Source: Paramacrobiotus metropolitanus
Lineage: Eukaryota; Tardigrada; Eutardigrada; Parachela; Macrobiotidae
Length of the DNA stretch: 64,000 bases
Direction of reading: 5' to 3'
NCBI RefSeq assembly: GCF_019649055.1
Contig: NW_026570235.1
Location: 186,001-250,000 of the forward strand
Shown here: positions 1-64,000 of the stretch, in pieces
Numbering within the stretch: position 1 is the stretch's first letter
How the letters are laid out: the number at the start of each line of letters is the position of its first letter
Translations under genes and position numbers: made by a program
Notes under the pieces: generated by a model
What the model saw: the letters and a program-made list of their open reading frames with translations, nothing else
What the model was told of the DNA's origin: nothing
The model's database searches: none

Positions 1-7
1 GTATACT

Positions 8-1591
8 GTGCCGAATTTCATACCGGAACAACATCGGCGTGAATTCAACCTCCGGATGTCCTATGTCAACACAGACAAGCCTCCGGCGGGCACGGAACCG
101 ACCGAAGAATATAGCGATTCCAACGAACAACCGTCGGAAGACGCAGCCACCTTGCTGCATATAGCTCGTACGGCTGCACAATCGTCACAAAGACGAGTTC
201 AAGCCTTAACCCGACCTCGAGCACCCCATGAACCGACAACATATGTCGGCACGGCATCAGCTCCGGCGGGACGAGCAAGTACAGCCAAACCAACTCGGAG
301 TGCGAAGGGACGGTTCTTACCGAAAGACGTACAGTCGCTTCCACCACCTTCGCCGATGGAGATTTCGCCGGAACCAGAAGACTTGACCCAACAGAAGGGA
401 AAGTCCAAGTCGACCAAGACGAAGTCGACTAAACCGGCTAAGAAAAAGGAACCGAAGTCATCCGAGCTGATCTCGTCATCCGAGGAAGAAACCGAAGATG
501 AGGATGACGATGACGACGAGGATTTCCAAACACCTGGAAATATCTCACCCAGGGATGACGACGATGACGATGACGACGGAAACGGTAAACCTCCACCACC
601 GTCGAGCTCGGCACCTTAACAGCAGGCCGAACCGGAGATACCGGCTAAACAACCCGAAGAGAAGGATAGCGGCGACAAGGCCGACGATTCCAAAAGTAAC
701 GAAGATGACGGCGGAGTATACGTCCCTCGTCAGTACGGTAAACGAGTACCACTGACGCCCGACTCCGACCATCAGCCACTTCGTTCGGACTTTCATGAAG
801 ACATGATAGAAGTCCTACCAGACGACATTCCTCCATTGGTCAACGTTAGGCTGAAGTACACCGGCATCAAATCGGCTTCGAAACCCAAGCCGAGCGTCTC
901 AGAATACGACGCGGGATGGATGTATACATTCGCCGCGCTGAAGGCCTTGGCTACACGTGGACCAAAGTTCGCCACACCAAGGATCGCCTTCAAACTCCTC
1001 CAACACTGGAAGGTAGATGAGTCGGGCGACTGGCGACAACTTAGCCAGAACAATGTACGACATTACTGCGACCTAGGCTACCATGCCGGGAAGTTGATAC
1101 GTACATACACCAGCGGAAAACGGATGTACTACGAGTTCCCACCGGCTAAGAAAGATCCGGCCCCTTCAACATATGAAGGATAGATACACGCCATTGAAGC
1201 GTGCATGGAAATGTCCTGGCACCCCGACGGACTTACCCGCGGAGAAATACTTCACCAACTAATAGCGCGGTTTGAGTTCCAGTGGACATCAGCGGAACCG
1301 CAGTTGGTCGACCCTAAATACAAGGCCAAACCAGACGCAGTTGCCGGACGGAAAAAGTACTCCCTGGATGACGAACTAGAATTCGTCATATCGAAGGCAC
1401 TCCACCAACAACGATTTGCCACGAATACCGACAAAACCCAAGGCGGTCAACGGTTTATCGCCTTAAACCCCTCAACCCACCGCTATGGACATTTACCGAA
1501 GGAACGACCCATCTCGGCACAATCGACCGAGTTGGCCGATTCGCATCAAGCAAGTCGGCTCGCGTCGCCAGAAGTACCTACACGGGAATGA
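8..1591 (+). pseudogene. Unknown element ORF, one frame interrupted by two in-frame stops
   Basis: Three consecutive ORFs (8-619, 803-1183, 1205-1591) lie in the same reading frame and are separated only by single stop codons: TAA at 617-619 and TAG at 1181-1183. The sequence between them stays open. The N-terminal third is rich in Pro, Ser and Lys and ends in long Asp/Glu runs (around 490-590). The middle part is more globular, with aromatic residues around 900-1150. No family is recognised. Either this is a decayed ORF with two nonsense mutations, or the stops are read through. The TAA is followed by CAG CAG, which is not a strong known readthrough context. The start at 8 is the first ATG in the window and need not be the true start. 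Confidence 0.5.
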
Positions 1592-1843
1592 GGAAACGCG
1601 GAAAGCGTTGGGAGAGAGGCATAACCGACCTCCTTCCATTGACACCACATAAGCGTCATCGACCAACAGAAGTCGACTTACCTCATTAGACGACCACAAA
1701 GGCGTCTTGGACCAGTTCGAGAACCGACCTGGCCCGACCGTAGTAATCATAGGGTGTAAATTATAGGATGCAACCGAGAAACGGTTTGCTGACTTTTGTT
1801 TTGACAGACTCGTACGGAAGAGCCCCGAACGGAAGCCTTCACG
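1592..1843 (+). other. Inter-ORF spacer of the element with one hairpin
   Basis: No coding potential seen: stops occur in the frame of the flanking ORFs. It contains an imperfect hairpin at 1688-1707 with loop ACAAA, a member of a family described separately, and a TCGAC...GTCGA inverted pair near 1659-1676. Confidence 0.5.
1688..1707. repeat. Element hairpin, loop ACAAA
   Basis: AGACG/CGTCT plus CC/GG arms around the loop ACAAA, with one bulged A. It shares loop size and loop sequence type with the hairpins at 4744, 4830 and 6352. Confidence 0.5.
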
Positions 1844-3013
1844 GTGGACTGCCAACAGTGCATGGACAACGCGACGAGGGACAACAACAGAATGCCCTGC
1901 GCGCTGTGTATCGTATCCTTCACGAATGAACGAATTTCCGGCACCGGAGCGCAACACCGAGCTCAAGCAGCGGCACTCTACCTAAACGTCGTCGCCGGCA
2001 ACTTAAGCGCATACCGGTACCTAGCCGGCAGAGAATATTTGATTAACCAACTGGAATCATACGAACAGGACAACCTGGCCACAATCCAGCGACAACGAGC
2101 TCGCGACCCGAGATGGGAAGAAACTCGACCACCAGTCTTAACAAATAGGCTGTTCGAGTACCGCCAGATGCTGGACTTACAGCGTCAACTTGAGGACCAA
2201 AAGAAGATAAAGGAGGTCGATAGGAAGATCGCCACAATGCGAGTCCATCCACCACCGACCGACTACGAACCGGAAATAAAGATTCGGGTACAGACACCCA
2301 CACAGGGTCTCCCGACAGCCGGAGAATTGACACCCACAATACGCGATGTTTTCGTCGGAGATCCGAACCGACCGATGACCGGCGCATCTATAACGATGAT
2401 GATGAATATGCCGGACGGAACTCAACAGCCAGTTACTTTTACACCGGCAACTCAGGAACAGTTGATGGCAATCCCACACAGGGCAACGCCAGTGGTCACA
2501 CAGGCCCGTCCAACTGTTTCTCAGCAAATTCCTCAATCCGGAATCCCTGGAAATCGCGCTCAACAGCAGCGCCGGCCGAGCAAAAACCTTGCGGGACACG
2601 ACCTCCGACATTGGATCGGCCCAGTTGATCTTCGAGACAGAATCGAAGCGCAACGAGCCGTCATCCGAGAGGCTGGAAAGGAGCCAACCAGAGCTCCACC
2701 AGGAAAACGAACCGGATCTGGAGAAACAGGAATCGGACTTACGGTCGACTTAACAAATAAGTCGAAACGTAATGTCATTCCACTTGAACAGCGGCCGGAA
2801 GCTCAACAAGCAGAACCATCGGCCGAAGCCCAAGCTGAACTGGCAGCTCAACAGGAGCAAATGGACGTCGATGTGGCCGATCAGATGGCACAACTACCAC
2901 AAGTGGAAGTGCCGATCCGAGAAGACCTCGTTATGACCGAGCTCGACAACAAGGAATCGAGGTCGTCATGCCACACCCCACCGAACGGACGAACCATATC
3001 ATGGATGTCATGA
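1844..3013 (+). CDS. Unknown element ORF 2, Gln/Pro-rich, 389 aa
   Basis: A 389-codon uninterrupted ORF in the GC-rich segment. The N-terminal 100 residues contain paired cysteines (C-x2-C twice within the first 25 residues) and a predicted helical stretch. A short charged, coiled-coil-prone part rich in Gln, Lys and Asp follows near residues 105-130. The rest is Pro/Gln/Thr-rich and low in complexity, with Ala/Gln/Glu runs near residues 315-350. I recognise no domain. A Gln-rich, partly helical protein upstream of a second overlapping ORF would fit a gag-like structural protein, but no zinc knuckle is visible. The last 46 nt overlap the ATG-started part of the next ORF in the -1 frame. The start codon is uncertain; the ORF could begin slightly downstream. 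Confidence 0.45.
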   Translation: MDCQQCMDNATRDNNRMPCALCIVSFTNERISGTGAQHRAQAAALYLNVVAGNLSAYRYLAGREYLINQLESYEQDNLATIQRQRARDPRWEETRPPVLTNRLFEYRQMLDLQRQLEDQKKIKEVDRKIATMRVHPPPTDYEPEIKIRVQTPTQGLPTAGELTPTIRDVFVGDPNRPMTGASITMMMNMPDGTQQPVTFTPATQEQLMAIPHRATPVVTQARPTVSQQIPQSGIPGNRAQQQRRPSKNLAGHDLRHWIGPVDLRDRIEAQRAVIREAGKEPTRAPPGKRTGSGETGIGLTVDLTNKSKRNVIPLEQRPEAQQAEPSAEAQAELAAQQEQMDVDVADQMAQLPQVEVPIREDLVMTELDNKESRSSCHTPPNGRTISWMS

Positions 3014-3996
3014 ATTACGAGGAACGGTACCGACCACAAGTTTGGCGGATGGTAGAAAACCTACGCCAATTCCTCGTCCGATCTGGATACCAGACGCTGT
3101 TTGAGCAGCATCAATGGCGACCCGACTTCAACATGAACGCGCACACAGCGCCGAATGTTGAACACCCGTACACCAGATCGAATGCGTTGCCGTCGATGAC
3201 CGACCCGGTCTTGTTGAATGTACCATTGTACAGCCCGGACGGAACACGTGCGAGCCAACTAGGAGCTCGGGAATACTCCCATGACGAGTTGGAGAGTGTT
3301 GCCCAGTTCGTCATCACGGACGCACACCCAGCCTTTGTAATCACCGCGGCTCGGGCAGCACTGGACTTAACCCAGTATCTTCCGGAAGGAGAAGTCGATA
3401 CGGCCCAGGACGGAGTCACGGCATTCCTGCGATTCATCTTCGCAGCTCGACTCGGCAATTACTACTGCCATTACACATTATACGGACTGTACCAGAACGA
3501 AATGATACCAGCGGCTGTGGAAACCCTCGTAGCCCAACTTGGCACACCGATGAGAAGTGTTATCCTAGCTGTCTGGATGCGCGACTTGCTGTACACCCAC
3601 GAACGGTACGCAATAAAGTATGCCTTTCGTGAGGATCACGTATATCCCAGCGACGATGCAACTCGATTCATCAGCTGGTACCGCGAAAAGAAGACTTTGC
3701 CCAGTGGATTTAACTCGTCGCCCTACGAACCTTGGATGTCGGACGACATAGCACCCGGCGCACGACCGTACGCGCTGCGACTCCGCAAACAGGCGGCCAA
3801 GGAATCGAGAAAGGGCAGAGCGGAGCGCCCAGGCCAGGAAACAGATGAGACCAACGAGATGTCTCAACGGAGCGGCCCGGCGACTTGTAAACCTAGGAAC
3901 CCGAACATACGGCCACATAACCGACCTGGCCCGGACGACGATGAAGAAGAAGATTACTTCGGCGGCGATAAACCCGTCGAAATCCCACTCAGTTAA
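2968..3996 (+). CDS. Unknown element ORF 3, 342 aa, overlaps ORF 2 in the -1 frame
   Basis: An uninterrupted 342-codon ORF whose first ATG (2968) lies inside the end of the preceding ORF. This frame is open back to 2839, so 175 nt are open in both frames. Residues 1-270 look globular and mostly helical, with conserved-looking aromatic and Arg residues and a hydrophobic middle around residues 130-220. The C-terminus (from about 270) is basic and then acidic (Asp/Glu run near residue 325), as in nucleic-acid-binding tails. No known family is recognised. The -1 relation and tight overlap look like polycistronic or frameshift-linked element genes, but I find no convincing slippery heptamer in the overlap, so reinitiation at 2968 is as likely. 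Confidence 0.45.
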   Translation: MPHPTERTNHIMDVMNYEERYRPQVWRMVENLRQFLVRSGYQTLFEQHQWRPDFNMNAHTAPNVEHPYTRSNALPSMTDPVLLNVPLYSPDGTRASQLGAREYSHDELESVAQFVITDAHPAFVITAARAALDLTQYLPEGEVDTAQDGVTAFLRFIFAARLGNYYCHYTLYGLYQNEMIPAAVETLVAQLGTPMRSVILAVWMRDLLYTHERYAIKYAFREDHVYPSDDATRFISWYREKKTLPSGFNSSPYEPWMSDDIAPGARPYALRLRKQAAKESRKGRAERPGQETDETNEMSQRSGPATCKPRNPNIRPHNRPGPDDDEEEDYFGGDKPVEIPLS

Positions 3997-4743
3997 GGTC
4001 GAGTTCCCACACTGGAACTCGATCCCCCATTGGAATAACTTCAAGGACTCATTGCCGAGAAACGGCACGGTCGAGAACCGACCTTCCGACTGAGAAACAG
4101 TCTAGCTGAGAAACAGCGCCGTCGAGAACCGACTTCGGAATGGACACTTTTCTTCAGTTCTTTTCACGGAAACCGAACAACCATGTACGCGGCGGACGTC
4201 AACGACGACTTTGCCAGAAAGCCGACTACACAAGTCGGCCGGATTCTTTGGTCGGACCCGGAAACGCGTGGTTAGACCCGGGTATTTCGGTTCTCTCACC
4301 GTACCGGTACGTCCCCCAAGGAATCCCCTGGAACGAACTGGGCAACCGACCCCAGTTCCCCAGCATGGCAAGAACAGATCGTAACCACATCTGCTAACAT
4401 AGCAGATCGTCAACCACGTTCTGCGACCATCGGAGCCAACAGAAGCCCCAATCCGCGTTACATGGAGATTACTCCGGCCAACCGACTCCGGAGAAAACGA
4501 GAGGATTATACGCACATGGCGCGGAACACGCGTCGCGCGCGTTCCACGCCATGTTTGCCAAGCACCCGTGGCCAACTTTGGAACCGGGTAGCCGAGCAGC
4601 CTTCACCATTGTAAACGACGGAAATCCCTCGGCCGAGTCGCCAACAGCGCAAGAAAACTCGGACTACGTGTACTTGAGCCGACCACAAAGGCCGACCTTG
4701 TACTTTCCTTATAACTTGGAGACATTGCGGACATAGTTGCATT

Positions 4744-4764
4744 AGCCGACCACACAGGTCGGCT
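4744..4764. repeat. Element hairpin, perfect 8-bp stem, loop ACACA
   Basis: AGCCGACC (4744-4751) and GGTCGGCT (4757-4764) are exact reverse complements around a 5-nt ACACA loop. It is the best member of a dispersed hairpin family in this GC-rich segment. Confidence 0.7.
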
Positions 4765-4769
4765 GTGCA

Positions 4770-4790
4770 AGCCGACTGCACAAGTTGGCT
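4770..4790. repeat. Element hairpin, 8-bp stem with one wobble, loop GCACA
   Basis: AGCCGACT and AGTTGGCT pair fully, allowing one G-T wobble, around a 5-nt loop. It lies 5 bp downstream of the perfect hairpin at 4744-4764. The G-T pair preserves the stem despite a base change. Confidence 0.6.
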
Positions 4791-4829
4791 TTGGAAATGA
4801 TAGCCAGATCGACTAGAAGTCGACATTAT

Positions 4830-4850
4830 GGCCGACCACATAGGTCGACC
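4830..4850. repeat. Element hairpin, 7 of 8 pairs, loop ACATA
   Basis: GGCCGACC and GGTCGACC pair at seven of eight positions around the loop ACATA. A smaller perfect hairpin (TCGACT-AGA-AGTCGA) lies just upstream at 4809-4823. Confidence 0.55.
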
Positions 4851-6351
4851 ATAGCGGCCAACAGAAGTCGACTACGGAGAATGCATGGAAGCTGGCAGTA
4901 ACCTCGTGGCAATCCAACCGGATTCTCCGTTTGAATCCAGACCTACAGGCTCTGTACCTGGAGATCAACCGCAGTCTCCCCCGGGCGACATTGGGCAAAC
5001 CAGCCGATTTACCGGTGACCACGACTACGCGCGTCTCCGAACGTGCTGTCATTCCCTGAAGAGGAACAGCGACGGTGATTTGGATACTGGTGTACCAACG
5101 ACTCCGCCGCGACCTGCTTCCCCATGTCTTCAATGGAACATCCTAGGCAGACCGCGTTAGAATACGCGACCTGCACCTTCCTAACGAACCCCGCTGACAA
5201 GAACCATGCAGCCGCAACAAAAGTGGCAGCATGGCCTTTGTCAGCGGCAAAGAAAATTTCCCCGTGGACATGAGTTGCCTACCCCCAACAGAAGCGGCTA
5301 GGCGTCACAGATTCGCGATAAAACAAAATGGAAGAATCGGATCTGACGACCTCAGGGACTTGCATGTGCATGAAGTTTAAACCAAAGAGCTCGACTTCAC
5401 AACCGGGGCCACAAAGACCCTTGGTGTTGTAAGTCAGCACAATTGCATGATGAAGCGCCAGTCACCCGGCCAACAGATGCCAAGAAAACTCCTACCTCGT
5501 AAGATTCGGCGGCCCAGAAGCAAGTCATTCGGATTGACCGACCTCAACAGTAGCTCGGATCCGACCCAGAGTTCATGTCAGAGATTACAGAAGGAACGGA
5601 GTTGTGCTGCTGAACATCCCTCTGCCAGTCCGAACTGACCGAAGGATGTCCTGACACCAGACCCGGCCAACTGTAGCCGAACGCACAGAACTCCCAAATG
5701 AAGGAACCACCAGATGGAGGTCGGAAGTGGACGACAACAAGGAAAATCCACCAGAAGTACGAAATCGACCTCCCAGTGGAAGAATTAAAGTTTATCCGAC
5801 CTTAAGGAAGTCGGAAAATAGCCGACCTCCGAACCTGGATAGGATCCGACCTCAAGCCGAGGTCGGAAGTGATCGCACAGAAGTCGGAAGGACACGACAA
5901 CAAGTCGGCAAAGGCATTTGGAAGTCGAGAACCGACCTCCTAACGGAAAAATCCGACCTTCGGACGGATGAGCACACAGTTCATCCGACCTCCGAAGTCG
6001 ACCATAACCGACCACATGTCGGAAGTCGGCAACTCTAGTCAACATGACGGAAGAAGAACGACATCTGCCTGCGGTGGACGAATTCGACTTGAAGGAACTT
6101 GTTTAGCCCCACATGGGCATGTTATTGCAGGTTAACCCTAGTCGACCACCGACGGATAGGATGACCGACCTCGACAGAAGGTCGGATAACAACGGAACAT
6201 ATTGGATGGAAGTCGACTCGACACTTCCGCCGAAGAAACCTATGATTTCCGATCGGACCTTCGAGCCAGTTCGACTCGGATTATTCTAAACCAGGCTCGT
6301 GGTAGCAGATTGAACGGTTGTAACCGACCACTTTTGAACGGAACTGCTGTA

Positions 6352-6375
6352 CATGACGACCACACAGGCCGCATG
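6352..6375. repeat. Element hairpin, bulged stem, loop ACACA
   Basis: CATG/CATG, CG/CG and CC/GG segments pair around the loop ACACA, with one bulge and one mismatch. This is a further diverged copy of the same hairpin type. Confidence 0.45.
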
Positions 6376-7305
6376 ACTTACATACAGCTTTTTCCGACCT
6401 GGACTTTAAGAATTCGGAACATAGCCGAATTTCCCAGCCGCCACCGGTCGACTTACCGGTAGGCCGACCTTGGTCAAACCGACCTCGGCCCTATTCCCCA
6501 TTCAGAGAGGATGCCTCGGCATTTGCACCCGCAACAGTGCCTCTCTATCCCGAACGGACGGATACGAGTCGGAAGTAAGTGTTTAACCGTGCTTATCCGA
6601 CCTCGGTGAATGTAACCGGTTACGACGGGTAACCCGGGAACCGATGCCCCGGACCCAACTTACCGGATGAAAGTGGACAGGAGACCCCGTGGAGACTCAA
6701 CTGCCCCGTGGACGTCATCCTAGTCGGAATAGGACCCCCGGACAGATTTTGCATTTTTTTAGCATTTCTCCTAACAAACGGAATTGTATTTTTCTAGTTC
6801 GATCTCTTTAACAGATCTGTTTTGTAACCCCTTTTGCTCACTGGAATTGTGATTAAACTTTATTTCATACTTTCTTTCGCGCTGCATACAACTTTCATTA
6901 CATTTTTCTTTCACATTGTTCTCCGCTGCCAACAGAAGCAAGAAGCCAGCCAACAGAAGCATCACCGGTCCAACGAAACGCCCGAGCGGCTTCCGGATTT
7001 TCGGCCGTGAGTGGTTTCCCACTCATGGGTCTGGAAGTAAAGAACGGACGGTCGACCAGACACCGGACTCCCACTGCCAGAGGACGCGTACCAGCGACCC
7101 CACATTGGGTCCGACTGGAGAGTTGTGCGGTACTGGTGCGGTACCGAGTCGGAGCATCCTTCGCAGGAGCTCGGATTCCCGCCCAGAGGCATGTCAGAGG
7201 CACATGACTGCGCCTGGTGCATACGGCCCACCATGGACGTATTTGCACTCATGCTTGCCATATCGCCTCTCTCGCTGTACGTACGTGTGTGGCTGCACTG
7301 CACTC

Positions 7306-7325
7306 ATATCCGCTGGAGCGGATAT
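7306..7325. repeat. Perfect palindrome in the terminal region
   Basis: ATATCCGC (7306-7313) and GCGGATAT (7318-7325) flank a 4-nt loop. It lies in the putative promoter/LTR region about 230 bp upstream of the AATAAA. Confidence 0.6.
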
Positions 7326-7557
7326 ACGCGGCGCACACACTGAGCATACTTGCTCTCTCGTCCCTCTCTCGCAGTATGACTCGCGTTCCAGTCGCATCAT
7401 CACACAGCTGATGGCACACAGCACGTGCTTGCCGCCAGTTGCTTTTTCACGCCTTGGCGAACGCTCAAGAGCTCTTCTAGCATTCACTTGCTTGCTTAGC
7501 CATCAGTGCTTTGTTTTGCTTTCCTGCTATTACGCAGCATTGTTCCCTTTATTTGTC

Positions 7558-7563
7558 AATAAA
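7558..7563 (+). terminator. Poly(A) signal AATAAA
   Basis: Canonical AATAAA just before the compositional edge at 7598, consistent with the R region of an LTR or with the 3' end of an element transcript. Confidence 0.45.
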
Positions 7564-7598
7564 GCACACTCGTGATCTCCTCGCGCTTGCCTGTTACA

Positions 7599-8369
7599 TT
7601 ACATTTCTTACGCTCATAAATTTTTTGAATACAGAAGATTCGTACGTTTCTTTAAATAAAAATTTTCGAAACTAATGTACGCCACGACAATACGTACGGA
7701 TGTAGATCCCGTAAACTGGTTATATGAATACTGATTATCTGTGCCAGTACTTCGGCCCTGTCCTTTGAGGCGAAGGATCTCGGCTTCTACTTCACCAATT
7801 TTGTTGCTTTAAAGTACATCAAAATTCTCTAGGTGTAGCGGTGGATCCAAGAATGTTGACTTTTTGCCAAAATCATTTGTCTGGGTCCAGTGGTCAATCA
7901 TAAGCTTGTTACCATGGACGCGATAAGAAATACACACTGTTCTAACACAACTTGACCCAGAAAAGTAGAAATATCTGAGCTGCTACTTAACAATAAGTAC
8001 GAGTACAATACAAAGTAAAAAATTAATGTAACTTAACACGTTAGTCATAATCACGTCAGACATCCTTGCAAGTTATGTACTGTATGTACAAGTAAACAGT
8101 CAAATCAAAATGCAATACACAAATTAATAGAAAAGACACGCAAACTACAACATAAAAATTTCGTTCAGTTTGTCCAGCCCTTCCATCGAGCCTAGCACTG
8201 ACGCCGCATTTTCCCGTTGAAAGTAAACAGTCCGTGTTTCCGGTTCGATTAACTTATGTAAAGTGTATCATTCATTCATTCATTCATTCATGTATCAGGA
8301 GCAGACAACCCGTTTAACAGGACTTCAATGTCTGGTCGGTAAAAATGCAGCAAAAAATTACAGAAGAGA
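7599..8369. other. AT-rich intergenic DNA
   Basis: No gene seen. A short (ATTC)n microsatellite lies at about 8266-8292. Confidence 0.6.
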
Positions 8370-9089
8370 TTATTTAGACAGATCAACAGTTTTCAGAGCA
8401 AACTTGAAAAAGCTAACACCGCTAACACTGAGTGTCTGTGAATTAACTTTTTGAATCCGCTCAAAAACGTTCTTTAACCGCATGGCCAGCGTGCTTTCTC
8501 CGATTTTCTGTTTCGCTCTGGCTTGGATTCGTTTCGGCTTCCGGAGATTGTACTGCGGTGACAAATCCTTGAAGTCGATCAGTTCACCCAGGTAGGGCGG
8601 AAGTTTATACACTTCATGGTTGTAGATCTTATACAACCAAACGGCTTCCGACTGCTTCCAACGGTCAAATACCGGCAGGATGCGCAATCGCTGATACAGC
8701 TCGGGGGTTACCCGCTCCTTGTAGTCAGTAATGGCCTGCAGTGCTTTCCGTTGGGCTCTGGTCAGCTTGTCGCGTAGAGTCGAAAATGCTGGTGACCACG
8801 TATCCGACCCGTAGTCGAAATGTGGCTGCACACAGGCATGGTAAAGACTCCTGCGCTGTGACATGTCCAGGCCTTGTTTCGCTGCGTTTATCATTGCAAT
8901 GCCGTAGTTAATTTTCCGCAGTACATGGCTAAACTGTTCTTCCCACTTCAAATTTTGATCGATGTAAATACCGAGGTATTTTACGCATGTTTGCGCTTCC
9001 AGCTGGTGACCGTTCATCTGCACTGTAGGCGCAGGCTGATTTTTCCTTGATAGTGGACAAATGTAAATAATATAGATATTACTAAACAT
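8370..9089 (-). mobile_element. 5'-truncated non-LTR retrotransposon, C-terminal part of reverse transcriptase
   Basis: A 239-codon open frame encodes the thumb/C-terminal part of a jockey/RTE-like reverse transcriptase. Recognisable are the block KYLGIYIDQNLKW near residues 37-49, a helical run, the AQRKALQAIT segment near residue 130, and a typical tail with an LRKPK...R motif near residues 180-190. The catalytic palm and the endonuclease are absent, so this is a dead-on-arrival 5' truncation. The frame is still open to its natural end, suggesting a fairly young insertion. It sits just outside the left end of the inverted duplication described below. Confidence 0.8.
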
Positions 9090-9676
9090 ACGTACGGGTT
9101 TATTAATATTGTATGACAGTCTGTAAGCGACCGCAAATCAACACACCCTTGGAGCTACTTATTTTTTAATAGTCATCGGCCAATATTCATCCGTGCTGGG
9201 CTTGTATTAATTAAACAAGACGTGCGGATCACAAAGTCGTAAACCGGCCAGATCGTTTTTCAATTATCATCCCAAAAAGCGTTAAAAAGAATCAAGGGCT
9301 CATGCATAAAAAAGGTTAACTAAAAAGCGGGTGAATGTTGCGAAATGAAAGCAAGTATACAAACAGTCAAGTGTTATACAGGGGGAAACGATCCAACGGA
9401 AACCAAAAAACACACAGCATGGCTTTTATTACTGCACTATTTTTACGTTAAATGGCGACGTTCGTCATCAAATAAATAGATATTTTGCAGAAAAAGAGGA
9501 AATCGCAAAAAAGAAGATTGTGATTACGGTGATTGTTCTCTTCCCCACGGTTTGCCACAATGGATGGGTCTCAAATACAATTAGCATGAAGACTGGAGCC
9601 GAATAACAAAAAACATCTTTGTCCACAAACAACAGTACAATGGGCTGATCCGCGCTGACTGGAGTCACATTTCCGC
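9090..9676 (-). other. 3' flank of ARF1, also present near 24.1-24.6 kb
   Basis: No separate gene. On the minus strand this is the 3' untranslated/flanking DNA of ARF1. From about 9205 it is recognisably similar, inverted, to 24118-24603. The 70-codon minus ORF 9468-9680 has a counterpart there and is most likely untranslated sequence. Confidence 0.6.
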
Positions 9677-12642
<2,966 letters not shown>

Positions 12643-14120
12643 TTACTCTTTACGAAGCTTAATTATTCTATCAAACTTTTTCAAATACCGCTGAGCAAAA
12701 CCATTCTCCACACTCAAAACAAACAAAACCGGCATCGCGTGCTCCACTACAAATTCCTTATGCCGCAGCACCTCCCGGACTTCCACACCGTTATCAATCT
12801 GATAGACACACATTTGTTTATCATCACAGAAGAAACACCGAGCCTGTTGGCTATCATATTCACGTGCCGTATCCCATTCGGGTGGATTATCATCCAGGAC
12901 CATCCGCAAAATCTCACCCCCTGTGCTCGTCTCGTCAACTTGCTCCAGAAAGTCCTGCTGATTGACTTCCGGAAACAGCAGCCGTATGGGCCACGCCAAG
13001 GCGCCATCGGGCAATAACGTAACCGACTGTCCCGACGGTGTCTTGGCTACTTGGTCGCCTTCGAACGGATTAGGCGGATGTAGACGAATGTTGCGGTCGG
13101 TAATGGCTTTCAAGAGATTGGCGTTTTGCTTGCCTTGTTTCTTCTGCTGCCGCTGTTTGAGCAGCTGCTTTTTCTCATCTCTCTGGACTGTTTTTCGCAG
13201 ATTAATCAGGGACTCATTCGTCGGGTCCAAAAGTAAGCCGCGATCAAGCCACTGGAGAGATTCGGAAAATTTACCGATGGCATGCAGAGCTTGCGCTCCT
13301 GCAACACGTAAAGAAAATTTCAATGTAACTCTTTGCTAATATTTTAGCGCTACTCACTGCCTGGCGTACATAATTAAGCAATCACAAAATTCATCTGTAT
13401 TTCTACGAAATAAATAATAATACTGGAAGAAAGTACAGGTAACTTAAAATTATTAATAACAGTTTCAACATTTGTGCAGCCTTTCAATAATCACCTGATA
13501 AACACCGGAAGTGCATAAAGTTTCCGAAAAATTTGAAACCACACACACACTGACACACTGGTGGTATCAAGTACAGTATGTATCAACTTTTTATCCTTAA
13601 AAGTTAAAACACAAACAATATCACTTTTTACTTGTGTAGTTCTAAGTTATGTTCCCAGTTTCTCAGCTAATCGATGAAAATTTAATCATCGATCAGGCGC
13701 AGTCTCCGTACCTTTCAGTACAGCTTTGACATAAGCGGGATCGAGCAGCAAAGCCGCTTCGCAGTCCGAGATGCACCTCCGATAATTTTTCATTTGATAA
13801 TGAGTAGCTGCGCGGTTAAAAAGCAGCACAGGTTTCAAATCCGTCTTTGTTATCTTCATCTCCAGCGCTTTCGTGTAACAAGCCAAGGCATCAGGGAATT
13901 TCTTTCTCTTGAAGTTGACATTTCCATCTTCTTTATAATTTTCAGCGCACTCATCCGGATCATCCTCGGAGTATTTGAGACTTTGTAGGGCTTCCACGAG
14001 CTCCGGCAGTTGGCCTTCGGGAACCTGCGTCATGAATGCAGGAATTTTCTCCATGTCCTCCAGGAAAGTGGACGGAGATAATCCTTGTTTGTATGTATAA
14101 GGTTTCGGTTCTTCCTCCAT
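12643..14120 (-). CDS. TTC4: Tetratricopeptide repeat protein 4 (TTC4/Cns1-type HSP90 cochaperone), 354 aa
   Basis: Two exons (minus): 14120-13712 and 13298-12643, joined in phase 1 to give 354 residues; human TTC4 is 387. Exon 1 holds the N-terminal leader and tandem TPR motifs (residues about 60-140) with the usual helix-turn-helix signature (NRAATHYQMKNYRRCISDCE). Exon 2 completes the TPR (ALHAIGKFSESLQWLDRGLLLDP) and continues through a basic Lys/Gln-rich helix into the C-terminal wheel-type domain. TTC4/Cns1 proteins bind HSP90/HSP70 C-termini through the TPR groove. The gene faces PSMD11 head to head, with about 800 bp between the start codons. Confidence 0.88.
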
Positions 14121-14918
14121 GGCGAAAAGTTACTTCAAGGCTAAAGCTATGTTCAACACAAGAAACGGAAGCTTAATTCAACTCAAACGCGAAAAGGATT
14201 AGCTTTTACTTCCCGAAATAACTCGGAATCAAGCATGCAACAAACGCAAAGGCGATCACTAGCATTAAGATCTTATCAAATTCTTATGATTCTTATCCTA
14301 GGAATGGTACTCTAGTAGTACTTAAGTCTTAACTTCAAAAAACATGGAGAGTGAAACCATAAAAAGTTAAGCACAACAGTGTGTTACAACAACATTCGTC
14401 AAAGAAAAAATGAAAATGGAGCCAAAACTCTGGAAACCGGAAATGCGAAACCGGATAAGCATTACCGCCCAGGACCGAAGTTACTTGTAAGAAGTGACAA
14501 ACGCTCTGATTCAGCGGTTTATGCTTTCCGTCGAAAAAATTCTTTTTACTTTATACTTTTCTCAGTTTTCTGGCTAATTTTCAAAGTGTGTTTGGTGTAG
14601 CGTTTTGTTGATTTTGTTCGGAGTTTGATCATTGATCCTTTTGGAAAACGTGGTGTTAAGGGAACGTTTCTGAGGCAGGTATTTTCTAACATCGGGCTAA
14701 TGCGCTACGGCTGGCGGAACGAGTGCTTACCTTCAGAGTATTTGCTGATACACGGTTGCTCCCGAGAATTTGATTCGTATTTCTGACTTTAAAGTGAAAG
14801 CTTTTGGATTCTAGACTTGATTGTGAAGCGATAAGTATCGGAGCTTGCTTGGAAGTGAAAAGGCATCGCGTCTCTTCCCGTTGAAAATTCGGCGGAGATT
14901 TCAAAACCGGAGACAGTC
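14121..14918. promoter_or_regulatory. Divergent promoter interval TTC4/PSMD11
   Basis: About 800 bp between two divergently transcribed housekeeping genes, with no ORF supported. It must contain both promoters; I see no clear TATA box. Confidence 0.4.
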
Positions 14919-17129
14919 ATGGCAGTTACGAAGACAGCAGCGAGTACCGCGGCGGCAGCACAGTTGGAACGCGCTCAAACTCTTTCAAAGACCCAGCCTA
15001 AAGAGGCGTTTGACATTTTGAACGCCTTGGGTAAGTCTAAAAAACTATAAAACGTTAAGCTGTTCGTTGAAAAATTTAGCGGAAGTCGAAATGGTGTCGA
15101 TCTGCAGGTTTCATCGTTTCAGGCTTTGTTTCCAACCTTTTCGATCCTTTTAGTATCGTGTCTGTTTGTTTTACAGTTCGCTTGGACGTTGATATGAAGG
15201 ATGAGGAAAGCGTCAGAATAAAGGAGCAGAGCATCATCGAACTGGGAAAGTTGCTCTCCAGGGGAAAGCATGTTCTCGGTAATTTTTCGTTTTTGAGAAA
15301 AATTTGATTTGAGATTTAAATTTCTGTTCATATAATTCTAATTTTCGTCTAATCCAGTTTTAATTTGCTTAATTACTTTTTTTGTTGCCACCACTTTTTT
15401 GCTTGCGGTAATCTCCACGAAATTTCATGGTTGGCTTTGCAGAGCTTCAAGAATTAATCAAATTCAGCCGCCCCTTCCTCAACATGATCAGCAAGGCGAA
15501 AGCAGGAACATTGGTGCGTGCGCTGGTGGATTACTATTTGGATATGAATATGGATACTGTCTCCGAGGTGAGGTTTTCCTTCGGTTGATTTTTTGTCCTT
15601 TTTTCTGGAATTAATTACCTAAACAGTTATGACTTTCATTTGCGACTTTCAGTTGTAACTTTCAGTTGCACTGTGATGTGCGACCTATCGCCTTGCACAT
15701 TTTGTTAGTTTTCAATGTTCGGATTTTTTTTAGATTGAATTATGCCGAGAATGCATTGAATGGGCAAAAAACGAGAAACGAACGTATCTGCGCCAGGCAC
15801 TTGAGGTGAGTGCTTGTGGGATCCATCGTGTTTTCACTTTCTGGTGCACAGCACCTTTTTTTGCCATTCGAAATATTTTTTAATACTGTATAGAACATTT
15901 ACAGCGGGTATTTTTTTACAGGCTCGATTGCTGAACTTATACTATGACAAAAGCCGATATCAAGAGGCGCTCCAACTGGGTAATTTTTCGTAATACTTAA
16001 TTTCTGCCTCCAAAAGGACCATAGTTATCTTGATCCAGACTGATTTTAACTTCATTACAGCCAGTGTGTTGCTGAAGGAACTGAAGAAAGTCGATGACAA
16101 ACAGCTGCTGGTCGATGTTCAGCTGATTGAAAGTAAAACGTTTTTCGCACTGGGAAACTTGCCTAAATCACGGTAAGCCAGTAAATACTACTTGCTATAC
16201 TGATTTTTTTTATTTGAATGATTTTATAGTGCGGCTTTGGTTACCGCTCGCACTACCGCCAATGCCATTTATTGTCCACCCCGGATGCAAGGCCAGCTCG
16301 ATCTCCAGTCCGGGATTATCCACGCCGCGGAGGATGTCGACTTTCGCACCGCGTATTCATATTTTTATGAGTCATTCGAAGGCTTCGACGGAATTGACGA
16401 TAAGCGCGCAATTACGGCGCTGAAATATATGCTGCTTTCGAAGATCATGCTTAATTCGTACGTTTTATTCCCGCAGTAATTCTGGTTAATGTATTACTAG
16501 TATCGATTTATTTCTCTGTTTAGACCGGAAGATGTGAATATCATTGTTGACGGAAAGTTGGCCTTAAAGTACGTCGGGAAGGATGTGGAAGCTTTGAAAG
16601 CTGTTGCCAGAGCCAGCTCCGATCGGTCTTTATCTGATTTCCAGAAAGTTAGCTTTTAAGTTAAAATATTGCCGTTTGCGATATTGTTAATGTTCATCTG
16701 ATCGTCGTTAGGCTTTGGAGACGTTCAAAGAACAACTGGTCGATGATCCTATTATTCGTTCCCACCTGGATAACTTATACCAGATGATGCTTGAGCAGAA
16801 TCTTACGCGCATTATTGAACCGTATTCCCGTGTGCAGGTAAAAAATATTCACAATTGCAATGATATTTTTCATTAATCTTTGTATGATTGTATTGCAGAT
16901 CGATCATATTTCAAAACTTATCAATTTGGACCAGCAAATTGTGGAGAAGAAGCTCTCGCAGATGATTCTGGATAAAGTCCTGCCGGGTATTTTGGATCAG
17001 GGACAAGGTGTGATCGTTTTGTATGAAGATAATCCCGTCGATAAAACATACGAAGCGGCCTTGGGAAGTGTCGGACACTTCAATAAAGCGCTCGATCAGC
17101 TCTTCCAGCGAGCAAAGAAATTGTCGTAA
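14919..17129 (+). CDS. PSMD11: 26S proteasome non-ATPase regulatory subunit 11 (PSMD11/Rpn6), 429 aa
   Basis: Ten exons: 14919-15030, 15177-15278, 15443-15567, 15734-15805, 15922-15979, 16061-16172, 16230-16457, 16524-16647, 16712-16837, 16899-17129. They sum to 1290 nt; 429 residues against 422 in human. All joins are GT-AG and keep the frame. The N-terminal half is an array of helical TPR-like repeats, with characteristic stretches such as [15 protein letters not shown] and [12 protein letters not shown]. The C-terminal third is the PCI domain (about residues 225-395), ending in a helix with [14 protein letters not shown]. Rpn6 clamps the regulatory-particle lid to the 20S core. ATTAAA at 17159-17164 is the likely poly(A) signal. 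Confidence 0.93.
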
Positions 17130-17574
17130 TCTTTGATCTTCTCCGTTACAACTATGCAATTAAAGTTATGATCACGTTTTGTACCTTTACTAGGCAGCGG
17201 TACTCTGTCTGATACACTCTGTCTGATGCTACCATTGTTTACTGTTCTTAATGTGCTTAATTACAATTGATTAAACTGAATCGAAAGCTGAGCGGTTGTT
17301 TTTTCTCTTTCTTCCTCGCTTGTCGGTCTGGAAACCACAGTACAGTTAGCTGGAGGACCGAATGGCGATATGTACAAGTAACCCAAACATAAGCCTACGT
17401 AAATGCGGTAGAAGTATGCATACTAATAACTAACACAGACAAAGAACATTCAAGTAGACAAAAATTTACTAAGCTTCCGATGGCGTTGTTATTCAATTAT
17501 TCTTTAAGAAAAGTCCACAGATAAAACGTTTAACACGTCAACTGATCGAAAAACTCTGGGTAATCGATAATTTA
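17130..17574. other. Convergent spacer PSMD11/COX5A
   Basis: Contains the 3' ends of both convergent genes and no ORF of interest. COX5A (minus) has AATAAA overlapping its stop codon (plus-strand TTTATT at 17571-17576). Confidence 0.5.
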
Positions 17575-18696
17575 TTAGTGGTGGCCGTGGGCTTTTGGTT
17601 TTGCACTGAAATCAATACCATGGACGTGCATTTCTTCAGGGTTTTGCAGGGCTAATTCAGGCTTGCCATAGTCCAATTCTACAAACGAAAACAGTCAGCT
17701 AACGCTGAATAATTTTCTCGCAACCAAAAAAACAACTACAAGTGTACAAGCATTTAATCAATCAATCAATTCAAGACTAGGTGAAATTTATCATACAAGA
17801 AAAAGTTTACACAAATACTGAGTTGCTCAAAGAGCGCAATTTCTTAAAAAAGTAATCAGGTCAAATTTGATGAAAATGCCAGAAAAATGAATAAGAACCG
17901 AAGAGAGAGAATAGAATAGAGAGTATGAAAGTTGATGAAAATGCCAGAAAAATTAATAAGAACCGAAGAGAGAGAATAGAAGTAGTAAAAAGAGAAGAGA
18001 ACCGAGAAGTAATAAAAAGTAATGACGGTGAATAAACATTGGAAATCTGGGTAAATATAAACTCTATGCAGCAAATCTGCCAACAAACGTACGGGCAATT
18101 AAAGAACAGGATGCTAGAGACAGTCGATATAGGCAACAATCTTAAAAATTAAATCTCCTACACACAGTGAAGTCTTAAGCTTATTACTCAATAACTTTAT
18201 AACTATCGTAAATTACCTTCGGGAGTGGAAATGCCCAGTTCGTTCAGAGTCGGTCGTATCTCCTGCATAAGATAGGGATAGATTTCTTTACAGTCGGCCG
18301 CCTTCTCCTTCAGTGCTTCCATAAACCTCACAGCAAGTGAATGATCATTGACGCGTCGGATGGCGTGCAGGGCCGCGATGATCGTCTCGGGCTCAGGAAC
18401 TCCGTCGATACGATGCAGCTCCTGCAATCCCCGTCGCACATCCCATCCGTCAATGTCCTTTCTCTTGAAGAACTCCGTCATTCCTATCACACAAGACGGC
18501 ATTAACCATTGCACATTGGTTGGGATGTCAGATGCATGGGAGCTGTTTGATACGCACGTCTGTCAAACTCCTCATCGGTCTCTTCGTGTCCTGAAGAATA
18601 TCTCACACCTCCGAGACGTGATGCCAATGCAACGGGGCGCACGCGAACGGCCCGGCCGAGAATGGCCGCAGATGTCCGGAGTGCTGATGCGAACAT
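17575..18696 (-). CDS. COX5A: Cytochrome c oxidase subunit 5A, mitochondrial, 169 aa
   Basis: Three exons (minus): 18696-18558, 18483-18217, 17678-17575, total 510 nt. Residues 1-35 form a mitochondrial presequence (Arg/Ala/Ser-rich, no acidic residues), followed by the mature start around HEETDEEFDRR. Signature stretches of the family are FKRKDIDGWDVRRG, GVPEPETIIAALHAIRR and LMQEIRPTLNELGISTPEE. This nuclear-encoded subunit sits on the matrix side of complex IV. The C-terminus has about 28 extra residues ending in a His-rich tail, longer than the roughly 150-residue vertebrate precursor. A frameshifted inverted copy lies about 600 bp away at 19245-19436. Confidence 0.92.
17867..17982. repeat. 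Tandem duplication (period 65 bp) in COX5A intron 2
   Basis: About 51 bp beginning TTGATGAAAATGCCAGAAAA at 17867 recurs almost unchanged at 17932, separated by a short variable spacer. Confidence 0.75.
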
Positions 18697-19244
18697 TTCT
18701 TATGACAAATACAATACTTACTGTACACAGAGAAGTAAATAATACATCCAAATGTGGCAATTTCGACTTTAACACCAGATAAATTTTAGCCAAATATTTT
18801 CAGGCTTTCAGTCACTTTCTCTCAGTCTGAACTCTGAAATACCGTATGTTGCACCCAGTGCATGCGCCATGCAGCAACTTGTAGGTACTGCAGCACGGGT
18901 TCAGTACGTTCATTTCCACTCTGCCGATTCATGCGTGCCACAGATGCGGATCTGCGCCGGAATGGCAACCGCCGCAGACGTTGTTTCGCACCTCACGAAT
19001 TACAGGAATTACACAGTGCGCCAAAATGAGAATTGCGCATACGCTACGTATGACGTAAAGATTGGCGTAAAGACTGGCGCATCACTGTAATACCGAGGCC
19101 ACTAACTGACCGCAGATTTTACCGAGCACACTACTCTTTTTTATCATGCATGTGTCTTTCGCTTTGTAGAACTTGGTTTTCCACTTTTCCGTCAATATTT
19201 AGCTCCCTTGCATCTGGCATCGCGATCACTTACACGTTTGTCTG
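18697..19244. other. Spacer at the turning point of the inverted duplication
   Basis: No gene supported. It lies between COX5A (minus) and its inverted pseudogene (plus), and so includes the centre of the inverted arrangement on that side. Confidence 0.45.
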
Positions 19245-19436
19245 GTTGGATTGACGGAGTTTTCAAGAGAAAGGACGTTGACGGATGGGATGTGCGACGG
19301 ACTTACGGAGACTGCGTGAGCGGCACTGTATCGACGGAGTTCCTGAGCCTGAGACGATCATCGCGACCCTGCACGCCATCCGACGCGTCACTGATCATTC
19401 GTTAGCTGCGAGATTTATGGAAGTCCTGATTTTTTA
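19245..19436 (+). pseudogene. COX5A pseudogene (exon 2 fragment, frameshifted)
   Basis: Nearly identical at DNA level to COX5A exon 2 (18290-18480) but on the opposite strand. The frame is intact through FKRKDVDGWDVRR. A changed segment around 19301-19325 then shifts the frame, and the following sequence still matches COX5A DNA in another frame until about 19436. Exons 1 and 3 are missing. Its high DNA similarity means a fairly recent event. It starts the right arm of an inverted duplication that also carries the ARF copy. Confidence 0.85.
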
Positions 19437-19453
19437 ACGGCTGAGTGAAAAAA

Positions 19454-24117
<4,664 letters not shown>

Positions 24118-25930
24118 ACCGAAAATGAGCGGAAATATGACTCCAGACAGCGCGGATCAGCCCATTGTACTGTTGTGTGTGGCCAAAGATGTTTTTTTGT
24201 TATTCGTCTCCAGTCTTCATGCCAATTGTGTTTGAGACCCATCCATTGTGGCAACCGTGGAGAAGAGAACACAGTTCGAGAACAATCATCGTAATCACAA
24301 TCTTTTTTTTGCGATTTCCTCTTTCTCTGCTAATATCTATTTATATGATGACGAAAGTCGCTCTTAACGTGAAAATAATGCAGTAAAAAAGCCATCCTGT
24401 GTGTTTTTTTGTTTTCCGTTGGATAACACTTGTATAACACTTGACTGTTTGTATACTTGCTTGCATTTCGCAACACCACCCGCTTTTTAGCTAATCTTTT
24501 TTATGGACGAGCCCTTGATTCTTTTAACACTTTTTGGGATGATTATTGAAAAACGATCTGGCCGGTTAACGACTTTGTGAACCGCACGTCTTGTTGAATT
24601 AATAGGGAAGGGTGTTAAATTACTTGCTGGGTTATTCGGATTTGTTATTGCAGTATAGTACTGTAATTGATTATATCTATATTATTAATATTATTATGTT
24701 CATAACTTATAGCACCTACGTTCACTAATTTTGTTCATCGGTGTGAGATTACTGTACTTCATATTTATTGCACTGGCACTCAAACCTCCACATGCACATA
24801 CTCTTTAAAATTTTTGAATCGTACGAGCCTTATTTATCGTCTAAAAATTTTTGGTAAACGCAAATACTATGGTCATTTTTAATAACTATGGTGGTTATTG
24901 CTTATTAATTACTGGATAATGTATTTTTGTTTTTGTAAGTATTGTTCAAGTATCTCCGTAGTGTAGTTATTGTAAGTATCTCCGTAGGCGGCTGAGGCTG
25001 TGTATTCAGTACAAATTTTTTCATTTTTATAGGAAACTTGTGACTGTATCGTTACACTATCGTATCACCAATCTGAATAAAGGCATTCCACTCCAAAAAA
25101 AAACTACTGCTCAATGGTTATTGTAGTTATTGAGAAAATACTTTGCTACAAAGCAGTACGTATTGTTAATAATTAATGCACTGTTCGTACAGACGGTACA
25201 GTCTGCACTGATCGTGAATTATGGTAACAAGAGTAGAAGTGGGCTACATATAGTAGTACACAGTGTGTACTACACACTACACACTAAAAATAAATCGTGC
25301 TGTTTAATAAATTACTAAAAAATCTACTTCGGTAAAATGCTGAATTGAAATTTTGCTTTGCTATCCGGTAAGGTGAATGAAGATAAGACTAGTATGTACA
25401 AATTACAATAATGCCGTACAGAGCCAGTCTGTCCCAGAGGCCAGGTACAGTACAGTCAGCATTGTACAGCAATAGCATGTCTCCGTTCCGGGTTAGTAGA
25501 GAAACGAGCAAAGTACGCGATCATCCCCTGCCTGCCATAGCCACTTCTTTATGAGTGAGGCTCAGTGAGCTCATATACTCAGTGCGGTCACCCGCCGTTA
25601 CCGTCATCAGCTGCAGCTTTTTGTTTGGTTTGTCTTTCACCGTTTCACAGGCACTAATCTATTCTTCCCATCGCAGCTGGTATGCCGCGATTCGATTGCA
25701 CAGTTTGCATTTCGTACTCCACACGATCTCTAGTCTTCCTTGATCTGTCAGCATATGGTATTGGTTTCCATCGTTTCAGCTGAATTGTCATGGTAGAGTA
25801 ATAGAATCCCACCAACTCCCGCACTATGTAAACGATCAGCGTGCCATCGAAGGGAGCGGATGCTTTTGCCAGAGGCTCGGTTGTGTGGTGGCTCCGCTCT
25901 AACACAAAATTCTACACGCAACAATCAACA
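24118..25930. other. Right end of the duplication, then AT-rich intergenic DNA
   Basis: 24118-24603 mirrors the ARF1 3' flank (9205-9676). After about 24603 the similarity ends. 24604-25930 has no supported gene; it should hold the promoter and 5' leader of the zinc-finger gene. An in-frame ATG at 25841 upstream of the chosen start would add 30 residues. Confidence 0.5.
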
Positions 25931-28900
25931 ATGTCTTCCAAGAAACCAAAAACGACAGTGCCACCTGGCCCGACCACTACCAATGGTGTGGGAATAAAAC
26001 GGCTGAATCGTATGGCACCAATGCAGAAAGACCCGTTAACTGGTTGGAAGTGTCCGTTGTGCACGAATCAGCGGGAACTGGCACCCGAAACATGGCTCAA
26101 GCACATGGAAGCGCACGCTGCAGCCATGGTAAGAGAACTGCTTGTTTCATTTTCTGATGTTTGCTGTGGATACCGTTCGCGATGCACCCACTGCGCCTTA
26201 TCAGTATTCTGGATACGTTACTCGTGCAGTTTTTTGTGTGGAATTGATCGTGACTAGCATGAACGTTTATCGTTGCAGAAGCATGCTCCATCCACGGCAT
26301 CGGACGGGGCGAAATACATCAGCTCGTTGGCCTATGCCCGGATATTCTCCTTCTATTCGCGTGCACTGCGGGTGCGCCATACGCATCCACAATTCCAGGA
26401 ACTGGCCAAAAAGATTGCTACGGTCGCGGCCAAGTTTCGCCCCTTTGTTAACTGGAATGCAGTGCTTTCTAGGACGTCACGGCCCACCAGTGTGTCAGGT
26501 ATGAGGCCTATTTCAACAGGACGAGTATTGGGTAGAATAATGTCTGTAACATTATTGATTTTGGTTTTTATTTTCGCTGCAGTATTTACTTTTTAATTTG
26601 ATGCACGGTACTGTTCTACTATGCGTTTACGCACTAGACTTACGTCATGCCATCACGACTACCAACTACGTGATAAATTTTTCACAATCAGGCTGCTTCG
26701 TATACTCTGCAGTTCTTTTCATCTCGTAGCCGTAAACTTAATCGCCTAATTAAAAATGATTAATTAATAATCTTCTAAACAGAATTATTTGATTGATGAT
26801 TATTAAGAATTTTTATTTGTCAGTTATTTGTATGAGGCGCTGGCTGTCCCCAATGGAATTTATATAATACGGTATCTCCGCTTTTCGTTTGAATAAATTA
26901 TATAATTTTTATAAGTACATCGTGATGGAAATTCATATTTCATAACGCTCATTTTCAAACAGTTTCCGCTGGCGGCCGGACGATATCCATTGGCCCGAAA
27001 GTGTCTTCTCAAACCCAAGGATCTCATGCGAAAGACCACTCCCCGAATGTATCTGGATTGTCAGTAGACTCGTTTGCGGACGACGTTTGGAATGGTAAAA
27101 ACAAAGTTGTGGATACCGCTGCTGTAGAGAATCCATCGTCTGCTGCTGGCGACACGCATAAACGACTAGTGGAAAAGGAGGAGGTGTGGGCAGCCTTGGC
27201 CATTAACTCCCCGGTTCCCCGTTCGCCTCCAGAATTCCCGGGGGTCATGCCTGTGAATGCTGTTAATCATGCCATAACACTCAGCACCGTGGAATTCCAT
27301 ACTACTCAAGACATACTTATGGATATGAATATCAGCAAGTCAGCCACCGCTACCACTCATCAAGGACCGGTGATGCCGCAGCTTGTGTTGTCGCATATTA
27401 ACCTGCCTCCAGGTAAAAACAATGGTAATTTAAGTTCGAGATTTTATGAAATAATTTTGTTTATGTATTCTTCCATCGCTGATCTGTTTTGTAATTGTAA
27501 CCATAGCTGTTTTCTGTGACTGCGCGTATATACAGTAGACTGTTCACTGTTCACCGATTCTGAAATTTGCCGTTTATTGTTTACAGTACTGTTTATTGTA
27601 TTTTACGACAGCATTATGTCTTTCATTTTGTTAGTTATAATTATGACTGCACTTCGTAATACATTGGCGTGGTATCCGTGATGTTTAGTCCTCAAGGTTC
27701 TGTTTAGGAATATCGCGAGATATTTCGCTGAAGAGCTTTATTTGTCCTGAGATACCATTTATGATTGATTGATGAACTTTCTATAAAGTCGTTTATGGGT
27801 GTTGATTTGTTGTTACTAAAGAGTAGTCTGAAAATTAGCCGTCTGCAATATGAATATATGTATTAAGACGTTGTTATTTTAATTTGAATATATGTATTAA
27901 GACGGTGCCTGAATATATGTATTAAGACGTTGTTATTTTAATTTTAGATTCGGATACGGAAACTGTGCAGAGTGAGGAAAGGACTGAAAAGGTGATTGAC
28001 AGCAGCGCTGATCCAGTAGTTCCTGTTGCTCAAGAGATTATGCGCGATGATCTGATACCGAAGGATGCTTATATGGAGTGTGATGGAGTTGCTGTGAGTC
28101 ATGTTGGATCTCGTGGTGATAAGGATGTTGCTCAGCATGTTATGGACAATGCTCAACCTACTGCATTTACTGGAAAACAGTCATTCTCGCGGTATGGCCA
28201 ACGACGCCGCGGTTCGCGTGTTTCCGGGCGTGGAATCTCAACTGGCAGTAAGTTATCTTGAAGTTAATCTAAATGCCAGTGGGTTGGTCTGGTTTGGAAT
28301 ATAGAGATTACTAAATTGTTGACCGTTAAGATATAAAGTAAGAATGGAATAACTCGTACGGTAATTTCTGTCGGGTTCTGATATTAATGTTTGCTTTGTG
28401 TATCAGTAAATTCTTATGCAGCCCTAGCATGTCGCGAACATGCATTTGAGCCTAGGTTTGCAGCCGTTACACAGTCCAAATGTCAAATAACAGTTTTGGG
28501 AATGTAAATTGAAATAGTTTTGTTGAATTACTATAATTCTGTAGTTTTTTATTAGCGCAGATTCCCTGTTTATACGCACGAATTCGTTTTTGCCTAATAA
28601 AAATACACTTTTGCTCTAGTTCGCGGAGTGAAAACGCTGTATACATCGGGACTGCGCTATCGACGACGGTTCGGACTCAAACAACACAGTGTGCGCCGGA
28701 AAGGAAAACGGCGATTGCCGAAGACTGTGACTGCTCCCAAGTGTTCTACGGATGATTTATCGGGTGAGCTATTTTTTTCATTGAACACAATCGAATCTTG
28801 CTTGTCACGTTCTGTTTGTAAAGTTTTAGCCCAGGCCGCGATGTCGGACATGTCGTTTTCGGTGCTGGTTCTTCACGCTCCTGCACCATCGAAGATGATG

Positions 28901-31424
28901 CTCTTGAATCCGGATAGTGAAGGAGAAGAGCTGGAGTTTGTCCTTCGTGAAGGCGATGAACGCCAGGAGATCGCCTGCTTGGATAAAGAAATGCTGGAGT
29001 CCTACTTTAACCAGCGTGATGACAACACTTTCGAGTGCTTCCACTGCACGTTCACCACCCTGGACAAGTCGGACATATACTGTCACGCGGCCGACCACAT
29101 GCTGAATGCTGTGCGGGATTCAGTCAGTCTACCGGAAATACAACGTAATGTGCAGGCACCTTTTGGCGACTTTCCATCGGGTCGTGAAGTGGAATACGAC
29201 AACGGGTACGATTCGGAACCGGATTCGGACGCTTCCGATGCTGCCGATTCTCCCGCTATATCAACTCCGGAATCAGTGGCGACGGCGCGTGTGACGCGGA
29301 AACGCGGTCGTCCACGAAAAAATGCGTATGACGGTTATGTAATATTGTTCTGGTGACAATTTGACTGGTGATTTGGTTGGGTGTAGGTTGGCGAGTTCGG
29401 ATGCGTCGTTGACGTCTCTGGATGCGGGACCATCGGGATTGCAGTCTGAGTCACGCGATACATCGCGCTCAACCCGTTCCAGCTCCCTGTGTAGCGAGGA
29501 TAATTCGTCGATGGAGATGGATGATGAGAGAGTGCATACGCGGAGCAAACAGCCAAAATGTCCAGCGGGCGTTAAAGGAAACGGGAAGAAGACAAATGCG
29601 ACGCCGTATCACAACAGGTATGTACCTTTGATGGGTTCTGTCGGGTTTCTTGTGAAATTAACATGAGGGTTGGCTTTGGGGCACTTTCATGGGGCTTATG
29701 TGCGCTCGTGGTGGAAATGCAGTGGGCTTTGGGTGTTCTTACGATTATCGCATGACGCATGTTCATAGGTTCATAGCGTTTGCACTTACAAATTACAGTT
29801 ATTAAATTCAACACTGAAATGTAAACGACCAGGATTTCTCATTGCGTTGTTCCTTTCGTTATTCGTTGAATTTACCAGTAAGTAATTTCGTAAACTGTAA
29901 GCCATTGACTGCTGCCGTTGTTTGAATTTAGATTTTTGTAAGTTTTTGCTTTTGACGAATGGGGATGGGACGGACATTTTGTAGACATTCGTTGAGTTTT
30001 AATTTCCCTGCTGGTGGCTTGATACTAACAACGCATGCGGCATTTAACTAACCATGAGGCGTGAGCACTACATTTATACGGTTTGGGACACAGAACGATA
30101 TAGCATTCATGAATAGTTTCATCTTTTCTTTTGCATGATGATATACTCACATTGTTCCGGTCATGCATTGAAATTGCTAACAATAAGTAACTTACAAGAC
30201 TGCAAACGTAACATGCTATATTCTCAGGTCGCATGCCCTTTTATACCGCGTTAATGGATTCAGTCTGTACCAGTCGGAGTACTATAAGTCCCGTGATGGT
30301 GCCGCGCTGAGAGGCCTTGACAACCCCAACAGCGCCGTGGGCCTCATATGGAAACGGGAACCGGCCAGTGTCCGCGAGAAATGGTCGCGCCGGGCACAGC
30401 GACAGACGCGCCTGGTTAATGAAATCATGCACAAAAAGGGCTTCCGCCAGCCTTTCAAGGATTTGGCGGAGGATGAGAAAAGGATGCTAGTTAGCGCGGC
30501 ACTGCGTAAAATGAGAAAGGGCTCTTGGGCGACAGATGACAAACGGGGGTGAGTTGTCAGGTTTCTGGGCGGTATACAATATTTCACAAATGCTCCTCAG
30601 TACGGTGCTGGCGGTATTTCTTGGTACACTATTTTTTGGTACCTTTTGTTCTCCCTTTTTTATTCACTCAGATAATTTTGATACCGGTGGGTGGGTTTTC
30701 TTAAAAATTGTTTTTGTTTCTCTTTTTTTACTTTGTTTGTACGATTTCTTTCATGCTTTTTAAGATTTATTCTTCTGAAGTTTCTGAGCCTCCTGAACGT
30801 TGTGATTTCTCTAAACTGCACGGCATTTTTGTCATTTGCAGACAGTGCAACTGCATGATGCAAGCTGTAAAATTTGTATGAACTCCTGGCAGTGAGTTTA
30901 TGGTTTTGCACTGGGTGGTGATTTTGCTTGTATTATTGCTAGTCTAAGGTTTGCGTTGAGGCTGTCGACATTGTTTTCCGCTTTTCCGTACTTATTTTCC
31001 TGACGTAGTTTTTTCGGTTTGAAAAATAGTTCATTTACTAACGACTGCATAACATTCTCGTTTAAAATAAAGAGAAAGAGCCTGTCTGGCGTCGAGTAGG
31101 TTTAGGACTCCTGGAGGCGGGAAAGTAGGACATGGGAAAAAGAAGTATACGTGCAATGGATACGGAATGTTCGTACAGCACATTTCCCGTGGGATCTACG
31201 GATTCGGAATGCACATTAAACATGCTTCCGCACAATGGAATAGTATGTCAGCTGTTGCAAAGCAGAAATGGGTAAAAAAAGCTGAGCAGCGGGAGGCTAT
31301 GGTGCAGGAGATTATGGCCGAGCGCGGCATCCAGCAGCTGTGGAGAGAGGTTGATAAGAGCGAACAAAGGGATATCTTAAAGCAGGCTTCCCTAATGTTG
31401 GACCAGGAACGCTTGACTGATTAA
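25931..31424 (+). CDS. C2H2 zinc-finger, AT-hook and HMG-box-like protein (5' module plus cassette 1), about 892 aa
   Basis: Nine exons: 25931-26128, 26279-26498, 26963-27412, 27948-28247, 28620-28763, 28830-29325, 29387-29617, 30228-30548, 31106-31424 (31100 is an alternative last acceptor). The frame is kept throughout. Order: C2H2-like finger (KCPLC...HMEAH, residues about 40-62), a helical exon, a low-complexity Ser/Thr/Ala part, basic Arg-rich stretches, a second C2H2 finger (CFHC...HAADH), an AT-hook (KRGRPRK), a Ser/Arg linker, then two HMG-box-like domains, one per exon. These features suggest a nuclear chromatin or DNA-binding protein; the target is unknown. AATAAA at 32007-32012 gives this form its own 3' end. 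Three further exon sets downstream could replace the last three exons. Confidence 0.6.
27670..27757 (+). repeat. Dispersed about 90-bp repeat, copy 4 (intron of zinc-finger gene)
   Basis: TGGTATC/GATACCA ends, the CCTCAAGGTTCTGTTTAGG core and the inner palindrome GAATATCGCGAGATATTTC. It lies in the intron after the third exon. Confidence 0.7.
27851..27929 (+). repeat. Three copies of a 20-bp unit just upstream of a splice acceptor
   Basis: TGAATATATGTATTAAGACG occurs at 27851 and 27885, and as CTGAATATATGTATTAAGACG at 27909. The last copy ends 18 bp before the acceptor of exon 27948-28247. Confidence 0.8.
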
Positions 31425-32500
31425 GTTAGTAAAACAAATGTTAAAATTACAAATGTTTTAAGGTGAAATTATTTTCTTAATTAGTTTTGTGAAAGGTTGT
31501 CATTTTCGAACATATGGATTTTGGTTATGCTGATGAACTTGTTGATTGCTTTCAACTTTTACAGCCGTAGATGTGATATTCTCCAAACAGTTTTATTTTC
31601 TGAATGATTTTTTTATTGCTGGTAATGTGAATTACAGTTCTTTTACTTTTAATATAGGAAATTTTTGTTGGTTGGATTTACGGTGATAGCGAGATTTTAA
31701 TGAGTCCTATTTTTGGTTCTTGCAGGTGTGATGGAACCTTAATCACTTTCAGTACTTCTATTGTATTTGCTGTTTGAACAGGTTTTAAACATCGAAAATT
31801 TTATCGTGACTCAATTTTGGAAATGTTTTAAAGAACGTAATTTTGAATTCTCATGCGTGTAAACTGTAACGCGAACTGTTGCAATGTTTATTCAGATCGT
31901 ACAGTTTTTAATTGAATGTTATATTCCTGGGTGTGCACATGATTTTGAAGGGTTCCTTGATTTTCTAGTTAATGCCGTGAAATGAAATGCCCGATGTGAT
32001 TTTGTAAATAAAACTGCATTCATGGAAGTCTGGATTCGCTGCCTACCGAATGTCATCATATCAAACAAAATACACACAATTGCCAGTCAAAGGATGTGTA
32101 CAGTAGTGTACTCATCTGGTCTTCGATATGTATTGGACATTTTCGCTAGGGTAGATTGCTTCGCCAACCGGACACTCAGCTGTACATTCGTTCAGAAGTG
32201 AGAGAGCCGTCTCATTCATGGGATGAGACAGTTTCCGACTCAGGTCAGCCGCGCAATGGAATATAGCAAAATGTGAAATGGCTGAATCTTGAATGTTATA
32301 GCCCACTCACGTACAGCTGAGTGTCCGGTTCACGGAGCCGTAATGAAAGTATCGAAGAATGTCAAAGTATATTTAACCTTAATCCACAGACGTAATGCTA
32401 ACTCGTTTAAACATTCCGTCCAACAGAAGTAACCCTTCCGTGTGTCTGTGTGTGAACGTGCTTGTGATTGTGGTTGCATTGCGTGCTTACCTGTTTGCAG
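31425..32500. other. Gap between cassettes 1 and 2
   Basis: AT-rich, no ORF supported. It holds the 3' UTR of cassette 1 with AATAAA at 32007-32012. Confidence 0.5.
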
Positions 32501-35500
32501 ATCGCAGTTGTCTACGCCAACCAACCGAGCGGGATCATCTGGTTCACGAGGAATGCCGGTGTCACGGGAAACATCCGTAGCGCGCTCCACCCGTTCGCAG
32601 GCGGTGCGAAAACATGAAGCGGTCCCGATCAAGGTGGAGCCGGAAGACGAAGTGGAAACTGGCCGGAAGCCACTGAAACGAAAAGCGGATGGCAGAGGAA
32701 TCGGGAAGAAGAAACTGGCCACACCCAGCGAAAAGTAAGCAACTAAAATACTGCATGGTATTCTGGGTGGTGGACTGCTCTAGGTGGGATTCTATTTTTC
32801 GCTCGCGGAATGTGCTTGTCGATGCTTCTGTGTACTCGCCGGCTTGGCAACTTTGCATATGGATGTGTTTGGCGATGTCCTGCATTCGCGTGTCGTAATC
32901 CCGAATCGAGTGGTGAATTTTTAAGATTCGATTTTAAGTTAGCTAATCTTAAATTTTTTTTCAGTGCATTATTTACATTTTTTTTAAATTTTGGGCGGAC
33001 AGTTAAGCCTAGCGCAGTAGCACCATAGTAGTTTCGAATATTTCTTTGTTACTAAACACAGTAAATGCAGTGTTTTCGAAGCTTCTTTAGTTTACAATTG
33101 CATATATATGTGTTATGTGTTAATTGTATTTATATGTGAATTTTTGTATCCCAAGATTTTTGCGCTCTCGAGGCTGTTTGCATGTGAAGGATGTAAATTA
33201 ATTGCCAGATTCTAGAGTGATCATAGCAGTTCTAATTGCAAATTCTGAGGTACATAGTATCCATAACTCCAACAGTATACGTGTGACCGTTCATTTTAAG
33301 TTTTGTAAAAGTTTCTGTCTCATGCGAATGGTAAAAGGGTGTTAGGTGGCGGAGCTAGACTCACAATACAAATACCGCAGCTTGTGTATTGTGCAGCGCT
33401 ACTTGCTTTCATTGACTGTATGAACGCTTTTTCCATGAGATTCTTTATTTTCTTGCAACCAGGGAATACGATAAAATGAGTCCATTCATTAACAAATGGA
33501 AATACAAATAAATTACACTACAAATGTGTCGCGCATGCGATTATTACGCCGCCATGAGCGTAATACATCATTGTGCGTATTCTCAGGTTAGATGGCCAGT
33601 TGTACTACATTAGCGGATACAATTTATACCAATCGGAGTACTACAAACATTTCCGCGATACTGATGTCCTGAACGACTACGACAACCCCGGGAAAGCGTT
33701 GGGCGACCGTTGGAAGCAAGAAGAGGAGCGTTTCCGGGAGAAATGGCGACAACGTGCGCAACGCCAGACGGCCTACGTTAATGAGATCATGCAGGAGCAG
33801 GGTTATCGGGCCTTTAAGGATCTGACGGAAGTTGAGAGAGACATGTTGATTAGTGCGGCGCGCAGTAGGATGAGGGAGGGCACACGGGCTGGGGATGAGA
33901 AAGCGGGGTGAGTGTGATTTTGGGGAACTGTGTGTACAGCGCTGCATCTGCTGCATGGGTTGGCAGTTGTTTTGAATGCGGATGGGTTTGCTCGTTTTTG
34001 AGTTGTACGCACGTTTGCCCGCTAATGGTTTTCGGGTTTAAATATTTCTGCTTTTTCATACAAAATTTGCTCAGTGATATCCTCTATGAGTATGATATGT
34101 TTTTATGCAGTTGCTTTTGAATACAGATTGGTTTCCCATTTTTATGTGTTGTTGTATTATGCATGTATACGTTTACCGCTAAAAAGTTTCTTGGTTTAAA
34201 AATTTGTGTTTTTGACTTGGAAATTTTGCCTTCATATTTTTGGGCATACTTTTTTTCATACTTTTTTATGGATTGTTATCTGTGATTGATTTGCAAGATG
34301 GCTTGCTGCTATCTGGACATTGTTGGTGTGTTGTTGATAGTTCTGTTGATTTTGTTTTTAGTTGATTTCCGCACTAAATACTTATGAGGAAAATCGAAAT
34401 TTCCTAAGTACAAAGTAATTTTTGTGCGAAGTAAAACGAGTGATTCTCCGTTGCGTGTATCATTCCCGGTATAAAAACAGTTGCTCCAAAACGTCTAGCA
34501 CCCGTGGTATATGCAGCGGTGGATTCCCTTTCGATCCGGCGTGACTTCGTTTCAGTGTGAATTTCAGCACGTTTCTGCAACAAAGTGTAGTTAGACATTT
34601 AAGCGCGAGCATAAGCCTCTCGGGCGTTGAGTACAGGCACCGTGGGAAACGGGAGCATCGACGGCCAGGACGGGATTATCATTGTGTTGGATACAGTGCG
34701 TATGTACGGTATGTGGCCAGGACGGGGGAAAAGTTTAAAGGGAAGGGCGGGATGCTGAAGGCAATCCGTACGCACTGGAATGCCATGCCGGACGCCGAGA
34801 AGCAGTCGTGGGAAGCCAAAGCGAAACAACGGGAGGCCCTGGTCGCTTCGATTATGGCACAGCGCGATATTCGGAAGAAATGGACACAAGTATCTTGCGA
34901 GGAGCGGAAGGATATTATCCAACGGGCTGACCAGATGACGGAGCAAATCCAGGCACACTTTGGAGGTATGATACAAATCCGGTGAAATTTGTTCGTGTTT
35001 CAGAATTCGCTACAGTTTATTGTTTTCATTCACTGCTGTATAATGTTTTTGCTGTAGTAGACGACATCCATTTATCCGCATTTGAAATTATAAGTAAAAG
35101 TTAGTTGTGTAGAAATACGCACAAATAAGATACGTTGATTATTTATTTGTGCATATCAAACTCCATGTAAGTATGTACTTGTTGAAGTTGACCTTGATTG
35201 CGTCACTCTCGAAGTCCGATTATCCTGTTTTGTTATTGTCGATTTCCTCAACAAATACCATTCTCCCTAATTCATATCTTTAACAGCGAATATCAGGGCT
35301 AGAATAATAATTGAAAAGCAAAGTTAAGGTGCAGTAAATACTTTTATTAAAAATTTCCATATGGAGCATTTTGTGTTTGATGATGGATTCAGTATGCAAA
35401 TTCGGAAATCTTGTACATACAGACAAACCAATCTTGCATGGGTGAATGCAGCGACTTTGCATGTGTTTGCAACTTTCCTTTTGTGACTGAAATTCTTTTT

Positions 35501-35573
35501 TATCGTTCTTTCAGGTGACGCCGTTGCCGACTCGCCGGTGATGGATGATTTGCAGTCTACATTGTGCCTTTAA
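32501..35573 (+). CDS. Alternative C-terminal cassette 2 (linker, two HMG-box-like exons, tail)
   Basis: Exons 32501-32734, 33587-33907, 34637-34965 and 35515-35573. They are paralogous one by one to the last three exons of the 25931-31424 gene, with an added short tail exon. The linker exon repeats the SRETSVARSTRSQ motif. The first HMG-like exon has GYNLYQSEYYK and EKWRQRAQRQTAYVNEIM; the second has CVGYSAYV and HWNAMPDAEKQSWEAKAKQR. The acceptor is phase 2, matching the donor at 29325, and the joined length keeps the frame to a TAA at 35571-35573. No start codon exon is seen in the 1.08 kb upstream. Therefore I read it as an alternative 3' cassette, though an independent gene with an unseen first exon is possible. 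Confidence 0.5.
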
Positions 35574-36053
35574 CAATCCTCTTTTGTTTTTACTATTGTG
35601 TACTGTACTGTTCCAGATTGCCACTTTACATATAATATGATCTAAATTTTTTGGTTAATTGGATCATCCAATTTGGATGTACATATGACTTTCGTCCTTT
35701 TTTAACCCTCGGTGAGATAGAAAGGTTTTACTTTGCTTTGCTTTCGGTGCCAGATATCGAGCAGTACACGTAGTAAAGACGGTTTAGGAAATGCTGCGCC
35801 ATGTAAAACAGCGTTAAAAAACATGATCACCCATAAAATATGGAAAACAGTTACTTATTACTAATGTTAGAGACGTGTATGATATTTTCGCCAGCTTTTT
35901 CCTTTCATACTTTAATTTGGAATGGTTCTGTCGGCATGGGCATGATTCTGATATGTGTTTCCCTGCATGCATGTATGATTGACCGGTGGCGGGGGCGAAA
36001 AACCCTGGCTTATATAGCCGTGTAGATGTGTGAATTGTGGACTGTCTTGAAAG

Positions 36054-36623
36054 GGATGCCGGCATTGATGACTTCCATCTGACCGGGTGCCAGTTGTTCG
36101 TCCAGCAGTTTATGGCGGTGGACTGTAAGGATAAACCGCGGGATCCGCTGACGGTGTGGCGCAGCTTCACGCCCCTCCAGCAGCGGCAGTGGAATGCCGA
36201 AGCCATGGAGAAGGTGTGCGCGGTGCACAAGATTATGCGCGATCAACGCTGCAATGTGCCCTTCCGCCAGCTGCGGCGCACCCTCAAGCGGCATATTCTC
36301 ATGACGGCGGATCTGTGCTTGGCGGACGGGACCCATTTCAACAAGCTAAAGCTGACCAATGCTGACGTTTTTGAAGGTAAATATTTAGCCGTACTAATAA
36401 ATATGTGATTTTGAGTAATAAATTAGTAATGTAATTCAGTAATTTAATTTAAATATTTGTTTTAATTCACATAAATTAATAATTTAGTCAAATAATTTTG
36501 TTTTGAATGCTTAATTGAATTCTGCGGTTTTTTTCATCCACAGAGTCGTCGAATTCCACGGAAGAGTCGACGGATGAGGATACGCCGGTGATTGCGAATC
36601 CGTTACTGATGCGAGCCGGCTGA
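36054..36623 (+). CDS. Alternative C-terminal cassette 3 (one HMG-box-like exon plus acidic tail)
   Basis: Exons 36054-36376 and 36544-36623 (TGA at 36621-36623). The HMG-like exon reads GCQLFVQQF ... VWRSFTPLQQRQWNAEAMEK and is the counterpart of the second HMG-like exons of cassettes 1 and 2. The short last exon is Ser/Glu-rich (STEESTDEDTP). Entry phase 2 and internal phase 1 match the other cassettes. I found no linker or first HMG-like exon for this set. The acceptor at 36053 has a weak polypyrimidine tract. ATTAAA at 36785-36790 may serve as poly(A) signal. Confidence 0.45.
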
Positions 36624-37126
36624 GTCGTTCCGTTAAACGGTTTTAACGTATTTTGTGTTCCTTTCTCTCTCATATCGCACCGTTAAAAAGTTCATTTTTC
36701 TTTGCGTGTCTTGTTAATTCTCTTGTCGCTCAATTTTGCAAGCCTGCGATTTTTTTACTTAATTTTTTGTGCTAATTACTAATAATTAAAGCTGCGAAAT
36801 TGTTTTGCGCTGATTTGTTATTTTTTCTAATCAGTGAATTTTGTGAGATAGTTGTGACGAATCTGTGGAAAATGTTATTAAAAAAATAACCGCGATCAGT
36901 TTCGGGAAATTATGCACATAGTCGATGCGCGAACAATCGCCATTTTAGTATTTGGTGCACTGGAATTAGTAGTCTTTCTACAGACAAACACCTTGAAAGG
37001 TCAGTCAACGATATTGGCCCACATGTTATATCGTAAAAGTTGAATTATGCATAAGTACTCAACTGTACTTGTATCGATGTTATTCGGATTTGCACCGGTG
37101 CTGATAGTTATACTTCGCGATTCCAG

Positions 37127-38370
37127 AGTGCAGGTGACTAGTCCGAGGTGGCGAGAAGTGTCAGGATCGCTGCAGCCGGATATCTGTATGGAGGCTATGG
37201 ATCTGGATTCGGATGCGGAAATGGAGGGGCACGAGCGACCGGATTGGGAGCCGGTGCAGAAAAAAGCCAAGAAACCCCGTCGGCGGTGTACGAAACAGTA
37301 AGCATCCATTAGTATCTGTGTATCGCATCCATTAGTATCTGTGGTATCGCATAGCAGGATCGGATGATATGTTTTATGTTGCTGGTTGTATTACAATGGA
37401 AAATATACGGTCAGCTACGTTTTTAAAAAAACACACTGCGCGATTTAATTCGATTTTTGTATTAATTGTGGCTAGGTGGTAAGTAATCAAAAAATGACTG
37501 TAATAAAAATTCAAAACTATTAAGTACGTACTACGTCGTAACACCCGTAACAATTACGGATTTTAATAATTGCCGGCTTTTTAGAGCCACTTAGCCACTT
37601 TTTTAGGTCACTTTTTGAGCCACTTTTTTACGTCCATTAGCTACAGTCTGACAGATAGTCTTAAGCCATACCGAAAATTTATTTCGTAATGGTTTTGTTT
37701 GGACCGTGTGATTAAATGTTAACTGGTGTTGTTTCTAATGAATTAATACTTATCCGGTGATCGTGAATTTCTCCTGGACCACAATCAACTTGCGAATTGC
37801 AGGAAAGAGGAAAGTAAACCTGTGAGCCGGAAAGGACAGGGTAACTACAGTTGCAACGGATACGGCCTGTTTGTCGGATATATTTACGAGGTCATGGTTA
37901 AGAAGCCAGGCCTACAAAACACTCAAAGCGCCGCCGACCTGTGGAAAGCCATGTCGGAGACGGAGCAGCAGCGCTGGAAGCAGAAGGCGGACCACCGGAA
38001 AGCGGCAGTGAAGGAGCTGATGAAACAGCGCGGTACTAAGCGCTTCTGGTCGGCGCTGAGCAAGGAGGAACAACGGGACATCTTGGCTGCGGTCTACAAG
38101 ATGGAGAGTGAGGCGACATTCGACCGGAACGAGTCGGAAGGTAGATTGTCTGATGAAAATATTAACTTATACTGTACATTCATTATACATACAGCATACT
38201 TGTACTCTGCATTACATCTACCTAAACACCGGCAAAAACAGACATTGTATTGTACATTAAATTGTATCAAATAATAAATAATGCGTTGCATTCAGTAATG
38301 TGTTGTATTGTATTAATTAATAAATGAGAGGAAATTGGAAAGGATACTTTTTTCAGTGTCGCTTAAATGA
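37127..38370 (+). CDS. Alternative C-terminal cassette 4 (acidic/basic linker, one HMG-box-like exon, tiny tail)
   Basis: Exons 37127-37297, 37803-38140 and 38357-38370. The linker exon is acidic, then strongly basic (KKAKKPRRR). The HMG-like exon has CNGYGLFVGYI and LWKAMSETEQQRWKQKAD, the clearest match to an HMG-box pattern (helix 1 aromatic pair, helix 2 W-K-x-M/L-S, then basic helix 3). The last exon adds four residues and a stop. Entry phase 2 and exit phase 1 equal the other cassettes. The type-1 HMG-like exon is missing here. AATAAA at 39040-39045 lies downstream. It is probably the most distal alternative end of the 25931 gene. Confidence 0.5.
37301..37350. repeat. Tandem duplicate of a roughly 24-bp unit
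   Basis: GCATCCATTAGTATCTGTG-TATC occurs twice in direct succession right after the donor at 37298. Confidence 0.8.
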
Positions 38371-40090
38371 AGTTCAAGTTTCTTCTGGAAGTGAGTCGAG
38401 TATTTATTTGCGTAATTTATCTGAGCAATGTCTGTAAAATTACGTGGTAATTATTTGGTTTAGTATCAAACAGGGCATAACCCTGAAATTGTGGATTTGC
38501 CTTTAACCGCAGTTATTAATGTTTTCTCTAAACAACATCTGGTATTTCTGATAATCACACGTAATACCGTTTTTTTGCAGAATCCCCGTGTGCGATTGAT
38601 TGTTGAATCTGCGGATTACTTACTCGTTGTATTTATTTGATGACTAATTTTGTGATGTTCAATAAGCTGCGGTATTCCTATAGATTAACCAGATTTGCGG
38701 ATAACTGTTTCACCATGTTTTTAATGTTGCAGGATTTATTTTTTTATTGTTTTCTGACCCTTGCGATACTGGATGCATCTAGTGCATGGGATAATGTGAT
38801 GTTAAGATGCACTTTGCTTTATTAGAATTTTTTTATAACCTTATCGGTATTTCGTGTCCATCTTAATGTCGGTTAATTAATCGTTTTCAGCATTTTTGTA
38901 TTAGTGCCTTTGCCCACCACTAATGGTATGATCTGTTTTTATCTGTGTTTGTTGGTGTAGATCGGAGTAGATCCCCTAGAGGCTTGTTTTGTTGTTGACG
39001 ACTGTGGTAAAAGTACTTAACTACTTAGTGAATAATGTGAATAAAACCCTACTAACTGATTCCCGATTGGAAATGCGACTGCGTTAATTTTAGTGAATAC
39101 AGTCACAATTATTCAGCACGAATGCACTCGTATATGTGCTCGTGTATTACTTATTTATATCTTTTATTTGCGTGCACCGGAAAAATATGGGATATTTAAT
39201 TATCCATGTTAGGTGATCGTGTTAAGAAAACCGCTGCAACGGAAACGCGTTCGTTCTTTGCATGGTGTAAAGTGTACATAGATTAGCCAAATCATACGAG
39301 TATCAACCACGCCCGGCGGGCTAAAGGTCACCGGAAAGATTTGACGACGACGATATGATTCCAGGATGTGTCGTGTTTACAGCATGTACTATATTTAGTG
39401 AAAGAACTGCGAATTGAAGAAAGGCTAAAATTACAGACGAGCACCCGAATAATTCATGCATACAGAAAGGATCAATTACTGAGGGTGTGCATTCGAAGCG
39501 GCTGCCGGCATTCTTCGAAAACATTCAAATTGTGCGTCATTAACCTGATCAACACAATAACAAGCTGCGCCCACGTTTCCTGCAGATGACCCGATTTTCC
39601 GGTTTCTTGAGTGTTTATGCCCGCCAGGATGTGATAGATTTTCAATACTTCAACATCAAAAGAAACGTGCACATGCATATGCACTAAAAAATCTTTTTCA
39701 ACATCCCGTTAGAAGATGCAGGATACTCATATTTGGTCAGCCTGTGAACTGCAGAACAGTTGTGTATATTGCAGTTTATTACACTAAATATGTATTAATA
39801 GTACATTGTTCGTTATGCGTATATTATGCATTTATTTATTATAATAAATATGTACTTCTACGTGGTAACTTAAAATGTATTAATTTTTTTCTGTTATATA
39901 ACGACATAATTATGATATGTATGGCACACCGCCGCACACCCAATAAAGCAACAATTTAATTGAATTGGCAAGCGTAGTTTCACACATGCAGATCCATCAG
40001 TATTGGAGGATCTGAACGAGCATACTGCAAATAAATCGATACAGCGACCTTTCAAAATACTGACAGGAAAAACCAGCTGAACATATATTC
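38371..40090. other. Intergenic, no gene seen
   Basis: AT-rich with only short ORFs and no splice-supported exon. Confidence 0.5.
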
Positions 40091-40553
40091 TCAAACCATC
40101 CGTGCACTGTGGACCACCAAATTATCCGCATTCAGATTCTGCACCGCTGTTACCGCCCCCTCGAACGTATTAATCCGACTGCCGGGCATCCGCTCATGGG
40201 CACTGCGCCGCATCGTTCCCAGCACCGCCGTGGTGATGGTCATCACGCCGGTCGACAGAAAGATAAGCAATGCCACCCGGTGCAAATTCCAATTGCCCAT
40301 CCACATACTGAAGATCAACGTAGAGGTCATGTACGTAATGGAGAAGAGGAACAGGCAAAGGAGTGCACCGAATCCGAGTGGGTCCACTTTCTCGCCGGGT
40401 AATGGATTGCGGGCTTTCCGCAGGGCCCCACAGGCACATAACTGCAGTACCGGCAGGGCGATGCCGTCCAGAAGAATCCAACCGGGATCCATGAAATCAG
40501 TGACATCCACTAGAGAGGTCAAGCAGCCGTGACCCCAGCAGTTGGACGCCAGA
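40091..40553 (-). CDS. 3' exon of a multi-spanning (claudin/tetraspan-like) membrane protein
   Basis: Minus-strand exon, acceptor TTCCAG before 40553, TGA at 40091-40093, about 153 residues. It has an NCWGHGC motif in a likely extracellular loop, then three hydrophobic segments: ILLDGIALPVLQLCACGAL, FGALLCLFLFSITYMTSTLIF and VALLIFLSTGVMTITTAVLG. A Cys-rich loop followed by three TM helices fits the last three spans of a four-TM protein of the claudin/PMP22 type, but this is only topology. Upstream exons are not securely identified; a candidate lies at 41623-41842. Confidence 0.5.
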
Positions 40554-41622
40554 CTCTGGAATAATCAGCCGATATTATTGTAATTAAGTGACATGGCGCT
40601 AAATGTATATTTTTGCTCTTCGTTCTCCATGCACCATTTGCCTGCTGCACCAGCAGATCACGTACTCATTATGAAAATCCTGTATGACGTCGTTGTGTGG
40701 TTTGATCCAGAGATTTATCAGTGTACATATAATATTATATGTACATGAAGCTAATCGTAAAAATTAGCTTTTTACATGTACTCATTTTTACCAAAAAGTG
40801 CAGGGGTGCATTGTTGTTCTTATTAGAAAGTCGTTAGATATACACTTCCCCGGAAATCGAATAATCTTAGTCTGAAGTTATTTATTTACTATATTCAACA
40901 TCCACCAAAAAGTGCTGCAGGAAATCTCACCAACAAGGAACACGGTCAAATACTGAAAAAAACACTAAAAAAGTTTTGCTTATAAATCTGTAGTTTCACT
41001 GCTTGTAGTGTACCGCTCTGAACGCTTTGTAATCTAAAATGAGCCACTTAATTTCGTGTAACTTTGGATGATCTCGTGTAAAGCCATCACACTACGACAT
41101 AAAGCAATATTCAATTACAAGTTACTTAACCGTACTTTACTACTTTAACATTGGGTGGCATTGCGATCTGATTAAAAATCCATGGTAAATTTAAACCATT
41201 TTGTGACGCTCTTCGACAAAACAAATACATTCTCATGATTTGCAATTAAACGTGCCCGTCATTACATAGTGGATCTGCTTACATTAAAATTCACTCACGA
41301 TGCTTAAATGAATCGTTATAATATTTACTCATTACACTTGTAACTATAAACAAATTCACAACAACTTTTACTGTGCGCTATATAACAAATTTTGATTCTG
41401 CCTTTTCTAGAGGCAGTTACTGTCTAGCAGAGCAAAGCATTCTACAAAGTCTTCAAAAAATCATTGTACAAAGCTTTACATTACACAGCAAATTTTCACG
41501 TACAAATAAGAAAAAAGTAGTAAGCAAGTAAAACAACACTGTATTTCATGATTTATTATACTATGGCAATATAACAATCGCTAGCTGAAATTTTTTATTG
41601 TACAGGATAGTTTGCTGCTTAC

Positions 41623-41842
41623 CATGCACAGAAGATGACTGAGCAAATACAGGAAACTGCACACGCAGAGAATATCGGGTAAGCGCGATTTTATTACCGC
41701 CATCCGGCTCAGACATCACCCTCTCATCACGGATTCCACATTTTTCTACATTATCATGAGACGACCTGTAAATCCAGACACTTTTCCCCACCGCATCCCA
41801 GTTGCCCTGCGCGCTTCCTCCGGGTACTATGATGGAACGCAA
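41623..41842 (-). CDS. Candidate upstream exon of the tetraspan-like gene
   Basis: Open minus-strand stretch ending in a good donor (CATG|GTAAGC, phase 1). It encodes a hydrophilic W/C-containing segment (NWDAVGKSVWIY...KCGIRDER) that could be the first extracellular loop. Further upstream the same frame has a hydrophobic run but is closed by a TAA near 41860, and its phase does not fit the 40553 acceptor directly. An intermediate exon would be needed. Weakly supported. Confidence 0.3.
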
Positions 41843-43957
41843 AAACCATTACAACAAGAATACCACAATTAATTGCAAATACGCGCGCATCCACAGGGTG
41901 GTGTTCGCCTCGAGCACTGTCATAATATGGAATGTCAGTAAATCAGCTGCATATTGCGTGCCAGTCGTTATAAAGAATATACGAGCAATTATACAGCCAT
42001 AACAGACACTTAGATGGTGCCATCGACAAGTGCGCGCTGCGGAGATTGTATGTTATTGTATCTTCCCCGGCGTTAAGCGTAGGGGGAGCGCCAGATAACC
42101 TTTTACGCGAGCTGCAGAAGCTGCATTGGTAGCTAATCAATACACGGTACGTCAATACATATAAATAAATGTAGGTTCAGCGCCGATGGTATTTTGTTCA
42201 CCTGCCGGTTGTTATAAGGTACGCGCCACGATTTATTGTACACGTGACCTATTTTCTTGATCCCAGTAGGTACCATACTAGCGTAATATAAACGGGAACA
42301 TCGGGGTGCGTGCGCTACACCATATCCCGCTGTGCGCTAATCTCTTGTATCAATATATATGCAGCCAATTTTTGATTGTAGTGGATGGAGTGCGCGCTGG
42401 ATGACGGTGTAGGTTAAGTGTTTTTTTTTACACGGGAAGCACCGGTCCGTCTTCCGTTTTATGGAGCGTGTAAAATGACAAGGGCGTTGTTGTAAAAGTA
42501 TTTGTTCTGGGGTTACAAAAGTCGAAGTCGTTATGCGCTGCCAGCAATAATGTCGAGTTTTACTTCGTACAGTATCGATTTACGTACGGTAATTCGAACA
42601 TCCTAACGTTGTAAAAAACATAAACGAAGGAAAATTTAGTGTCTCTCGAGTCGTTTCTTTTATTTGAAACCGCATGTTGTACAATCACTTAGTATATAAA
42701 TGGCGCTGGGCTATAATTACTGAATGGCAAACGGAAACTAAAGGTCACCTGCCCAAAATAAAAATGTAGTCTCTCCTTTTACATTTTACTATTTTTTTTG
42801 CACGTAAAAAATAGCATTATGATGTACGAGAAAGGCGTTACGAACTTACGATATATTATGAGAAATAACATTTTGATTTCACAGTATCTGTACTCTGTAA
42901 TGGGCCGTATTTGTATAGAAGTACCATACGGTTATGACGTGGCTATACTTCAAAGTATACATGTATCTGCAGGCAAAAGGGAGTCAACAGATTTACACAG
43001 GTTTCCATGTTGCTCTAGTTAACCAGAAAAGGTTGCCCATTTAAGGTTGCTCTCGGGGCAAACAACGTTAAACGTTATTTATTCAAGCACAAACCTGGAT
43101 GGGTGTACGCTCCGTCTTTACGATGGTTCGATCGCTGGTACTGCCAGCAAGATGTAGGTGGTTTGACGTCTCATCTTTTACAGACAGAAATATCGGCTGT
43201 TATCAAATATTATTTTTACAAGTCGATAAATGCGGATCGATTCTTGAAATCTTGCGTTCTCTTACATCTGCCTTCTATATTACATGGCATGGTTCATCCC
43301 CGTTTGTGTAGGTCTGCTTTGCGTGCAAATCTACCGTGGGACCCTTTTTTGAGTTTGTTCTGCTAAATGTCTGTCGGTAGTTGGGAATAGTTGGGATCAT
43401 GAGTACCTGCTCCAGTATGACCTTTTTTGATGCTGCATTTATGCGCTCAAAAATTTCAGTTTTCAAAGTAAAAGAGCTAAAAAAGTATCAAACGTCTTTT
43501 TTTATGACTGTGTCCCAGTACTTTGCACGCTGTATTTCCGTTAAGGCGTTAGCACTTGTACAATACAACGCCATTAAAAATTTGATCTAATGCGCTGAAG
43601 TTGTCTCGGCAGCTATCATTTTAGCAATTTCTTCCTGGGTTATCCTGGTTATTAACGGATTATGATTTGCGGTAACACAATTAAGCTCTCATGTTGTGCA
43701 ATAAACTAACCATAAAAATGGCCAAGCAAACAATGCCACTAAAGCTACTGCTACTGTTAACTACAAGTTTGTATTAACAAATGTGCGATTGCAATTCTAT
43801 TTGTCTCATTTCTTACTAATGTTGTTTATCATTAAGATTAAAATTTTGACCATGAGTTTCGCCTACCGCGACATGTACAGAGGAATACGTACAGGAGAAT
43901 CGGGTTTACAATTACGCTATTTTATTTGGCTTGAAGAATAAGAAAACGTTTCTAAAT
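41843..43957. other. Intergenic, no gene seen
   Basis: Only short unsupported ORFs. Confidence 0.5.
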
Positions 43958-45086
43958 TTATACATGTGATTTCGTACGATTCAACGTATCTTCTTGTATA
44001 AAATTGAGCAACTCGGCAAAACTTGTGTTTTTTGCAGTAGCATTGACCGCACTATATTTGCAGTCGTGATAAACCGAGTGGACAGCGGGTTTCTTGCGCC
44101 AGTTGACCTTATCCGGTCCGTAAATGAACCGCCAGATTCCACTGTCCGGTCCCGGGTTATTAATAAGTTCGTTGTCAACGTAGATGTTTTTATCGTAGAT
44201 CTTCTTGCTCGTGTAGATCTTCCAGGGTATTTCACCGGAATTGTACACCCATTCACCGGCGCGATAGTCACTAGCGTAAGCATCCAGAATATCCGCCAGA
44301 TAGTTGGATCCGCGCTGGCAGACGATAAACCCGGCATTCATTTTTCTCATATATATCTCTTCTTTGGAAATGATACATTCGTAACCTTGCTTTAATACTG
44401 CTAGAAGATCTGCAAAATAATTCATGAAGAAGCCGGTATTTTCTTGTGAAGTCGGAAAGGTTACCTGTTATGTTCGGAAGGAAAAACACATCGAAATCAG
44501 CCGCAATACCGCCGTATTTATACAGGGTAATTAGTTTGGCAACATCAGCTTCATGCGCCAAAAATTTTGCCGTGGAATTCAACCGTCTTCCGTTGACCAC
44601 AAATCGACGTCGCGTATATACCAGTTTGACCTTACTCCAAGCCGTGATAAGGTCATCACATGAATCAAACGGCCAGAAATCCGGATAGTTGGTGTGGACA
44701 TACACTCTCGATGGTTGTATATACGTCAACATGGACAGCAAACTGAGACACTCCATCCAACACAGGCTGTTGTTAGGCTTAATGGGCGTTTGCCGGTAGA
44801 AGCGTATTAAGTGAATGGGCATCTGGGTGGCTTGGCTATCAAAGGGCAACACCATGTCATCAATCTGACTAGGCAGGAATTCCACTGCTGATTGGCTGGT
44901 TCTGTTCAAGCCTTCGCTACTGGATGAGATTTTAGAGTGTAGTTGGATGAACTGCGACGAGAGAGTTGGAGGCGCGAGATGCGTTAAAGGACCAAAGTAG
45001 CCAGCAATGATAACCAGTGTGAAAAGAGCCGCAGCCGGTATGGTGCTGATGACTATGTGTAGCAAACTTCGACTGGTTTTTCCCAT
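43958..45086 (-). CDS. Type II membrane glycosyltransferase, DXD family (GT32/A4GALT-like), 357 aa
   Basis: Two exons (minus): 45086-44465 and 44409-43958, separated by a 55-bp intron; 1074 nt. Residues 10-30 form a single uncleaved hydrophobic anchor (HIVISTIPAAALFTLVIIAG). The catalytic sugar-binding region carries LYKYGGIAADFDVF, with the DFD (DXD) motif at about residues 196-198 that binds the nucleotide-sugar metal ion. The C-terminal part has MNAGFIVCQRGSNYLADIL and a typical WRKKPAVHSVYHDC ending. This architecture is that of Golgi lumenal retaining galactosyl/N-acetylglucosaminyl-transferases of the A4GALT type; the acceptor substrate cannot be told. The reading frame through the intron is also partly open (to 44271), which could mislead annotation. 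Confidence 0.82.
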
Positions 45087-47143
45087 TGTAGATCACAATT
45101 TAATATCAAGGCAATTCAAACAAGTATGACAGAAAAGGTGTTGCTCTCAGATGCAAATAAAGATCTACAGCAACATGTAAACCTAAAGTGGACAACGGTC
45201 CGTAAAAAAAGGATAGTTTTTCTCGTGTTCGAGGCTGCAGCGAACAAAATCACAGACAACAATCAACAACAAGCATTATATCGGTATTGGTATACAAAGG
45301 TGTACTACAACTACCGTAGGAGATAAACAGAGGTCACTCGTCTATTGCAGAAATGGATGTTCATGCTGCAATAAGAGGTACGTATCTATAATCCATTAAC
45401 TACACGTAAATACGGATGTACAAGTATACACAAGTCGACCTTTTATATAAAGATGTGGCATATACTAGTACCATGGCGGCACAAAAAAACAAACTACCGG
45501 CGCCATGGCTGTTATAATGGTTAGTGAAAATTCTGCTTGGTCATTGGCTCTTGCATCAAATTGGCCAGTTGTCTCTCAGTTCCGGGCGCATTTATTATCG
45601 GGTCAGGGCTGTGCGTCCACTATTTTTTAAATTAAAACAACGGGTGACACTGAATACGCTCCCTCGCATATCGTTGACACATTTGTGTAGCCATTATACT
45701 TCCTTGTCCTCCTATTTCCTACCTTGCTAGCTTGCTCGTAAACCCTGTCGGTTAGCAGAAGGTCTGATAGATTACATAACTTCGGCCTAACGCTGAATAC
45801 TGAGAACTTTTACACGATACGTTTTGATTTGCAGCAGACAGGCTGGAATGCAAAAAATGAATCGATTAGCGTACTGTTTGTTATTGGTCCTTAAAAGATA
45901 CAGCAGCAATGTAAGTATACGTGTACCTGTGCAGGTTGTTGCAAAGCTAAATGCACAAGTAAGATAATCTATGCATTTTTTGTGTTCAAGTCAATCAGCG
46001 ACAAATCAAAATGTATCGGAAATATAGATACTCAACAAATGAGTCGCGACACGCGAACGCGGCATGCCTTCAAGACTTCCAGTCTTCACTCTACAGATAC
46101 ACATGATAAATTATAATTGCACACTATGCTGGCGACAAGTTCCGGAAGGTAATACTGCACTGTCATAGCAGTATAAGACTTTTTAATTTTAAAATTTGTA
46201 ATTTATTCCGAAAACCGTTTATATAACATCAAGAAACGATACAAACTTATTTATAACCGGCACAAATTGTATGAACATGCTTTCATTCATGAAAATATGA
46301 AGAACGTTGAACAAGTGAATTTATAAATGAGTGCAGTTAACGTTGAAATAAATGACTCTGTGCTGAGACACTTTGGGGGCTTGGCAATGCGGCAAGCTCG
46401 CGTGCTTTTGGCAGTTCTACAACTGCAGCTAGCTATTTATTAAAGTGAGTGTTCAGGCGGCAATATGATATTAATTTTATACTAAATTTGTCCATATTCT
46501 TGATGCAAAATACTTAGACACATAATGCCGACACAGACAATTTCCGGAAACAGCAGTACTACCGCCAAATTTATACGTTTTACAAGAACTTGGTGCTACA
46601 AATAACTGTGTTTACTAATTCACTTGGTAATTAGTGCTGCATAGACCGACAACGCTATATTAATGACGTAGTTCTTCTTCCAGCACAAGTGCGCTGTATC
46701 CTCATATCTATATACTTTTAAATTTTCGTACAATACAAAGTGGCTTCTGTAGGTGTATACATACTCTACTCAGCCTACTGACATACTCTGATGTCCGCCG
46801 TCGGCGCAGCCAATTTCCGTTTCTTTTCCGTTGCACTAATTTTGTTTACCAAGCTTGTGTATACTGTATCAGACCACACCCCATACAAATCGTGAAATTG
46901 TGCGGAATGCCATTCTAGATTAAAGCGGAGTACACCAAGAGTGAAATTTGGTTTGATATTGTGCACATAGCGATTACTAACGGTAACAGCAATAACTGCA
47001 TGCCGCTAGCTGCATCTTGGTCGCAGTGCCAGCACAAGATAATTTTTAACTTGTTGCCGTTTCTTTCGTTATTGTTGGTGTTGATGTGTCGTAAACCTAA
47101 ATTGTTAGTGCAGTGCCGGTCGACCTTTGGCAGAGCCACTAAT
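45087..47143. other. Long intergenic interval, divergent promoters
   Basis: Between a minus-strand glycosyltransferase and a plus-strand GPCR. No convincing exon; short ORFs only. Confidence 0.5.
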
Positions 47144-48118
47144 ATGGGATTTCTTCTGCCTGAAGCATCGCACTTCCACACGATCGACAATACTACACTG
47201 ACTGCAATCAGCTCTAGCACAACGACATCCAAAATTGTCATCTTCTATGCATCACTAAATACCGTTTCGGATATCCTGTGCCTGTACGTTTTCCATAAAT
47301 GGAAAACCACATTGCCGCCTTCCGTTATCCATCACGTTTCCAGCTGTATCTCGCAGTTAGCCTATGGTGTCATTTTACTTAACTTAGGCGTTATCAGCTG
47401 CATCTTTCCTCATGCTGCCGCCTGGATTGGCCAGGTACTGACCACAAGTGTGACCTTTTTCAACGCCTGCCATAATGCGCTTTTGCTATTGGTTATTTGT
47501 GACCGATGGCTCAGCGTGGAGTTTCCGGTGTTTTACGTCAACAATGTCACCAGTAACTTAGCCGTTGCGATGGACCTTAGCGCCATCTTCGTCAACCTAA
47601 CCATTTACTTGTGGGTTTTCATCTGGAACCACGACAAATTCTACTGGGAACCGGAAATCGGTTTATCCGTTTTCCGCTGTATGGAAACATGGTGGATTGT
47701 CTTCGTTATCGTCAACTATGCAACATGCGGCACCTTAAATTTTATTTTCCAACTGCGTATTATAATTCTTGGTGCCCGTTTGCGAAATAAGCGTAAATTA
47801 CTGAAACCGCCCGATAATGTTCCAGAACGATCATTCATGCACCAGCAAATCGCGGATTCAGAGTGTTTTGAAATCGTCCGAGCGTCGTATCATATTATTC
47901 TTCATATGCTGCTTAATCTGCTCTTCCGTACTGTGATTACAGTGTGGAATACTCTCAATAGCTTGGGTTATCTGACACCAAGCCAATATTTGTACTTCAT
48001 GTGCAGCGTCATGGTTAAGGACGTGATAATTGTACCAACGCTCTTTATTCTGTATCCACGTTTTCGTAAGATAATGCTGAACATCTGCAGTCATGTTACC
48101 AGGAGTTATTTTTGCTAA
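47144..48118 (+). CDS. Orphan GPCR, rhodopsin-like, intronless, 324 aa
   Basis: One open frame with seven hydrophobic segments: about residues 26-50, 58-85, 90-122, 135-160, 175-207, 248-275 and 283-310. The end of the third segment reads ICDRWLSVEFP, a DRY-type motif with W for Y. Segment seven ends ILYPRF, in place of NPxxY. A putative N-glycosylation site (NTT) lies in the short extracellular N-terminus. I chose the ATG at 47144; upstream in-frame ATGs would add a hydrophobic leader. The ligand is unknown. Lack of introns in a gene-rich intron-containing region suggests retroposed origin or an expanded lineage-specific receptor family. Confidence 0.7.
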   Translation: MGFLLPEASHFHTIDNTTLTAISSSTTTSKIVIFYASLNTVSDILCLYVFHKWKTTLPPSVIHHVSSCISQLAYGVILLNLGVISCIFPHAAAWIGQVLTTSVTFFNACHNALLLLVICDRWLSVEFPVFYVNNVTSNLAVAMDLSAIFVNLTIYLWVFIWNHDKFYWEPEIGLSVFRCMETWWIVFVIVNYATCGTLNFIFQLRIIILGARLRNKRKLLKPPDNVPERSFMHQQIADSECFEIVRASYHIILHMLLNLLFRTVITVWNTLNSLGYLTPSQYLYFMCSVMVKDVIIVPTLFILYPRFRKIMLNICSHVTRSYFC

Positions 48119-48650
48119 GTGTCTTAGCTAAACTAAAAATCGTTAGTTTTGGAAAATATTGAATCATATTGAAAGATCATCGATTACATAAGTTCCGGTC
48201 GTTTTACTGGACATTCATATTGTGGTGTTAAGGCCTGGCAGACTGAAATCAAAAGCAGCATCTTCACTATTCAAGCTGCATTTGACCTTTGTTTTCAACA
48301 TTCGTTTATGATGATAACAGTAACATGTTCAAGTTTGTCGCCGACAGAGTACTGCTGTATACGGAGCGGCGCGTTATTTAGAATTTTATATAATTTCAAT
48401 AAGAAAAATGCTTACAATGCACTCTGAACTAAAATGCTAATTCATAAAAGTGGGATAAGAACAATTTCGATAAGCGAATACGATCATAGCAGCACTAAGT
48501 TTGCTGCACAGGTGTACGTCAAAGCTTATTATGCGTATCGTTATCCAAGTACCACTGGAAACAGTACAACCGTCTTTCGTTCCACATTTCAAAGGCCGCT
48601 CATTTACAGGCGCACTTTTTCTCTTATATGGTCAGAAAACCTCTCGGATA
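48119..48650. other. Spacer including the dead end of the first ectodomain gene
   Basis: 48560-48650 on the minus strand still resembles the last exon of the sister gene at 52273-52476 but lies after the premature stop (48651-48653) and is frameshifted. Confidence 0.6.
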
Positions 48651-51392
48651 CTACTGAGTAGTACTGTTGTCCACGGGGTCACGACGGGGCTGAAGCAGTC
48701 CACTCCGAGCGGAATATTCCATGATGGGCTGCACATGCATAATACAAGAATTTCCCTTGCTTAGAAATTAATGAGTTTTTACAGTGCACTTTCGTGTTCC
48801 ACAAGCAGTACTTAAGTTTACAAAAAAAAGTGTCAGAAATTCCGAGTCACATCGCAAATACAACGATATACCATACTTGTATTGTACAATACGATATACT
48901 ACGATGTTGTATAAACACCACAAATACTACGAACTACGATATTGCATATGGCGTTTACATCGGTTAATTACAGTAATTATATACCCTGAATTTGTCGGTG
49001 GAATCCATTTGACTTAGAATCCAGTCCACACTGCGATCTCCCTTGGCGTCGATGACGACATCGTTGCCTAACACGGTGTATGTGCGGTTCCACATGGACC
49101 TGCACAATGCCGGTCCATCGCTAGTATCGCCGCCATTTGCTAAAGTCTCGTTCAGAACCTAATTTTTAGCATCAAATGGGTATACATGGATTTATTTTAA
49201 TTTTTTAACCAGCAGTTCTGGATTAATTTTTTTAACATCATTTATGAAATAACCAAATTTATTTACATGAGGGGTTACATAATCTGAAAGGTGCAACTCG
49301 ACTTACCTGACCATAAATAGCCAGCGAGTAGTAGTACGATAGCACAAATGGATCGGCCTTGTAAAATTACAATTACAAATCATCATGCTGCATTGTTATA
49401 AGAACCGGTCAGCTACATATTTTGTGCTTACCTCATCTTTATGGGAAAAATTGTAGCCATACTTTTCCTCGGATACCCTTTTGACCTCGCTTGTAAGATT
49501 GCGATATTCTGGTGTATTTTCAAAACGAGTTGAGATTTTGAAAAGCGAATCGAATGCGGCGCGAGCATCCTAAAATAACGAAACCGTTTTAAGGTCACCA
49601 GTTACCACGATACGTATACAGCAATAAATAATCCTTTATAGTAAAACATCTCAGCCTTGCCGCATTTCGATCGGGATCGGTCTCCGAGTACCAGGTTACA
49701 TTGCCAAAAAATTCTGTTTCATGCCAAGGTTGAACCGCGAAGTATAGCTAAATAAAGGAATATTAAATTAACTCTTTAATGTTGATCGTTAACTGTGACC
49801 CCAGTAACGAGCTACTTTGTATTTCAGAGGAGTAAACTGGATGATCGTTTTAAGACTTACATACTCCTTCCCCGTTAAAAGCTGGTCTGATGCCGCTAGC
49901 TGTGAAAACGAAAAAAGCATTATTTTTTACTTATTGTAGCCGTATAGAACTACAGATTGCATCTCGATCTTTTCAGAATCTCATTCTTTCATTAATCTCA
50001 ATCTTTTCACAACTCCGTATACCGTGCAGGATATTACAGTTTTTGGCTTACCATGATTGAGCGAACCCGGTCGCCAGGGGCCACGAGGAAAATGACTGAA
50101 ATACATACTCACTGTTTAGTGTTTACATACTTATCGCCCTCTTTAAAAATGTTCACAAAAAAAGGGGAAAAACGAAGATACTGCATGTTAATCCGCTTTA
50201 TTTCGCAATACAAAGAGTAACTGCCGAAAGCATAAGCATAAAACATAACCAGAATAAAGCAGCAATGCTTAACACTTAAAGTAGCACAGCTTAATTTACT
50301 TCAACTGATTTTCTTTGATGTACTGCGGCAATACCTTTTGCAATCGCGCTGGCTTTGATCAGGATCTCTTGGACTGCTGATGTGTCAGCGGTATTGACCA
50401 AAAACAACTTTGTATCAATTTTGTTTCCCTTGTGAAGGCCAGATTCCAGCGCACGGCACGCTGACGTAATAAAGCGTCCCTGAAGGCTTTCTCGCGTCCG
50501 ATAATAATCGTAATCGCATAACACTACCACCGGACACGTCGTGCAGTTGAACATCGTTAATACGTTGTACACAAACTTCACCATTTCCTCATTGTCAAAC
50601 GGAGCAACCCGCGTTAGCGTGGAATAGTCACTCCTATTATTGTTTCCTCGATTCGCAAAATGCATCCTACGAATATGTGGAATAATTTACGCGGGAATGC
50701 ATTTGGTTGCAGGATTATGTATGCCTTTACACAAGTGACACTTTGACTTACGATGGGACGAATACTGGAATTTCCCATTCTACAACGAATTTTACACGTA
50801 TAAAACACGGCGTGAGATGCTTATATAGAAGTTTTTTCTTACGCATACCTTTCGCCATGTAGTTCATAGATGACGTCCACAAACAATCTGCGTAAAACTG
50901 ACTTATGGTTAGTTAGATTACAATTTCCAGGCAGGATGCCGGAATTTTGACGCAAAAATGGGCGTGTTGGACAGCTATCTAGTTGATTGAATTACCTATA
51001 TTGAATTACCGGTAGTGTATTAAATTACCTATATTAACCGTAAATGTACCTGGTCCAATTATCGCCATGCCTGCGATGTCCAGTGTTTCATTGTAGCGAA
51101 GCTGACCGGCCCAAAGTGCCATTTCTGTTTCCAGGTCGTCACAAAGCGTGGGATTGCTACGGTATATGTTAAACGTTTTTCGTGTTACATTCAACTGAAA
51201 TCCATACTTGGTTCGTAGGTGGTCTTCTGCTTCATCCAAAACAGCCCTTAAACCGACGGGATTGGATATGATATCGCCGCGCCCAGTATATTCTAACAAG
51301 GCGATCGTGGACTGCGCTGCCGACGAAGGAAAATCGTCAAAAAGCGCCCAACAGATAGCGAGACATAATGATGCGCTTCGAAAGAAGTCCAT
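48651..51392 (-). CDS. Receptor ligand-binding-domain protein A (natriuretic-receptor-like ectodomain), 450 aa
   Basis: Eleven exons (minus): 51392-51050, 50887-50849, 50779-50752, 50666-50335, 50095-50052, 49899-49861, 49747-49661, 49569-49432, 49357-49307, 49158-48985, 48728-48651. A signal peptide (FFRSASLCLAICWALF) precedes a periplasmic-binding-protein type I fold as in ANP-receptor ectodomains. Landmarks are AIIGPG, WEIPVFVPS, YSTLTRVAPF and VLCDYDYY. It ends with a TAG 26 codons into the last exon, owing to a small insertion relative to paralogue B, so the juxtamembrane WPxxR...C motif is lost. There is no TM, kinase-like or cyclase domain. The predicted product is secreted and may bind peptide ligand. 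Exon 7 uses a GC donor. Confidence 0.72.
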
Positions 51393-52272
51393 GTGCTCCA
51401 GCATTTCGTGTACTTTAAAATTATTGCCTTGAATTATAAGCCGAAGTACATACACAGACTTTGCTTAACAAGGGGTACATGTGCACATGGCCCAAAGTTT
51501 TACCAGAACAGCAGTTCCATCGAAAAGGCAACAAGAAATACGCTTCCTTGTTAATCGTATAAAGCTGCACTAAAGTCGATTGTCTGGATTTACCCATTGC
51601 TAGGCTAGAGGCAACTTTTTGACTAATTTAATTACGCAGAATATTCATTTTGCTTAAGGGCTATCACAAGGAAGTAAAAACATTATTCCGACCATCCTTT
51701 CCGTAACAAATTGTGCATTCAGAGCTGTTATAGCATAACTCACATAAAGAAAATTGATGTGCACAGCGCTTTTTCTGAAAACTTTTTAGGTTCTGGCACA
51801 ATGTTTATGAGTAATATTGGATATACGTTAGCAGTTTTAAATGTTAAATGCTTATGTTTGCCGAAACATTGCTGTTTCGGTGTCAAGCGGTGTGATACAC
51901 AGATAATACTGCATTTTCAAGAATACATTTTGGCAAAATTGTCTTGCTGTTAAAATTTCGTTCTAAACTGAATTACACATAAAGCTGAACGGTTACAGCT
52001 CCGAAAGCGTTATTAAATGTGTCAGGTCATGGAAACACAAAGTTTCAAATCCGAAGAGCTTGCCGGAACTGTTGCAGTATTGGAACTAAACGGGACAACC
52101 ATTCCGCGGTGGAGTTCAGTGCAGTATACAGCAACATCGATGTCCCTGGCTGCTGACTTGCCGGCTGCTCCGTAGAAGCTGAAAAGCGTAATCATATGCG
52201 TTAAAGTGTATGTACGAGTACATATCGTGGTGCAAATACATGTATCCATAAATGCTTTGGATATTTAATAAT
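51393..52272. other. Spacer between ectodomain genes A and B
   Basis: No further gene supported. On the minus strand an open stretch (52022-52160) follows a possible donor in B's last exon and could be an alternative terminal exon. Confidence 0.4.
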
Positions 52273-55174
52273 TTATGTGGACCAAGCTTTTAGCTTCAAC
52301 CCACCATCCAGAACTGTGCATCCATCATTCGTCCCACCGGAATCGCATTTCAAAGGTCCCTCTTTTACAGGCATACGTGCTCGCTTATTTGGCCAAACAA
52401 TCTGCCGGACACTGCCACCCACGGGGTCCCGACTTGACCGGAATTGTTGGTCCCGAGCGGAGTATTCCATGACGGGCTGTACACAAACTTCAGGAGTTGA
52501 TAAGCTGTTACCAAATAGTGCAACCTTTTGTGCTGCAAGCAGTGCTTGCTAAATTTGCCGCAAAGACAAGATCTGCATTGCAAATAGCTGTGTAGTGTGT
52601 ACTTACTCTGTACCTATTCTAGATATTGCGCATAACACTCGTAACGCTTAACTAGCTAAACATACCATAAAATTTCCAGCCGAGTCCATTTGACTGACGA
52701 CCCAGTCCACAGTCCGATCTCCGTTGGCGTTGATGACAATCTCGTTTCCTAATATCGTATACGAACGGTTCCACATTAACTTGCATAGTGCCGCTCCATC
52801 GCTGAGATTGCCGCCATTTGTTAGCGTCTCGTTCAGAACCTATTCAATTTAATTATTGCGACTAACGGGTGGGTTATGTCAATGTGCAAAGAGATTACTA
52901 GTATTCAAAAAAATTCAGGACCTTCTTGCAGCAATTGAAATATCTTCGCTGTAGAATTAATAACTGGATAGTGATACTCGTATTATGCATATCACGGAAG
53001 CGCAACTTACCTGACCAAAGATAGCCAGCGTGTAATAGTATGACATCACAAATGGATCGACCTTGTAGAACCAGAACAACAAAACATTATGTTATGACTT
53101 ACGATGTTACAAAATCCAAAATTTATTTTATATTTGGTATTTAACTTTATATTCTGTTCTTACCTCTTGTTTTGGCCAAATAGCGCCGTGCTGTTTGTCG
53201 GATAATATAGATTTCTTGACTTCGCCGGTAAGATTCCAAAATTCTGGTGTGTCTTCGGAACGCGTTGAGATAGTGAAAAGCGAACTGAATGCGTTTTGAG
53301 CATCCTAAAAAGAAAAGAGTGAAACTGTCTTAAAGCTCCCGCTTTCTAAGGCAGAACGTCAGCTAGCTTCTGTGGAATAATAAATCCTTTTCGGAAGAAA
53401 ACCTTTAAAAGCGCCATTCTAACTAAACTTGCCGCATTTCGTTCGGGTTCGGTTTTCGAAAACCAGGTAACGTTGCCGAAAAGGTTTGTGTCGTGCCAAG
53501 GTTGCACCGTGAAGTACAGCTAGATAAAGCACACCATGAACTCTTTGTTTTAATTTTTGCAGTTAAGCGCATGATCTCGTGACAGAAATTTATAATGGAT
53601 AAGCTGGTTGACGATGTGCGAACTCACATATTCGGCCCCGGTCAAACCCTGATCTAATGCAGCTAGCTGTGAAAATCAGAAAAGTAACAATTATTGTTGA
53701 TTTACTCTCTTGTTAATCGAACAATTTCGTATCAAAGTTTGCGGCTTACCATGACTGCTCGAACCCGGTCGCCAGGGATCGCCAGGAAAATGACTAAATA
53801 AAAAAATGAATAATTGTGTATTTATTGTCATTAATTTTTTCAAAATTTAGTATAAAGACGTAAAATATAAAGGGATGTGCTTATCAGCATTAAGCTGCAT
53901 GCTTTCTGAACACAATAACTTTAGCCGTTTAGTACTTTAAAGTTCAAACAGCATTATGAATCGGATGGCTACAAAGCGCAACGAAATAAAATTTGTGACG
54001 ACCGAGCAACAGCGTAAGTTTTATCGATTCATTCATGAGAAGAAGGTTAGCTTTAGTTCTCTTAATTCTTATCGAATGATTTAACCAGTGTACGGTGTCT
54101 GGCGATACCTTTTGCGATCGCGCTGGCTTTTGTAAGGGTTTGTCGAACTGCCAACGTGTTGGTGGTGTTGACATTAAACGAAGTCGCACTGATTCTATAC
54201 CAATCGCTTAGGCCATATTTCAGCGCAAGACACGTGGACAGAGTAAAGCGTCTCTGACGATTTTCGCGGTCATAATCATCATCACACAGCACTGCCACCG
54301 GACATGTCGTACAGTTGAACTTCGTTAACACGTTGTATATAAACTTTATCATTTCGCGATCGTCAAACGGAGCAATCCGTGTTAACGTAGAATAATCACT
54401 CCTCTTGTCGTTCTCTCGAACCGAAAAATGTATGCTACAAAGAGCGTAAATAAAGCGATTTGCGAGTGAATGCATTTATCTGGTAGAATAAATGTGTTTT
54501 GGCACAAAGTGACACTTTTACTTACGATGGGCTGAATACCGGGATATTCCATTCTATAGGAAATGGTATATAGAGAACCAGCATGCCATCACTACACATT
54601 TCTGAATCTTCTTACCTTTAGCCATGTAGCTTATGGTTTTGGATGTCGATAAACAAATCTCTACAAACGGATCTTGATAATTCAGTGTAAACACATACAG
54701 AGTACAGTAACTGCAACGGCTAATTCTGATTATGTTGAACTAAGCTGCAGTGTTCGACAAAAGGTCGAAAAGGATACATTCGTGATTACAATTTTTCTGT
54801 ACGAACAGATCAATCTGCATTGAAGAAGGGCAACTTTTACCTGGTGCGATTATCGCCAGCCCGGAAATGTCCGGTTCTTTACGCCTGTAGTAAAACTCAC
54901 TAATCCAAGCTACCGCATCTGTTTCCAATTCCTCGCAGTACAGCATGGGATTGCGATTGAGTGTGGTAATCCTTAGCCGTGTTAGATTCAGCTGGGTCCA
55001 GTAGCTGGTTCCTAAATGTTCTGCCGCTATATCCAGAACATGATTAAATGCTCCACTGCCGGAACCAGAATATTCTAACACAAGGATTTTCGCCTGAGCT
55101 GTCGACGATGAGAAACCGGTAAAAAGAAAAATCCATACAACAAGACGTAACGATGATCTGCGATAGGATTCCAT
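52273..55174 (-). CDS. Receptor ligand-binding-domain protein B (natriuretic-receptor-like ectodomain), 490 aa
   Basis: Eleven exons (minus): 55174-54841, 54660-54616, 54553-54526, 54434-54109, 53793-53750, 53666-53628, 53519-53433, 53304-53164, 53061-53011, 52839-52666, 52476-52273. Phases equal those of A and C. The signal peptide (RRSSLRLVVWIFLFTG) is followed by the bilobed ligand-binding fold (LAIIAPG, WNIPVFSPS, YSTLTRIAPF, VLCDDDYD, VIFLAIPGDRVRAVM, NGDRTVDWVVSQMDS). The last exon has VWPNKRA and a Cys pair, matching the segment just outside the membrane in receptor guanylate cyclases. It then stops without a TM helix. An alternative splice to 52160-52026 would also lack a TM. Confidence 0.78.
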
Positions 55175-55813
55175 TTAATCCAGCACTTTATAAACTTGAA
55201 ACGTATTACCCCTAATCGAAATGCTAGTACCCTAACAACTCGCCTAATATTATTAGAGATTTATATTCGCTTATGAGCGCAGGTCTTATCGGTACGGTAA
55301 TTCCGTTGACACGTATATAATACCCTTTCCTCCTGATCGTATATGGCTGCATTAAACTCGCTCATCTGGATTTAGCCATTGCGATGCTAGAGGCAACTGT
55401 CTGACTATATAACTCAATAACGCGGATTATGCATTTTGCTGAAGGGTGTCTTACACGGAAGTAAAGACAATATTCCATCCATTTTTTTGTAATACATTTT
55501 CCTGTGCTGGTTTCAGTATAATCCGTGTGAAGATTTTCTTGTATGAGTTTTGTCTTTTCAGGCAAGTTTCATGAATTGTAAACCGGAAAAGGCCTTTAAT
55601 TGCTTTTACTGCGGTACCGCAAATAAAGGTCAAGTGAATATATGCGCAAAAAATTTTCACTGGGAACTTCAAAAACATCGGATCTATGTGCTCGACACGA
55701 TTCGACAGAAACGTAGAATGCCATGCCGCCACCTTGGCGTGACCAGGGTGTGTTACGTTCTTATGATCGCTTTTGAAACTACAGAATTACCGCTTAGCAG
55801 CAATACTTCAGAA

Positions 55814-58377
55814 TTACTGCATAGGCAGTAGTTTGCCAATTGGAGTTTGGCATTCTAGTTTAAGTCCCCGGTAGCCACAGCGCGGCTCATCAGGAGACGG
55901 GGCTGTCCGATTGTTTGGCCAGACAATCCGGCGGATGCTGTTGTCCACAGGGTCACGACTGGGCTGCAAAATCCGCTGTCGTGCACTGTACTCCATGACA
56001 GACTGTAAAAAAAGTTTATTGTTAACCTTGCACTGCTGGTATAGCCTGTCTTGTTGCTCCATAGTTCGTTCAAAAGCAAAATCCGAGACGGTGCAGCATC
56101 AAGCTTTCGTCCTCTTCTTACCGTAAAATTACCCGTTGAGTTCATCTGGCTGAGCAACCAATCGGAGCTGGTGTCTCCGTTGACATTAATAGTAATATCC
56201 CTGCCTAAGACCGTATAGGTTCGATTCCGCATGCGCTGAGACAGTGCCGCTCCGTCATTTGGATTATCGCCGTTTGTTATCGTTTCGTTCAACACCTGTA
56301 CAACTTGGTGAAATTTCATCAAAATTTACATTGGTAAGTGTGACATTAATAAAATAATGTATGACGCAGAGTCTGTACATATTAAACGGATCAATGCTTT
56401 ATAAATTACCTGGCTGTACATGTCAAGCGCGTAGTAATAAGAAACAGCAACTGGGTTGACCTTAAAAACCAGAGATTATAAGAAGCTAGAAAAGCGCTGT
56501 TTAGCTTTTGGTTGCAGTATGCACTATGCGCACAGTATACCTGTTCTCCAGGAGAAAACACGTAGTTGTACTTTTCTGTCGACAACCGCTGGACCTCCTT
56601 ACTGAAATTCTGATATTCTGGAGTTTCCTTTACCCGTGGCGACATAATGAACAGCGAACGAAACGCTGTTCGAGCATCCTAAGAAAAAGACAACGCGTTC
56701 TCGGCCATTTTCAGATGCAGATGGATCCGCTAACATTTGGCTTTTTTCGATTTACGTATGCTAATTATAAAGGGATGATTATAAGCTGTAATACAGATCA
56801 CCCTTGCCTCATTGCGTCCAGCATCTTTCTCCGAATACCAAGTTATATCGCCAGCAGGTTGGACCGCAAAATATACCTTCAAAATTTAGTAGATTAAGGC
56901 TTTGTCAAATGTGATTAGTGTGAAAGCATTTTGCTTCTTACATATTCTTCCCCCGTCATGTTTTTATCAAATGCTGCAAGCTGGAACGTACAATCGGTGA
57001 CCGGGGATGACAAATCAATCAATGAGACTATTGTAATATTCACCGCCTTACCATAATTGATCGAACGTGGCTGGCAGGTGCAAAAATCAAGATAACTGAA
57101 AAGAAACTCTTTTTATGCGGTTTGCTAATTAAGCATACCATACATATGACAAATGAAATAACCGGCAAAGCGTAAAAAGGTGACCACATAGGTACATTAC
57201 ACAGTTTACATAATTATACAGTATATTTATTTGTCATATTCAGTAGTTTAACTAAAATATCTGGTTGTATTGGCACCTCTTGCTACGTCACTGGAATCTT
57301 GAAGATAGTGTCGTATGTTAGCTCTATCGTCAGCTTGGATATAAAATCGGTTCACCGTAAACTGGTGCGACCGATCCGTTGTTAATCCATAATGGCGAAG
57401 AGCATCGACAACTGACATACACATCGTCGTATAAAGGTCATCATCGTTATCATCATCACATAAAAGTACCACCGTGTGGTAGCCAAATGCGGTTAATACT
57501 TTATAGATAAACTGGTTCATGTCAGCATCCATGATGTCGGAAACTCGCGTCAAGGTGGAATATCTAGTTCGGTCTAGCGCACCAGTACCGCCGCTTAATC
57601 CGAGCCCTCTGGAGATGTAAAGGCGTGTACATACGTTAATACGCACTTTTATTTCAAACGGCAGCTAATTGTTTTGCACCCTTTGTGAGCACTTACAAAC
57701 CGGAAAATGTTGGTATGTTCCATTCTACAAAATCAAGATCGATGCACGAATAATTAAGTGCAGTGCAAACATTTTTCATAGTATATAAATTTTCTCTTCA
57801 TAGCGCGCTCGTTTTTTTTATTTTGTAAAACTTGGCTACAAAAAGTGACCAATGTTTTTTAAAACGTACAATTGCACTTAATAAACTTAATGCTTAAGCA
57901 AAACCTACTAAGTAGATTGCTCAAATATCTCCCCACCTTTGGCAAGGTAGCTAATCATCGCCGTTGCTGCCGGACAGCCTAAAAAGTAAGATCATCGCCA
58001 TCCAGAAAATCATGAAAGCTACGGATCTGCTTACTTGGACCAAATACTGCCATTACAGAATTCTCATGGACATTTCCGCAATACATGCGAGTAGCCCACA
58101 ATGTTGCCGTCTGCTCCAAATGACTGCAGTCTGTTGCACCGTTGCGATCGTAGAAGCGTGATCTTGTTATGTTGAATAGTGAACCGTACTTGGTTCGTAG
58201 ATCCTCTTCTCCTTTATCGAATACAGCGTTCAAAGCGCCCGCGTTCGAAGTTTCGTTACCGCGGACAACGAATTCCAGCAGGTTGATATTGATTGTTGCA
58301 TCTGCCGGTGGTGCATGGTAGCCAAGTAGGCAAACGCAGGATGAGAAAAGTAAAAGAGACTTTTGAACTGATCCCAT
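55814..58377 (-). CDS. Receptor ligand-binding-domain protein C (natriuretic-receptor-like ectodomain), 482 aa
   Basis: Eleven exons (minus): 58377-58035, 57978-57937, 57724-57697, 57608-57277, 57095-57052, 56980-56942, 56876-56808, 56678-56541, 56460-56410, 56295-56122, 56002-55814. The signal peptide is QKSLLLFSSCVCLLG. The ligand-binding fold keeps the GPSCPAATAMISYLAKG block typical of the ANP-receptor family, WNIPTFSG, YSTLTRV and VLLCDDDND. The last exon has IVWPNNR...PDEPRCGY, the juxtamembrane consensus of membrane guanylate cyclases, then stops 14 residues later with no membrane segment. It is the most complete of the three tandem genes and the best template for the others. Secretion and a ligand-buffering role are inferred. 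Confidence 0.78.
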
Positions 58378-59549
58378 ATTGGTGTTGTATAAAATTTCGT
58401 ATGAAATGCGGCATCAAATAATTAACACATTTTCTTACTTACAATGTCATACGGTGGCAGAAATCGGCAATGTTCATTTGGCATTAGTTGGCTCACTAAT
58501 ACTGTGACAATATTCTGGTTTGCTATTTGCCCGTAGGTAAAGCTTAAATACCGAATATAGTACCTTACTGAATATTCATGTTTCTAGGAACAGACGGATA
58601 TTCGTGCCACTCCGTATGAGGAAGCAGGCATGACTGACAGATATAATTATGTTTTCTCTAATACCGTCTAGAAAAGATTTGCTAAAGCGTATCGTTACGT
58701 TTACAGAAACTTTCGCATTTATATTCCACTACCTCCTTCGGTACTTTCAAGCTGAATTCGTCAATGAGGAAAATAATTATGAGGAATTACGGTGGTATCC
58801 TTTTAGTCCTATACTAATTTTTTAATCCAGTTGAAAACGAAATGCAGAAACAACGCTGAAAGAGCTAAGACTTTACTAAAGTATTTAAAACATGCAATAT
58901 TGCTAGTTTGTTTAGCCTGTATAACTGGTTGCCGCACTACGCACTATTCTTAACCTTTTCAAATGCGGGATCGATAGCAAGTTATCGACATGGCAGTTTG
59001 CTTTGTATGTAAAAACAGCGTCGTTCTAGCGTACAGAAGCTAATTGGTAAGTTGGTAACTAATCAATTTTATGATTTCTTTTAAATACCCTTCTGTTGTG
59101 ACGCGGTACGTGGTCTCATTAATTAATCAATTTCTGTATTCAGGGAGTGCATGGGAGTGCATGGGAGTGCCATACATGTCTCCGCTTTCACTGGCTTTTT
59201 AATTTCCACCAGCAATTTCTTGACATAAATAAGTAACTTATTTCGTCTGGGTACTCAGCTGTTATTAAGATACCCAAGATACCCAAGGCGCAAATTAGCA
59301 GAATGCTTGAGTATGTAATCGATAGAGCTACCACAACATACCCAACGGAATAAGAAAGTTCACAGAATAGTAGCTCCCAGATTACATCCGACAGCAACCC
59401 CTTATGTGGCACGGAAACAGTTGTTTTACGTTTCTTAGAAGATGTAGACAATCCCGATTCCAGAGAACATTCCCAAGCCAGCGCTGAATATTAGCGTCAG
59501 TTACAAAGGTAATAATTGTAGTGACCTTTGAAGCGCGTATCTGTACAGA
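58378..59549. other. Intergenic interval with a short 10-bp tandem repeat
   Basis: GGGAGTGCAT is repeated three times near 59143-59171. A minus-strand open frame 59188-59451 encodes one or two hydrophobic segments but has no ATG; it may be an exon or chance. Confidence 0.4.
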
Positions 59550-60623
59550 ATGAACTCAACGCTCTTGAACCTAACTAAACGCGACTTCGGGGCCAATTTA
59601 ACCCGCTTCTCGAACTCTAGTATCCACAAAAATGGCTCTACAATATCGCCATCTGACGCTCTAAAACTGCATTATGCAGTCATAATCTTAAAACAGACTG
59701 CGACACCAATTGGTATGCTCCTCAACGGTGCCCTTTTGACGGTATTGGTCAGCCGCAAAACACTGCACAACTCCTTTTCTGTGTACATCGGCAACATTCT
59801 AATAACATCACTGCTTTATTCTGCTAGCGAATTCATCATCGTTCTAGTGGAACGCTATGGTACATCTACACCGGCGTTGTGCTATTTCCAGATGTGTTCG
59901 CAATGGGTTATCTGTGCTCAATGGGCTCATGCGCAAATGCAAATCTGTCTGAATCGCATTTGGGCGTTAACCTTTCCGATATCCTACAAGGAAAAGCATA
60001 CCAAGAAATTGGCGGTGCTAATCACGGCTTGTAACTGGATGTTCTTATACGCCTTGGGTATTCCAACCGTGGCATTGAACACCATTTTTTATCCTCCCGT
60101 ACCAGCGCGCCCCACTACAATCTGCTTGACGAGTATGCAGGCTTATGGCGGGTATTCGCTGGTTAACGTATTTATCGCCTTGACCCTTCCGACTGTTTTC
60201 ATTATGCTGAGCTATCCCTACTTATTGCACATGCAACTGAAGCGATCCAGACAACGGAAGCGTCTCAGTGTGGCAGAAAATCCAGGCGTTGTTACACTGA
60301 TTAAAGAAGATTTTCGGGCATTTATTGTGCTGACATCGAGCACGGTTTGCGTGACGTTATTCTGGACACCCATTACCATACTCAACGTCCTTGCCATTAC
60401 TGGTCGTTGGCGCTCCAATCTCGATTTGTTCCAGCTCTTATTGTATCTATGTTCTCTGCTGGATCTGATTGTTAATCCTTCACTCATATTTCTATCCGTT
60501 AAGGATTTACGGTTAGCGACGTTGAAGACACTGAGACGCACCTTACTCGTGCGAAGTGTACATGTACAGCCTGGCGATCCACTCCAATCGTCTCAAACAT
60601 CACAACGAGTGGGAACGCGGTAA
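59550..60623 (+). CDS. Orphan GPCR, rhodopsin-like, intronless, 357 aa
   Basis: The extracellular N-terminus (residues 1-45) carries five N-glycosylation sequons (NST, NLT, NLT, NSS, NGS). Seven hydrophobic segments follow, at about 45-70, 78-100, 118-140, 155-178, 200-228, 255-285 and 292-315. The third ends LNRIWALTFP, an NR-I variant of DRY. Segment seven has IVNPSLIFL, an NPxxY variant. The third inner loop is short and basic (KRSRQRKRLS). The tail is Ser/Gln-rich. No introns. It has the same general character as the GPCR at 47144 but is not close in sequence. Ligand unknown; a peptide or small-molecule receptor of a lineage-specific family is plausible. Confidence 0.78.
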   Translation: MNSTLLNLTKRDFGANLTRFSNSSIHKNGSTISPSDALKLHYAVIILKQTATPIGMLLNGALLTVLVSRKTLHNSFSVYIGNILITSLLYSASEFIIVLVERYGTSTPALCYFQMCSQWVICAQWAHAQMQICLNRIWALTFPISYKEKHTKKLAVLITACNWMFLYALGIPTVALNTIFYPPVPARPTTICLTSMQAYGGYSLVNVFIALTLPTVFIMLSYPYLLHMQLKRSRQRKRLSVAENPGVVTLIKEDFRAFIVLTSSTVCVTLFWTPITILNVLAITGRWRSNLDLFQLLLYLCSLLDLIVNPSLIFLSVKDLRLATLKTLRRTLLVRSVHVQPGDPLQSSQTSQRVGTR

Positions 60624-61328
60624 TTCGCCTTAAAGGATTCGGTGCTGGATCATCATCTACAACAACCATCGAGTCGAAATCGTGCGAATTTATAATTATG
60701 AGCTCGTAATTTAAAATATGTGATTTCAGTTCGTATTATGCTACATAATTGCGATGACAGTTGCGTTACAAACATTTATCAAAGCACTTTTAACGACACT
60801 TTACGAAGCTGACCCGGCTTATTATCGCCAGTTCATCATCATGACTTCTGTAACACATAATGCTGTATGTTAAAAACATTATTTTCTGTTGTAAAATTTG
60901 TTCTTTCAAATTTGCAAATCACTATCCGATACGACTATGCTGTTAATACAAAGCACAAACTACCGATATATTTAAGTTCTTATTAAATCTGACAGTAAAC
61001 CGAATGGTTGTTCTGGAATGCAATGCAACCCTTCCCACAACTTGCATTTTTATTAATAATTATAATTTCGTGATGTACCCGTACAAGTGTAATACTCGTT
61101 TGCGCTATGCACATTAAAGTGTTGCGCATGCTTCAGAGAGCCAACAGATTCTGCCTCCGAAAACGAACCAAAATTTAATCAGATACGAAATACGGTACTC
61201 GTAGTGAAATATCGTGCAACAAGACACGAAAAAATCATACTGTAACAAAATGTACAGTTGTAAAAACAATAAATGCAAAGAGAGTGCGAAGTATCCTATA
61301 TCTATACTAATTTTCTACTATGTCGCTA
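60624..61328. other. Intergenic, no gene seen
   Basis: Converging 3' ends of a plus-strand GPCR and a minus-strand dehydrogenase-like gene. Confidence 0.5.
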
Positions 61329-63415
61329 CTATCCTTCATCGTAGACAGGATTAAGCGGTGAACCGACATATTTGCCATCTTTGTAAAGGTCAGTGTAACT
61401 GACGCCGAGCTGTTTCAGTGCTTCCTCCTCGATGTTCATTATAGCAAGCGTGTCTTTATGTGTCATATGCGGGCTCTCCAGCCAGCCTTCTTGCAGACAG
61501 CGACGCACCTCCTGCGCTTCATATACCATACCGGTCCCACCGGATTCGCCGCCGGTGTAAGTCAACCGGTGATTAACCTTCGGAACTGGGTACATTTCCT
61601 TCGTGGTATTCGTGGAGGTTTTCGATTTACGCTCCAGCTCGAAACGTTCAGGCCTCATAAAGCTGTTGGGAATCTGTACAAGAAAATTATATACTACTTG
61701 AAAAAGGATCTGCAATTCCTTTTTGTACCTTTATCGTTCCGTTTGTTCCAAACACAAAAGCTTCCTTGGGCATTTCCGCTAATAAAGTGCATGCAAGTTG
61801 AGCAATTCCACCGTTTTTCCATTGCAGTAAGAGCGATGTTGTCATATCGATAGCTGAAAAGTAAGCATCAATATGCGCACAAACATGGACGTATCGAGTA
61901 TCATTATACTCGTAGAAATGAACGAACATTTAACATTTCAAGTAGAACAATTTAAGAATGTATTAATTTTAATCAGTCAAATGCGCACGCACAGTCATAA
62001 CCCACTGCTTCCTGTCTTAAGGGGATCACTATATATGAGATGACTTTCATATAAATGGGTTATCGATATTAACATCAGCTTGTAGGAAATTTTTCGGGCT
62101 TTCTTGAATAGCTCTGTCCAGAGAGAGCGTAGACAAGATCGCAATATACCATTGTGTAGCCAAACCCTTTGCGCATGCAGTCAGAACAATTGAAAAAATG
62201 ATCTTCCAGTTGTTTTTAACCTATTCATGTTTTCCCAGACCCACTTTCATCTCATAGTGATCCCCTTAAATTACGCTTACATTGTTAGCTCGCTTACATT
62301 CATTGTTAAGCTGTCCAGCAGCAGATAACCTTTCCGGCATTTCGTTTCCGAACACTTGCAGCGCAAACTGGATGGTGTACCCTCCAAGATCTTTTAGTGC
62401 TCCCCCACCCAGTTCTCTGCGGTACACACGCTGGGATGTTCTCCCGCTAGTTTGGCCGAGGTTGACCATCACCGTTTTGATTTCGCCCAGACCCGGCAGT
62501 TCTTGGCGCAGTCGATCGTATGCTGGGAAGAACCGACTCCACACAGCCTAATAATAAAGTGTGCTCATGAGAGATCATCCACTGTACCGGCTCAGCTTAC
62601 ATTATATACCGATGTACACGTTACACACAACAGAACGGCATGCATGATATAAAAGTCATACTTAACAAATTATAAGCCATTATTAATTAGTTCTAGGTGC
62701 AAGACAACTGCATATTAATTTTTTATTAGGGTTTACTCTACTACAAGTACACAAAAAAAAGTCTGAGCGTTTGTTGCATCTTAATCTTAACGAAAAACTG
62801 AATTCCGCTCTTGCCTATTGGAAGTAGAGCTTTAGCTGTTCGGATTTCTGGACAAGCTTAGCAGCTTCGTCGGCTTTGAGAGTCCGGATTGATCGTACCA
62901 ATGTATACGACATCTGCAACATACAGTACTGTCCGTACAAGGGATATTCTTGTGGTTACATCAATATACGGAATACAGAATTACACCGGTATGGTGTATA
63001 GTACCATGGTAAAACCGTACCGACTTCTGGATCCTTGGCTAATTCTTCGTAAGATCCATATGCTTTTGTCCCATCGAACAGTTTCCTGTATTCTTCGGCT
63101 CGGCTTGCATTTCTTGATGCAAAGGCTTGCAGCTGTACAGTCATAGCGTAATTTACGAGTGCATTTATCAGGTCCATTTTGTTTATGAAGTAGCTTATGT
63201 TATGAACATTCGCGTTTTCATCCGATACCGACCTTGTGCTCAGTCCTTGGTAAACTTTCAACGGCGGCAGCAAAATTATTAGTGATACGCCCGCATCCCA
63301 CAAATCCCCATCGGAGTGGGGATACTGAGATCGTATAGTTTTTTGCTGCGATTGGATACACAGTCCACAAAACGCCGGCAACAATTGAAATAATTTTGCT
63401 GTTATGTGTACGCAT
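61329..63415 (-). pseudogene. Trans-1,2-dihydrobenzene-1,2-diol dehydrogenase-like (Gfo/Idh/MocA), internally deleted
   Basis: Minus exons: 63415-63233 (start uncertain), 63132-63021, about 62913-62806, 62547-62298, 61853-61729, 61673-61329. The N-terminal Rossmann fold has RWGFVGCGRI (NAD(P) loop), then YGSYEELAKDPEV and VVYIGTIN. The C-terminal domain has WSRFFPAYDRL, ELGGGALKDLGGY, MVYEAQEVRRCL and a normal end. In the third exon the frame breaks after VVYIGTINPDS and resumes at LKADEAAKLVQ. Roughly 25 residues are lost, including the family's catalytic EKP lysine segment, and a TAG precedes the next splice site. The enzyme would be inactive, so I call it a recent pseudogene; an assembly or sequencing error is the alternative. 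Confidence 0.65.
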
Positions 63416-64000
63416 ATTACTAAAGGTCAAAGGATGCAAACACCAAACTAGTTCTAATGCTTAAAGTATAATCAACTCAAACAGAAGAGTCGGAACTACT
63501 GTGTCTGGAAATAACGCAATCTCGTTCAGTGTAACTACATAGCCATGGTTAAAGCTGTCCGTGCAATAATACCCAAGCTTACAGTACTGAACACTGCTTC
63601 CACTTTCCATCGGCATGCATTTACAAGGTAGCTGGCTGGTCACAAATGATCGTAAGTTTATTCGTACTGTAATTCAGTGCTTCTACTGATGTGAGCTCTA
63701 CACTCTACAGTAGCTAACATCGCAGACAGGTTCTTTTGCAATGGAAGTTTCCCATTTCCTTAACCAGCCTTTATGTTCAGCACCTGACAGACAGCCCACT
63801 TCTCAGTGGTACCTTTTCTGTTAAAAATCTGAAATACATTAGGGCGAGGTAAAAAAAACCAGGAAGAGCGATAGATAAATCAGTAAAACTAATTACGACG
63901 CAAATAAAGGCAAATATCAAAAAATTTTCGTTGCAGAATGCTTTATTTAAATCGCAACATTTAATTAAATTTGGAAAGTTTACAGAGAAAATTACGCAAA
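63416..64000. other. Window end, nothing firm
   Basis: The minus-strand ORF 63461-63643 is Cys-rich but lacks support as an exon. Confidence 0.4.

Follow-up and report, generated by a model that had tools for sequence, protein, structure and literature searches.

Among the systems compared here, two insect genes come closest to a layout in which one N-terminal part is combined with alternative C-terminal ends. In Drosophila, lola is expressed as 20 isoforms, 17 of which carry different C2H2 fingers (PMC11426971). The second gene, mod(mdg4), has a constitutive front and gives rise to more than 30 isoforms by means of alternative 3′ ends; in Drosophila, independent promoters drive transcription of these 3′ exons, which are trans-spliced (PMC12692577). 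The monarch butterfly combines several 3′ exons, and homologues spliced in cis are described for other insects and for Daphnia (PMC4667647). The TTK-type BTB domain of those genes was reportedly not found outside arthropods (PMC11426971). Among HMG-box genes, TCF7L2 undergoes alternative splicing near the C-terminus (PMC2747626). No description of alternative HMG-box 3′ ends of the kind discussed below was found among the titles and beginnings of abstracts listed in the literature searches. In TCF/LEF genes, the HMG box itself is shared and the tails vary.

A comparable arrangement is predicted for a locus of the tardigrade Paramacrobiotus metropolitanus, studied in a window of 64,000 nucleotides (contig NW_026570235.1, positions 186,001 to 250,000; coordinates below are those of the window). 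A sequence-only reading of this DNA had proposed one N-terminus with interchangeable HMG-box-like ends, in the layout of lola or mod(mdg4). We consider it moderately probable that the locus forms a single transcription unit whose HMG-like C-termini are alternatives, a judgement that rests on exon anatomy. The likeness to lola would lie in the common 5′ part and in the multiple 3′ ends that alter the C-terminal DNA-binding domain (PMC11426971), although here the distal joins are predicted; likewise, the one front and the many alternative 3′ ends shared with mod(mdg4) are predicted from sequence in the tardigrade. In lola, a BTB front is combined with C2H2 ends, whereas the present locus has HMG-like ends in four sets only, and no BTB domain was detected in its 5′ module by Pfam searches with the six exons singly (the sixth from residue 8 on). 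In flies, mod(mdg4) differs by its BTB front, FLYWCH ends, trans-splicing and 3′ exons that lie in part on the opposite strand; the tardigrade exons lie on one strand, and Pfam searches with six modules and three linkers found neither C2H2 nor FLYWCH domains in the alternative ends. The frames and phases of all four predicted joins fit the proposed layout. As neither a BTB front nor C2H2 or FLYWCH ends were detected, the locus is not filed as a member of either type; in the proposed reading it would operate in the manner of lola or mod(mdg4). In having two consecutive boxes, sets 1 and 2 recall HMGB1. The boxes nevertheless differ from those of HMGB and SSRP1 by scoring below the Pfam cut-off, by an additional long helix in the models and by the C2H2-like/AT-hook front, and the locus differs from TCF7L2 and TCF/LEF genes in that entire HMG-like modules are the alternatives.

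The 5′ module comprises six exons on the plus strand between 25931 and 29325 (E1, 25931-26128; E2, 26279-26498; E3, 26963-27412; E4, 27948-28247; E5, 28620-28763; E6, 28830-29325), with bounds re-derived from the sequence. They begin with an ATG, remain open over 602 full codons and end in phase 2, and the coding score of this frame is the top one of six in each of the six exons. Two C2H2-like motifs are present, C-x2-C-x13-H-x3-H in E1 and C-x2-C-x12-H-x3-H in E6, and an AT-hook immediately precedes the donor at 29325; the Pfam matches to AT_hook (E 0.02) and zf-C2H2_7 (E 0.08) are both under the cut-off. A search of the 169.8-Mb genome (533 contigs) found no copy of E6 outside the locus, nor is there one beside the later sets. 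The intron between E3 and E4 holds a short direct repeat (27851-27944), composed of two identical 35-nt copies and one 71% copy.

Downstream of this module, on the same strand, lie four exon sets that each start in phase 2. Set 1 comprises the linker exon L1 (29387-29617, phase 2 to 2), the HMG-like module A1 (30228-30548, phase 2 to 2) and the HMG-like module B1 (31100-31424), which contains the stop codon. Set 2 is made up of the linker exon L2 (32501-32734, phase 2 to 2), the modules A2 (33587-33907, phase 2 to 2) and B2 (34637-34965, phase 2 to 1) and a tail exon with a stop, T2 (35515-35573). Set 3 holds the most divergent module, A3 (36054-36376, phase 2 to 1), followed by an acidic tail exon with a stop, T3 (36544-36623). 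Finally, set 4 consists of a linker-like exon L4 (37127-37297, phase 2 to 2), the module B4 (37803-38140, phase 2 to 1) and a putative, doubtful last exon of 14 nt with a stop, T4 (38357-38370), recognized by its frame and splice-site letters only; read-through past the B4 donor would instead reach a stop after 134 nt. The six HMG-like modules are therefore unequally spread, with a pair in each of sets 1 and 2 and a single module in each of sets 3 and 4. The latter two sets do not form one two-box set at the mapped sites, as A3 ends in phase 1 and both L4 and B4 start in phase 2. When 29325 is joined to each set, the frame is kept in four out of four cases with a single terminal stop, giving proteins of 894, 916, 736 and 776 aa for sets 1 to 4. 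The phase-2 donor, the phase-2 acceptors, the separate stops and the in-frame joins of the earlier reading were thus recovered with re-derived exon bounds. Frame agreement is not independent support for joining, because duplicated exons carry phase 2 along.

The set exons carry a coding signal. With codon tables trained on three other ORFs in addition to the 5′ module, the assigned frame is the best of six in all 11 set exons scored (the 14-nt T4 being left out), in L2 by 0.01 over an antisense frame. All of them except B1 exceed the 99th percentile (0.30) of a null of stop-free 26-codon windows, and B1 (0.22) exceeds the 95th (0.11). A second scoring, trained solely outside the locus, again places the assigned frame first, or ties it with the antisense frame for L2, with B1 low at 0.08. 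Comparison of related exons gives a dN of 0.354 and a dS of 1.563 for A1/A2 (dN/dS about 0.23), 0.631 and 1.792 for B1/B2, 0.898 and 1.875 for B2/B4, and 0.618 and 0.926 for L1/L2 (dN/dS 0.67). Pairs with A3 (dN 0.93 to 1.39) are uninformative, and dS is undefined for B1/B4. In a simulation of neutral decay at 0.75 substitutions per site, which started from the present sequence and used substitutions only, 0.5% to 8% of exons remained stop-free (six exons).

The HMG-like modules are paralogous. In tblastn comparisons, A1 and A2 share 55% identity, B1 and B2 38%, B1 and B4 39%, and A1 and B4 30%. The most distant module is A3, with a best E of 3.4e-4 to B1 and 0.29 to A2; it scores nearer to the B profile (25.4 bits) than to the A profile (13.8 bits), so that an A-type module is not supported, and "A3" is a label only. 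The linkers L1 and L2 are related as well (tblastn E about 1e-4), while L4 gives no significant match to L1/L2 (0.2 bits, E 0.65). The proposal that all sets are paralogous hence holds for the HMG-like exons and for L1/L2, but kinship is not established for L4 and the tails. When the spans of sets 1 and 2 are compared by blastn, four matches appear, all between corresponding exons and none intronic; one is strong (the A exons) and three reach E 0.11 only. No seventh module was seen outside the array at E < 0.09 in tblastn searches of the 64-kb window with the nine set modules and linkers. In the 169.8-Mb genome, the queries were E6, A2, B1 and A3, with A1, B2, B4, the linkers and E1-E5 left out; the three modules among them (of six) matched the array only.

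The proposed search of the cassette exons against the Pfam HMG_box profile (PF00505) did not bear out their identity by that measure, as none of the six modules reaches the curated cut-off of 25.4 bits: A2 scores highest (22.5 bits, E 1.6e-4), followed by B4 (18.8), B2 (16.6), B1 (16) and A1 (12.1), and A3 has no match. The array is absent from the 39 HMG_box matches in the genome, and modules below the cut-off could be overlooked by routine annotation. More distant comparisons point toward the HMG fold. A profile of the six modules ranks HMGB1 first among PDB entries (E 0.0047), with SSRP1 at E 0.0067, and its weaker matches include unrelated proteins, e.g., S100-A9 at E 0.024. The HMG core consists of three helices. 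AlphaFold2 models built from the six-row alignment (mean pLDDT 82.2 for A2 and 74.5 for B1) show helices in the expected order, followed by one further long helix at the end. In Foldseek, HMG boxes make up 36 of 40 matches for A2, with no E-value below 0.85, and 45 of the best 50 of 69 matches for B1, at E 0.85 or worse. VIA gives a best Z of 6.2 for A2 and 6.3 for B1, each with 67 aligned residues and an rmsd of 3.8, below the level that the tool calls distinctive; unrelated chains reach Z 5.5 for A2 and first appear at rank 49 (Z 4.7) for B1. The term HMG-box-like therefore finds favour in the predicted folds, without significance, but not in Pfam. The modules are probably divergent HMG boxes with an extension.

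The splice sites are less uniform than the phases. The donor at 29325 is the weakest of 14 scored, at rank 0.72 versus at least 0.92 for the others. A second phase-2 donor within E6, at 29205, scores 5.98 versus 0.46 for 29325, and its use would remove 40 codons including the AT-hook. The phase-2 donors of L1 (29617) and A1 (30548) reach 8.69 and 7.42 in leave-one-out scoring. The training set for the splice scores amounts to 13 sites, taken from the same gene model. Ranked among 713 AG sites, the acceptors of sets 1, 2 and 4 stand at 0.964, 0.958 and 0.811, and that of set 3 at 0.475; among the other 13 acceptors, scored by leave-one-out, two lie below the latter (0.173 and 0.446) and one is about equal (0.498). 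The first intron, from 29325 to 29387, measures 61 nt, and joining to set 1 should therefore be the default. In view of this short intron and of the stronger donors at 29617 and 30548, skipping that starts from L1 or A1 and leads to a later module is no less likely than a direct join from 29325. As a shared donor, 29325 thus fits in phase and frame, but better phase-2 donors exist at 29205, 29617 and 30548.

From the sequence, the best-supported and most economical reading appears to be one 5′ module whose HMG-like 3′ ends are interchangeable. According to this model, the 5′ module would be spliced in cis to one of several 3′ sets, each contributing one or two HMG-like modules and its own stop. 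The resulting isoforms would have the N-terminus in common and differ in a C-terminal part that probably binds DNA or chromatin. We infer that distal joins are used, that the modules bind DNA and that the choice among the joins would be set by which phase-2 acceptor is paired with which phase-2 donor (29325, 29205, 29617 or 30548), and also by whether transcript cleavage occurs ahead of the following set. The reading is favoured because the four frames are intact, the coding score is best or tied in all 11 scored set exons and the modules are paralogous. Moreover, the matches between sets 1 and 2 are exonic only, the dN/dS of A1/A2 and B1/B2 speaks for it, and no further copy of E6, A2, B1 or A3 was found outside the array. 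The candidate private starts of sets 2 and 4 discussed below score non-coding, and the similarity of A3 to the other modules begins upstream of the first ATG in set 3, which also counts in its favour. It is weakened by the donor at 29325, by the acceptor rank of set 3, by the short intron favouring set 1, by poly(A) hexamers at chance level, by a start-exon candidate for set 2, and by dN/dS values that are uninformative for A3 and B1/B4 and amount to 0.67 for L1/L2. On the whole, the idea of one N-terminus with interchangeable HMG-like ends is carried by anatomy and frames, but the joins from 29325 are not favoured over those from other donors.

The main rival is a row of tandem genes, in which the 5′ module is continued by set 1 alone and sets 2-4 are duplicates with their own promoters and their own first exons or internal ATGs. 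The weak donor at 29325 suits this explanation, and so do several possible starts, in view of which the claim that the later sets have no visible start exon was too strong. In the gap before set 2, an exon candidate at 32022-32197 begins with an ATG and ends in a good phase-2 donor; a candidate of at least 30 codons arose in this gap in 3% of 500 Markov resamples, and chance would not be a comfortable account of it. A second, shorter candidate lies at 31700-31725. The weak candidate before set 3 (35953-35972) spans six codons with a weaker donor, and no start candidate in that gap exceeds the donor threshold. In set 4, in-frame ATGs at 37047 and 37077 are open through the acceptor, and L2 and L4 contain internal ATGs. 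However, the 32022-32197 candidate scores non-coding with both training sets (-0.21 and -0.13, against the null mean of -0.24) and partly coincides with an arm of a strong hairpin, and the set 4 stretch scores non-coding as well (-0.09 and -0.26), which disfavours private starts at 32022 and 37047. The open frames begin upstream of the first internal ATG, as does the module similarity of set 3, and a copy of E6 is absent from the later sets. The later sets may still have non-coding first exons or internal starts, and the tandem arrangement is kept as a possible, if rather unlikely, explanation.

Poly(A) signals do not help to define separate ends. Three of the four sets had been credited with a nearby AATAAA or ATTAAA, but the numbers of these hexamers after the stops of sets 1-4 (1, 0, 2 and 1 observed versus 1.51, 0.59, 0.91 and 1.28 expected) are at chance level, and set 2 has none before set 3.

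Trans-splicing of the kind known for Drosophila mod(mdg4), which likewise joins one front to many ends (PMC12692577), would make sets 2-4 separate transcripts that have their own promoters and are joined in trans to the 5′ module. As the 3′ exons of mod(mdg4) have independent promoters (PMC12692577), own promoters for sets 2-4 would be compatible with such a mechanism. All sets nevertheless lie on the same strand, at most 9.1 kb from the donor, where cis-splicing suffices, and we regard this explanation as improbable. Still less probable is that exon skipping yields long proteins containing three or four of the HMG-like modules, e.g., L1-A1 followed by L2-A2-B2, in place of mutually exclusive ends. 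The exons L1, A1, L2, A2 and L4 are in phase 2 at both ends, the mapped exons permit 116 in-frame cis paths and both the L1 and the A1 donor have high scores; the stop in B1, however, requires that this exon be skipped. That sets 2-4 are decaying duplicates, i.e., pseudogene exons without function, is hardly credible, for apart from the low-ranked A3 acceptor and the doubtful T4 the exons retain open frames, splice sites, coding composition and the A1/A2 dN/dS, and few simulated exons stay stop-free under neutral decay.

Under the preferred reading of one transcription unit, a more far-reaching view can be put forward tentatively: the locus would be a generator of diversity like lola and mod(mdg4) with a BTB-independent origin, in which a C2H2-like/AT-hook front is combined with a private, fast-diverging family of HMG-like modules with an added helix, and phase-2 exons are combinable into isoforms with one to four boxes. 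This is less likely than the single transcription unit itself, though conceivable. If the distal joins are used, alternative DNA-binding C-termini arose with a front and a domain class unlike those of the insect BTB genes, and the whole arrangement occupies 12 kb of a single strand, a distance over which splicing in cis would be enough. It could then be asked at this locus how a transcript selects one of several duplicated 3′ ends, and whether genes of this type generally arise by the duplication of exons.

The hairpin between sets 1 and 2 is formed by an inverted repeat at 32158-32338 on the plus strand, with 28-nt arms (32158-32185 and 32311-32338) that are 89% complementary and lie 124 to 343 nt upstream of the set 2 acceptor region. 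The RNA fold of 32140-32360 has an energy of -86.4 kcal/mol (z -6.85), and Rfam gives no match in 25000-40000. A genome search found the repeat in a single place, which speaks against a repeat family, although such a search is no proof of rarity. The inverted repeat may represent a foldback element or a structured RNA lying between the two sets.

Other features of the window and the genome were recorded alongside. A minus-strand exon at 12646-13335 encodes a Cns1/TTC4 Wheel domain (Pfam PF18972, E 3.7e-16), and a gene for a rhodopsin-family receptor was also recognized, as fits an animal. Between 50291 and 58413, two kinds of minus-strand ORFs occur about three times each (at 50291, 54062 and 57248, and at 51006, 54740 and 57979); judged by eye from the ORF list, they look like a tandem gene family. 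Elsewhere in the genome, six HMG_box half-matches lie on the minus strand of contig C159, within 10556-55842, and peptides from 51500-58500 on this contig appear TCF/LEF-like by eye; this is possibly a second HMG array.
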